Shown here: positions 1 through 64,000 of the stretch, one piece after another
How the letters are laid out: every line of letters starts with the position of its first letter
Numbering within the stretch: position 1 is the first letter of the stretch
Notes under the pieces: model-generated
What the model saw: the letters and a program-made list of their open reading frames with translations, nothing else
Told to the model about the DNA's origin: nothing
The model's database searches: none
Assembly (NCBI RefSeq): GCF_012489685.1
Contig: NC_080042.1
Coordinates: 436,501-500,500, forward strand
Length of the DNA: 64,000 bases
Source: Lotus japonicus
Taxonomy: Eukaryota; Streptophyta; Magnoliopsida; Fabales; Fabaceae
Reading direction: 5' to 3'
Program-made: the position numbers and the translations under genes

Positions 1-1296
1 TAAATTTTGACAGCATATACGCGACAAATTAACATCTTTAAAGTCTATTTCCTTTCTTCTAATTTTTAAAACTTCAATATCATTAAGACAATAATTTTCA
101 GCTTCTAATAGATTAATGGAATCAATAACACAACATATGACTGAGTTGCAGACTTCATAGGCTGTTTCAGAACATCTAATAACTAAAATTAATATAACAT
201 AACTTCAGCTCTCAACAACATTCTAAAGTCTTCAAAACCATTATCTGCAAATCATCCACTTCGCTTCAACATGCCAAGTGGCGAAACCATGCCTCGCTTC
301 TGCATTCAGAACAGCCATAGCCAGCACCATAGCAGGATATGTCACCATTGATGACCCTACCTTCTTTCATGACCAACTCATAAAAAACATGAAAAAGATT
401 TGCATAAAGGAGGATAAAAGAGTATGGGTGAAGAGACTTACAGTTAAGTGAGTGATGGAAAAAAACCCTCTTTTATTCAAGCACACACAGAATTCCCAAA
501 ATTATGTTAATTTGTTAAGTTAAACAGTCATAGTCAATCCTACCACTCTGTAAAATCAACAAAAAAATACTTCACCATTATGTACTAAATTGAAGCAGAA
601 ATCAGCTTTTACCTTTAAAGATATATTATCAAACAAAACCAAAGAAAGAAATTGCTTCAGCTCCCTTCTGATTCAAGAAGCTGTATCAAAAGAAAAATGC
701 TTCAGCTCATTTCTGATTCAAGTTAGCTCTTAGAATTAAATTCCTTCAGCTCATTTCTTATAACATCCACAAAGGCATTAAATTGAAAAGCCTTCTTAGA
801 TAATCAAAGCAAACTCTATCTTGGTTGCCTCTAACAATTAAATTGTAGTATGTAACATTGTAGAGATTCATTTTCTCACCTGAAACATCTATCCAGCTGC
901 TTCATGCTCTCATCAAAGAAAATCTTATGGACAAACTTCCATTAATTCGGTTTTGATATCCTATAATTCTTTAAGGCTTTAGTAGTAACACATTTAAAAG
1001 AAAATCTTGTTGACAAACTTCCGTTAATTCCCCACTGCTGTTCCACTGTCGTATTTACATGTTAGATTTCCTCTCCGACCAATCTTTGTGTGCTGGATTC
1101 CCTCTCCCACCTCTCTTTCGTGTGAAGACTGCAGATTAATAACATATCAAAATAATTAAACTGCTAAGAAAAAGAGTTTTTATAAGAACCAAAAACGTAC
1201 TGAACCAAGAACCAAAATAAACTATCAAAGATGCACCAACTGAGAAAGTTGTTAATTACTCTACACAGGAGAGACTTTCGTAAATTAGTTGCGTGC
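1..1296. other. AT-rich non-coding stretch
   Basis: No coding region, RNA gene or transposon boundary could be supported here. The stretch is AT-rich. Around 655-770 a short motif related to CTTCAGCTCNTTTCTGATTCA occurs about three times. It ends with the left 8-bp target duplication of the hAT-like element (1289-1296). Confidence 0.5.
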
Positions 1297-2343
1297 CAGT
1301 GTTGTCAAATCGCGATCGCGGAATATCGCGGCGAGGCCAAAATCCGCTATTTCATTTAGCGGATAGCGTCGCGGGCAAATAGCGGTATCCGCATAGCGGT
1401 TAAAATAAGTAAAAAAAAATTATAGAAAAACAGCTTGTTGTGCTGTTTGTGCTAGTAAAAAACAGTTGCAAAAAATAAATAAAATTAAGACATCTAATGA
1501 AATGCATAAAATGATCATGATAGAACAAATTTTAGAAACAAAACAGGGGAAAAAAAACAGAAAATAAAAAAACATTGTATGTAATGGCAAAAATAAACAA
1601 AAGATGATGTGAAGAAAGAACAAATATTAGAAACATAGGTTCACATTCACAATGGAAGAAGAAAAACAGAACAGATCATGATGGGAGAGGAGAAAAAGGA
1701 AGAACAGATATTAGAAACAAAACAGGACGGAAAAAAACAGAAAACAGAGTGTGAAAAAAAAAGAAAAAGAGAGTCTGAAAATGTGCAGAAAGAAGGAAGG
1801 GAAAAAGAAAAGTAAAGAAAACAGGGTATGAAAAAAGTAAACAGAGGCTAAAAACAAAAAACGGAAGAGTACGTAAAAGAAAAAGAAAGAAATAAATAAA
1901 AAACAAAAAAACAGAGCATGGCAGAGTGAAGAGATGGGAGCCAGAAACTCGCCGGAAAAGTCATCAGAAAAGCTATTGGGGTTGCCGGAGATGAGGGTCA
2001 GAAGCTTGATGTAGAAGGAGGAAGAGAGAAGGGAAAACTCGAAAGGTTTTGAGGCTTTTATAGAGTGAAGATTTGAAGTTATAAAACTTTTCTTCCATTA
2101 ATTCAGTCGGTGGCTGATTCCCACCTCCCAAGCGGTGCCTTTTTGAAAAAAAGTCCTAAAATCACACGTGATCTTCTCTTCCACCGCTATTTTCGCTTTG
2201 CCCGTCGCGGCGCTATTCAGTTTTGCGGCGCTATTGCGTTTATCGCGTTTGCCGCTACGTCGCGGCGTCGCGATCGCGGCACGGCGAATTTCCGCTACGT
2301 TATAGCGGCATAGCGGCGCTATAACCGCTATTTAACAACACTG
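1297..2343. mobile_element. Non-autonomous hAT-like DNA transposon with 8-bp target duplication
   Basis: The left end reads CAGTGTTGTCAAAT and the reverse complement of the right end reads CAGTGTTGTTAAAT, so the terminal inverted repeats match at 13 of 14 bases. The 8 bp TTGCGTGC occurs directly before (1289-1296) and directly after (2344-2351). An 8-bp duplication with CAGTG-type ends is the hAT superfamily signature. Subterminal regions are full of short GCGGCGCTAT / ATAGCGG words in both orientations, as expected for transposase-binding arrays. The interior (about 1420-1915) is a purine-rich low-complexity tract, and its translations are meaningless Phe/Leu-rich strings. No transposase is present, so mobilisation would need a transposase in trans. 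Confidence 0.85.
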
Positions 2344-2351
2344 TTGCGTGC

Positions 2352-3364
2352 TACAAAATCATATCTCACTTAGCTCTTTGACTCGTACACAAATTGTCTT
2401 TCCAAAACAAGCTAATAGAAGTCACAATACACGAGCTTTAAGAGAACTCTTCCACCAAAATTCTACCACTGATATTCCATGTAAGTGAAACAAAATATCC
2501 AGTACAGTTTGAATTTAGCAGAAATAGACATATAAAGGATATTCCTACTATTCTCTTAATTGAAGCTTTTTTACAAAAACCATAGAGGTTCACTTTCTAG
2601 GCATACTTAAAGGGGGTCATTTACGTTCAAACAACTAGCAACCATCGGTAAAAGCAAAATCAAGGAGTTCCCAAAATTTCAAATAACACGAGTAATTACC
2701 AACTGAATTTTTCCAACTGTTTTTTTTATCCAAGCTCTACTTGCGGACTTCCCCATCTTGCCCAAGGTTCTGTATTGGATTTAATAGAAAATGAAAATCA
2801 AAATAAAAAGGAAATATAGAGAACTGCAAATTTATAATAAACTTCATAAACTGCATGATAGCAAAACAACTAAAAACCAGATATAGTGAAAGTGAAAACA
2901 TAAAGGCAAAGATGCTTCAATCTTTATGAGGGAGTAAACTTCAAACAATGTAACATAGGATACAAAACCCATTTTTCCCCTTTATATTTCACCGCAAAAG
3001 GTGAGCATGGTTTAACTCAAAGGTTCTCAAGATAAACCAATCCTCAAGCTAATCAACCATACCATCATCAAGCAAACACATAAACTGAAGCAAACAGTGC
3101 AAGGTGCATGCATCAACAACCCTATCATCACCCAGTTAATTCTATCATCTAAAGCAAACAATACAATGCAAGGTGCATACAATGTCAACCCCATCATCAA
3201 GCATGTTACGGTGGCAAGCAGTGAGCACCTACAACTAAAACAATACAAAAACATAACATGAAAAAGAAACTCAAGACAAATTATAGTATAAACCTGGACT
3301 TACATACTCTGCTTTGTCCCAGACAAAGCTGGCTGAATGGAAGGGGTGAGAAACAGAGAAACCC
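2352..3364. other. Non-coding stretch, nothing recognised
   Basis: AT-rich sequence without a supportable gene. A short loose repeat containing 'aagcaaac...caaggtgcatac' words occurs near 3060-3190. It may be the downstream flank of the minus-strand glycosyltransferase fragment that ends at 3365. Confidence 0.4.
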
Positions 3365-3790
3365 TCAAACTCGTTCTCCGGCAAATGCCACGATTATTGA
3401 GACTTCGTAGAAAGGCCCTCGAAGAACACCAACAAACACCCAGCGAGTGGAAGTGTCCCCCGTAGGCTGCAAGCAGAAACTCGCCTGCGACATGGGTCTC
3501 ATGAACCTCTTAGGGTCATGCTCGCAAACACAATTGGAGCCATCAACGACATCACAGAGTTTGTCGTAGCCGAACGGCATATTCCCGGTGCCGGCGAATA
3601 GGGCGAGGGCGTCGTGATTGGAGCGGTAGACGCGTTGGATTCGGGAATCTAAGAGGGCGAGATTGGGAGGGTGAAAGCAGTTAGGTTGTAGAATTGGGGC
3701 GTTGGAAAGAATCAAAGTGGAAGGATGCACAGCGGCGGCGGTCGTGAATGAACAACGGCGAGGTGGAGGTGATGATTGAAATGAACACAA
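3365..3790 (-). pseudogene. Fragment of an exostosin-type (GT47) glycosyltransferase
   Basis: The 141-codon minus-strand frame contains residues FCLQPTGDTSTR at about 104-115, preceded by a C-x-C-E-H-D-P segment and RFMRPMSQAS. This matches the FCLQPxGDxxTR core of plant GT47 (exostosin family, MUR3/XLT2-like) enzymes, which transfer sugars to xyloglucan or pectin in the Golgi. Family members are usually 450 residues or more, with a membrane anchor and further conserved blocks such as the 'AGCIPVFF' segment after this motif. That block is absent here: the frame diverges right after the TR and stops 26 codons later. The N-terminal third looks unrelated. I read it as a rearranged gene fragment; a short functional product cannot be excluded. 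Confidence 0.55.
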
Positions 3791-4056
3791 CAGGGAGAGA
3801 TTAGGGTTTACATGGAAAAGTTTTCAAAATGTAATTTTGATTTGATTTTCAGTTATAATTTAATTGTTTTACAGTAAATACTTAATTACCTAATGACAAT
3901 TACATGAAAGTATAGGGACTGAAATTGGGATTTTAGAAAACTTGTTGGCCTGACTCATGGCACACACTTAAACGGATTTCTATTGGGCCACGTAGCAGTG
4001 GCATCACTGCCTCCTCTTTTAGGGTGGCATCTTATAATTCGCCATTAATTATTGTA

Positions 4057-5455
4057 AGCCAAAGAATCAGGGTGGGCTGGGGTTAAAAGACTTCTCAATG
4101 TTCAATAAGGCTCTTATGGGTAAGTGGAGGTGGCGTTTTTTAAATGAGCCTGATACATTTTGGTGTAGGGTGATTAAAGCTCAGACTGACATTGGCGAGT
4201 CTAGGTCCCCATGGTGGAGAGATGTGATCTCATTGTGTTCAGATGAGTCTAGGCACTGGTTTGATGAAGGTCTTGGGAAGTCACTGGGGGAAGGAGATAA
4301 AACTAGTTTCTGGTGAGAAGATTGGACGGGCTTGGGGCATTTGGAAGGTCAGTTTCATAGACTGTATAACTTATCTCAGAATAAGTATGTTGTCATAAAG
4401 GAGGTTGGGGAGTGGCGGGATGGAGTGTGGCGCTGGTTGTTGAAGTGGTTTGAGAGGGATGGAGGAATTGTGGTTGCACGATTTGCTCCAAGGGGTTAAT
4501 AGTGGTTGCTTGCGGGAAGGTAGGCCAGATAGGTGGTTGTGGGAGCCAAGTGGGGAAGGGATTTATACAGTTAACTCAGCTTACTCTTTTTTGCAGGTTG
4601 CAGCTGTGGTGGATCCAGATATTGATTTTAATCTAGTTTGGACAGGCCTTGTCCCTTCAAATGTTAAGGCTTTTGTTTGGCGTTTGTTGTTGAATCGAGT
4701 TCAAACAAAGGTTAATCTTTGGCGGCGTCAAGTTATGCGGAATGCTCAAAATCTGCTCTGTCCGTTTTTCCACCTGGTGGAGGAGGGTACATATAATTTA
4801 TTTTGCTCCTATGTATGCTCCATGGAGGTTTGGCAGGCAGTGTGTCGCTGGTTTGGGGTATCTACCGCTTTACCTGATCTGATAAAATCCTTATTTGTTC
4901 AATTTCCGTTCTATAGTTGTCGGAGATCGCAGAGGGAGGCTTTACTGACTGTTTGGATGGCGACTTGCTGGTCTTTGTGGTTAATGCACAACAACATCAT
5001 TTTTAAAGATGGGAATTTTGATTCAAGTTTGCTTTTGGAGTTGATTCAAGTCCGATCTTGGCATTGGATCAAAGCTAAGAGGAAGGTATTTTGTAATTCT
5101 CTGTTTGAATGGAAATTGAGTCCTATGAATTGCTTAGCTCCATTATAAGCTTGGCTTCTAGCTGTTGCCGTATGGGTTTGTTTTGTCAGCATATGGTTTC
5201 ATGTTTCTGTGGGCAGGGTTTGGTCATGGTGTGGTTGGATCTTTTGTATTTTTTGGTTGTGGTTTTGGGTATTTGGGATTGGATAGTGAGCTGCTGTGTT
5301 GTTGTTGGTTTGCTTTTGTGGGGGCTTCATTAGCTTGTTGTTTTGCATTGGGTTCTTTTCCTTTTCCTTTTATTTTTATTTTCTCTCCTCGTATTTGGGT
5401 TTGGCACCCCTTGTGCCAAGTTTGAATGCAATTTTTGGTTTATCAAAAAAAATAA
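4057..5455 (+). mobile_element. 5'-truncated LINE (L1-type non-LTR retrotransposon)
   Basis: The segment carries the C-terminal part of a LINE polyprotein followed by a 3' untranslated region ending in an A-rich tail (ATCAAAAAAAATAAA). A candidate 10-bp target duplication, AATTATTGTA, lies at 4047-4056 and 5456-5465. The missing 5' part (endonuclease and reverse transcriptase core) fits the abortive reverse transcription common for LINE insertions. Translations of 5109-5603 are untranslated-region noise. Confidence 0.7.
4098..5148 (+). pseudogene. LINE ORF2 C-terminal remnant with zf-RVT domain
   Basis: Two frames together cover the end of a plant LINE reverse transcriptase protein. 4098-4316 encodes the W-R-W-R-F segment that normally follows the polymerase domain and ends at TGA (4314-4316) inside an otherwise recognisable 'SFW...W' block. 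After a frameshift, 4450-5148 encodes the zf-RVT domain (PF13966-like): a 'Y-T-V-N-S-A-Y' start near residue 40, 'FVWRLLLNRVQTKVNLWRR' and a degraded Cys/His zinc region. The stop plus frame change show it is non-functional. The catalytic YADD-type block is not in the window. Confidence 0.75.
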
Positions 5456-5457
5456 AA

Positions 5458-5528
5458 TTATTGTACTGTTGAACAGTCTTCAATTTAATAGTCAAACCAG
5501 ATTTTTGGCTTTGGTCCATTGTAACTTC
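5458..5528. repeat. Direct repeat of 71 bp, copy 1
   Basis: Matches 7420-7490 with two mismatches by eye. It overlaps the right target duplication of the LINE (5456-5465). The two copies are 1,962 bp apart and enclose a retroposed segment and an AT-rich region. Confidence 0.8.
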
Positions 5529-5623
5529 CCTAGTAAGGGTTGGGCTTTGCCCTGTTTCTTATTTAATTTTTTTTTTGAAAGTGTTGTTTCCTATTTAATC
5601 TGATCCATGAGAAGTAATAACAA

Positions 5624-6720
5624 CACTCTATTTAATCTGATCCAAAAAAAGAACTTAAAGATAACTGGTTGAATTTAACAGCCACGCCGTTTTCATCCCC
5701 TCTGCTAGGGTTTCTCACATACAGTGCCATCCTCTCCCCTTGGGGGCTCCTCCCCCTTGGGGAGCCTCTTCTCCTCCTCTAGGGAGTTTTTATTTCCTGC
5801 TTGGTAGGTCTCTCCCACAATAGGTGGGTTTTCTTCCACAATAGGTGGATTTTCTTCCACAGTAGGTGGATTTATTACCCAAATAAGTGGGTTTTTTTGT
5901 GTGTGGGTTTCATCCCCTTCATATGGCCACCATGTTCCTCCGCCCTAGCCGCCTCTTCCTCCATCATGGCCACCTCCACTACCACTGGAAGCTCTGCTGC
6001 AGATGTTGATTCGAAAGACCACCGCCCCACCGCCACAAATCCGCGAAAACCACCGCTGCCAGGCCTCTGTTAAAGGTGAGAGCTTTTGCCTATTCTAACT
6101 AGTTTTTGAAGTGGGGTTTGGGGTGATTGTGGAGTTCTGCGAGTGCTCCCTGTCGTCCTTTGCCCCTTTGCACCACTGTTCACGGCAGCCGGCGCCAGTC
6201 CCTCCATGTCTGCGCTCATGTCCACTTCCTCCTCCTTTGGTCCAGTTGATTTATCACTGTCTTAGGCTGCTTCAACCTTTTTCCGCCTGGTTCCTGCTCC
6301 TGCAAAAGCTTCCTACTTCTCCTTACTTTCAGAGGTGCTGGTTTGTCCCTGTTGATGCTGCTGCTGAAGCCATGTTTGTGCTTCCTTGATAGCCGCACAA
6401 TTGCAACTCCGGCAGAGTCGAAGAGTTGTTAAAATAGGAGCGCTATTTAAAATTGAAGACATAAGCTTATCCGCTCAGAAGTCAACCGGTCTCTCTTTGC
6501 TATTTTGGAGATTTAGGAGCTTTTGTATTTGACCCTTGGGGTTTTACTTCATGTTTTTAGCTGATGTTCAACTTTGTTGTCTGAGTGTGCATGTTTGGTC
6601 CTTAAATTGCTTATGTATTGCATTGTGATATCGCTCATTGAGATTTATTCTCGCATGTTGTAAGTGCCGTTAGGCAACCCCTTGGGTTTTGAATGGATTA
6701 TAATCCTTTGACAAAAAAAA
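5624..6720 (+). mobile_element. Retroposed segment with A-tail and long target duplication
   Basis: A 27-bp sequence at 5597-5623 recurs at 6721-6747 with one mismatch. The second copy follows an A-run (TTTGACAAAAAAAA, about 6707-6720), the layout left by target-primed reverse transcription. The 1.1-kb body has a pyrimidine-rich, GC-richer front with four roughly 21-bp tandem units built on CCACAATAGGTGG (about 5812-5893) and a LINE-like 3' tail. No reverse transcriptase is encoded; the short open frames at 5801-6389 have no recognisable similarity. It could be an internally deleted LINE or a processed transcript. Confidence 0.6.
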
Positions 6721-6747
6721 AATCTGATCCATGAGAAGTGATAACAA

Positions 6748-7419
6748 GAAAGAAATTGGTGGGACCAATCTGAAAAAGTTTTCTTCCCAAATCGGACGGA
6801 AAACTGGCAAAAAGGATCCATTTTTTCAATATGACCAAAATGCCCATGTTTGTATTCTCTTTTTGTCAAAAGATTTTAAAACCTTTTATCAATCAATTTG
6901 TTGTCGACGTCAAAAATAAATTCTCCATTCTCACTATTTTTTTTTTGCGCCTTACGTTCCCAGTAATACATACATATATAATATAATAATAAATTTTTAA
7001 GTGTTATTTTATAATTTAGTATTTTGGTGTAGAATACGATAATTATAGTAAATTTTAATATAAAATGTATTGTATTAATAATTTTTTGACAGATACAATA
7101 AATGATAATTATAATTTTTTTTGAACTTTATATTAATTTTAAAAATTATTTTTAATACACCTTTGAATATTAATATATTTTAAATGTGATATATAAATTA
7201 TTTATAAACTTTATATGTTGAGGGTAAAAAAGTAATTATTCATCACACTACTTTTCTTTCCTTTCACTTTTTCTTTCACATTCTCTCATACCAAACAATC
7301 TAAAAAATCATCTCACTTTCCATTCTCTTTCTTTCCTCACTCTTTCTTTCCTTCCACTTTTCTTTCCCCTCATTTTCTTTCCCAACCAAACACAACAATT
7401 GTGTTAGTCTTTACTTTAA
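6748..7419. other. AT-rich spacer with pyrimidine tract
   Basis: No gene seen. 6955-7235 is extremely AT-rich. 7250-7385 is a CTTTC-rich pyrimidine tract on the plus strand. Confidence 0.5.
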
Positions 7420-7490
7420 TTATTGTACTGTTGAACACTCTTCAATTTAATAGTCAAACCATATTTTTGGCTTTGGTCCATTGTAACTTC
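7420..7490. repeat. Direct repeat of 71 bp, copy 2
   Basis: Second copy of the sequence at 5458-5528, with two mismatches by eye. It lacks the adjoining LINE. Confidence 0.8.
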
Positions 7491-8141
7491 GGTGAATGTT
7501 ATGGTGGGTTAGTGACCTAGGTGGTGTTGGCGCACGAGCTATTTAGGACCACAAAAAATTAGCAAAAAAAAATCTAAATATATATTCATGGGCATTAAAA
7601 AATGAGTGGTTGTAAATAAATTAGGGTAAGTTACTATTTTATCCCTCCTCCCATTTTACCATTATATCCTTCAGTATATTTTATTTTTTCGCATCATTAC
7701 CATTATACCCTTCCACTGCATCTCTCCCTCTCTCGCCGGCGCCGACCACTCCGCCGTGGGTTCTGCTTCTTCTCTCGCTTAACTCGCTCGCTTCCTCTCT
7801 GGCGGATGCTCCCCCTTTCACCTCCCTCGTTCACACCCGCTCTTAACTCGCAAGGGCGGTGAATGGTTTCTCAGGGGGAAAATGATCAAGTAGAGCTTGA
7901 GATTAAGGTATTGAATTCTTTCTCTTGTAAATTTATGTATATTAAACTTAGCATTGAATGAATCGGTGGGGGTTATCGGTGGATCACTGGATTGAGCAGG
8001 ATTTGGAGAACAAGAACGAGGATTTTGGGTACTAGTGCTCTTCAAATCAGATTTTCTTCTCAACTTTTTTAGAGTCTAAGATTCTGTTTGTTGATTATTT
8101 GTGATGCTATAACTCCAGTTGTTGCATTTCTGTTTGAGCAG
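7491..8141. other. Non-coding stretch, possibly old UTR/intron sequence
   Basis: No supportable coding exon. 7715-7910 is GC-richer with TCTC repeats and a splice-donor-like AAG|GTATTG near 7906, resembling a 5' leader exon. It could belong with the RPB6-like exon fragment just downstream, but this is not proven. Confidence 0.3.
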
Positions 8142-8200
8142 CATGAATGCACCTGTCATGGTCGAGTTGGCAGGGGAATCTCACCCAATAAAACCTTTTG
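8142..8200 (+). pseudogene. Exon fragment similar to RNA polymerase subunit RPB6
   Basis: Right after an intron-like pyrimidine tract ending TTTGAGCAG, the sequence reads MNAPVMVELAGESHPI. The conserved block of the shared RNA polymerase I/II/III subunit RPB6 (RPABC2) is MNAPVMVELEGETDP. The similarity ends after about 15 residues and the following sequence does not continue the family. The preceding intron-like sequence suggests a genomic gene fragment rather than a cDNA copy. It cannot be functional, since the family is about 130-150 residues long. Confidence 0.5.
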
Positions 8201-9261
8201 TTCCCATTACAATCTCATGCTTTTGTTCTTCTACATTACAACTTACCTCTTTCTCAATTTTACTGATTTGTTGGTGTCTGTTAGTAATGGTCCTGGTTTG
8301 TAGCAACCAAAATATGTTTTTGTTGAGGTGTTAGTCATGAGTTGCAGGTTTTTAGGAGTTTAGTTAGTTTGAATTGATTTGAATTCTATTTAAGTGGTAT
8401 AATGGTTTAACTTCTGTAATATCATTTGGAGATTTACATAGGGTAATTGATATGATAGCTAAAAAAAGCAAGCCTAGTTCATATATGCTTTAAGCTTGTT
8501 TGATGAACTTATTGAAAAATCAAATTCAGAAGAGTTCATAGGTGGCCATATCTTATTTAGAAAGGATTTAGAAATTATATTGAGAAGCTGTTTTAATAAG
8601 ATTAACCGAACACTTGCTCAGGTGTGTAACTTATGATATAAGTTCTCTTTCAAACCGATCCTATAAGGTTTCTTTTTTTTTTAACTTAATACATGATGTG
8701 CTATGTGAAAGAGTTTGTCTTATGATATAAGCTCTCTTTCAAACAGATCCTATTTGCATGCGTAGAAATTGATGGAATATCAGGTGTATGGCTTTGACTT
8801 GGTTTGGTAGTATACTTCTTTTTAATCCTATTCTATGATGTTGAATTCTGATTATAATTGTCGATGTTGCTGCAATTTTTTGTTTTCAGAACAAACAAGG
8901 TGGGTTATGGGTCAAACTCCCATGATTTCTGATTGGAAATTGGATATCGGTTATCTGGTCATATTTATCTTGATGCTTAATTGAATAAGGTTCTTGATAA
9001 GTAGATGATAACACTGGTTAATCTGATGAATATTATTGAACTGAAACTGAGGTTACAACCTGGAAATCAATTTGAGAATTGAACCAGGGAATTGGGGAAT
9101 TACAGGGAAATTGGGAAAAGGGGAAGAATAATGGAAACTAGGGTGAATCTGCTTGGACTTTCATCTGGTTCTGAGCTTTGGCCAGATTCCCTTTTAACTC
9201 TTCCAGACATCTGATTAACTTCCTCCACCCTTGAAGTTGCGGTGTATAGTGATGAATTGTT

Positions 9262-9445
9262 GAATTGATGAAGTGTTTTATCCAAATTTTACTAGTAAAG
9301 GATAATTAAAACAATTATTTATTAGGGCTGATTTTTATTTGGCAATTCTATCCTACCGTGAGGTTAATTCAGTGTATGATTTGGTTACCCAAACAGAAGT
9401 AATGAGATTAGTAGCGAATTAAAGGGAAATGCATGTAAAAGCAAG
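9262..9445. repeat. Dispersed direct duplication, copy 1
   Basis: Shares long blocks with 9661-9822, such as the TGATGAAT/TTTTATCCAAATTTT start and the GGTTACCCAAACAGAAGTA block, with small indels between the copies. Confidence 0.7.
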
Positions 9446-9660
9446 CTTAATTCTTTTTTTTATTGCACTATTATTCCTTTTAATAGGCTACTAATAAACA
9501 CTCTGTGGAGATTGACAATAATAATAATAATTTATTCTTACTTCTTTTCATTCCTTTATGTCGTATACGTGGATGGCGAATCAAATGTATTCTCTGTGAA
9601 ATGATTAACTGTGCATTAAATCAAAAAGTGAAGAAAACGTAACAATCTTAATTACAAACT

Positions 9661-9822
9661 TGATGAATTGTTTTATCCAAATTTTTCTAGTAAAGGATAA
9701 TTAATACAATTATTTATTAGGGCTTATTTTTATGTGGCAATTCTATGTGCCCGTGAGGTTAATTCCATTCATGATGTGGTTACCCAAACAGAAGTAGTGA
9801 GTTAAAGGGAAATGCATGTACC
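9661..9822. repeat. Dispersed direct duplication, copy 2
   Basis: Second, diverged copy of 9262-9445, about 400 bp downstream. The order of the blocks is conserved. Confidence 0.7.
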
Positions 9823-10437
9823 TGAACAAGCATTTTTTTTTTTGGTCAATTACCTGAACAAGCATTAACTACCAGCCTTGTGGACATCTGGGATTCTGGG
9901 CCATGGAAATGATGCAAGGGCATCTGGGCCAAGGCCCAAAAGGATTTCATTAGGGCCTAGTATTCAGCTTTATTTTACTGAGTTATCTACCTAAAGAAAT
10001 ATTAATATGCTGGTTATTTGTATTCCCTATTTGTAGCTTTGGGCCATTGGGCCTTAGAATGAAGAGTCCATAGACTCATAGGAAAACAATTTTTGACCAA
10101 AAAAAAAGGAAAACAATTAATGGAACTTATCAGAAAACTGGGCATTGCTCAAATTTGTCTTTCTTTCTTAATTTTTCCTTCTTGAACGTCTGCTAGGGTT
10201 TTGGTAGGGAAACAGCGAATGGGTGGGACTTCACTTTGACTTGAACTCTGCGTCTTCCTCCTCCGTCGCATTAGGGTTTTGCAGAGTTCCAGTGGGTTCA
10301 CTTTCATAGCTTTGACCAGTGAAACATGGCATTTCCATTTGATTCATTCTGCTAATTCCTAAATTCGAAAATCACTGATCATTTCTGTCTGATACAGTTT
10401 TGTTCCTCGCTTCATCTGCACTTGATTTACCCTCTCA

Positions 10438-12704
10438 ATGGATTGTGATGAAGACCCTCCTCAAAACCCAGCTAAAAGGTCAAATTCTTACTCTCCATTA
10501 TGTTTTTAATTACATTTTTTTGTTCATTTTGATCACCATGCATGATCAATTGAGTGAAATCTAGCTCTTAACTAAACAATGGGGTTTGTACCCAATTTAT
10601 ATTCATGAGCATTTGTGTGGGGGTGATGAGTATCCTCTACTATAATTGTCAAAACATGCTTTAGTGTTTGGTCTCATCTCTGCATGTTGTGAATTTCATC
10701 TAAAAAAATTCAATTAAAATGAATGGTAGAATCTGTTGTGGAATCTTCAAATGCATTAAACTCATCTGTTGTGTATAATTGTTTATTTGTATAAGCTTGT
10801 TGAGAGAATTGCTGATTTCTTCATTCCTACAGGCACAAATGCTCAGCATGCTATAAGCAGTATAAGAAGAAAGAATCTCTGATCGAGCACATGAAGGCCT
10901 CATATCACTCTGTCCATCAGCCCAGATGTGGTGTCTGTCAAAAGTATTGCAAATCTTTCAAATCCCTAAGGGAACATCTTTTCGGTTAGTTATAAGTGCT
11001 TATTCAATCAACATTATTGCCTGCATGTTACGACTTTCGATTCACTATATAACTTTTTTGTGCCCTTTTGGTTTCCTGTGTTATAGGTCCTTTGCCAAAA
11101 GGTGTTTGTTCCAAGATTTTCTCTAAATAGGGTTGTCTGCTTTGCTTGACACTATTTGACAGCCCCAGGTCTCTCGGTGAGCATAGAGTGACATGTCGCC
11201 TATCATCTCCTGGTCCTGTACCCCTAGTAAGTCAGTTATGGACAACATAAGGCATTTAAATGAAACAAATTTCCTTTTGTGCCATTCGCTTGGACCAGGC
11301 AAAGAAATTTGCTTACAATTAATGTTTCTTGTATTCTGTTTTGTGTTAATGTAAGGAAGTTTACGTTGTGTGCCGTCCTGTTACAGGGAGTATACACAAT
11401 GCCCTATATAGGCTCCCAAATTGATCTTCGTGATTCGTCTGATGAAAATCACCCTGGAGCTGTTGCAATAGACTGTGAAAGAGTTGGTGGTGGAAGTGAT
11501 GGATTGCTAGAACTTTGTGTAAGAGTATGCTTGGTTGATGAAGATGAGAATTTACTTTACCATGCATATGTACAACCTCCAATCCCTGTTACAAACTATA
11601 GGTACTTCAACCTTGTGTGATTGTTTTCCTTTACTGTGAAATAGAAAGGTGGATAAGGATATAAATATGCTGGGGTTGACTTTACTTGACATTTTTCAGA
11701 CATGATATAACTGGGATAACAGAAGATGATCTTAGAGATGCGAGGCCCCTTAAAGAAGTTCAAGAGAAGATATTGCAAATTTTATACAATGGAGAATTCA
11801 TGAGCAAAGTTAGATTGGACGGAGGGAAGGCCAGGTTTCTTGTTGGGCATGCATTAGCACATGATTTAGATTGCTTGAAAAATTAACTATCCATATCACA
11901 TGCTGAGGTGGGTGTTTCTTCACTAACTTACTCAGTTATGCTCAATCATTCCAAAATTGTTCTTGATAACCATGTCATTCACTTATTTTATTTATTTTCC
12001 CCAGTGTTGTTAAATAGCGGATATAGCGGTGCTATAGCATAGGCATAGCGCTCTAAGGACTCACCACTAACCGCTATTTGCCACCATTTTCTGCTCTAAG
12101 GGCTTGAAATAGCGGATATATGTATTTATTGGAATTAACATCTTTGCTTATATTTTGTGTTGCAGAGACACTTCAATGTACCGTCCATTGATGAAAACAA
12201 ACTTTGCTAGCCATTCACTCAAGTATCTTACCAGAACATATCTAGGGCAAGTCAATTTTCTCATGACGCTTTCAGTCTTGTGTTGGTTCTTCGAATTTTG
12301 AGTTTTCCTTTATATTTCACTTTATCTATCTTTTCCACTTATATGTATATTGACCTTCTGTTTGATTGAAGTTCATAAATTGACATAATGAGCTGCTATA
12401 GTAATCTGATCCTATATTGTTTTTAACTGACAACTTTGGCTTTACAGTTATGATATCCAATGCGGCACTTATGACCCATATGAAGATAGTATTTCTGCAA
12501 TGAGGTTGTATAAGAAAAATGTGAGGTCAAAATCATCAGGGGAAAAACTGCGGAACATTGACTCCAAATAACAACTTTGTCGGCAAGTTTGATGGTTGGA
12601 TATCTAAGGAACTTGACAACCTCACACCAGATGAACTCTTTGACATGTCAAAATCAGACTACAAGTGTTGGTGTTTGGATTTGAAACCAAGATTGGCAGC
12701 CTGA
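10438..12704 (+). pseudogene. C2H2 zinc finger / DEDDh exonuclease (REXO4/ISG20-like), degraded
   Basis: Seven exons can be placed by splice signals and family similarity: 10438-10478, 10833-10984, 11087-11226, 11387-11601, 11700-11907, 12166-12246 and 12448-12704. Exons 2-3 encode a C2H2 finger (C-x2-C ... H-x6-H) and a second Cys/His cluster. Exons 4-7 encode a DEDDh 3'-5' exonuclease: ExoI D-C-E (VAIDCERVGGG), ExoII VGHALAHDLDCL and ExoIII DPYEDS. Plant relatives are predicted RNA exonucleases. Lesions: an in-frame TAG at 11128-11130 in exon 3, an extra A in the run 11878-11882 that shifts exon 5, and an extra A near 12566-12568 that shifts the C-terminus, after which the family ending 'YKCWCLD' is readable in another frame. 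The intron after 12246 uses a GC donor (GCAAGT). Splice sites and domain order are preserved, so decay is recent, or the two A-run shifts are sequencing errors; the TAG is less easily explained that way. Confidence 0.8.
12002..12120. mobile_element. Remnant of a hAT-like element in intron 5
   Basis: Starts with CAGTGTTGTTAAATAGCGG, the same end as the hAT-like element at 1297-2343, and contains more ATAGCGG words. No opposite inverted end or target duplication was found, so only a fragment remains. Confidence 0.55.
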
Positions 12705-12721
12705 TCTATTGATCATTGCTT

Positions 12722-13163
12722 CTGTTCATAGCATCATGTAGTAGTTCATATTTCTTTAGAAACTATGGAAATTGGAAGGGGGAAATTGTTTCGCAATGAT
12801 CCTTTCTGTGTTTTTATCTTTCTATGCGTTAGTGTTATCCTCTAGGACAGAGAAAAGAAATTGTGTGTTCAATTGGAACATGAAAGGAGTTTGGAACATG
12901 AACATATGAGGTTTGATTCACTCAACCCCAGTTTTTCTTCAATCACATCTCCAATCACATTTTCGTCTTGTTTTTCGGTTTTAGCACAATTGTAGGTAAA
13001 ATAGCATGTTGTTAGTAACTTGAAACTCTTGGTTCAAAGTTGTGGTGTTATTAGTGTTACGTTTAATTTGGCTTTGGAATCCAATCAAAGAAAATGCAAT
13101 CACCTTTTAAACAGAATAAACCATACTTACTATTTTGGTTTAAATAACTAACAACATTGTGTT
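12722..13163 (+). repeat. Inverted duplication, left arm outer part
   Basis: Nearly identical to the reverse complement of the distal part of 26104-26930. It begins 17 bp after the exonuclease pseudogene's end. Its last 5 bp, GTGTT (13159-13163), are the target duplication of element E1, which interrupts the arm. Confidence 0.9.
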
Positions 13164-14371
13164 TGTAAGATCAAGTTTTGATCTAGTAGTACAACTCTAT
13201 GTTTTGATGATTACAAGTTAACCTTTTGATATGAACAATTGTGGTACTCTAACGTGTTTTTCTGAGTGTGCTATTTACAGGCTCTGACCTCAACTCAATC
13301 TCACACAAATCAGAAGCACTGTGTATAAAGAGCAACCCAAGCAACGCTTTCGCATTCACCATGTTCAGTATGAACAGTGGAAAAGCTTCAGAAGTTCTGA
13401 AGTTATACAAACTCTGATGTGGACTCAGTCACTAGAAGCTCTGAAGATCCAGAAAGTCTGATAACCAAGAAACACTGAAGGCTCAGATATTCTGATGGTG
13501 TAGAAGACTCTGAAGATCCAGAAGCTGAATAGTGGAAACTCTGATGTCCAGAAGCAAGATACTCTGAAGACCATGTTCTTCCCTCTGAGTTCAGAATCAG
13601 AAGAAACAATGGTCAGAGGATCTGGGCTTTCCCTCTGACTCTGATCAACCGGCTTCACAAGTTCCAATATGAAGCATTCCCCTGATCAGAAGTCTCCTAG
13701 GTTTAAAGGTCAAGTCGCTATCCAAGTACAAAAGCAACTGTACCTTCCTGACGACCTACCTAACAGTCTCAGACACAGCAGAAGCTGGATTTTCCAGAAC
13801 TACCCTCCAACGGTAGCATTTCCCATGCAACACTCAACCCTAATCCTTGGAGTATATAAAGAGGCTGAAGACTGAAAGAAACGGCTAGAAGCATTCACAT
13901 ACGCGCAAGACAAACTTAAATTCTTCTAAGCTTTCTTTCATCTGAAATTCATTGAGTTTACTATTAGCTTTTTAGAAGCAATTCTCTTGTAAACAATTCT
14001 TTGATAAACAGTTTGTTTAGTTCCTTTAGGAGATCAAGGTTGATCGGATCCTAGAGAAGACTAAGAGAGTGAATCTTAGTGTGAGCTAAGTCAGTGTAAT
14101 TGTTAGTCACTTGTAGGTTTCAAGTGCAGTTGTAACTCTTACCTGATTAGTGGATTGCCTTCATTCTAAGAAGGAAGAAATCACCTTAACGGGTGGACTG
14201 GAGTAGCTTGAGTGATTTATCAAGTGAACCAGGATAAAATCCTTGTGTGCTTTTCTATCTCTTATCTTTAGCACTTAAGTTCTCGAAAGATTTGTCAAAA
14301 TCTTTAAGGTGGAAGTTTTATACTGAAAACGTTATTCAAACCCCCCCTTTCTACCGTTTTTCATACCTTCA
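13164..14371 (+). repeat. E1 5' LTR
   Basis: Begins TGTAAGATCAAG and ends TACCTTCA (TG...CA). The U3 part (about 13380-13660) is packed with CTCTGAAGATCCAGAAG-like words. Short open frames inside it on either strand are not genes. Confidence 0.95.
13853..13860 (+). promoter_or_regulatory. TATA box of E1 5' LTR
   Basis: TATATAAA in the context CCTTGGAGTATATAAAGAGG. The same position in the 3' LTR is 24764-24771. Transcription would be expected to start about 30 bp downstream. Confidence 0.75.
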
Positions 14372-14373
14372 AT

Positions 14374-14385
14374 TGGTATCAGAGC
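14374..14385 (+). other. E1 primer binding site (tRNA-Met)
   Basis: TGGTATCAGAGC, two bases after the LTR end, is complementary to the 3' end of initiator tRNA-Met, the usual primer of plant Ty1/copia elements. Confidence 0.9.
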
Positions 14386-14443
14386 GCAAGTTCTGATTAC
14401 CACACCTAACAGTGTTCAGTGATCCGGGCCGGTGTGAAAAACA

Positions 14444-16354
14444 ATGGCTGCCACCACCAGTGAAACTCAAAGAGATGGTTACAATGCAAAGCCTCCTATG
14501 TTCGACGGTCAAAGGTTCGAATATTGGAAAGATAGACTGGAAAGTTTCTTTCTGGGTTTCGATGCAGATCTCTGGGATATTATTGTGGATGGCTACGAGC
14601 GTCCAGTTGATGCAGATGGCAAGAAGATCCCAAGGTCAGAGATGACTGCAGATCAAAAGAAGCTGTACTCACAACATCACAAAGCAAGAGCAATTCTTCT
14701 AAGTGCTATTTCCTATGAAGAGTACCTGAAGATTACAGATCGTGAGTTTGCGAAAGGCATTTTCGAATCTCTGAAGATGTCTCATGAAGGAAACAAGAAA
14801 GTCAAAGAGTCAAAGGCATTGTCCTTGATCCAAAAGTATGAATCCTTCATCATGGAGCCAAATGAGTCCATTGAAGAAATGTTCTCCAGATTTCAGTTGC
14901 TTGTAGCTGGCATACGACCTCTCAACAAGAGCTACACAACAAAAGATCATGTCATAAGGGTCATCAGGTGTCTTCCTGAAAGTTGGATGCCTTTAGTGAC
15001 TTCAATAGAGCTCACGAGAGACGTTGAGAATATGAGTTTAGAAGAACTCATCAGCATTTTGAAATGCCATGAGCTGAAGCGCTCAGAGATGCAAGATCTG
15101 AGGAAAAAGTCCATAGCCTTGAAATCTAAATCTGAAAAGGCTAAGGTTGAGAAGTCAAAAGCTCTTCAAACTGAAGAAGAGGAATCTGAAGAAGCATCAG
15201 AAGATTCTGATGAAGATGAGCTGACTCTGATCTCCAAGAGACTCAATCGCATCTGGAAGCACAGGCAGAGCAAATACAAAGGCTCTGGAAAGGCAAAAGG
15301 AAAGTCTGAATCGTCAGGTCAGAAGAAGTCCTCACTTAAGGAAGTCACATGCTTTGAGTGCAAAGAATCAGGGCACTACAAAAGTGACTGTCCAAAATTG
15401 AAGAAGGACAAGAAGCCAAAGAAGCACTTCAAGACAAAGAAGAGTCTGATGGTGACATTTGATGAATCAGAGTCAGAGGATGTTGACTCTGATGGTGAAG
15501 TCCAAGGACTCATGGCTATTGTCAAAGGCAAGGAAGCAGAGTCAAAGGAAGTTGTTGACTCTGACTCAGAATCAGAAGGAAATCCTAACTCAGACGATGA
15601 AAATGAGGTATTCGCTTCTTTCTCTACCTCTGAACTGAAACATGCATTGTCTGATATTATGGATAAGTATAACTCCTTATTGTCTAAGCATAAGAAGCTG
15701 AAAAAGAACTTATCTGCTGTCTCCAAGACTCCTTCTGAACATGAGAAAATTATTTCTGATTTGAAAAATGATAATCATGCCTTGATCAATTCTAACTCTG
15801 TGCTTAAGAACCAGATTGCTAAGTTAGAAGAAATTGTTGCCTGTGATGCCTCTAATTGTAGAAATGAATCTAAGTATGAAAAGTCTTTTCAAAGATTCCT
15901 AGCTAAAAGCGTGGATAGAAGCTTAATGGCTTCAATGATCTATGGCGTAAGCAGAAATGGAATGCATGGCATTGGCTATTCTAAACCAATTAGAAATGAG
16001 CCCTCTGTGTCTAAAGCTAAATCCTTGTATGAATGCTTTGTTCCCTCTGGTACCATATTGCCTGATTCTGTACCTGCTAAAGTTGCTAAAAACCCTCTTA
16101 AAAAGGGATCTTTCTCTATGACTAAATATCATGCAAATATTCCTTTAAAATATCATGTTGAGACACCCAAGGTGATCAGAACCTCTGAGGTAACTAACAA
16201 GAGAGGACCCAGAAAGTGGGTACCTAAGGACAAGATTATCTATGTTGCAGATATCCTTGATAACTCCACTGAAACACCAATCATGGTATCTGGACAGTGG
16301 ATGCTCGCGTCACATGACGGGAGAAAGGCGTATGTTCCGAGAGCTGAAACTTAA
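14444..16354 (+). CDS. gag: E1 Gag polyprotein
   Basis: The 636-residue capsid/nucleocapsid protein builds the retrotransposon particle and packages RNA. Residues 1-60 hold the conserved copia Gag start ([16 protein letters not shown]), followed by a UBN2-type Gag domain to about 240. Residues 240-300 are Glu/Ser/Lys-rich. A CCHC zinc knuckle, [14 protein letters not shown], lies at 303-316. Acidic Ser/Asp-rich stretches and a coiled-coil-like segment (about 425-475) follow. The start ATG is the first after the primer site (GTGAAAAACAATGG). The last 160 bases of the open pol frame region overlap pol, which lies in the +1 frame, so Gag-Pol needs a frameshift or other recoding. The frame is intact and long, as in other Sireviruses. 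Confidence 0.93.
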
Positions 16355-19346
16355 GCCTGGAGGCGAAGTTGGCTTTGGAGGAAATGAAAAGGGTAAAATT
16401 GTTGGTACTGGTACTATTTGTGTAGATAGTAGTCCATGCATTGATAATGTGTTATTGGTAGACGGCTTAACACATAACTTATTGTCTATAAGTCAATTAG
16501 CTGACAAGGGTTATGATGTTATATTCAATCAAAAGTCCTGCCGGGCTGTAAGTCAAATCGATGGCTCTGTTCTGTTTAACAGCAAGAGGAAGAACAACAT
16601 TTATAAGATCAGATTATCTGAGTTGGAGGCTCAGAATGTAAAGTGCCTTCTGTCTATTAATGAAGAGCAGTGGGTATGGCATAGACGGTTAGGGCATGCC
16701 AGTATGAGAAAGATTTCTCAGCTGAGCAAGCTAAACCTTGTCAGGGGCTTACCCAATCTGAAGTTCGCTTCAGACGCTCTTCGTGAAGCATGTCAGAAAG
16801 GCAAATTCACAAAAGTCCCTTTCAAGGCAAAGAATGTTGTCTCAACCTCAAGGCCGTTAGAACTTCTGCATATCGACCTTTTTGGACCAGTGAAAACTGA
16901 GTCTATAGGTGGCAAGAGATATGGGATGGTTATCGTTGATGACTATAGCCGCTGGACATGGGTAAAGTTTCTAACCCGCAAGGATGAGTCTCATGCTGTG
17001 TTCTCTACCTTCATTGCTCAAGTGCAAAACGAGAAGGCTTGTAGGATTGTGCGTGTCAGAAGTGACCATGGTGGAGAGTTTGAGAATGACAAGTTTGAGA
17101 GTCTGTTTGATTCCTATGGAATTGCACATGATTTCTCTTGTCCCAGAACTCCTCAACAAAATGGTGTTGTTGAGAGGAAGAACAGAACTCTTCAGGAGAT
17201 GGCTAGAACCATGCTCCAAGAAACTGGCATGGCTAAGCACTTTTGGGCAGAGGCAGTAAATACAGCATGTTACATTCAGAACAGAATCTCTGTGAGACCA
17301 ATTCTGAATAAGACTCCTTATGAATTGTGGAAGAACATAAAACCCAACATTTCTTATTTTCATCCTTTTGGCGGTGTTTGTTATGTTCTCAATACTAAGG
17401 ATAGATTGCATAAATTTGATGCTAAGTCTTCTAAGTGTCTATTACTCGGTTACTCTGAGAGATCTAAAGGTTTTAGATTTTATAATACTGATGCTAAGAC
17501 TATTGAAGAATCTATTCATGTTAGATTTGACGATAAGCTTGACTCTGACCAGTCAAAGCTAGTTGAAAAGTTTGCAGATTTAAGCATTAATGTTTCTGAC
17601 AAAGGCAAAGCTCCAGAGGAAGTTGAGCCAGAGGAAGATGAACCAGAGGAAGAAGCTGGTCCCTCTAACTCACAAACTCTGAAGAAGAGCAGAATCACTG
17701 CAGCTCACCCTAAGGAATTGATTTTGGGCAACAAAGACGAACCAGTCAGAACCAGATCTGCCTTCAGACCCTCTGAAGAGACCTTGCTCAGTCTGAAAGG
17801 ATTGGTGTCCTTAATTGAACCCAAGTCCATAGATGAAGCTCTTCAGGACAAGGATTGGATTCTGGCCATGGAAGAAGAATTGAATCAATTCTCCAAGAAC
17901 GATGTTTGGAGCTTAGTGAAGAAGCCTGAGAATGTCCATGTTATTGGAACGAAATGGGTATTCAGAAACAAGCTGAATGAGAAAGGAGATGTAGTCAGAA
18001 ACAAGGCAAGGCTAGTTGCTCAAGGCTACAGCCAGCAGGAAGGAATAGACTACACTGAAACATTTGCTCCAGTAGCAAGACTGGAGGCAATCAGACTGTT
18101 GATCTCTTTCTCAGTAAATCACAACATAGTTCTACATCAGATGGACGTGAAGAGTGCCTTCCTAAATGGTTATATCTCAGAGGAAGTCTATGTTCATCAA
18201 CCCCCAGGTTTTGAAGATGAGAAGAAACCAGACCATGTGTTCAAATTGAAGAAATCACTCTACGGTCTGAAGCAAGCTCCCAGAGCATGGTATGAGAGAC
18301 TTAGCTCATTCCTTCTGGAGAATGAGTTTGTAAGGGGTAAAGTAGATACAACTCTTTTTTGCAAGACTTATAAAGATGATATCTTAATTGTGCAAATTTA
18401 TGTTGATGATATTATATTTGGTTCTGCTAATCAATCTCTATGCAAAGAATTTTCTGAGATGATGCAGGCTGAATTTGAGATGAGTATGATGGGAGAATTA
18501 AAGTACTTTCTGGGAATACAAGTTGATCAAACACCAGAAGGAACATATATCCATCAGAGCAAGTACACTAAAGAACTTCTGAAGAAGTTCAATATGCTGG
18601 AATCTACAGTGGCCAAGACTCCAATGCATCCTACATGCATTCTGGAGAAAGAAGATAAAAGTGGTAAAGTATGTCAGAAGCTCTATCGTGGCATGATAGG
18701 TTCACTTCTATACTTAACTGCATCTAGGCCAGACATACTATTTAGTGTTCATTTATGTGCTCGTTTCCAATCAGATCCAAGGGAAACCCACTTAACTGCT
18801 GTTAAGAGGATCCTAAGGTATCTGAAAGGCACCACTAACCTTGGCTTGATGTATAAGAAAACATCAGAGTATAAGCTTTCAGGTTACTGTGATGCTGATT
18901 ATGCTGGAGATAGAACAGAGAGAAAAAGTACTTCTGGAAATTGTCAATTTCTGGGAAGCAATCTAGTCTCATGGGCAAGCAAGAGGCAATCAACCATTGC
19001 ACTATCAACTGCAGAGGCAGAATATATCTCAGCAGCAATATGCAGCACTCAGATGCTCTGGATGAAACATCAGCTGGAGGATTATCAGATCCTTGAGAGC
19101 AATATCCCAATCTATTGTGATAACACTGCTGCAATCTCATTGAGTAAGAATCCTATCTTGCATTCAAGGGCAAAGCACATTGAGGTAAAGTATCACTTTA
19201 TTAGAGATTATGTACAGAAGGGCGTACTTCTTCTGAAGTTTGTTGATACTGACCATCAATGGGCAGATATCTTTACAAAGCCCTTAGCAGAGGATAGATT
19301 TAATTTTATTCTGAAAAATCTAAACATGGACTTTTGTCCAGAGTGA
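16242..19346 (+). CDS. pol: E1 Pol polyprotein (PR-INT-RT-RNase H)
   Basis: Encodes the enzymes of reverse transcription and integration. Visible from the first Met of this frame: protease D-S-G at 18-20; integrase zinc region starting with H-R-R-L-G-H at 147; integrase D212, D275, E311 (35-residue D-E spacing); reverse transcriptase from about 550 with YVDD at 720-723; RNase H D884, E925, D960 and a DIFTKPL ending. The listed Met is only the first in an open frame that begins at 16194; expression is probably by shift from gag. Odd residues: R181 replaces the first Cys of the integrase C-x2-C pair that E2 and E3 keep (ALCEACQKGK), and Gly replaces Cys in PFGCVC. Integrase function is therefore doubtful although the frame is open. 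Confidence 0.92.
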
Positions 19347-19590
19347 AGATGGATCAGAACCTCTGACTATGATACTTCTTGATCAGAAGATGTCTAGTCC
19401 AGAAGGTAACTCAATCAGAGTGTGTGTACCCACTGGTACTGACTCTGAAGCTGAGACAGCAACACGTGTGTCAACATTTCTGATGCATAGTTCCTTGTGC
19501 CCGTGTGACAGTCTGTTATGATTGCGTGTAGATGTGCTTCTCTCCTGTGTGTGATTTGTGTATTTACTGTTACTATCTATCTTTAATTTT

Positions 19591-19787
19591 CAACCGTTGA
19601 TCTTAAAGTGCTTTTTGAATCAACAACGGTTATTTGTCAAAACCCACTATACACACACGATCTCTTTCACTTCCGGTTTTTACTCTCTCTCTCTGCTTTT
19701 TGAAACCGCTTATCCTCGATTTCTCTCTCGATCTCTCTTCATCCTTCAACCTTCATCTTCTACCTCAAACCTTCAACCGCTTCAAAA
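19591..19787 (+). promoter_or_regulatory. Candidate leader/promoter of E1 third ORF
   Basis: Contains AACCGTTGA (from 19592) and its near-inverse CAACGGTT (19624-19631), then CCCACTATACACACAC (19643-19658), then a CT-rich leader up to the ATG at 19788. The same order is present in E2, E3 and E4. The AACCGTT/AACGGTT pair resembles MYB sites and the CTATACA stretch could be a weak TATA box. Function is inferred only. Confidence 0.45.
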
Positions 19788-22679
19788 ATGGTGAGTCAAA
19801 CCAGAAGAACTACTGCAGATGCAACCCAGTTCCCTCACATGGTAGTTGGTCTAGCAACGGGTCAAAGGGGCCCTGAGAATCCGACACCAGATCAAGGTCA
19901 AGCTCAAGAGCAGATTATTCCAATTGCAGAACGGGGCTGTGCCGTTCACTGCGTATATGTTCCTGAGGAACTTCAAGTCCTGGCAGAATGGAGATTCGAC
20001 CTCGACAACCTGGCTACAAATGGGTATGATCTTCGTCCTGAAGTCCAAGTTCAAGGTTGGGGAAATTACTTCAACAGACTTCGAGGACCGGTGTATGATA
20101 AACTGATCAAGGAATTCTGGAAGCACGCCGACTGCGATGATACTCAGGTGGTATCTCACATTCTTGGAAGAAAGATCATCATCACAGAGAAGTCTTTCGT
20201 GAACTTGCTGGGTGCAGACACTGCTTTTGGGTATCGTTTCCAACTCACGGAATCGAAGCTGAAACCCAGCACCAAGGATACAATCAACCAGGCCCTGTAC
20301 ACCAATTACAAACCGGGCAAGACGAATTACAAGGTGATGGACCTTCATCCTAAGCTCAGAATCTGGCACAAGATCCTGCTCCACTGCATAAACCAGAGAC
20401 CAAAGGGCAGTTCCCCAGACTACATCAACTTCAACCAGAAGGTGATGTTGTTCTTCATCCAAGACCAGAAGAAGATCTGCCTTCCCTACTTCCTGTTCTC
20501 CTACTTGAAGGAATGTATCCGGAAGTCTCGTACCACTGCCTCCATCAAGTCTGCGATCAAGTATATTCCCTTCGGGAGACTTTTGTCTGATCTCTTCATT
20601 GAGAGTGGCCTCGTTCAAGATCTGATAAATGCTGGATGCACAGAGGATCTGACCACCATTGTCAGTGATGTCTTCACGGCAAACTCTCTAAAGAAGATGG
20701 GCCTAATCAAGAAGAAGATTGCTCCTGCCCATGAAGACACATCTTCTGAGATCAGAAGTAGAAGGATGCCTCTGAATGACTACCCTCTGTGGACTCAGGC
20801 AGACAATCCTGACGCCATTAGGTGCTATGTTGAAGACCTAAGGGCTCAAGGATTCGAAATTGATCTCGATGACTTCTTCAGCAGACTGCCGCCAGGTCCA
20901 GAGTTTCCTTCTCCTCCCAAGAAGAAAGTTCAGAGGAAGATGATCCTAGAAGAATCTTCTGAGGAATCAGATGTCCCTCTGATCAAAAAGAAGAAGGCTG
21001 GTCAACTCAAGAGAAAGCAAGATGAAACCAGCAAGCCTGATGATGGTGATGATGGTGATAATGAGGATGGTCCTCCTAAGAAGAAGAAGAAGCAGGTCAG
21101 AATCGTGGTGAAGCCTACTCGGGTGGAACCAGCTGCTGAAGTGGTCAGAAGGACTGAACCTCCTGCCAGAGTGACAAGATCATCAGCACTTACAAGTAAG
21201 TCTGCAATTGCTTCTGATGATGATTTGAATTTATTTGATGCACTCCCCATATCTGCCATGCTCAAACACTCTTCAAATCCCCTTACTCCTATTCCTGAAT
21301 CCCAACCAGCTGCACAAACCACCTCTCCACCACATTCCCCAAGGTCTTCGTTCTTTCAACCTTCCCCTACTGAAGCACCTCTCTGGAATTTGCTCCAGAA
21401 CCAACCCTCTAGGTCAGAAGAACCAACCTCTCCCATTACCATCCCGTACAACCCATTAACTTCTGAACCCATCATTCATGCACAACCAGAGCCTACCCAA
21501 ACAGAACCTGGACCCAGAACCTCTGATCACTCTGTCCCAAGAGCATCAGAACGTCTGGCTCCCAGAACTACTGATACAGACTCTTCCACAGCCTATACAC
21601 CTGTATCCTTCCCAACCAATGTTGCTGACTCTTCTCCCTCCAATAACTCTGAATCCATTAGAAAATTCATGGAGGTCAGAAAAGAAAAGGTGTCTACCTT
21701 AGAAGAGTATTATCTCACTTGTCCAAGCCCTAGGAGATATCCTGGCCCTAGACCTGAACGTCTAGTTGACCCAGATGAACCTATCTTGGCCAATCCTTTA
21801 CATGAGGCAGACCCTTTGTCTCAACAAGCTCACCCTGCCCCTGACCAACAAGAGCCTATTCAACCAGAACCTGAACCAAAACAATCTGTGTCTAACCAAT
21901 CCTCGGTTAGATCACCTCATCCTCTGGTTGAAACTTCAGAACCTCACCTTGGAACCTCTGAACCCAATGCTCAAATGTTTAACATTGGCTCTCCACAAGG
22001 TGCCTCTGAAGCCCACAGCAGCAATCACCCAGCCTCTCCTGAAACCAACCTCTCCATAATTCCTTATACTCACCTCCGACCCACATCTCTCTCTGAGTGC
22101 ATCAATATTTTCTATCATGAAGCCTCTTTGAGGCTACGCAATGTGCACGGTCAGACTGACCTCAGTGAGAATGCTGAACGTGTGGCTGATGAGTGGAACA
22201 CTCTGGGCACTTGGCTGGTGGCTCAAGTTCCAATTATGATGCAGCTCCTGCATGCAGAGGGAAGTCAGAGGATTGAGGCTGCAAAGCAAAGGTTTGCTAG
22301 AAGGGTGGCTCTTCATGAACAAGAACAGAGACATAAGCTTCTTGAAGCTATTGAAGAAGCCAAGAGAAAGAAAGCTCAAGCAGAAGAAGCTGCACGTCAA
22401 GCAGCAGCTCAAGCTGAACAAGCCAGATTAGAGGCAGAACGACTTGAAGCTGAGGCTGAAGCTCTTAGATGCCAAGCACTTGCACCAGTAGTGTTTACTC
22501 CTGCTGCTTCTGCTTCCATTCCAGATCCTCAAGCTGCTCAGAATGTTCCTTCCGGTTCTACTCAGTCAAGCTCATCCAGACTCGACATCATGGAACAGCG
22601 TCTTGACACTCATGAATCCATGCTAATTGAAATGAAGCACATGATGATGGAACTTCTGCGTCGAACTGATAAACCATAG
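19788..22679 (+). CDS. E1 third ORF ('envelope-like' / putative plant transposon protein)
   Basis: The 963-residue protein lies between pol and the 3' LTR, the place of the env-like gene of Sireviruses. Residues 1 to about 300 form a conserved domain (EELQVLAEWRFDL, YFNRLRGPVYD, EFWKHADCDDTQVVS, LRIWHKILLHCINQRPKG), found in plants as 'putative plant transposon protein'. About 370-440 is Lys-rich with NLS-like clusters (PPKKKKKQ near 430), next to acidic Asp/Glu/Ser runs. 450-770 is Pro/Ser/Thr-rich and probably disordered. About 845-905 is Ala/Glu/Gln-rich coiled coil, and the C-terminus is LLRRTDKP. I see no signal peptide or transmembrane segment, so an envelope role is not supported by this sequence. 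It is followed about 200 bp downstream by the convergent antisense ORF. Confidence 0.85.
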   Translation: MVSQTRRTTADATQFPHMVVGLATGQRGPENPTPDQGQAQEQIIPIAERGCAVHCVYVPEELQVLAEWRFDLDNLATNGYDLRPEVQVQGWGNYFNRLRGPVYDKLIKEFWKHADCDDTQVVSHILGRKIIITEKSFVNLLGADTAFGYRFQLTESKLKPSTKDTINQALYTNYKPGKTNYKVMDLHPKLRIWHKILLHCINQRPKGSSPDYINFNQKVMLFFIQDQKKICLPYFLFSYLKECIRKSRTTASIKSAIKYIPFGRLLSDLFIESGLVQDLINAGCTEDLTTIVSDVFTANSLKKMGLIKKKIAPAHEDTSSEIRSRRMPLNDYPLWTQADNPDAIRCYVEDLRAQGFEIDLDDFFSRLPPGPEFPSPPKKKVQRKMILEESSEESDVPLIKKKKAGQLKRKQDETSKPDDGDDGDNEDGPPKKKKKQVRIVVKPTRVEPAAEVVRRTEPPARVTRSSALTSKSAIASDDDLNLFDALPISAMLKHSSNPLTPIPESQPAAQTTSPPHSPRSSFFQPSPTEAPLWNLLQNQPSRSEEPTSPITIPYNPLTSEPIIHAQPEPTQTEPGPRTSDHSVPRASERLAPRTTDTDSSTAYTPVSFPTNVADSSPSNNSESIRKFMEVRKEKVSTLEEYYLTCPSPRRYPGPRPERLVDPDEPILANPLHEADPLSQQAHPAPDQQEPIQPEPEPKQSVSNQSSVRSPHPLVETSEPHLGTSEPNAQMFNIGSPQGASEAHSSNHPASPETNLSIIPYTHLRPTSLSECINIFYHEASLRLRNVHGQTDLSENAERVADEWNTLGTWLVAQVPIMMQLLHAEGSQRIEAAKQRFARRVALHEQEQRHKLLEAIEEAKRKKAQAEEAARQAAAQAEQARLEAERLEAEAEALRCQALAPVVFTPAASASIPDPQAAQNVPSGSTQSSSSRLDIMEQRLDTHESMLIEMKHMMMELLRRTDKP

Positions 22680-22879
22680 TTTTAGGATCTCTTCGTTTTT
22701 CTTTTTCTTTAACGTTGTTTTATTTTTGTTAAACTCTGTTTCTTTTTATTTAATTATTCTACTTTGTTCGTGTGTGATTATCTATGCATATCTATATATT
22801 TTTTTTGTCACATGTGTTTGCAAAATTCTTTTTATTCATAATCTCTTTATGTTTACATCATACATTCTTTCCCTAAAGT

Positions 22880-23272
22880 CTAGAATGGAGGATCCCTCCT
22901 CATTCTTCTGCACTCCTGGCGCTGCTCTGACCTATCCTTCTCCAGACGCTCCAGTGCATGCTGGATGTTGTTGAGCCTGTCGTTTAGCTCATCCCTCTCC
23001 AGAATCTCTTCTGCAGTCTTGAGCTTCTCTTCCAAACTCTCTTTTTCTTCCAGCAGCTTGAGTTCAAGCCGGCTGAGTTCTTGCACCTCCTCAACGAAGG
23101 CAAGAAATTCCCTCAGGTCTCTCTTCAACTCTGGACGCAGGTCCTCCTCCAGCAGTGTCCGTGTTAGCTCCGAGATGGTCGTTGTACCCTCTGGATGTCT
23201 GATGTTAAGGAACAAGTCCTCCTCGAAGGCCTTCTTCCTCAGCTCTTCTAGTGCTACGATGTATGATGCCAT
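22880..23272 (-). CDS. E1 antisense ORF, 130-residue coiled-coil protein
   Basis: Open frame on the strand opposite to gag-pol, between the third ORF and the 3' LTR. The N-terminus MAS-x-I...LRKKAF-x-EDLF-x-N-x-RHPE is followed by a long Leu/Glu/Lys-rich helical region (about 40-115) and the end RRMRRDPPF. E4 has the same 130-codon frame. By eye the two differ by six synonymous and five amino-acid-changing substitutions and no indel, fewer replacements than neutral drift predicts. E2 carries a diverged 129-codon version with the same ends. TATATAAA lies 55 bp upstream of the ATG. I recognise no domain family and the function is unknown. It could bind the third ORF product or regulate the element. 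Confidence 0.7.
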   Translation of the reverse strand: MASYIVALEELRKKAFEEDLFLNIRHPEGTTTISELTRTLLEEDLRPELKRDLREFLAFVEEVQELSRLELKLLEEKESLEEKLKTAEEILERDELNDRLNNIQHALERLEKDRSEQRQECRRMRRDPPF

Positions 23273-23326
23273 TTTTTTCCTTACTGAAAATTGTTCGAGG
23301 TGTGAAGCTTACCTTCTCTCCAACGC

Positions 23327-23334
23327 TTTATATA
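23327..23334 (-). promoter_or_regulatory. TATA-like box of E1 antisense ORF
   Basis: On the minus strand the sequence reads GCCTATATAAAGCG, about 55 bp before the ATG at 23272. Equivalent boxes stand at a similar distance in E4 (62816-62823) and E2 (28877-28884). Confidence 0.55.
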
Positions 23335-23522
23335 GGCTTCACTTTCTCTCTGAAAGTTAATGCTCCTACAGTTTCTCGAGGTTAAGTTCTTGGTAACTGA
23401 CCCTTCTCTTTACTCCCTTGACCGGTGGTAAACGTTCTTCTCTTGCATTAACTCTTCTATTTATTTCGCCTAACTCTGATTCTTGCATCGTTTTCATTTC
23501 CTTTAAACTTAGACCTTCTCTA

Positions 23523-24073
23523 AGGGGGAGTACCTTGTACTTCAAGCTAAGTTTTTCACACCCCAAGCTTTTTGCTTATGCCAAAAAGGGGGAGTAAACC
23601 CAGTTTTTGATGTGTAAGATGTGTTAGTGTGATTTATTTTTCTTTTGGAGAATTTAAGAGTTCCACCTTCATGACCATAGATGTGTCACTGGGCAAATAC
23701 AAGGAATACATTTCACTTCTTCTGAAGTGATTCTAAGTTGACTCTGATACCCAAGACTCTGATACCTTGTCCGTGACTCTGATTACTTATGCGCTCTGAT
23801 TACTCGATTTTCATCTATGTCATAAGTTTTTCACTCTGAACTCTTATATCATTCAGCTCAGAATCTAGACTTTACTAACGTTTTCATCAAGTATTAGATT
23901 CAGGGGGAGCTAAGCTCAGAATCAAGCAGTGACTTGAATTCAGAATGAGCAAGATAAACTATTCACATCAGGATAAGTCCTATTCTATATCTCTAAACTC
24001 TGAGTGAATTCAGTTTAATGTTTAAGAGTTGTTCATCAAAATCTTAGTTTTGTCATCATCAAAAAGGGGGAGA
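23523..24073 (+). other. E1 polypurine tracts (four copies)
   Basis: AGGGGGAG or AAAAAGGGGGAG occurs at 23523-23530, 23583-23594, 23902-23909 and 24061-24073. The last, directly before the 3' LTR, is the expected plus-strand primer. Repeated tracts are characteristic of Sireviruses. Confidence 0.75.
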
Positions 24074-24074
24074 T

Positions 24075-25282
24075 TGTAAGATCAAGTTTTGATCTAGTAG
24101 TACAACTCTATGTTTTGATGATTACAAGTTAACCTTTTGATATGAACAATTGTGGTACTCTAACGTGTTTTTCTGAGTGTGCTATTTACAGGCTCTGACC
24201 TCAACTCAATCTCACACAAATCAGAAGCACTGTGTATAAAGAGCAACCCAAGCAACGCTTTCGCATTCACCATGTTCAGTATGAACAGTGGAAAAGCTTC
24301 AGAAGTTCTGAAGTTATACAAACTCTGATGTGGACTCAGTCACTAGAAGCTCTGAAGATCCAGAAAGTCTGATAACCAAGAAACACTGAAGGCTCAGATA
24401 TTCTGATGGTGTAGAAGACTCTGAAGATCCAGAAGCTGAATAGTGGAAACTCTGATGTCCAGAAGCAAGATACTCTGAAGACCATGTTCTTCCCTCTAAG
24501 TTCAGAATCAGAAGAAACAATGGTCAGAGGATCTGGGCTTTCCCTCTGACTCTGATCAACCGGCTTCACAAGTTCCAATATGAAGCATTCCCCTGATCAG
24601 AAGTCTCCTAGGTTTAAAGGTCAAGTCGCTATCCAAGTACAAAAGCAACTGTACCTTCCTGACGACCTACCTAACAGTCTCAGACACAGCAGAAGCTGGA
24701 TTTTCCAGAACTGCCCTCCAACGGTAGCATTTCCCATGCAACGCTCAACCCTAATCCTTGGAGTATATAAAGAGGCTGAAGACTGAAAGAAACGGCTAGA
24801 AGCATTCACATACGCGCAAGACAAACTTAAATTCTTCTAAGCTTTCTTTCATCTGAAATTCATTGAGTTTACTATTAGCTTTTTAGAAGCAATTCTCTTG
24901 TAAACAATTCTTTGATAAACAGTTTGTTTAGTTCCTTTAGGAGATCAAGGTTGATCGGATCCTAGAGAAGACTAAGAGAGTGAATCTTAGTGTGAGCTAA
25001 GTCAGTGTAATTGTTAGTCACTTGTAGGTTTGAAGTGCAGTTGTAACTCTTACCTGATTAGTGGATTGCCTTCATTCTAAGAAGGAAGAAATCACCTTAA
25101 CGGGTGGACTGGAGTAGCTTGAGTGATTTATCAAGTGAACCAGGATAAAATCCTTGTGTGCTTTTCTATCTCTTATCTTTAGCACTTAAGTTCTCGAAAG
25201 ATTTGTCAAAATCTTTAAGGTGGAAGTCTTATACTGAAAACGTTATTCAAACCCCCCCTTTCTACCGTTTTTCATACCTTCA
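24075..25282 (+). repeat. E1 3' LTR
   Basis: 1,208 bp, the same length as the 5' LTR, with about five substitutions by eye. Ends TACCTTCA, followed by the target duplication GTGTT (25283-25287). Confidence 0.95.
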
Positions 25283-25643
25283 GTGTTTACGTAAGGTGTT
25301 TATGTATACAACTAGACACGCCCTAAACACTAGTGTTCATATGCTTATATTATGATATCATTTGAATTTGAATGCAGTTTAGGTAACTAAATTGCACAAC
25401 AAGTAAACTATATTTCCAGCAAGCTTTTCTTAAATTCATCACTAGTCAAAAGGAGACATAAATGCAATGTTGGTGGGCATTGAGCAAATGAAGTATTGAT
25501 TGTCTGCTTTCACATGGTTAATTACATACAAAGTGTTGGTTACCGGTTGCCCTATATGGTGACCAAAAAGTCAACAATACCAAGTTCCAAGAATTAAATC
25601 AAGAGTCCATAGAGCGCTATGCCTATTATGTTGATTAGTCAAC
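25283..25643 (+). repeat. Inverted duplication, left arm inner part
   Basis: Continues the left arm after the E1 insertion. It matches the reverse complement of the proximal part of 26104-26930, apart from an insertion of about 28 bp in the right arm. Confidence 0.9.
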
Positions 25644-26103
25644 TATTTTAGTTGTTTTCTATTATTTAGTGATTCTTATGTTGTATTTGGGTTATGTATT
25701 TGTACTATTTGGTAACCACGACAAAAATAATGGTTGTTTGTGAAAAATAAAGTACATTGTGAATGAAAATGACATGAGGCGGGTTCGAACCTTCAAACCG
25801 ACGGTATTAGCAGGGTACCAAACCGCTATGCCATAAATTATATTGATTATATTTTTCCAAAAGTATTTATATAACGTCTATTTTCGAATGTTTAAACTGT
25901 TTATCTTCCAATAACGACTGTTACACTGTTCCTAACTGCTGTGCCGCTTCCTCTTAAGTCTATATATACTGAGCTATTGCAGATTTGAAAAGGAAACTAA
26001 TCATTACTTGAGGAGGGAGATTGAGACAAACATATGTGAATGTTTTTACTGCTTTTCACTCGTTGGCGCCGAATACGCGTGAGGTGAATCAAATGTATCT
26101 TGT
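25644..26103. other. Spacer of the inverted duplication
   Basis: 460-bp loop between the two arms. It contains a tRNA-like Pol III promoter pattern (separate entry) and otherwise no recognised gene. Confidence 0.6.
25781..25834 (-). other. tRNA-related sequence (SINE or tRNA remnant)
   Basis: On the minus strand, TGGCATAGCGG fits a Pol III A box and GGTTCGAACCC fits a B box, about 40 bases apart. I could not fold a convincing full tRNA with an acceptor stem, so a tRNA-derived SINE head or a decayed tRNA is more likely. Confidence 0.35.
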
Positions 26104-26930
26104 GTTGACTAATCAAAATAATAGGCATAGCGCTCTATGGACTCTTGATTTGATTCTTGGAACTTGGTATTGTTGACTTTTTCTTTGTTTGTTAATTATA
26201 TCAGGCGTGGTGGTCACCATATAGGGCAACCGGTAACCAATACTTTGTATGTAATTAACCATGTAAAAGCAGACAATCAATACTTCATTTGCTCAATGCC
26301 CACCAACATTGCATTTATGTCTCCTTTTGACTAGTGATGAATTTAAGAAAAGCTTGCTGGAAATATAGTTTACTTGTTGTGCAATTTAGTTACCTAAACT
26401 GCATTCAAATTCAAATGATATCATAATATAAGCATATGAACACTAGTGTTTAGGGCGTGTCTAGTTGTATACATAAACACCTTACGCAAACACAATGTTG
26501 GTGGTTATTTAAACCAAAATAGTAAGTATGGTTTATTCTGTTTAAAAGGTGATTGCATTTGCTTTGATGGGATTCCAAAGCCAAATTAAACGTAACACTA
26601 ATAACACCACAACTTTGAACCAAGAGTTTCAAGTTACTAACAACATGATATTTTACCTACAATTGTGCTAAAACCGAAAAACAAGACGAAAATGTGATTG
26701 GAGATGTGATTGAAGAAAAACTGGGGTTGAGTGAATCAAACCTCATATGTTCTTGTTCCAAACTCCTTTCATGTTCCAATTGAACACACAATTTCTTTTC
26801 TCTGTCCTACAGGATAACACTAACGCATAGAAAGATAAAAACACAGAAAGGATCATTGCGAAACAATTTCCCCCTTCCAATTTCCATAGTTTCTAAAGAA
26901 ATATGAACTACAACATGATGCTATGAACAG
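26104..26930 (-). repeat. Inverted duplication, right arm
   Basis: Reverse complement of 12722-13163 joined to 25288-25643. It contains a single uninterrupted GTGTT at the place where E1 is inserted in the left arm, so it keeps the empty-site form. It is cut by the LTR of E2 at 26931. Confidence 0.9.
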
Positions 26931-28141
26931 TGAAGGTATGAAAAACGGTAGAAAGGGGGGTTTGAATAACGTTTTCAGAATAAAACTTCCACCTTAAGTT
27001 TTTAGCAAATCTTTCGAGACACAAGTAGGGTGCTTAAGATAAGAGATAGAAAAGCACACAAGGATTTTATCCTGGTTCACTTGATGAATCACTCAAGCTA
27101 GTCCAGTCCACCCGTTAAGGTGATTTCTTCCTTCTTAGAATGAAGGCAATCCACTAATCAGATAATTGTTACAACTGCACTTGAAACCTACAAGTGACTA
27201 ACAATACACTGACTTAGCTCACACTAAGATTCACTCTCTTAGTCTTCTCTAGGATCCAATCAACCTTGATCTCCTAAAGGTAAACTAAACAACTGTTTAA
27301 GAATTCTTGTTTACAAAGAGATTGCTTCTGAAAAGCTTGTAGTAAACATAATGAATTTAATGAAGAAAGAATGCTTAGAAGATTTTAATATAGCTTGCGC
27401 GTGTGTGACTCTTCCAGCCGCATCTTTCAATCTTCAGCCTCTATTTATACTCCAAGGATTAGGGTTTTAACGTTGCATGGGAATGCTACCGTTGGAGGGC
27501 AGTTCTGGAATTTCCAGCTTCTACTGTGGCTGAGAATGTTAGGTTAGGTCGTCAGGATAGTACAATTGCTTTTGTACTTTAGATAGTGACTTGACCTTTA
27601 ACCTCGTTTGACTTCTGATCAGAGGAGCGCTTCGTGTTGGAACTTGTGAAGCTTGTTGATCAGAGTCAGAGGGAAGCATGGATCCTCTGACCGTTGTACC
27701 TTCTGATTCTGAACTCAGAGGATAAGTACTTGGTCTTCCGAGCCAGTTTGTTTCTGGACTTCAGAGTCTTCACTCTACAGCTTCTGGATCTTCAGAGTCT
27801 TCTACACCATCAGAACTTCTGAGCCTTCAGAGTTTCTGGGTTGTCAGAACGTCTGGATCATCAGAACTTCAAGTGAGCTGAGTCCTTATCAGAGCTTGAT
27901 TAACTTCAGATCTTCTGAAGCTTTTCTACTGTTCAGATTGAACATAGAGATTGCGAAAGCGTTGCTAGGGTCACTCTTTAAGCACAGTGCTTCTGATTTG
28001 TGTGAGATTGTGTCAAGGTCAGAGCCTGTTAAGAGCACACTCAGAAAACATGTTGGAGTACCATAATTGTTCATACTAAAAGGTTAACTTGTAATCATCA
28101 AAACATAGAGTTGTACTACTAGATCAAAACTTGATCTTACA
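26931..28141 (-). repeat. E2 3' LTR
   Basis: 1,211 bp. Begins on the plus strand with TGAAGGTATGAAAAACGG and ends ACTTGATCTTACA, the reverse complement of the E1-type LTR. The TATAAATA box is at 27442-27449 on the minus strand. Confidence 0.92.
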
Positions 28142-28142
28142 A

Positions 28143-28681
28143 TCTCCCCCTTTTTGATGATGACAAAACTAAGTATTTTGATGAACAATTCTTAAACAAT
28201 AAACTGAATTCACTCAGAGTTTAGAGAAATAGAATTAGACTTATCCTGATGTGAATGGTTTATTTTGCTAATTCTGAATTCAAGTCACTGCTTGATTCTG
28301 AGTTTAGCTCCCCTTGAATCTAAGACTTAATGAAAACGTTAGTAATATCTAGATTCTGAGCTAAAAAATATAAGAGTTCAGAGTGAAAACGTATGACATA
28401 GATGAATTGGAATAATCAGAGCGCATAAGTATTCAGAGTCACGAATAGGGTATCAGAGTCAAACTGATATCACTTCAGAGGAAGTGAAATGTATTCCTTG
28501 TATTTGCCCAGTGACACATCTATGGTCATAAAGGTGGAACTCTTAAATTCTCCAAAAGAAAAAGAAATCACACTAACACAGCTTACACATCAAAAACTGG
28601 GTTATACTCCCCCTTTTTGTCATAAGCAAAAAACTTGGGGTGTGAAAAACTTAGTTTGAAGTACAAGGTACTCCCCCTTAG
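28143..28681 (-). other. E2 polypurine tracts
   Basis: On the minus strand, AAAAAGGGGGAGA directly precedes the LTR (28143-28155). A second AAAAAGGGGGAG is at about 28607-28618, a third AGGGGGAG near 28671-28680, and a degenerate one near 28307. The spacing resembles E1. Confidence 0.6.
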
Positions 28682-28876
28682 AGAAGGTCTAAGTTTTAAA
28701 AAGATGGAGAAAGAATAAAAATAATGATTAAAAAGAAATTAGTGAATTAATGAAATGAGTTAATGCATATGCAGAACATTTACCACCGGCCACGGGAGTA
28801 AAGAGAAGCTTCAGTTACCAATAACTTATCCTCGAGAAACAGCTTCAACATTAACTTCTGTAGACTGAACTTAGCT

Positions 28877-28884
28877 TATAAGTA
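28877..28884 (+). promoter_or_regulatory. TATA-like box of E2 antisense ORF
   Basis: TATAAGTA in the context AGCTTATAAGTAGC, about 60 bp before the ATG at 28938. It is the positional counterpart of the boxes in E1 and E4. Confidence 0.45.
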
Positions 28885-28937
28885 GCAGTTAAACCATATC
28901 AGTCTTCACATCTCATTTTCTTGAACTTAAAAGAGCA

Positions 28938-29327
28938 ATGGCATCGTTCATAGCATGCATCGAGCAGTTGAGGAAGAAAGCCTTCGATGAAGATCTCTTC
29001 ATCAATGTTCGCCATCCAGAAGAACCGAGCGTCTATAGCTTGACAAACCGGCTAATAGGCATGAGTCTGAGTCCAGAAATGGACAACATCCACATAAGCT
29101 TCCTTAGAGTCATGGAAGAAATGCAAATTTGCTTCCAGAAGGAGCAGGAGTTGTATGAGGAAATCAGAGCAACAGAGGCGGCACTGGAGACGGTGGCGGA
29201 GGGTCCTGAGAGGCAGGAGCTGCGCCAGAGCTTAGTCCTCTTAGAGCATAGGCAGCATCGTCTGGAGCTTGAGAAGGCAGCGATGCGTAGGCAATGTAGA
29301 GAGTTGAGGAAAAATCCTCCCTTTTAA
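28938..29327 (+). CDS. E2 antisense ORF, diverged 129-residue copy
   Basis: Antisense relative to E2's gag-pol. Length is within one codon of the E1 and E4 versions. About 20 of the first 28 residues match E1 (LRKKAF, EDLF, RHPE kept), and the C-terminus RKNPPF parallels RRDPPF. The middle is strongly diverged but remains Glu/Leu/Gln-rich and helical. It is open although gag, pol and the third ORF of the same element carry stops or frameshifts. The flanking sequence toward the LTR resembles E1 far more closely than the ORF itself does. Function unknown. Confidence 0.65.
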   Translation: MASFIACIEQLRKKAFDEDLFINVRHPEEPSVYSLTNRLIGMSLSPEMDNIHISFLRVMEEMQICFQKEQELYEEIRATEAALETVAEGPERQELRQSLVLLEHRQHRLELEKAAMRRQCRELRKNPPF

Positions 29328-29542
29328 TTGTAGCAATGCATTGTATGAAGTTTCTTATTAATGAATAAAAAGGTTTGTTTGTTAGTTAATGTGTATGAGT
29401 GAAAATAAATTTGATGATGAACAAATATTATGCAACACATAATGAAAACGATAACTGAAGAAAGGAAAATAGAAACAAAATGGTTCAAGAGAAAACAAAT
29501 AATATAGATAAAGAAATATAGAAGAAAAGAGAGTTCCTAAAG

Positions 29543-30190
29543 CTAGGGTTTAGGTGTCCGCCGTAGAAGTTCCGTGCACATTTCTTTCAAACTCTGAAGG
29601 AGAACTTCATGAGAATCAAGCCTTTTTTCAATGATGTCAATCCTTGAGTCTGACTGAGGTGGAGCAGACGTTGTAGCTTGATCAAAGTGAGGAACTTGAG
29701 CAGACTGTGAAGCAGCATTTGTGAAAAGCACTGGTGCAAGAGCTTGACTTCTGAGAGCATCAGCTTCAGCCTGTAGCCTTTCAGCTTCTTTCAGAGCTTC
29801 TAACTTAGCGTTTTCAATTCGTTCAGCTTCAAGACGAGCAGCTTCTTCTACTTGTTCTTTCTTCTTTCTTGCTTCTTCAATAGCTTCAAATAACTCAACC
29901 CTTAGCTGTTGTTCACATAGAGCTAATCTTCTGTTGAAACGCTACCTAGCAGCTTCAATCCTCTGATCCCTTTCAGCTGTGAGATGACTCATCATAGTCG
30001 GAACTTGAGCAATTAGCCAATCACACAGATGATCCTTGCACATTGCGAACCATCAATGATTCCCATTCTTCAGCAACAGAGTCAGGGTTCTCAGAGAGGT
30101 CAGAGTGACCTTGCACATTGCGAACCATCAATGATGCTTCATGATTAAACACACTAATGCACTCAAGAAGGGAGTTTGGCTTGAGATATG
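29543..30190 (-). pseudogene. E2 third ORF, C-terminal part
   Basis: Minus-strand continuation of the third ORF after the G1 insertion. It ends with residues like ELLRRTPKP (E1: ELLRRTDKP), preceded by the Ala/Glu-rich coiled-coil region. Stops interrupt it, for example a TAG in the E-A-A-R-x-R-F segment near 29945. A duplicated 27-bp block (30036-30062 and 30107-30133) disturbs the reading. It is not a separate gene. Confidence 0.75.
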
Positions 30191-31478
30191 TGATGACCCG
30201 GGATTTAAGACTATTTTCCTAGTTTATTTGCATGCTTTTTAATATATTATTTAGATCATTTTAGTCATTTTAGGCCACCTTAGGATTATTTCATGTATTT
30301 TATTATTATTTATGTGTTTTTAGTATTTTTCTATAATTTTTATGATTTTTATTATATTTTTATTAGGATTTTCGGATTAATAAAGGGGAGCTAATATGTT
30401 ACTGATGGTCCATGGAAATTACAGTGCACAAGCGGAGATGGACGGCTGCTGTTCCGCTCGTTGACACATGGCTCAATCATGCTGAAGGTCCACCATAAGG
30501 CCGTAGTTCGTGACACAATAGATTTCAACCTTAAAGCTAGGACCAATTGCTTGCTGACACATGGCATAAGTAAAATATAGTTTGTTTTAGCTAGTCTGAT
30601 GCACAAGTCACGTGATTTGAAAACAAAAAGAGCAAAAGGATATATAACAGAGGTTGCTGTAGCGTTAGGAAGGATATATATATTAGGGTACAGGCTACAG
30701 CAACAGATATAGGGGACGGGAGAAAAAGCAGAAACGGCGTGAATAGAGAAGGAGGGAGACACGACGGTCAAAGGTTCTTCTTCTCCTTCCTTGTAATTTT
30801 TATGGCCATGTTAGGCTAACTCCCTCTTTTTAGCACTTGAGGTGTGAATCCTTTTTATTTTTATGTCTTAATATTTCAGTACTTTGTATGACTATTGAGT
30901 TTTCAATCTATGTATTCGTTTCAGTTAATTTGTGCTTGAATCGATGCGAGCTTTTTACTAATTCTTATAGGAACGAAAGTTATATTAAGAATTAAGGAAC
31001 CACGGGAGCGAATTTATTAGACCTTCCCTACTGCTTAGGAATAAGAGTAGAATCTAATAGTGGTGGCTAGTATATGAAATTTTAATCTTCAATTCAAGGG
31101 TCTAGGTGCTCGTAATACAGACGTAGTAATTGAATTGAAAGTCTTGCTTAGCTATTAATTTAGAAAGTAAGAATATAGGCTAAATCACCATAGAGAGGAC
31201 TCTCAATTTCATACAAACACTGTTTTGTTTAAGACATAAATTAAATTGGTGAAACTATACTCAGGTGCTATCTTTCTCATATAAATTAAAAAATCTTTTT
31301 AATTGCTTTAGTTTATTTCTGCGAAATTGAACAACTGAATCAAACCACCCCAATCGTATTTACTTTTATTCTCTAAATCATAGAATTAGTTTGAATCAAC
31401 AATTGAACACATTCCCTTGGGTACGATATCTTTTATATTACTTCGGGCAAATTTGTATACTTGCAAATTGGCTTATCA
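30191..31478 (+). repeat. G1 5' LTR
   Basis: Begins TGATGACCCGGGATTTAAG and ends TTGGCTTATCA. It has 9 bp (AGTCATTTT) near 30260 that are absent from the 3' LTR. The 126-codon minus-strand frame inside both LTRs is not a gene. Confidence 0.93.
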
Positions 31479-31484
31479 AGTTTT

Positions 31485-31502
31485 TGGCGCCGTTGCCGGG
31501 GA
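31485..31502 (+). other. G1 primer binding site (tRNA-Asp)
   Basis: TGGCGCCGTTGCCGGGGA is complementary to the 3' end of plant tRNA-Asp including CCA. This primer is typical of Athila/Tat elements. Confidence 0.9.
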
Positions 31503-31634
31503 TTGTCTTTATTTTATTGATTTAAGCTAGTTTTTATTTTTTAGAGCTTTGCTTTTAATTTATTTTATTCAAAAAAAATAAAAAAATATTTGTTTGCTTT
31601 TAAATTGGTGCTCTTAATTTGTTTGCTCAAGTGT

Positions 31635-34220
31635 ATGCGAGGTACGGTAGATCCAAATTCTCTACTTTTTGATCCTGAGATCGAGAAGACTGCTCGCAAG
31701 AACAGATCCCAACGAAGAAGAGAAAAAGCAAGAGAAAAGGTTGCAAGTACCATGGCTACAGAGTCACCAGCTGAGATGGAGGCACGACTTCGTGCTCAAT
31801 TAAATGCAGAATTTAATGAGCGTATGGAAGCTGAACTACAGGCTCGTTTGACTCAGAATCAGGAGAATGAAGCTGCATTGGAGGCCGGGAGATCACTGAA
31901 AGACCTTAATGCACCTCAAATCAGTTTCAGATTTGAGGGAAGCATTGTCAAACCAACAGGCCTACCAAGAGGTTTCAAAATTCCACCGCACATAATGCAT
32001 TCAATAGCACAGAATCAATTCGGAGGAAGCGTACTGGAGGATCCATATGCTCACATGGATCGTTTCACTATGCAGGTGTCCCCTGTGGTATCTGATCAAG
32101 TAAGTCTGGATGATGTCAGACTAACACTCTTCCCCTACTCTTTGAGGGATGCTGCTGAAGAGTGGTTGAGGGCTCAACCTCGACAGAGCATAACTTCTTA
32201 GGATGATATAGCCAAGAAGTTCTCAGAAAAGTTTTTCCCTAGCTCTCGCATGAGGCAACTGAAGCATGACATCAATACTTTCTATCAAATGGAATCTGAG
32301 AATCTTTATGATGTATGGGAAAGGTTTAAGGGACTTCTTAGAAAGTGTCCAGGCCACAATTTGAAAGAATCAACACAGGTAGATAGGTTCTATGCAGCTC
32401 TCAAAAGTAATACAAGAGTCATGTTGGACCTTGCAGGCAAGAATGGAGCTTTTGATCATCTGTCAACTAAGGATTCTCTAGAAATCATCAACAATCTGGC
32501 TGAAAGGGAAGCTCACTCTAATAATGATAGACGCAACAGGGGCAGTGTCAATGAAATTCAGGCATATGATAATGTAATGGCGTCTAGCAAGGCACTTTCA
32601 GATAAAATGGATGCCATGTTCAAGAGGATGGATGATCGCAAGATGAACACTGAGAAGGAGGCAATGGATGAAGAGATCAAGTATCTGAGAAGCTCTAGGC
32701 ATGATCCTCCTACTGGTACATACAACCCCAGTTGGGCGAATCATCCTAGTTTGTCTTACAGAAATCAAGATGGATATGAACAACAAGGAAATTCTAAGCA
32801 GTACTCCAATCAACAAAGGAGCCAATATCAGGATGAGAGGCAACAACCTCAACAGGATCAGAACTCTGGGAGGAGGAGCTTGGAAGACATTGTGGGGCAA
32901 CTATCTCAAACCACTGAATCTTTCATGACTGAAACCAGAAATACCAACAAAAATCATGAGGCTTCCCTCAGGAATTTGGAGAATCAAATGGGTCAGATTG
33001 CAAAACAGCTTTCAGAAAGGAGTCCAGGTAAGTTACCCTCTGACACTATTGAGAATCAAGCTAATATTTCTGCTATAACTACTAGGAGTGGTAAAATTTT
33101 GAAAGATGCTGAAAGAAAGATAGTAGAAAAGAGGGGTGAGGAAGTAGAAAAATCTAAGGAAGAGAGTAGGGAAGTGAGTGCGAAGAAAACAAATAATGAT
33201 AAATTCAAAGAAAAGAAAGATAAAGAGAGAACCACTTTCCCCAATGACAAGAGTTGTTGCAAGGTACCTTTTCCAAAAGCTTTAGTGAAAAAGAATTTAG
33301 AAAAGCAATTTTCTAAATTTCTTGAGGTTTTCAAAAAGTTACAAATAAATATTCCATTTTCTGAAGCTTTGGAACAGATGCCTGCATATTCTAAATTCAT
33401 GAAAGAAATACTCTCTAGGAAAATAAAGCTGAGTGAGGTAAATGAGACCATAATGATGAGTGAGGAGTGTAGTGCTATCTTGCAGAGGAAACTTTCACAA
33501 AAAATGAAAGATCCTGGAAGCTTCACACTTCCTGTGGAAATTGAAGGTCTTCCTACTGCTAAGGCTCTATGTGATTTAGGAGCAAGCATTAATTTGATGC
33601 CTCTCACAATGTTTAAGAGGTTGGGTTTAGGAGAGGTCACTCCCACCATGATCAACCTACAACTAGCTGACAGGTCACTCAAAACTCCTTACGGGATTGT
33701 AGAGGATGTTCTAGTTAAGGTAGATAAATTTATTTTTCTTGTGGATTTTGTCATATTAGATATGGAAGAAGATGCTAGAATACCTCTCATCCTAGGAAGA
33801 CCCTTTCTAGCAACAGGTAATGCAAAAATCAATGTAAGGAAGGGAATTCTCTCTTTGAAAGTAGGAGAAGAGAAAGTGAGGTTTAATGTCTTTGAGTCAT
33901 TGAAACATAAGAATGATGAGAGTGTCTTTAGTGTTGAGGTAGTGGATGAGTTTGGTTGTGAGGAATTTAAGAGAATTTCTATGAAAGACTCTTTGGAAGC
34001 TGTGATCATGGAAGGACTTGAGCCTGTTGTCCTCCCTAAATGTGATACTGGAACGATAATTGAAACTGTGAATCAACTGGAGTTAGTCTCATCTCTCTCG
34101 CTTAAGAATGTTTGCAGAGGAGAATTAAAAAGAGATGAGGAAACTCCGATTAAATCTGAAAAATTGGAACTGAAACCTCTTCCTCCTACCCTCAAATATG
34201 CTTATCTTGAGGAGGGAGAG
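31635..34220 (+). pseudogene. gag: G1 Gag-protease
   Basis: One frame interrupted by a single TAG at 32199-32201, where related Gags have Trp before D-E/D-x-A-x-K-F. I chose the start at 31635 (MRGTVDPN); an upstream Met at 31590 is in frame. Athila/Tat Gag blocks are clear: LTLFPYSLRDAAEEWLR, then FFPSSRMRQLKHDI and WERFKGLLRKCPGH. After a Gln/Asn-rich linker comes the aspartic protease with DLGASINLMP (the Athila variant of D-S/T-G) near 33573 and ILGRPFLAT near 33790. The frame is cut at 34221, where the solo LTR supplies a TGA. Confidence 0.82.
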
Positions 34221-35288
34221 TGATGAGCAATATTTTACCCATTTTATATAGCCTTAATTTGTCATTATTAATGATTATTCGTAATTAATTGACCTTGCTT
34301 GACAGAGATTTCTATTATTTGGTCTAATTACGTTTATTCTTATTTTCAGGTTTTATTTGACGTCAAGGGCATTTTGGGGAATTGCGGAATGAAGATTTGA
34401 TTGTGCTGGAGTGAAGATTGTATTTTAGGAAATATTAGGATTTAATTTCGGAATAAATTAAGTTTGATATCTTTCAGATTCAAACTTATTTAGGCTGTTA
34501 TTTTAAAACTCTATCTTTAGGATTTGTTAGGATTAGGATTTGATTTTGATATCTTTTAGGATTTGATTTTGATTAGGATTTGTGATCTCAGCTCCTATTT
34601 AAGGGTTTGTGCTGAGAGAAACAAAAACCTTGACCTTCTACATTATTATTTTATGCAATTTCGAATTTCAGTAATTATTAGAGTTCTGCTAGGGTTTATG
34701 CTTTTAATCCCTATTCTCTTCTCCAAAATAATTGTTGAATTCGCCCCATCCATGGAAGGCTAATTTTCTTCGAACGAATTCCTTTGCAAAGTATATCGTG
34801 CTCTTGAGGTATAGTACTTAATAGAATTCAACTGATTAGTTTTCTTCATCCCTAATTCTGGCTTAGGTTTGCTTAATTCCTTAGGTTCACGAATTAGAAG
34901 ATGATGTATGTTCGCTTAGTTCACATTAGGGCGTAAAGGATTCTTAATCGCTTAGTTTAGGAATCTGTGAATTAGTTATCGCTTAGTTAATTAATTCTCA
35001 CGAACTAGGAAACTAATAACAAGAATTGATCCTTAGATACCCGTGATTGAGCAGCGATATACTGAACAAAGGGATTCGTCCGTCTTTACTTATCATATTA
35101 ATCTGCTTTTACTTTCTGTTAGTATTTTTAAACTGAATCACAAAACCCCCCCCAGTGTGTGTGCGTTTGTTAGTATTAATATTGAGTCTTTGTTGAAACG
35201 ATAATCCTTGGGAAACGACCTAGGAGTCACTTCCTAGTTTACTACAGTTTTCTAATTTAATTATTTGTATCGGGTACGGCCTCGATCA
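34221..35288 (+). mobile_element. Solo LTR of another element inside G1
   Basis: 1,068-bp sequence beginning TGATGAGCAATATT and ending GCCTCGATCA, flanked by GAGAG on both sides (34216-34220 and 35289-35293). It has TG...CA ends, no internal region and no similarity to the G1 LTR, which fits a solo LTR left by unequal recombination. Removing it would put the flanking G1 protein frame back in phase, confirming a later insertion. Confidence 0.85.
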
Positions 35289-35638
35289 GAGAGGTACAAC
35301 CAGTGATCTTAAGTAGTTCTCTTTCTCCTCTACAGAAAGAGAAATCATTAGGAATTTTGAGAAAGTTTAAATTTGCCTTATGTTGGACCGAGCGAGAGTT
35401 TGAGCCTGGGGAACAAGTGTTATTGTATAGCTCCAGGTTAAGATGGCTCCCTGGTAAGTTCAAGCCCCGCTGGTCAGGACCGTATGTGGTTACTAAGATC
35501 TCTCCCCATGGTGTTGTTGAGATTAAGAACCCAACCTCAAAGTATAATTTCACTGTCAATGGAAAGAGGTTGAAACTCTACCATGGGGGAGAGATATTCA
35601 AAGGGAAGAAAATTCTGCAGCCTGACCCTCCCAACTGA
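35289..35638 (+). pseudogene. G1 fused RT-start and integrase-end remnant
   Basis: The first part (to about 35390) resembles the first residues of an Athila reverse transcriptase (SPLQKEK, LRKFKFAL). From EREFEPGEQVLLY it is the C-terminal integrase tail (SRLRWLPGKFKPRWSGPY, VNGKRLKLYHGG). The polymerase, RNase H and integrase core expected between them are absent, a deletion of several kilobases with a junction near 35390. The remnant ends in a normal stop at 35638. Confidence 0.75.
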
Positions 35639-36804
35639 ATAGGGAGGAGAGTCTAACAAAGACTATAAAATTGTGCTTTTTGGGAGACAACCCAAGTATA
35701 AAAAACCAAAAAGATTTCCCTTTTAGTTTGAGTATTTGTTTTATGTTGAGTCATAGTGTCTCATTGAATTAATTGGGTTATGTTGTGGTATTTTGATTTG
35801 TGTGCTCATTTTTGCAAGGACTAGAGATTTTACAGGAATTACTTGAGCTGGAGAGCCCAGCTGACAAAGTCTTGGTGTTATCATGTTTTGCACCCAACAT
35901 GAGTACAGGGAGTTTTACTAAACCACTCATCTCTCATTTAATTTTATGAACATGCATTTAGAATTTAGTTATTTAGTTGCACACACTGGTTTTGCACATG
36001 TCTTAGATTCTTGGTATTCACACTTTTGTGCTTGATTAATTCTTGTTGGTGTTTTGAATATTTATTCCGAGTTTGATGCTAGTTGTTATATTAAAAACTG
36101 TTTGATGCATGAGTGTGAGTGAAACTTGTGGAACATGTGGAGAGTTAGGTGATAGAGACTTGAGTGAGTTTTGGGGAAGTGCAGTAAGATTATTAAGATT
36201 CCAAGTTAGTGGGAATAATGCATAAAATATGTAGTTTTCCTTTTAATCTTTATATTGAGTCTACACTCTTTTTGGCTGTGAGGTTAAAAAAGGGGCACAC
36301 ATGTGAGAGTAAAGCTAAAGTGTTAAAAATTAAAAAATAGTGAAAGAATGTGAGTAAGGGAATGGGAAGTATTTGCACCACTGAGCATACCCCCAATCAT
36401 ATTCTGACATTGTTAAATAAAAGAAAATAATTTCGCCCTGAGTTGGTAATAACTGTGAAGGGTTGAGACAAAGCTAAGTTGAAAAGGAAAGAACATGTGT
36501 GTGCTCATACTAAAATAAGACTGTTGGCCATCATTAGTGGATTCTCAATATGGGGTTGGGGAATTAGGAATAAAATGTGAAACCCCACATCTTGGTATTT
36601 TCTATAATTCTTGTTTGCACTTACTAAAGGTTACTCAGTTTTTAAAGCTTGATTCTCTGCATGAACTATTTTGAGGAACTCATCTCATGTATCTTTTGTG
36701 AAAATATGTATACTAGCATCTTACTTTGAACTGTTTTCTTGAGCTTGAGGACAAGCAACCTTAAGTTTTCGCTTGAGGACAAGCTGTCGTTGGGTATAGT
36801 GGTG
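35639..36804 (+). other. G1 3' untranslated region
   Basis: 1.17 kb without a gene. It contains two CTTGAGGACAAGC motifs close to its end (about 36744 and 36771), typical of this retrotransposon group. The polypurine tract before the LTR is weak (TTGGGTATAGTGGTG). Confidence 0.65.
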
Positions 36805-38083
36805 TGATGACCCGGGATTTAAGACTATTTTTCTAGTTTATTTGCATGCTTTTTAATATATTATTTAGATCATTTTAGGCCACCTTAGGATTATTTCATG
36901 TATTTTATTATTATTTATGTGTTTTTAGTATTTTTCTATAATTTTTATGATTTTTATTATATTTTTATTAGGATTTTCGGATTAATAAAGGGGAGCTAAT
37001 ATGTTACTGATGGTCCATGGAAATTACAGTGCACAAGCGGAGATGGACGGCTGCTGTTCCGCTCGTTGACACATGGCTCAATCATGCTGAAGGTCCACCA
37101 TAAGGCCGTAGTTCGTGACACAATAGATTTCAACCTTAAAGCTAGGACCAATTGCTTGCTGACACATGGCATAAGTAAAATATAGTTTGTTTTAGCTAGT
37201 CTGATGCACAAGTCACGTGATTTGAAAACAAAAAGAGCAAAAGGATATATAACAGAGGTTGCTGTAGCGTTAGGAAGGATATATATATTAGGGTACAGGC
37301 TACAGCAACAGATATAGGGGACGGGAGAAAAAGCAGAAACGGCGTGAATAGAGAAGGAGGGAGACACGACGGTCAAAGGTTCTTCTTCTCCTTCCTTGTA
37401 ATTTTTATGGCCATGTTAGGCTAACTCCCTCTTTTTAGCACTTGAGGTGTGAATCCTTTTTATTTTTATGTCTTAATATTTCAGTACTTTGTATGACTAT
37501 TGAGTTTTCAATCTATGTATTCGTTTCAGTTAATTTGTGCTTGAATCGATGCGAGCTTTTTACTAATTCTTATAGGAACGAAAGTTATATTAAGAATTAA
37601 GGAACCACGGGAGCGAATTTATTAGACCTTCCCTACTGCTTAGGAATAAGAGTAGAATCTAATAGTGGTGGCTAGTATATGAAATTTTAATCTTCAATTC
37701 AAGGGTCTAGGTGCTCGTAATACAGACGTAGTAATTGAATTGAAAGTCTTGCTTAGCTATTAATTTAGAAAGTAAGAATATAGGCTAAATCACCATAGAG
37801 AGGACTCTCAATTTCATACAAACACTGTTTTGTTTAAGACATAAATTAAATTGGTGAAACTATACTCAGGTGCTATCTTTCTCATATAAATTAAAAAATC
37901 TTTTTAATTGCTTTAGTTTATTTCTGCGAAATTGAACAACTGAATCAAACCACCCCAATCGTATTTACTTTTATTCTCTAAATCATAGAATTAGTTTGAA
38001 TCAACAATTGAACACAATCCCTTGGGTACGATATCTTTTATATTACTTCGGGCAAATTTGTATACTTGCAAATTGGCTTATCA
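36805..38083 (+). repeat. G1 3' LTR
   Basis: 1,279 bp, almost identical to the 5' LTR except a 9-bp deletion and about two substitutions by eye. It is followed by the target duplication ATATG. Confidence 0.93.
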
Positions 38084-40345
38084 ATATGTATAGGGAACAA
38101 CAGAGAGATTGGTTTCAGGAGAGGTAGGGTGGTTGCTTCTATTGGCTTCAGAAGCACCTTGAGGAGAGCCAACATCTAAAGTTTGGACATTTGAAGTGTT
38201 GATCTCAAGGTTAGGCTGAGAGATTTCAACCTCAGGATTTGGAGATCTAACGGAGGAATGGTTAGATACTGATTTTTCTGGTTCTGGTTGAACAGGTTTT
38301 GGTTTGATGGGTTGAGATGAAGGGTCAGCTGCATTCAGAGGAACAACTTGTATAGGATGATCTGGGTCAACTAGACGTTCTGGTCTAGGTCCAGAGTATC
38401 TCCTTGGGCTAGGCACAGTATGGTAGTACTCAGGAATGGCAGACTCCTTTTCTTTCCTAATTTGGTCAAATTTACGAAGGGATTCAGAATTATTTGAGGG
38501 TGAAGAGTCAGCAACATTTGTGGGAAATGATACAGAGGGACAGGGAGTTGTGGTTTATGTATCAGTTGTTTTGCGAACCTGACGATCTGATGCTCTGGGG
38601 ACAGAGTGATCAGAGGTTCTGGGTTCAGGTCCAGATTGTTCTAAGATAATGGGTTCAGATGCTTGTGGGTTGTATTGAATGGTTATGGGTGAGGTAGGTT
38701 CAGAGGGTCTTGGCGTCTGAAGCATGTTCCAAAGAGGAGCTTCTTCATGAGAAAGTTGGAAAAATGAAGATCTAGGTGAAGTGGGTGGAGAAGTGGTTTG
38801 TTCAGCTAGTTGAGACTCTGGAATAGGAGTGAGTGGGGTGGCAGTTCGATTAAGAAGTGCAGAAATAGGGAGTGCATCAAGTGAATTTAAATCATCATCA
38901 GTATCTGTAACAGCAGACTTACTTGATGATCGCACTGCAGACCTAGTAACTCTGGCAGGAGCCTCAACTCTGGTGTCTTCAACAGCTGATTCCACACGAG
39001 TAGGCTTCACCACTATTCTCACTTGCTTCTTTTTCTTCTTTGGTGGAGGAGGAGCATCATCATCACCATCAGATGGAGCATCTGGCTTGGTGGGTTCCTT
39101 ATGCTTTCTCTTGGGCTTGTTAGCCTTCTTCTTCCTCTGATCAATACCATCAGAAGGATCAGACTCTTTAGAGGATTCCTCTACTAGCATTCTTCTCTTC
39201 TTCTTCTTCTTAGGAGGAGAGTCAAATTCTGGAGCTGGTGGCAGGGTTCTGAAGAACTCGTCCACATCTATCTCATAACCTTGTTGCCTCAAGTCATCTA
39301 TGTAGTGCAAGATGGCTTCTGGATCATCAGCTTGAGACCACAGAGGGTAATCAATCAGAGGGACTCTTCTCTGTCTGACTTCATCAGAGGTGTCTTCATG
39401 AGCAGGTGCAACCTTTGTCTTAATCAAGCCCATCTTCTTCATGGAAGTGGAGGTGAAGACATCACCAACAACCGTTGTCAGATCTTCTGTGCAGCTTGCC
39501 TTAGTCAGATCTTCTATTAACTTGCTCTCAATGAAGAGGTCTGAGAGCAGTCTTCCAAAAGGAATATACCTGATGGCAGACTTTAGAGAAACAGTTGTTC
39601 TCGATTTCCTGATGCACTCTTTGAGATAAGAGAACAGGAAGAAAGGTAGGCAGATCTTCTTGCGATCTTGGATGAAGAAGAGCATCACTTTCTGAAAAAA
39701 GTTGATGTAGTCTAGAGAGCTTCCCTTTGGTCTTTGATTGATGCAGTGAAGCAGAATCTTGTGCCAGATTCTCAGCTTTGGATGAAGCTCCACTACTTCG
39801 TAATCACTCTTGCCAGGCTTATAGTTTGTGTAGAGAGCCTTGTTGGTTTCTTCTTTAGTTCTGGGTATCACCTTTGATTCCGTCAGTTGGAATCTGTAGC
39901 ATGTGCCAGTGTGCTCACCCAGAAGATCAACAATCGACTTCTTAGTGATGATGATTCTTCTACCAGCAATGTAGGAAACCACTTGAGTGTCATCATAGTC
40001 GGCATGTTTCCAAAATTCCTTTACTAGGTTGACATAGACTGGACCACGAAGCCTATTGAAGTATTCTTCCCAGCCTTGAGCTTGAACTTCAGGGCGAAGA
40101 TCATACCCATTTGCAGCAATGTTGTCCAAGTCGAATCTCCATTCAGCAAGAACCTGGAGTTCTTCGGGAGCATAGACACAAGTAACGGCACAACCCCTTT
40201 GTGCGAGAGGAATCATCTGCTCTGTAGCTTGAGCTTGTGTTTGATTTCTCTGAGTTTCAGGACCCGATTGACCAGTAGCTTGACCTACTACCATGACAGG
40301 AAATTTGGTTCCATCGGCAGTTTCTCCTCTGTTAGATTTCACCAT
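38084..40345 (-). pseudogene. E2 third ORF ('envelope-like'), N-terminal part
   Basis: Minus-strand frame starting at 40345, homologous to the E1 third ORF (EELQVLAEWRFDL, YFNRLRGPVY, HKILLHCINQRPKG, PPPPKKKKKQ). After 596 codons a TAA (38555-38557) interrupts it. The same frame continues to the G1 insertion at 38088 and resumes at 30190. The N-terminal domain is well conserved with E1, while the Pro/Ser-rich part is more divergent. Confidence 0.85.
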
Positions 40346-40535
40346 CTTGAAGCGGTTGAAGGTTTGGGTAGAAAAGAAGAGGATGAATAGAGAGAGAGAG
40401 ATCGTGGGGAATAAGGATTTTGCAAACTGAAGAGAGAGAAGGTGAATCCGTAAGTGATGGAGAAAGTGTGTGTATAGTGGGTTTTTGAAAATAACCGTTG
40501 TTGATTGAAAAAAAAAGTAAAATCAACGGTTAAAA
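40346..40535 (-). promoter_or_regulatory. Candidate leader/promoter of E2 third ORF
   Basis: The conserved CCCACTATACACACAC lies at 40466-40481 (minus), with the AACCGTT/AACGGTT pair just upstream of it on that strand (about 40492-40532). CT-rich leader sequence reaches the ATG at 40345. Confidence 0.4.
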
Positions 40536-40776
40536 ATTAAAGACATCATAGCAACAGTTAATACACATATCACACAATGGAGAGAAGCACATCAACACTC
40601 ATTACGACAGACTGTCAACACGGGCACAAGGAACTATGTATCAGGGCTACTGACACACGTTTACTGTCTCCGCTTCAGAGTGAGCACCAATGGGTACTTA
40701 AACTCTGATGGAGTTACCTTCTGGACTAGACATCTTCTGATAGAGAAGCATCATAGTCAGAGGTTCTGATCCATCT

Positions 40777-43700
40777 TCATGCTGGACAAAAGTCCATATT
40801 CAGATTTTTCAGAATGAAATTAAATCTATCTTCTACTAAGGGCTTTGTAAAGATATATGCCCATTGATGGTCAGTATGAACAAACTTCAGAAGAAGTACG
40901 CCCTTCTGAACATAATCTCTAATAAAATGATACTTTACCTCAATGTGTTTTGCCCTTGAGTGTAAGATAGGATTCTTACTTAATGAGATTGCAGCAGTGT
41001 TATCACAATAGATTGGGATGTTGCTCTCAAGGATTTGATAATCCTCCAGCTGATGTTTCATCCAGAGCATCTGAGTGCTGCATATTGCTGCTGAGATGTA
41101 TTCTGCCTCTGCCGTGGATAGAGTTATGGTTGACTGCCTCTTGCTTGCCCATGAGACTAAGTTGCTTCCCAGAAATTGACAATTCCCAGAAGTGCTTTTT
41201 CTCTCTGTTCTATCTCCAGCATAATCAGCATCACAATAACCTGAAAGCTTATACTCTGATGTTTTCTTATACATCAAGCCAAGGTTAGTGGTGCCTTTCA
41301 GATATCTCAGGATCCTCTTAACAGCAGTTAAGTGGGTTTCCCTCGGATCTGATTGGAAATGAGCACATAAATGAACACTAAACAGAATATCTGGCCTAGA
41401 TGCAGTTAAGTATATAAGTGATCCTATCATACCACGATAGAGCTTCTGACAAACTTTACCACTTGCATCTTCTTTCTCCAGAATGCATGTAGGATGCATT
41501 GGAGTCTTAGCAATTGTAGATTTTGTCATATTGAACTTCTTCAGAAGTTCTTTAGTGTACTTGCTCTGATGGATGTACGTTCCTTCTGGTGTTTGATCAA
41601 CTTGTATACCCAGAAAGTACTTGAGTTCCCCCATCATACTCATTTCGAACTCAGCCTGCATCATCTCAGAAAATTCTTTGCATAGAGATTGATTAGCAGA
41701 ACCAAATATAATATCATCAACATAAATTTGCACAATTAAGATATCATCTTTGTAAGTTTTTCAAAAGAGAGTTGTATCTACTTTACACCTTTACAAACTC
41801 ATTCTTTAGAAGGAATGAGCTGAGTCTCTCATACCATGCTCTGGGAGCTTGCTTCAGACCATAGAGAGATTTCTTCAATTTGAAAACATGGTCAGGGTTC
41901 TTCTCATCTTCAAAACCTGGGGGTTGATGAACGTAGACTTCCTCTGAGATGTAACCATTTAGGAAGGCACTCTTAACATCCATCTGATGAAGAATTATGT
42001 TGTGATTCACTGAGAAAGAGATCAGCAGTCTGATTGCTTCTAGTCTTGCTACTGGAGTAAATGTTTTAGTATAGTCTATTCCTTCCTGCTGATTGTAGCC
42101 TTGAGCAACTAGCCTTGCCTTGTTTCTCACTACATCTCCTTTCTCATTCAGCTTGTTTCTGAAAACCCATTTGGTTCCAATCACATGAACGTTTTGAGGT
42201 TTCTTCACTAGGCTCCAAACATCGTTCTTGGAAAATTGATTCAGTTCTTCCTCCCTAGCTAGAATCCAGTCCTTGTCCTAAAGAGCTTCATCAATTGACT
42301 TAGGTTCAATTAAGGACACTAATCCTTTCAGACTAAGCAAGGTCTCTTTAGAGGGTCTGAAGGCTGATCTGGTTCTGACTGGTTCATCTTTGTTGCCCAG
42401 AATCAATTCCTTAGGATGAGCCGCGGTGATTCTATTCTTCTTCTGAAATTGTGAATCAGAGGGACCAGTTTCTTCTTCTGGTTCATCTTCTTCTGGCTCA
42501 GCTTCCTCTGGAGCTTTGCCTTTGTCAGAAACATTTATGCTTAAATCTGCAAACTTCTCAACTAGCTTTGACTGATCAGAGTCAAGCTTATCATCAAATC
42601 TAACATGAATAGATTCTTCAATTGTTTTAGCATCAGTATTATAAAATCTGAAACCTTTAGATCTATCAGAGTAACCAAGTAATAGACATTTAGAAGACTT
42701 AGCATCAAACTTATGCAATCTATCCTTAGTGTTGAGAACATAACAAACACAACCAAAAGGATGAAAATAAGAAATGTTGGGTTTTATATTCTTCCACAAT
42801 TCATAAGGAGTCTTATTCAGAATTGGTCTCACAGAGATTCTGTTCTGAATGTAACATGCTGTGTTTACTGCCTCTGCCCAAAAGTGCTTTGCCATGCTAG
42901 TTTCTTGGAGCATGGTTCTAGCCATCTCCTGAAGAGTTTTGTTCTTCCTCTCAACAACACCATTTTGTTGAGGAGTTATGGGACAAGAGAAATCATGTGC
43001 AATTCCATAGGAATCAAACAGACTCTCAAACTTGTCATTTTCAAACTCTCCACCATGGTCACTTCTGACACGCACAATCCTACAAGCCTTCTCGTTTTGC
43101 ACTTGGGCTATGAAGGTAGAGAACACAGAATGAGATTCATCCTTGTGGGATAGAAATTTTACCCATGTCCAGCGGCTATAGTCGTCAATGATGACCATCC
43201 CATATCTCTTGTCACCTATAGACTCAGTTTTCAATGGTCCAAACAGGTCGATATGCAGAAGTTCCAACGGCCTTGAGGTTGAGACAAAATTCTTTGCCTT
43301 GAAAGGGACTTTTGTGAATTTGCCTTTCTGACATGCTTCACAGAGAGCGTCTGAAGAGAACTTCAGAGTGGGTAAGCCCCTGACAAGGTTGAGCTTACTC
43401 AGCTGAGAAATCTTTCTCAACCCTAAACCGTCTATGCCATACCCACTGCTCCTCATTAACAGAAAGAAGGCACTTCACATTCTGAGATTCCAACCCAGAT
43501 AATTTGATCTTATAAATGTTGTTCTTCCTCTTGCTTTTAAACAGAACAGAGCCATCGATCTTACTTACAGCCCTGCAAGACTTTTGATTGAAAATAACAT
43601 CATAACCCTTGTCAGCTAATTGACTTATAGACAATAAGTTATGAGTTAAGTCGTCTACCAATAAAACATTATCAATGCATGGACTACAATCTACACGAAT

Positions 43701-43860
43701 AGTACCAGTACCAACAATTTTACCCTTTTCGTTGCAACCAAAGCCAACTTCGCCTCCAGGCTTAAGTTTTAGCTCTTGGAACATACGCCTTTCTCCCGTC
43801 ATGTGACGCGAGCATCCACTGTCCAGATACTATGATTGGTGTTTCAGTGGAGCTATTAAG
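40777..43860 (-). pseudogene. pol: E2 Pol, inactivated
   Basis: Recognisable protease, integrase, reverse transcriptase (YVDD kept) and RNase H in copia order, broken at five or more places: TAG near 43830-43832 just before the protease D-S-G; a deletion and frame change near 43430 that removes the H-x-x-x-H part of the integrase zinc region; TAG near 42278-42280; an extra base near 41785; and a TGA for Cys near 41760. The remaining integrase residues D, D, E and the ALCEACQKGK pair are present. No product beyond fragments can be expected. Confidence 0.88.
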
Positions 43861-45575
43861 GATATCTGCAACATAGATAATCTTGTCCTTAGGTACCCAC
43901 TTTCTGGGTCCTTTCTTGTTAGTTACCCCAGAGGTTCTGATCACCTTGGGTTTCTCAACATGATAGTGTAAAGGAATTTTAGCATGATATTTAGACATGG
44001 AGAAGGTTCCCTTTTTGAGAGGGGGTTTGGCAGTTTTAACAGGTAATGATTCAGGCAATATAGTTCCAGAGGGTACAAAACATTCATACAAAGATTTAGC
44101 CTTAGACATAGGAGGCTCATTTCTATCAGGTCTAGAATAGCCAATGCCATGCATTCCATTTCTGCTTACGCCATAGATCATCAAAGCCATTAAGCTTCTA
44201 TCTACGCTCTTAGCCAGAAATCTTTGAAAGGACTTTTCATACTTAGATTCATTTTTACAATCAGAGGCATCACAAGCAACTATTTCTTCTAACTTAGCAA
44301 TCTTGTTCTTAAGCACAGAGTTAGAATTCACTAAAGAATGATTATCATTTTTCAATTCAGAAATAATTTTCTCATGTTCAGAAGGAGTCTTAGAAGCAGC
44401 AGAGAGTTCCTTTTTCAGCTTTTTATGCTTAGTTAATAAGGAGTTATACTTATCCATTATATCAGACAAAGCATGTTTTAATTCAGAGGTTGAGAAAGAA
44501 GCGAATACCTCATTTTCATCGTCTGAGTTATGATCTTCTTCTGATGCTGAGTCAGAGTCAGTTGCATCTTTTGACTCTGTTTCTTTGTCTTTGACAATAG
44601 TCACGAGTCCTTGAACTTCACCATCAGAGTCAACATCCTCTGACTCTGATTCGTCAAAAGTCACCATCAGACTTTTCTTGGTCTTGAAGTGCTTCTTTGG
44701 CTTCTTGTCCTTTTTCAACTTTGGTCAGTCACTTTTGTAGTGCCCTGATTCTTTGCACTTGAAACATGTGACTTCCTTGATTGATGACTTCTTCTGGCCT
44801 GAGGATTCAGACTTTCCTTTGGCCTTTCCAGAGCCTATGTACTTGCTCTGCCTGTGATTCCAGATGCGGTTGAGTCTTTTAGAGATCAGAGTCAGCTCAT
44901 CTTCATCAGAATCTTCTGATGCTTCTTCAGATTCTTCTGCTTCAGCTTGAAGAGCTTTTGACTTCTCAGATTTAGCCTTCTCAGATTTGGATTTCAAGGC
45001 TATAGATTTCTTCCTCAGATCCTGCATCTCTGAGCGCTTCAGCTCATGACATTTCAGTATGCTGATGAGTTCTTCTAAACTCATATGCTCAACATTTCTT
45101 GTAAGCTCTATTGAAGTCACTAAAGGCATCCAGCTTTCAGGAAGACTTCTGATGACCCTTATGACATGATCTTTTGTAGTGTAGCTTTTGTTGAGAGGTC
45201 TTATTTCAGCTACAAGCAACTGAAATCTGGAGAACATATCCTCAATGGACTCGTTAGGTTCCATGATGAAGGATTCATACTTTTGAATCAAGGACAGCGC
45301 CTTTGATTCCTTCACTTTCTTGTTTCCTTCATGAGACATCTTCAAGGATTCAAAGATGCCCTTGGCAAACTCACGATCTGTAATCTTCTGGTACTCTTCA
45401 TAGGAAATAGCACTAAGAAGAATAGCTCTAGCTTTGTGGTGCTGTGAGTAAAGCTTCTTTTGCTCTGCAGTCATCTCTGATCTGGAAATCTTCTTGCCAT
45501 CTGCATCAACTGGACGCTCATAGCCATCCACAATGATATCCCAGAGATCTGCATCGAAGCCCAGAAAGAAACTTT
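43762..45575 (-). pseudogene. gag: E2 Gag, truncated and interrupted
   Basis: Homologous to E1 Gag from about residue 30 (the [11 protein letters not shown] segment), where E3 is inserted, to the end. A TGA near 44724-44726 replaces the last Cys of the CCHC zinc knuckle. Otherwise the frame is continuous. The missing first part must lie beyond E3. Confidence 0.87.
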
Positions 45576-46790
45576 TGTAAGATCAAGTTTTGATCGAGTA
45601 GTACAACTCTATGTTTTGATGATTACAAGTTAACCTTTTGATATGAACAATTGTGGTACTCTAACGTGTTTTTCTGAGTGTGCTATTTACAGGCTCTGAC
45701 CTCTATCTCATCTCACACAAATCAGAAGCATTGTGCTTAAAGAGTGTCCCAAGCAACGCTTTCGCATTCTCCATGTTCACTCTGAACAGTGGAAAAGCTT
45801 CAGAAGATATGAAGCATATCAAGCTCTGATAAGGACTCAGTTCACTAGAAGTTCTGATGATCTAGAAGATCTGACAACCAAAAGACTCTGAAGGCTCAGA
45901 ATCTCTGATGGTGTAGAAGACTCTGATGATCCAGACTCTGAAGAGTGAAGACTCTGAAGTCCAGAAGCAAGATGACTCTGAAGACTGTGTACTTCCCTCT
46001 GAGTTCAGAATCAGAAGATACAACGGTCAGAAGATCTGTGCTTCCCTCTGACTCTGATCAATAAGCTTCACAAGTTCCAACATGAAGCTTTCCCCTGATC
46101 AGAAGTCTACTAGGTTTAAGGTTATGTCATTATCAAAGTACAAAAGCAAAGTGTACTATCCTGACGACCTACCTAACATCCTCAGCCAACAGCAGAAGCT
46201 GGAAGTTCCAGAACTGCCCTCCAACGGTAGCATTTCCCATGCAACGTTCAACCCTAATCCTTGGAGTATAAATAGAGGCTGAAGGTTGAAAGAAGCGGCT
46301 AGAAGCATTCACCTACGCGCAAGAAATATTCAAATCCTTCTAAGCTTTCTTTCATCTTGAATTTCATTGTGTTTACTATAAGCTTTTCAGAAGCACTTTC
46401 TTTGTAAACAAGAACTTCATATACAGTTGTATAGTTTGCCTTTAGGAGATCAAGGTTGATCGGATCCTAGAGAAGACTAAGAGAGTGAATCTTAGTGTGA
46501 GCTAAGTCAGTGTATTGTTAGTAACTTGTAGGTTTCAAGTGCAGTTGTAACACATACCTGGTTAGTGGATTGCCTTCATTCTAAGAAGGAAGAAATCACC
46601 TTAACGGGTGGACTGGATTAGCTTGAGTGATTTATCAAGTGAACCAAGATAAAATCCTTGTGTGCTTTTCTATCTCCTATCTTTAACACTTAGTTCTCGA
46701 AAAGATTTGTTAAAATCTTTAAGGTGGAAGTTTTATCTTGAAAACGTTATTCAAACCCCCCCCCCCCTTCTACCGTTTTTCATACCTTCA
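45576..46790 (+). repeat. E3 5' LTR
   Basis: 1,215 bp, TG...CA. More diverged from E1 than E4 is. TATAAATA lies at 46267-46274. A run of about 13-14 C residues (from about 46756) sits near its end. Confidence 0.92.
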
Positions 46791-46792
46791 AT

Positions 46793-46804
46793 TGGTATCA
46801 GAGC
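46793..46804 (+). other. E3 primer binding site (tRNA-Met)
   Basis: TGGTATCAGAGC, two bases after the LTR, as in E1 and E4. Confidence 0.9.
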
Positions 46805-46862
46805 GCAAGTTCTGATTACCACACCTAACAGTGTTCAGTGATCCGGGCCGGTGTGAAAAACA

Positions 46863-48770
46863 ATGGCTACCACCAGTGAAACACAGAAAGATGGATACAA
46901 TGCAAAGCCTCCCATGTTCGACGGTCAAAGGTTCGAATACTGGAAAGATAGACTTGAAAGTTTCTTTCTGGGTTTTGATGCAGATCTCTGGGATATTATC
47001 GTGGATGGCTATGAGCGTCCAGTTGATGCAGATGGCAAGAAGATCCCAAGATCAGAGATGACTGCAGATCAAAAGAAGCTGTACTCACAACATCACAAAG
47101 CAAGAGCAATTCTTCTAAGTGTTATTTCCTATGAAGAGTACCAGAAGATTACAGATCGTGAGTTTGCAAAAGGCATTATTGAATCTCTGAAGATGTCTCA
47201 TGAAGGAAACAAGAAAGTCAAAGAATCAAAGGCATTGTCTTTGATCCAAAAGTATGAATCCTTCATCATGGAGCCAAATGAGTCCATTGAAGAAATGTTT
47301 TCCAGATTTCAGTTGCTTGTAGCTGGCATACGACCTCTCAACAAGAGCTACACAACAAAAGATCATGTCATAAGGGTTCTCAGGAGTCTTCCTGAAAGCT
47401 GGATGCCTTTAATGACATCAATAGAGCTCACGAGAGATGTCGAGAATATGAGTTTAGAAGAACTCATCAGCATTTTGAAATGTCATGAGCTGAAGCGCTC
47501 TGAGATGCAAGATCTGAGGAAAAAGTCTATAGCCTTAAAATCCAAATCTGAGAAGACTAAGGCTGAAAAGTCAAAGGCTCTCCAAGCTGAAGCAGAAGAA
47601 TCTGAAGAAGCATCAGAAGATTCTGATGAAGATGAGCTGACTCTGATCTCCAAGAGACTCAACCGCATCTGGAAGCACAAGTAGAGCAAGTACAGAGGCT
47701 CTGGAAAGGCCAAAGGAAAGTATGAGTCTTCAGGCCAGAAGAAGTCATGAATCAAGGAGGTCACATGTTTCGAGTGCAAGGAATTTGGGCACTACAAAAG
47801 TGATTGTCCAAAGTTGAAGAAAGACAAGAGGCCAAAGAAGAACTTCAAGACAAAGAAAAGTCTGATGGTGACATTTGATGAATCAGAGTCAGAGGATGTT
47901 GACTCTGATGGTGAAGTCCAAGGACTCATGGCTATTGTCAAAGACAAAGGAGCAGAGTCAAAGGATGCTGTTGACTCTGACTCAGAATCAGAAGGAGATC
48001 CCAAATCAGACGATGAAAATGAGGTATTTGCTTCCTTCTCTACCTCTGAACTGAAGCATGCTTTGTCTGATATCATGGATAAGTATAACTCCTTATTGTC
48101 TAAGCATAAAAATTTGAAAAAGAACTTATCTGCTGCTTCTAAGACTCCTTCTGAACATGAGAAAATTATTTATGATTTGAAAAATGATAATAATGCTTTG
48201 GTGAATTCTAACTCTGTGCTTAAGAACCAGATTGCTAAGTTAGAAGAAATAATTGCTTGTGATGCCTCTGATTGTAGAAATGAATCTAAGTATGAAAAGT
48301 CTTTTCAAAGATTTCTAGCTAAGAGCGTAGATAGAAATCTAATGGCTTCAATGATCTATGGCGTAAGCAGAAATGGAATGCATGACATTGGCTATTCTAA
48401 ACCAATTAGAAATGAGCCTATTGTGTCTAAAGCTAAATCCTTATATGAATGCTTTGTTCCCTCTGGTACCATATTGCCTGATCCTTTACCTGCTGAAGTT
48501 GCTAAACCCCTTCTTAAAAATGGATCTTTCTCCATGTCTAAATATCATGCAAAAATTCCTTTAAAATATCATGTTGAGACACCCAAGGTGATCAGAACCT
48601 CTGGGGTAACTAACAAGAAAGGACCCAGAAAGTGGGTACCTAAGGACAAAATTATCTATGTTGCAGATATCCTTGATAGCTCCACTGAAACACCAATCAT
48701 GGTATATGGACAGTGGATGCTCGCGTCACATGACGGGAGAAAGGCGTATGTTCCAAGAGCTAAAACTTAA
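46863..48770 (+). pseudogene. gag: E3 Gag with two stop codons
   Basis: Same domain order as E1 Gag. TAG at 47682-47684 replaces a Gln codon (CAG in E1), and TGA at 47748-47750 replaces Ser just before the CCHC knuckle (CFECKEFGHYKSDC). No frameshift: the frame is continuous to 48770 and overlaps pol in the +1 frame, as in E1. Confidence 0.88.
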
Positions 48771-51762
48771 GCCTGGAGGCGAAGTTGGCTTTGGTGGAAA
48801 CGAAAAGGGTAAAATTGTTGGTACTGGTACTATTTGTGTAGATAGTAGTCCATGCATTGATAATGTGTTATTGGTAGACGGCTTAACTCATAACTTATTG
48901 TCTATAAGTCAATTAGCTGACAAGGGTTATGATGTTATTTTCAATCAAAAGTCTTGCAGGGCTGTAAGTCAGATCGATGGCTCTGTTCTGTTTAACAGCA
49001 AGAGGAAGAACAACATTTATAAGATCAGATTATCTGAGTTGGAGGCTCAGAATGTGAAGTGCCTTCTCTCTGTTAATGAAGAGCAGTGGGTATGGCATAG
49101 ACGGTTAGGGCATGCCAATATGAGAAAGATTTCTCAACTGAGTAAGCTAAACCTTGTCAGGGGCTTACCCACTCTGAAGTTTTCTTCAGACGCTCTTTGT
49201 GAAGCATGTCAGAAAGGCAAATTCACTAAAGTCCCTTTCAAGGCAAAGAATGTTGTCTCAACCTCAAGGCCGTTAGAACTTCTGCATATCAACCTGTTTG
49301 GACCAGTGAAAACTGAGTCTATAGGTGGCAAAAGATATGGGATGGTCATCGTTGACGACTATAGCCGCTGGACATGGGTAAAATTTCTAACCCACAAGGA
49401 TGAGTCTCATGCTGTGTTCTCTACCTTCATAGCCCAAGTGCAAAACGAGAAGGCTTGTAGGATTGTGCGTGTCAGAAGTGACCATGGTGGAGAGTTTAAG
49501 AATGACAAGATTGAGAGTCTGTTTGATTCCTATGGAATTGCACATGATTTCTCTTGTCCCAGAACTCCTCAAAAAAATGGTGTTGTTGAGAGGAAGAACA
49601 GAACTCTTCAGGAGATGGCTAGAACCATGCTCCAAGAAACTGGCATGGCTAAGCACTTTTGGGCAGAGGCAGTAAACACAGCGTGTTACATTCAGAACAG
49701 AATCTCTGTGAGACCAATTCTGAATAAGACTCCTTATGAATTGTGGAAGAATATCAAACCCAACATTTCTTACTTTCATCCTTTTGGTTGTGTTTGTTAT
49801 GTACTTAATACTAAGGATAGATTGCATAAATTTGATGCTAAGTCTTCTAAATGTCTATTGCTTGGTTACTCTGAGAGATCTAAAGGTTTTAGATTCTATA
49901 ACACTGATGCTAGGACTATTGAAGAGTTTATTCATGTTAGATTTGACGATAAGCTTGACTCTGACCAGTCAAAGCTAGTTGAGAAATTTGCAGATTTAAG
50001 CATTAATGTTTCTGACAAAGGCAAAGCTCCAGAGGAAGCTGAGCTAGAGGAAGATGATCCAGAAGAAGAAGCTGGTCCCTCTGATTCACAACCTCAGAAG
50101 AAAAGCAGAATCATTGCATCACATCCTAAGGAATTGATTCTGGGCAACAAAGATGAACCAGTCCGAACTAGATCAGCCTTCAGACCCTCTGAAGAGACTC
50201 TGCTTAGTCTGAAAGGATTGGTGTCCTTAATTGAACCCAAGTCCATAGATGAAGCTCTTCAGGACAAGGATTGGATTCTGGCCATGGAAGAAGAATTGAA
50301 TCAATTTTCCAAGAATGATGTTTGGAGCTTAGTAAAGAAGCCTCAAAGTGTTCATGTGATTGGAACCAAATGGGTTTTCAGAAACAAGCTGAATGAGAAA
50401 GGAGATGTAGTGAGAAACAAGGCAAGGCTAGTTGCTCAAGGCTACAGTCAGCAGGAAGGAATTGACTACACTGAAACATTTTCTCCAGTAGCCAGACTAG
50501 AAGCAATCAGACTGTTGATCTCTTTCTCAGTAAATCACAACATAGTTCTTCATCAGATGGATGTGAAAAGTGCCTTCCTAAACGGTTATATATCAGAGGA
50601 AGTCTACGTTCATCAACCCCCAGGTTTTGAAGATGAGAAGAACCCAGACCATGTGTTCAAACTGAAGAAATCTCTCTATGGTCTGAAGCAAGCTCCCAGA
50701 GCATGGTATGAGAGACTCAGCTCATTCCTTCTGGAGAATGAGTTTGTAAGGGGTAAAGTAGATACAACTCTCTTTTGCAAAACTTACAAAGATGATATCT
50801 TAATTGTGCAAATCTATGTTGATGATATAATATTTGGCTCTGCTAATCAATCTCTATGCCAAGAATTTTCTAAGATGATGCAGGCTGAATTTGAGATGAG
50901 TATGATGAGAGAATTAAAGTACTTTCTGGGAATACAAGTAGATCAAACACCAGAAGGAACATATATCCATCAGAGCAAGTACACTAAAGAACTTCTGAAG
51001 AAGTTCAACATGCTGGAATCTACAGTGGCCAAGACTCCAATGCATCCTACATGCATTATGGAGAAAGAAGATGAAAGTGGTAAAGTATGTCAGAAGCTCT
51101 ATCGTGGTATGATAGGATCACTTCTATACTTAACTGCATCTAGGCCAGATATATTGTTTAGTGTTCATTTATGTGCTCGTTTCCAATCAGATCCAAGGGA
51201 AACCCACTTAACTGTTGTTAAGAGGATTCTAAGGTATCTGAAAGGCACCACTAACCTTGGCTTGATGTATAAGAAAACATCAGAGTATAAGCTTTCAGGT
51301 TATTGTGATGCTGATTATGCTGGAGAAAGAACAGAGAGAAAAAGTACTTCTGGAAATTGTCAATTTCTGGGAAGTAATCTAGTCTCATGGGAAAGCAAGA
51401 GGCAATCAACCATTGCACTATCCACTGCAGAGGCAGAATATATCTCAGCAGCAATATGCAGCACTCAGATGCTCTGGATGAAACATCAGCTGGAGGATTA
51501 TCAGATCCTTGAGAGCAATATCCCAATCTATTGTGATAACACTGCTGCAATCTCATTGAATAAGAATCCTATCTTGCATTCAAGGGCAAAACATATTGAG
51601 GTAAAGTATCACTTTATTAGAGATTATGTACAGAAGGGCGTACTTCTTCTGAAGTTTGTTGATACTGACCATCAATGGGCAGATATCTTTACAAAGCCCT
51701 TAGCAGAGGATAGATTTAATTTTATTCTGAAAAATCTGAACATGGACTTTTGTCCAGAGTGA
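48658..51762 (+). CDS. pol: E3 Pol, open frame with mutated integrase active site
   Basis: 1,034 codons without interruption. Protease D-S-G, integrase H-R-R-L-G-H and ALCEACQKGK, reverse transcriptase YVDD and RNase H motifs all present. The first catalytic Asp of the integrase is Asn (HINLFGP, AAC at 49291-49293; GAC in E1 and E4). PQQNG is PQKNG and EFEND is EFKND nearby. Loss of a DDE residue normally abolishes integration, so the protein should be integration-defective despite the open frame. With a broken gag upstream, natural expression is also unlikely. Confidence 0.85.
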   Translation: MLQISLIAPLKHQSWYMDSGCSRHMTGERRMFQELKLKPGGEVGFGGNEKGKIVGTGTICVDSSPCIDNVLLVDGLTHNLLSISQLADKGYDVIFNQKSCRAVSQIDGSVLFNSKRKNNIYKIRLSELEAQNVKCLLSVNEEQWVWHRRLGHANMRKISQLSKLNLVRGLPTLKFSSDALCEACQKGKFTKVPFKAKNVVSTSRPLELLHINLFGPVKTESIGGKRYGMVIVDDYSRWTWVKFLTHKDESHAVFSTFIAQVQNEKACRIVRVRSDHGGEFKNDKIESLFDSYGIAHDFSCPRTPQKNGVVERKNRTLQEMARTMLQETGMAKHFWAEAVNTACYIQNRISVRPILNKTPYELWKNIKPNISYFHPFGCVCYVLNTKDRLHKFDAKSSKCLLLGYSERSKGFRFYNTDARTIEEFIHVRFDDKLDSDQSKLVEKFADLSINVSDKGKAPEEAELEEDDPEEEAGPSDSQPQKKSRIIASHPKELILGNKDEPVRTRSAFRPSEETLLSLKGLVSLIEPKSIDEALQDKDWILAMEEELNQFSKNDVWSLVKKPQSVHVIGTKWVFRNKLNEKGDVVRNKARLVAQGYSQQEGIDYTETFSPVARLEAIRLLISFSVNHNIVLHQMDVKSAFLNGYISEEVYVHQPPGFEDEKNPDHVFKLKKSLYGLKQAPRAWYERLSSFLLENEFVRGKVDTTLFCKTYKDDILIVQIYVDDIIFGSANQSLCQEFSKMMQAEFEMSMMRELKYFLGIQVDQTPEGTYIHQSKYTKELLKKFNMLESTVAKTPMHPTCIMEKEDESGKVCQKLYRGMIGSLLYLTASRPDILFSVHLCARFQSDPRETHLTVVKRILRYLKGTTNLGLMYKKTSEYKLSGYCDADYAGERTERKSTSGNCQFLGSNLVSWESKRQSTIALSTAEAEYISAAICSTQMLWMKHQLEDYQILESNIPIYCDNTAAISLNKNPILHSRAKHIEVKYHFIRDYVQKGVLLLKFVDTDHQWADIFTKPLAEDRFNFILKNLNMDFCPE

Positions 51763-52006
51763 AGATGGATCAGAACCTCTGACTATGATACTTCTTGATC
51801 AGCAGATGTCTAGTTCAGAAGGTAACTCAATCAGAGTGTATGTACCCATTGGTGCTGACTCTGAAGCTGAGACAGTAAACGTGTGTTAGTATCTCTGATG
51901 CATAGTTCCTCGTGCCCGTGTGACAGTCTGTCATAATGAGTGTTGATGTGCTTCTCTCCTGCGTGTGATATGTGTATTTATTGTTACTACGATGTCTTTA
52001 ATTTTT

Positions 52007-52194
52007 AACCGTTGATTTCAACCTGCTTCTTGATCAACAACGGTTACTTTTAAAAACCCACTATACACACACGATCTCCTACACTTCAGGTTTTACTCTC
52101 TCTCAGTTTTTCAAAACCTCTCACCCACGATCTCTCTCTCTCTCAAGTTTTTATCTTCATCTTCCCTTCTACCCAAAACCTCCAACCGCTCAAA
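52007..52194 (+). promoter_or_regulatory. Candidate leader/promoter of E3 third ORF
   Basis: AACCGTTGA (52007-52015), CAACGGTT (52038-52045) and CCCACTATACACACAC (52057-52072), followed by a CT-rich leader to the ATG at 52195. Confidence 0.42.
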
Positions 52195-53825
52195 ATGGTG
52201 AGACAAACCAGAAACGAAGCTGCAGGTGCAACAAGGTTCCCTCACATGGTAGTAGGTCAGGCTACGGGCCAATTGGGTCCGGAGAATCCAAATCAAGGTC
52301 AAGCGTCGGAGAACATGATTCCTATCGCAGAACGGGACTGTGTCGTTCACTGCGTGTACACTCGTGAAGAACTCCAAGTTCTTGCTGAGTGGAGATTCGA
52401 CCTCGAAAATCTTGCTGCAAATGGGTATGACTTGCGTCCTGAAGTTCAAGCTCAGGGTTGGGAAGAGTATTTCAACAGGCTCAGAGGACCAATTTATGAC
52501 AAATTGGTCAAGGAATTCTGGAAGCATGCTGATTGCGACGACACTCAGGTGGTTTCCCACATTGCCGGAAGAAGGATAATCATCACGGAGAAATCTTTTG
52601 TGAGTCTGCTGGGTGCACACACTGGAACTGGGTTTAGATTTCAATTGACTGAATCTAAGCTGAAACCCAGAACCAAGGAAGAAACCATTAAGGCCCTTTA
52701 CACCAACTACAAACCGGGCAAGACCGATTACAAGGTGTTGGATCTTCATCCCAAGCTCAGAATCTGGCACAAGATTCTGCTGCACTGCATCAATCAGAGA
52801 CCAAAGGGCAGTTCCCCATACTACATCAACTTCTGCCAGAAGGCGATGTTATTCTTCATTCAGGATAAGCAGAAGATCTGCCTTCCCTTCTTCTTGTTTT
52901 CTTACCTGAAGGAATGCATCAGGAAGTCTAGAACTACTGCTTCCATCAAGTATATTCCCTTTGGGAGATTGCTATCAGATCTCTTCATTGAGAGCAACCT
53001 TGTGCAAGATCTGATCAAGGCAGGATGCACAAAGGATTTGACCACCATCGTTAGTGATGTCTTCACTGCCAATTCCTTGAAGAAGATGGGTCTGGTCAAG
53101 AAGAAAATTGCCCCAGCTCATGAAGATACATCTGCTGAAATCAGACAGAGAAGGGTGCCTCTGAATAACTATCCTCTGTGGACACAGGCAGACAACCTAG
53201 AGGCTATTCGGTGCTATGTTGAAGACCTAAGGGCACAAGGCCTTGAAATTGATCTAGATGAATTTTTCAGAAGACTGCCTCCTGCTCCAGAGTTTGACTC
53301 TCCTCCCAAGAGGAAAGTTCACAGGAAGATGGTCTTAAAAGAATCCTCTGAGGACTCTGATGGCTCTCAGAAGAAGAAGAAGAAGGCTGACCAGCCTAAG
53401 AGGAAACATGATGAAACCACCAAGCCAGATGATGGTGATGATGGTGACAATAACGATGGTCCCTCTCCTCCCAAGAAGAAGAAGAAACAAGTCAGACTTG
53501 TGGTGAAGCCCACACATGTGGAACCGGCTGCTCAAGTGATCAGAAGGATTGAGACTCCTGTCAGAGTGACTCGGTCTTCAGTGCGTTCATCAAGTAAGTC
53601 TGCTATTGCTTCTGATGCTGATTTAGATACATTTGATGCACTCCCTATTTCTGCCTTGCTGAAACAATCCTCAAACCCACTCACTCCTATCCCAGAGTCC
53701 CAACCAGCCACATAAACCACTTCACCACCAAATTCTCCAAGATCTTCATTTTTCCAACCTTCTCCAAACGAAGCACCTCTTTGGAATATGCTTCAAAACC
53801 AACCTACCGGACCCTCTGATCCAAC
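52195..53825 (+). pseudogene. E3 third ORF, interrupted and truncated by E4
   Basis: First 506 codons match the E1 third ORF: N-terminal domain, Lys-rich NLS-like cluster and the following Asp/Ser region. TAA at 53713-53715 replaces a Gln codon. The frame then continues to 53825, where the E4 LTR is inserted. Confidence 0.85.
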
Positions 53826-55032
53826 TGTAAGATCAAGTTTTGATCTAGTAGTACAACTCTATGTTTTGATGATTACAAGTTAACCTTTTGATATGAACAA
53901 TTGTGGTACTCTAACGTGTTTTTCTGAGTGTGCTATTTGCAGGTTCTGACCTCAACTCAATCTCACACAAATCAGAAGCACTGTGTATAAAGAGTGACCC
54001 AAGCAACGCTTTCACATTCACCATGTTCAGTATGAACAGTGGAAAAGCTTCAGAAGTTCTGAAGTTATACAAACTCTGATGTGGACTCAGCCACTAGAAG
54101 CTCTGAAGATCCAAAAGTTCTGATAACCAAGAAACACTGAAGGCTCAGATGTTCTGATGGTGTAGAAGACTCTGAAGATCCAGAAGCTGAATAGTGGAAA
54201 CTCTGAAGTCCAGAAGCAAGAAACTCTGAAGGCCATGTTCTTCCCTCTGAGTTCAGAATCAGAAGATACAATGGTCAGAGGATCTGTGCTTTCCCTCTGA
54301 CTCTGATCAACCGGCTTCACAAGTTCCAATATGAAGCATTCCCCTGATCAGAAGTCTCCTAGGTTTAAAGGTCGCGTCGCTATCCAAGTACAAAAGCTAC
54401 TGTACCTTCCTGACGACCTACCTAACGTTCTCAGCCACAGCAGAAGCTGGATTTTCCAGAACTGCCCTCCAACGGTAGCATTTCCCATGCATCGCTCAAC
54501 CCTAATCCTTGGAGTATATAAAGAGGCTGAAGACTGAAAGAAACGGCTAGAAGCATTCACATACGCAAGACATATTCAAAATCTTCTAAGTTTTCTTTCA
54601 TCTGAAATTCATTGAGTTTACTATTAGCTTTTTAGAAGCAAATCTCTTGTAAACAATTCTTTGATAAACAGTTTGTTTAGTTCCTTTAGGAGATCAAGGT
54701 TGATCGGATCCTAGAGAAGACTAAGAGAGTGAATCTTAGTGTGAGCTAAGTCAGTGTAATTGTTAGTCACTTGTAGGTTTCAAGTGCAGTTGTAACTCTT
54801 ACCTGATTAGTGGATTGCCTTCATTCTAAGAAGGAAGAAATCACCTTAACGGGTGGACTGGAGTAGCTTGAGTGATTTATCAAGTGAACCAGGATAAAAT
54901 CCTTGTGTGCTTTTCTATCTCTTATCTTTTGCACTTAAGTTCTCGAAAGATTTGTCAAAATCTTTGAGGTGGAAGTTTTATACTGAAAACGTTATTCAAA
55001 CCCCCCCTTTTCTACCGTTTTTCATACCTTCA
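53826..55032 (+). repeat. E4 5' LTR
   Basis: 1,207 bp, TG...CA. TATATAAA box at 54515-54522. Very similar to the E1 LTRs. Confidence 0.93.
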
Positions 55033-55034
55033 AT

Positions 55035-55046
55035 TGGTATCAGAGC
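55035..55046 (+). other. E4 primer binding site (tRNA-Met)
   Basis: TGGTATCAGAGC two bases after the LTR. Confidence 0.9.
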
Positions 55047-55104
55047 GCAAGTTCTGATTACCACACCTAACAGTGTTCAGTGATCCGGGCCGGTGTGAAA
55101 AACA

Positions 55105-56439
55105 ATGGCTGCCACCACCAGTGAAACTCAAAGAGATGGTTACAATGCAAAGCCTCCTATGTTCGACGGTCAAAGGTTCGAATATTGGAAAGATAGACTG
55201 GAAAGTTTCTTTCTGGGTTTCGATGCAGATCTCTGGGATATTATTGTGGATGGCTACGAGCGTCCAGTTGATGCAGATGGCAAGAAGATCCCAAGGTCAG
55301 AGATGACTGCAGATCAAAAGAAGCAGTACTCACAACATCACAAAGCAAGAGCAATTCTTCTAAGTGCTATTTCCTATGAAGAGTACCAGAAGATTACAGA
55401 TCGTGAGTTTGCAAAAGGCATTTTCGAATCTCTGAAGATGTCTCATGAAGGAAACAAGAAAGTCAAAGAATCAAAGGCATTGTCTTTGATCCAAAAGTAT
55501 GAATCCTTCATCATGGAGCCAAATGAGTCCATTGAAGAAATGTTCTCCAGATTTCAGTTGCTTGTAGCTGGCATACGACCTCTCAACAAGAGCTACACGA
55601 CAAAAGATCATGTCATAAGGGTCATCAGGTGTCTTCCTGAAAGTTGGATGCCTTTGGTGACTTCAATAGAGCTCACGAGAGACGTTGAGAATATGAGTTT
55701 AGAAGAACTCATCAGCATTTTGAAATGCCATGAGCTAAAGCGCTCAGAGATGCAAGATCTGAGGAAAAAGTCCATAGCCTTGAAATCCAAATCTGAAAAG
55801 GCTAAGGTTGAGAAGTCAAAAGCTCTTCAAGCTGAAGAAGAGGAATCTGAAGAAGCATCAGAAGATTCTGATGAAGATGAGCTGACTCTGATCTCCAAGA
55901 GACTCAATCGCATCTGGAAGCACAGGCAGAACAAATACAAAGGCTCTGGAAAGGCAAAAGGAAAGTATGAGTCCTCAGGCCAGAAGAAGTCATCAATCAA
56001 GGAAGTCACATGTTTTGAGTGCAAAGAATCAGGGCACTACAAAAGTGACTGTCCAAAGTTGAAGAAGGACAAGAAGCCAAAGAAGCACTTCAAGACCAAG
56101 AAGAGTCTGATGGTGACATTTGATGAATCAGAGTCAGAGGATGTTGACTCTGATGGTGAAGTCCAAGGACTCATGGCCATTGTCAAAGACAAAGGAGCAG
56201 AGTCAAAGGAAGCTGTTGACTCTGACTCAGAATCAGAAGGAGATCCTAACTCAGACGATGAAAATGAGGTATTCGCTTCTTTCTCTACCTCTGAACTGAA
56301 ACATGCATTGTCTGATATCATGGATAAGTATAACTCCTTATTGTCTAAGTATAACTCCTTTCAAGGCAAAGAATGTTGTCTCAACCTCAAGGCCGTTGGA
56401 ACTTCTGCATATCGACCTTTTTGGACCAGTGAAAACTGA
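55105..56439 (+). pseudogene. gag: E4 Gag, C-terminally truncated
   Basis: Residues 1-415 follow E1 Gag, including the CCHC knuckle ([14 protein letters not shown]). At 56350 the sequence jumps into pol and reads 29 unrelated codons before a stop at 56439. The coiled-coil C-terminus is lost. The assembly and RNA-binding parts are still encoded, so a truncated Gag could be made. Confidence 0.85.
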
Positions 56440-58885
56440 GTCTATAGGTGGCAAGAGATATGGGATGGTTATCGTTGATGATTATAGCCGCTGGACATGG
56501 GTAAAGTTTCTAACCCGCAAGGATGAGTCTCATGCTGTGTTCTCTACCTTCATTGCTCAAGTGCAAAACGAGAAGGCTTGTAGGATTGTGCGTGTCAGAA
56601 GTGACCATGGTGGAGAGTTTGAGAATGACAAGTTTGAGAGTCTGTTTGATTCCTATGGAATTGCACATGATTTCTCTTGTCCCAGAACTCCTCAACAAAA
56701 TGGTGTTGTTGAGAGGAAGAACAGAACTCTTCAGGAGATGGCTAGAACCATGCTCCAAGAAACTGGCATGGCTAAGCACTTTTGGGCAGAGGCAGTAAAT
56801 ACAGCATGTTACATTCAGAACAGAATCTCTGTGAGACCAATTCTGAATAAGACTCCTTATGAATTGTGGAAGAACATAAAACCCAACATTTCTTATTTTC
56901 ATCCTTTTGGCTGTGTTTGTTATGTTCTCAATACTAAGGATAGATTGCATAAATTTGATGCTAAGTCTTCTAAGTGTCTATTACTCGGTTACTCTGAGAG
57001 ATCTAAAGGTTTTAGATTTTATAATACTGATGCTAAGACTATTGAAGAATCTATTCATGTTAGATTTGACAATAAGCTTGACTCTGACCAGTCAAAGCTA
57101 GTTGAAAAGTTTGCAGATTTAAGCATTAATGTTTCTGACAAAGGCAAAGCTCCAGAGGAAGATGAGCCAGAGGAAGATGAACCAGAGGAAGAAGCTGGTC
57201 CCTCTAACTCACAAACTCTGAAGAAGAGCAGAATCACTGCAGCTCACCCTAAGGAATTGATTCTGGGCAACAAAGACGAACCAGTCAGAACCAGATCTGC
57301 CTTCAGACCCTCTGAAGAGACCTTGCTCAGTCTGAAAGGATTGGTGTCCTTAATTGAACCCAAGTCCATAGATGAAGCTCTTCAGGACAAGGATTGGATT
57401 CTGGCCATGGAAGAAGAACTGAATCAATTTTCCAAGAACGATGTTTGGAGCTTAGTGAAGAAGCCTGAGAGTGTCCATGTTATTGGAACGAAGTGGGTAT
57501 TCAGAAACAAGCTGAATGAGAAAGGAGATGTAGTCAGAAACAAGGCAAGGCTAGTTGCTCAAGGCTACAGCCAGCAGGAAGGAATAGACTACACTGAAAC
57601 ATTTGCTCCAGTAGCAAGACTGGAGGCTATCAGACTGTTGATCTCCTTCTCAGTAAATCACAACATAGTTCTACATCAGATGGACGTAAAGAGTGCCTTC
57701 CTAAATGGTTATATCTCAGAGGAAGTCTATGTTCATCAACCCCCAGGTTTTGAACATGAGAAGAAACCAGACCATGTGTTTAAATTGAAGAAATCACTCT
57801 ACGGTCTGAAGCAAGCTCCCAGAGCATGGTATGAGAGACTTAGCTCATTCCTTCTGGAGAATGAGTTTGTAAGGGGTAAAGTAGATACAACTCTTTTTTG
57901 CAAGACTTATAAAGATGATATCTTAATTGTGCAAATTTATGTTGATGATATTATATTTGGTTCTGCTAATCAATCTCTATGCAAAGAATTTTCTGAGATG
58001 ATGCAGGCTGAATTTGAGATGAGTATGATGGGAGAATTAAAGTACTTTCTGGGAATACAAGTTGATCAAACACCAGAAGGAACATATATCCATCAGAGCA
58101 AGTACACTAAAGAACTTCTGAAGAAGTTCAATATGCTGGAATCTACAGTGGCCAAGACTCCAATGCATCCAACATGCATTCTGGAGAAAGAAGATAAAAG
58201 TGGTAAAGTATGTCAGAAGCTCTATCGTAGCATGATAGGTTCACTTCTATACTTAACTGCATCTAGGCCAGACATATTATTTAGTGTTCACTTATGTGCT
58301 CGTTTCCAATCAGATCCAAGGGAAACCCACTTAATTGCTGTTAAGAGGATCCTAAGGTATCTGAAAGGCACCACTAACCTTGGCTTGATGTATAAGAAAA
58401 CATCAGAGTATAAGCTTTCAGGTTACTGTGATGCTGATTATGCTGGAGATAGAACAGAGAGAAAAAGTACTTCTGGAAATTGTCAATTTCTGGGAAGCAA
58501 TCTAGTCTCATGGGCAAGCAAGAGGCAATCAACCATTGCACTATCAACTGCAGAGGCAGAATATATCTCAGCAGCAATATGCAGCACTCAGATGCTCTGG
58601 ATGAAACATCAGCTGGAGGATTATCAGATCCTTGAGAGCAATATCCCAATCTATTGTGATAACACTGCTGCAATCTCATTGAGTAAGAATCCTATCTTGC
58701 ATTCAAGGGCAAAGCACATTGAGGTAAAGTATCACTTTATTAGAGATTATGTACAGAAGGGCGTACTTCTTCTGAAGTTTGTTGATACTGACCATCAATG
58801 GGCAGATATCTTTACAAAGCCCTTAGCAGAGGATAGATTTAATTTTATTCTGAAAAATCTAAACATGGACTTTTGTCCAGAGTGA
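56303..58885 (+). pseudogene. pol: E4 Pol lacking protease and integrase N-terminus
   Basis: True pol similarity starts at about 56359 ([10 protein letters not shown]). The residues before it come from gag read in another frame. Protease and the integrase zinc region are missing, while the integrase D, D, E, reverse transcriptase YVDD and RNase H blocks are intact and nearly identical to E1. The pol frame remains +1 relative to gag. Without protease, processing could only occur in trans. Confidence 0.87.
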
Positions 58886-59130
58886 AGATGGATCAGAACC
58901 TCTGACTATGATACTTCTTGATCAGAAGATGTCTAGTCCAGAAGGTAACTCAATCAGAGTGTGTGTACCCACTGGTACTGACTCTGAAGCTGAGACAACA
59001 ACACGTGTGTCAGTATTTCTGATGCATAGTTCCTTGTGCCCGTGTGACAGTCTGTTATGATTGCGTGTAGATATGCTTCTCTCCTGTGTGTGATTTGTGT
59101 ATTTACTGTTACTATCTATCTTTAATTTTC

Positions 59131-59328
59131 AACCGTTGATCTTAAAGTGCTTTTTGAATCAACAACGGTTATTTGTTAAAACCCACTATACACACACGAT
59201 CTCTTTCACTTCCGGTTTTTACTCTCGCTCTCTCTGCTTTTCAAAAACCGCTTTTCTCGATTTCTCTCTCGATCTCTCTTCATCTTCCAACCTTCATCTT
59301 CTACCTCAAACCTTCAACCGCTTCAAAA
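59131..59328 (+). promoter_or_regulatory. Candidate leader/promoter of E4 third ORF
   Basis: Same order as E1: AACCGTTGA, CAACGGTT, then CCCACTATACACACAC (59182-59197), then a CT-rich leader to the ATG at 59329. Confidence 0.42.
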
Positions 59329-62166
59329 ATGGTGAGACAAACCAGAAGATCTACTGCAGATGCACCTCAGTTCCCTCACATGGTAGTTGGTCTAGCAACG
59401 GGTCAAAGGGGCCCTGAGAATCCGACACAAGATCAAGGTCAAGCTCAAGACCAGAGTGTTCCAATTGCAGAACGGGGCTGTGCCGTTCACTGTGTATATG
59501 CTTCTGAGGAACTCCAAGTCCTGGCAGAATGGAGATTCGACCTCGACAACCTGGCTACAAATGGGTATGATCTTCGTCCTGAAGTCCAAGCTCAAGGTTG
59601 GGGAAATTACTTCAACAGACTTCGAGGACCGGTGTATGATAGATTAGTCAAGGAATTCTGGAAGCACGCCGACTGCGATGATACTCAGGTGGTATCTCAT
59701 ATTCTTGTAAGAAAGATCATCATCACGGAGAAGTCTTTCGTGAACTTGCTGGGTGCAGACACTGCTTATGGGTATCGTTTCCAACTCACGGAATCGAAGC
59801 TGAAACCCAGCACCAAGGATACAATCAACCAGGCCCTGTACACCACTTACAAACCGGGCAAGACGAGTTACAAGGTGATGGACCTTCATCCCAAGCTCAG
59901 GATCTAGCACAAAATTTTGCTACACTGCATAAACCAGAGACCAAAGGGCAGTTCTCCAGACTACATCAACTTCAACCAGAAGGTGATGTTGTTCTTCATC
60001 CAAGACCAGAAGAAGATCTGCCTTCCCTACTTCCTGTTCTCCTACTTGAAGGAATGCATCCGGAAGTCTCGCACCACTGCCTCCATCAAGTCAGCAATCA
60101 AATATATCCCCTTTGGGAGACTGCTCTCAGACTTTCTCATTGAAAGCAACCTGGTGCAAGATCTGGTCAATGCTGGATGTGTAGAGGATCTGAGCACCAT
60201 GGTCAGTGATGTCTTCACTGCAAATTCTCTGAAGAAGATGGGTTTGGTCCAGAAGAAGATTGCTTCTGCTCGTGAAGACACATCTTCTGAGATCAGAAGT
60301 AGAAGGATGCCTCTGAATGACTACCCTCTGTGGACACAGGCAGACAATCCTGACGCCATTAGGTGCTATGTTGATGACCTAAGGGCTCAAGGATTCGAAA
60401 TTGATCTTGATGATTTCGTCAGCAGACTGCCGCCAGCTCCAGAGTTTCCTTCTCCTCCCAAGAAGAAAGCTCAGAGGAAGATGATACTGGACGAATCTTC
60501 TGAGGAATCCGATGTCCCTCTGGTCAAAAAGAAGAAGAGAAAGCCTGATGATGGTGATGATAGTGATAATGAGGATGGTCCTCCTAAGAAGAAGAAGAAG
60601 CAGGTCAGAATCGTGGTGAAGCCTACTCGGGTGGAACCAGCTGCTGAAGTGGTCAGAAGGACTGAACCTCCTGCCAGAGTGACTAGATCATCAGCACATT
60701 CAAGTAAGCCTGCACTTTCTTCTGATGATGATTTGAATTTATTTGATGCACTCCCTATATCTGCCATGCTCAAACACTCCTCCAATCCCCTCACTCCTAT
60801 TCCTGAATCCCAGCCAGCCGCACAAACCACCACTCCACCACATTCCCCAAGATCTTCCTTCTTTCAACCTTCTCCTACTGAAGCACCTCTCTGGAATTTG
60901 CTTCAGAACCAACCTTCTAGGTCAGAAGAACCAACCTCTCTCCTCACCATTCCGTACGACCCACTCGAACAACCAGAGCCTACCCACACAGACCATGAAC
61001 CCAGAACCTCTGATCACTCTGTCCCAAGAGCATCAGAACGTCTGGCTCTCAAACCCACGGATACAGACTCTTCCACAGCCTATACACCTGTATCCTTCCC
61101 AACCAATGTTGCTGATTCTTCTCCCTCCAATAACTCTGAATCCATTAGAAAATTCATGGAGGTCAGAAAAGAAAAGGTGTCTACCTTAGAGGAATATTAC
61201 CTCACTTGTCCAAGCCCTAGGAGATATCCTGGCCCTAGACCTGAACGTCTAGTTGACCCAGATGAACCTATCTTGGCCAATCCTTTACAAGAGGCAGACC
61301 CTTTGGCTCAACAAGCTCACCCTGCCCCTGACCAACAAGAGCCTATTCAACCAGAACCTGAACCCGAACAATCAGTGTCTAACCATTCCTCGGTTAGATC
61401 ACCCCATCCTCTGGTTGAAACTTCAGACCCTCACCTTGGAACCTCTGAACCCAATACTCAAATGATTAACATTGGTTCTCCACAAGGTGCCTCTGAAGCT
61501 CATAGCAGCAATCACCCAGCCTCTCCTGAAACCAACCTCTCCATAATTCCTTATACTCACCTCCAACCCACATCTCTCTCTGAGTGCATCAATATTTTCT
61601 ATCATGAAGCCTCTTTGAGGCTCCGCAATGTGCACGGTCAGACTGACCTCAGTGAGAATGCTGAACGTGTGGCTGATGAGTGGAACAATCTGGGCACTTG
61701 GCTGGTGGCTCAAGTTCCAATTATGATGCAGCTCCTGCATACAGAGGGAAGTCAGAGGATTGAGGCTGCCAAGCAAAGGTTTGCTCGAAGGGTGGCTCTT
61801 CATGAACAAGAACAGAGACACAAGCTTCTTGAAGCTATTGAAGAAGCCAAGAGAAAGAAAGCCCAAGCAGAAGAAGCTGCACGTCAAGCAGCAGCTCAAG
61901 CTGAACAAGCCAGACTAGAGGCAGAGCGACTTGAAGCTGAGGCTGAAGCTCTTAGATGCCAAGCACTTGCACCAGTTGTGTTTACTCCTGCTGCTTCTGC
62001 TTCCATTCCAGATTCTCAAGCTGCTCAGAATGTTCCTTCCGGTTCTGCTCAGTCAAGCTCATCCAGACTCGACATCATGGAACAGCGTCTTGACATTCAT
62101 GAATCCATGCTCATTGAGATGAAGCACATGATGATGGAACTTCTGCGACGAACTGACAAACCTTAG
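59329..62166 (+). pseudogene. E4 third ORF with one stop
   Basis: Homologous over its full length to the E1 third ORF. TAG at 59905-59907 replaces the Trp of LRIWHKI. The frame then continues unbroken to 62166. An in-frame deletion of 11 codons shortens the Lys-rich region near 60530. The C-terminal coiled coil and LLRRTDKP ending are intact. A downstream Met at 59917 could start a shortened product lacking most of the N-terminal domain. Confidence 0.85.
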
Positions 62167-62364
62167 TTTTAGGATCTCTTCATTTTTCTTTCTTTTTCTT
62201 TAACGTTGTTTTATTTAAACTCTGTTTCTTTTTATTTACTTATTCTACTTTGTTCGTTTGTGATTATCCCTGCATATCTATATATATTTGTGTCACATAT
62301 GTTTGCAAAAATCTTTTTATTCATCATATTTTTATGTTTACATCATACATTCTTTCCCTAAAAT

Positions 62365-62757
62365 CTAGAATGGAGGATCCCTCCTCATTCTTCTGCACTC
62401 CTGGCGCTGCTCTGACCTATCCTTCTCCAGACGCTCCAGTACATGCTGGATGTTGCTGAGCCTGTCCTTTAGCTCATCCCTCTCCAGAATCTCTTCTGCA
62501 GTCTTGAGCTTCTCTTCCAAACTTTCTTTTTCTTCCAGCAGCTTGAGTTCAAGCCGGCTGAGTTCTTGCACCTCCTCAACGAAGGCAAGAAATTCCCTCA
62601 GGTCTCTCTCCAACTCTGGACGCAGGTCCTCTTCCAGCAGTGTCCGTGTCAGCTCCGCGATGGTCGTTGTACCCTCTGGATGCCTGATGTTCAGGAACAA
62701 GTCCTCCTCAAAGGCCTTCTTCCTCAGCTCTTCTAGTGCTACGATGTATGATGCCAT
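62365..62757 (-). CDS. E4 antisense ORF, 130-residue coiled-coil protein
   Basis: Same length and ends as the E1 copy, with five amino-acid changes and six silent changes by eye. It is preceded by TATATAAA on the minus strand (62816-62823), about 60 bp before the ATG. It converges on the third ORF, which ends 198 bp away. Function unknown; see the E1 entry for the domain description. Confidence 0.7.
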   Translation of the reverse strand: MASYIVALEELRKKAFEEDLFLNIRHPEGTTTIAELTRTLLEEDLRPELERDLREFLAFVEEVQELSRLELKLLEEKESLEEKLKTAEEILERDELKDRLSNIQHVLERLEKDRSEQRQECRRMRRDPPF

Positions 62758-62815
62758 TTTTTTTTTCCTTACTGCAAATTGTTTGAGGTGTGAAGCTTAC
62801 CTTTCTCTCCAACGC

Positions 62816-62823
62816 TTTATATA
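62816..62823 (-). promoter_or_regulatory. TATA-like box of E4 antisense ORF
   Basis: Minus strand GCCTATATAAAGCG, identical to E1 and at a similar distance from the ATG. Confidence 0.55.
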
Positions 62824-63011
62824 GGCTTCACTTTCTCTCTGAAAGTTAATGCTCCTACGGTTTCTCGAGGTTAAGTTCTTGGTAACTGACCCTTCTCTTT
62901 ACTCACTTGACCGGTGGTAAACGTTCTTCTCTTGCATTAACTCTTCTATTTATTTCGCCTAACTCTGATTCTTGCATCGTTTTCACTTCCTTTAAACTTA
63001 GACCTTCTCTA

Positions 63012-63563
63012 AGGGGGAGTACCTTGTACTTCAAGCTAAGTTTTTCACACCCCAAGCTTTTTGCTTATGACAAAAAGGGGGAGTAAACCCAGTTTTTGAT
63101 GTGTAAGATGTGTTAGTGTGATTTATTTTTCTTTTGGAGATTTTAAGAGTTCCACCTTCATGACCATAGATGTGTCACTGGGCAAATACAAGGAATACAT
63201 TTCACTTCTTCTGAAGTGATTATAAGTTGACTCTGATACCCAAGACTCTGATACCTTGTCCATGACTCTGATTACTTATGCGCTCTGATTACTCGATTTT
63301 CATCTATGTCATAAGTTTTTCACTCTGAACTCTTATACTATTTAGCTCAGAATCTAGACTTTACTAACGTTTTCATCAAGTATTAGATTCAGGGGGAGCT
63401 AAGCTCAGAATCAAGCAGTGACTTGAATTCAGAATGAGCAAGATAAACTATTCACATCAGGATAAGTCTTATTCTATATCTCTAAACTCTGAGTGAATTC
63501 AGTTTAATGTTTAAGAATTGTTCATCAAAAATCTTAGTTTTGTCATCATCAAAAAGGGGGAGA
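63012..63563 (+). other. E4 polypurine tracts (four copies)
   Basis: AGGGGGAG-type tracts at 63012-63019, 63072-63083, 63391-63398 and 63551-63563. The last abuts the 3' LTR. Spacing is the same as in E1. Confidence 0.75.
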
Positions 63564-63564
63564 T

Positions 63565-64000
63565 TGTAAGATCAAGTTTTGATCTAGTAGTACAACTCTA
63601 TGTTTTGATGATTACAAGTTAACCTTTTGATATGAACAATTGTGGTACTCTAACGTGTTTTTCTGAGTGTGCTATTTGCAGGTTCTGACCTCAACTCAAT
63701 CTCACACAAATCAGAAGCACTGTGTATAAAGAGTGACCCAAGCAACGCTTTCGCATTCACCATGTTCAGTATGAACAGTGGAAAAGCTTCAGAAGTTCTG
63801 AAGTTATACAAACTCTGATGTGGACTCAGCCACTAGAAGCTCTGAAGATCCAGAAGTTTTGATAACCAAGAAACACTGAAGGCTCAGATGTTCTGATGGT
63901 GTAGAAGACTCTGAAGATCCAGAAGCTGAATAGTGGAAACTCTGAAGTCCAGAAGCAAGAAACTCTGAAGGCCATGTTCTTCCCTCTGAGTTCAGAATCA
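63565..64000 (+). repeat. E4 3' LTR, partial
   Basis: First 436 bp of the LTR, cut by the window end. About three differences from the E4 5' LTR over this length. Confidence 0.9.

What the first reader, a model, noticed from the sequence alone, without database searches (positions are those of the whole stretch)
22880..23334. Antisense fourth gene in SIRE-type elements
E1, E4 and E2 each carry a 129-130-codon frame on the strand opposite to gag-pol, between the third ORF and the 3' LTR. Start, stop and length are conserved. E1 and E4 differ by six silent and five replacement changes with no indel (counted by eye), against roughly 1:3 expected without selection. E2 is strongly diverged in the middle but keeps both protein ends. 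Each copy has a TATA-like box 50-60 bp before the ATG. Together this suggests a selected, independently transcribed antisense gene of unknown function. Antisense ORFs are known in some gypsy elements; I do not know of this one being described for the SIRE lineage.
Basis: partly seen in the sequence, partly recalled or inferred. Interest (0 to 1): 0.88.

Follow-up and report, generated by a model that had tools for sequence, protein, structure and literature searches.

The report
Antisense accessory gene in SIRE retrotransposons
Three copies of a SIRE-type retrotransposon carry, on the strand opposite to their other genes, the same small open reading frame, whose protein sequence is more conserved than chance allows; it is likely a real fourth gene, predicted to make a helical coiled-coil accessory protein, in an arrangement described before in another retrotransposon superfamily.

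Summary
The three element 3' ends seen in the window each have a 129-130-codon antisense frame between the third ORF and the polypurine tracts (E1 22880-23272, E4 62365-62757, E2 28938-29327). E1 and E2 share 55 of 129 residues; randomisations reach 47 at most. Five further full-length proteins of 129-130 aa were found, 41-93% identical to the window copies, starting MA and ending PPF. Each window copy has a TATA-like box 60-66 bp before the ATG, no ATG between, and AATAAA starting 37-44 nt after the stop. The 6:5 silent:replacement count is exact but weak (p 0.02-0.07) and does not tell the strands apart: a sense shadow frame gives 7:4. E1-E2 and the homologs favour the antisense frame. AlphaFold predicts a two-helix hairpin; no Pfam or PDB relative was found. 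Best reading: a selected protein gene with its own predicted minus-strand promoter, likely an accessory regulator working like maize Grande gene23. Transcription and function are untested. Antisense extra ORFs are known in plant Ty3/gypsy elements; seven topic searches of an open-access library (listings, eight papers opened in passages or sections) showed none for SIRE. One large survey required 250 codons and would miss this one.

The parts
22880..23272 (-). antisense ORF of E1, 130 codons
   Evidence: conserved with E2/E4 and five database homologs
62365..62757 (-). antisense ORF of E4, 130 codons
   Evidence: 96% identical to E1
28938..29327 (+). antisense ORF of E2, 129 codons (E2 lies on the minus strand)
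   Evidence: 43% identical to E1
23327..23334 (-). predicted TATA box of E1, TATATAAA, 62-55 bp before the ATG; no ATG between
   Evidence: transcription untested
62816..62823 (-). predicted TATA box of E4
28877..28882 (+). predicted TATA-like box of E2, TATAAG
22831..22836 (-). AATAAA, starting 44 nt after the stop in E1: predicted polyadenylation signal
   Evidence: lies in a 12-nt stretch identical in E1, E4 and E2
62316..62321 (-). AATAAA, starting 44 nt after the stop in E4
29364..29369 (+). AATAAA, starting 37 nt after the stop in E2
22965..23360 (+). sense shadow frame of E1, 131 codons, Ser-rich; judged a by-product of the antisense gene
   Evidence: open also in E4 (62450-62824), but an internal stop in E2 and lower protein conservation
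19788..22679 (+). ORF3 of E1 (963 codons), sense extra ORF; sub-threshold match to PF20167 Transposase_32
14444..16354 (+). gag ORF of E1 (Retrotran_gag_2, zinc knuckle)
16242..19346 (+). pol ORF of E1 (integrase before RVT_2: copia order)
13164..14371 (+). 5' LTR of E1, 5 of 1208 sites differ from the 3' LTR; GTGTT on both sides of the element
24075..25282 (+). 3' LTR of E1
23523..24072 (+). polypurine-tract cluster of E1: AGGGGGAG at 23523, 23587, 23902 and 24065, the last starting 10 bp before the 3' LTR

Best explanation
The frame is likely a genuine fourth gene of these SIRE-type elements: its protein sequence is conserved across copies, it would be transcribed from its own predicted minus-strand promoter next to the polypurine tracts, and it is predicted to make a 129-130-residue coiled-coil hairpin protein that likely acts as an accessory regulator of the element. 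Shown by calls: the frame in the 3 element 3' ends seen, kept ends, protein-level constraint, five outside homologs of the same length. Predicted: TATA box about 60 bp before the first ATG, poly(A) signal just after the stop, helices at 47-86 and 90-126. Inferred: a short unspliced minus-strand mRNA; a protein that pairs with itself or a partner through the coiled coil and uses its conserved N-terminal (RHP) and C-terminal (PPF) ends for binding; a trans-acting role in regulation, as PMC7264820 suggests for antisense proteins of gypsy elements. The gene appears to travel with ORF3: between E1 and E2 the ORF3 plus antisense-gene block is strongly diverged while pol on one side and the polypurine tracts and LTR on the other are not, as if this block were exchanged between element lineages.
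For: E1-E2: 55 of 129 residues identical, BLOSUM sum 268; null with the same local density of changes: mean 35, maximum 46, BLOSUM maximum 159, 0 of 5000 reaching either, 25 of 5000 free of stops; repeat with 2000 trials: maxima 47 and 163, 0 of 2000. The five other frames reach at most 48 identical and BLOSUM 125. Eight full-length family members (3 window, 5 database) of 129-130 aa, 39 invariant columns, all ending PPF. NG86 dN/dS 0.23 (E1-E4) and 0.25 (E1-E2, dS saturated), in the range of ORF3 0.20/0.17, gag 0.28 (E1-E4) and pol 0.33/0.08-0.18. TATA-like box, no upstream ATG and AATAAA in all three copies. GC 0.49-0.52 inside, 0.24-0.38 in the flanks. AlphaFold mean pLDDT 80.2 for E1 and 73.1 for E2, same helix layout. 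Diverged block about 19700-23400 against 0.85-0.96 identity in the PPT/LTR part.
Against: No transcript or protein was seen, and no such data could be looked up. E1-E4 statistics are borderline and not strand-specific. YN00 gives a weaker ratio for E1-E4, 0.023/0.037. The sense shadow frame is open in E1 and E4 and also exceeds its null a little between E1 and E2 (identity reached in 3, BLOSUM in 31 of 2000). The coding DNA of the five database homologs was not available, so no dN/dS on them, and it is not known that they lie in SIRE elements (contigs 561-1102 bp). That collection holds predicted proteins, so broken copies are under-represented; two of the seven hits are partial (81 and 84 aa). 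No fold or family match points to a function. AATAAA is common in this AT-rich stretch: 5 in the E1 linker minus strand. The two structure models use the same eight sequences and are not independent; the N-terminal third is of low confidence in both.
Confidence: 0.72

Rival explanations
1. The selected product is the antisense RNA, which pairs with the sense transcript and tunes silencing; the frame is incidental.
For: Antisense RNAs without coding capacity are reported for other retrotransposons (PMC7264820, parts 1 and 2 of 3 of its text read); the TATA-like box would serve this too.
Against: It does not explain conservation at protein level while the DNA drops to 47-66% identity within the gene, nor eight proteins of nearly the same length and the same ends.
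Confidence: 0.1
2. A structural or particle-associated coiled-coil protein that binds Gag, ORF3 protein or nucleic acid in virus-like particles rather than regulating expression.
For: Predicted coiled-coil hairpin and basic C-terminal end (sequence); a plant-virus row of the viral structure library is ORF4 of Dioscorea bacilliform RT virus 2, but at E 0.45.
Against: That match is not significant and may reflect only a common helix arrangement; no interaction tested.
Confidence: 0.2
3. A fragment of a host gene captured by the element and now drifting.
For: Capture of host genes by plant LTR elements is documented (PMC7264820).
Against: dN/dS in the range of the element's own genes; the 3 element ends seen keep the frame with its ends; no Pfam family at gathering score. 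A host-genome search could not be run.
Confidence: 0.06
4. The real gene is the overlapping 131-codon sense frame at 22965-23360 and the antisense frame is its shadow.
For: E1-E4 silent:replacement is 7:4 in that frame. It is open in E1 and E4 (the only stop in the stretch is at its very edge, codon 1), and its E1-E2 identity is reached in only 3 of 2000 null trials.
Against: In E2 it has an internal stop, at codon 98 of 129, and no ATG at the E1 position; BLOSUM sum 125 (31 of 2000 nulls reach it) against 268 (none); Ser-rich low complexity; the database homologs match the antisense frame. No search was made with the sense frame.
Confidence: 0.04

Closest known systems
Grande gene23 and related aORF-3R genes of plant Ty3/gypsy elements (Grande, RIRE2, Retand, PvRetro13)
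   Same: Antisense ORF between pol and 3' LTR, kept in most copies; for Grande an own promoter and a nuclear protein are reported (PMC7264820, parts 1 and 2 of 3 read).
   Different: Those elements are Ty3/gypsy; the bean ORF2 proteins are 211-939 aa in Table 2 of PMC4093653 (passages), this one 130. PF04195 (TRP28), the domain typical of Retand (PMC11963269, passages), was not among the Pfam matches here.
SIRE / Sirevirus lineage extra ORFs (eORF-3'F, env-like)
   Same: ORF3 of the same elements is a sense extra ORF in that place; 74% of SIRE elements in one survey have one (PMC6317226, passages).
   Different: This ORF is antisense, small and separate. That survey counted only extra ORFs of 250 or more codons, so it could not have reported it.
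HBZ of HTLV-1
   Same: Antisense gene at the 3' end of a retroelement with a nuclear regulatory product (PMC11963269, passages); its bZIP coiled coil is recalled.
   Different: The TATA-like box here lies 735-742 bp outside the LTR, while the HTLV antisense promoter is in the 3' LTR (PMC7264820); no bZIP family among the Pfam matches.

Membership tests
Sirevirus (SIRE) lineage of Ty1/copia | copia order, integrase before reverse transcriptase | tested here: met
   rve 203-304 before RVT_2 553-796 in the E1 pol ORF
Sirevirus (SIRE) lineage of Ty1/copia | multiple AGGGGGAG polypurine tracts, the last 10 bp upstream of the 3' LTR | tested here: met
   four copies in E1, the last starting at 24065 with the LTR at 24075; criterion from PMC2829016 passages
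Sirevirus (SIRE) lineage of Ty1/copia | placement in an RT/INT tree | not tested
   no plant reference set was at hand
SIRE1 proper (soybean) | linker of 0.52 kb in SIRE1-1 | tested here: not met
   E1 has 1394 bp from ORF3 stop to LTR alone; SIRE1-1 value from PMC2829016 Table 2. So these are SIRE-type, not shown to be SIRE1
aORF-3R class of antisense extra ORFs | antisense ORF between pol and 3' LTR, conserved in most copies | tested here: met
   3 of the 3 element ends seen, coding constraint
aORF-3R class of antisense extra ORFs | antisense transcription from an own promoter (Grande) | not testable with these tools
   only sequence signals were seen
Retand TRP28 proteins | PF04195 domain | tested here: not met
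   PF04195 not among Pfam matches up to E 1 for P0001 and P0003, the two proteins scanned
HBZ-like antisense genes | promoter inside the 3' LTR | tested here: inconclusive
   TATA-like box lies outside the LTR, but transcript starts are unknown

The most novel reading that the evidence does not exclude
SIRE elements carry a fourth, independently transcribed antisense gene encoding a new coiled-coil protein family, the first such gene in the copia superfamily, moving with ORF3 as an exchangeable accessory module between the conserved pol and the polypurine-tract/LTR cassette.
Probability: 0.55. Interest if true: 0.75.

Novelty: new variant of a known kind. Interest (0 to 1): 0.6.

Why it matters
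Sireviruses can be very abundant (about 21% of the maize genome, abstract of PMC3599292 in the listing), and the antisense accessory genes in the papers read here belong to Ty3/gypsy elements. The same arrangement with a different protein in a copia lineage would suggest that antisense accessory genes arose more than once at the same place in plant LTR elements, and gives a small, well-bounded protein on which to test what they do. It also shows that a survey with a 250-codon cut-off leaves out short genes.

Full report
What is there. The window holds several nested copies of one LTR element family. E1 spans 13164-25282 with LTRs that differ at 5 of 1208 sites and GTGTT on both sides, so it is a young insertion. 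E2 lies on the minus strand and is interrupted by another element at about 30189-38084. E3 starts at about 45576 and appears interrupted in its ORF3 by E4, which runs off the window. The pol ORF of E1 has integrase before reverse transcriptase, and gag has the copia-type Pfam domain. Four AGGGGGAG tracts precede the 3' LTR, the last starting 10 bp before it, which is the Sirevirus signature in PMC2829016 (passages).

The antisense frame. The three element 3' ends that the window shows carry it: 130, 130 and 129 codons. E3's 3' end is outside the window. In E1 the frame lies 200 bp after the ORF3 stop and 250 bp before the first polypurine tract. Its GC is 0.514, 0.519 and 0.492 in E1, E4 and E2, against 0.24-0.38 in the flanks; ORF3 of E1 has 0.473.

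Is it coding, and on which strand? Its p-value is only 0.019-0.073, and the sense frame whose third positions coincide with those of the antisense frame gives 7:4, so this pair cannot name the strand; that sense frame is also open in E1 and E4. E1-E2 can tell more. They share 55 of 129 residues; with the same number of changes in each 30-nt block placed at random, 5000 trials gave a mean of 35 and a maximum of 46, and only 25 had no stop. The BLOSUM sum is 268, against at most 125 in the five other frames. Tested in the same way, the antisense frame beats 2000 of 2000 nulls on both measures, the sense shadow frame is reached by 3 (identity) and 31 (BLOSUM) of 2000, and it has an internal stop in E2. 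NG86 dN/dS is 0.23 and 0.25, in the range of gag, pol and ORF3, with the caution that dS is saturated for E1-E2 and that YN00 gave about 0.6 for E1-E4.

Relatives. Three protein searches listed 4 of 186, 7 of 7997 (a capped candidate list) and 7 of 2101 scored candidates (limits E 0.001, 1 and 1): in all seven distinct proteins, five full-length (129-130 aa) and two partial (84 and 81 aa, left out of the eight-sequence alignments). With the three window proteins, the eight full-length ones have 39 invariant columns, denser at the two ends: 12 of 28 in columns 1-28 and 6 of 13 in 118-130, against 4 of 18, 9 of 40 and 8 of 31 between. P0009 and P0008 bridge the E1 and E2 types (60-64% and 53-56% to the E1 type, 47% and 60% to E2). 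Whether these proteins lie in SIRE elements is unknown.

Signals. On the minus strand each copy has a TATA-like box at -60 to -66, no ATG between it and the start, and AATAAA starting 44, 44 and 37 nt after the stop. The AATAAA sits in a 12-nt stretch identical in the three copies, in an otherwise diverged region. These are predictions; AATAAA occurs five times in the E1 linker minus strand.

Protein. AlphaFold gives two long helices, 47-86 and 90-126, read here as an antiparallel hairpin, mean pLDDT 80.2, with the first 30 residues at 57-65; the E2 protein gives the same layout at 73.1. Heptad a/d positions are more hydrophobic than in shuffled helices, shuffles reaching the observed value in 0.1-10.4% of trials across the 16 helices, not corrected for their relatedness. 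No fold match is specific.

Module. Identity between E1 and E2 is 0.57-0.83 in windows from 19700 to 22880, 0.47-0.66 within the antisense gene, 0.56-0.78 over the next 200 bp and 0.85-0.96 from 23481 on; two pol pieces (392 and 318 codons) are 0.93-0.94 identical at nucleotide level. ORF3 and the antisense gene thus form a block with a history of its own, as recombination between lineages would leave. This is an inference from one pair.

Literature. [quoted passage not shown] the words SIRE and Sirevirus do not occur in it. PMC6317226 (passages) reports sense extra ORFs in 74% of SIRE elements, with a 250-codon minimum. PMC4093653 (passages) found antisense ORF2 in 15 gypsy families of bean and sense env-like ORFs in two copia families. 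The topic searches listed no title or abstract start that describes an antisense ORF of a SIRE element; eight papers were opened, in passages or sections, and the rest of the listed papers were not. Subscription journals are mostly missing, so this is not proof of novelty.

Verdict. A selected, short, antisense protein gene is the best reading. Its promoter is predicted and its role inferred: an accessory regulator working like Grande gene23. It is a new variant of a known kind: same arrangement, another superfamily, another protein.

Noticed in passing
16971-17411(-), 49387-49827(-), 56510-56950(-), 42713-43153(+): A 146-codon antisense frame inside pol in all four copies; changes fall mainly in the pol third position, so it is a shadow of pol conservation.
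   Followed up: yes
16242-16354, 48658-48770, 56303-56439: gag and pol frames overlap out of frame in E1, E3 and E4, by 113, 113 and 137 bp (from the coordinates), as a conserved frameshift between gag and pol would leave.
   Followed up: no
19347-19787: The pol-to-ORF3 gap of E1 has 10 stops in the pol frame, so ORF3 cannot be reached by the stop-codon suppression that I recall for SIRE1; how ORF3 is expressed is open.
   Followed up: partly
12722-13165, 25283-25643 and 26104-26930: The sequence on both sides of E1 matches, in inverted orientation, the stretch beside the E2 3' LTR (98% over 444 bp, 91% over 390 bp): a roughly 0.8-kb inverted repeat into one arm of which E1 seems to have inserted.
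   Followed up: no
19788-22679: ORF3 of E1 has a sub-threshold match (40.9 bits, cut-off 45) to PF20167 Transposase_32, a putative plant transposon protein.
   Followed up: no
P0004, P0007: Two proteins filed under Bradyrhizobium sp. TM233 on contigs of 561 and 483 bp belong to this protein family; likely plant DNA in a bacterial assembly.
   Followed up: partly
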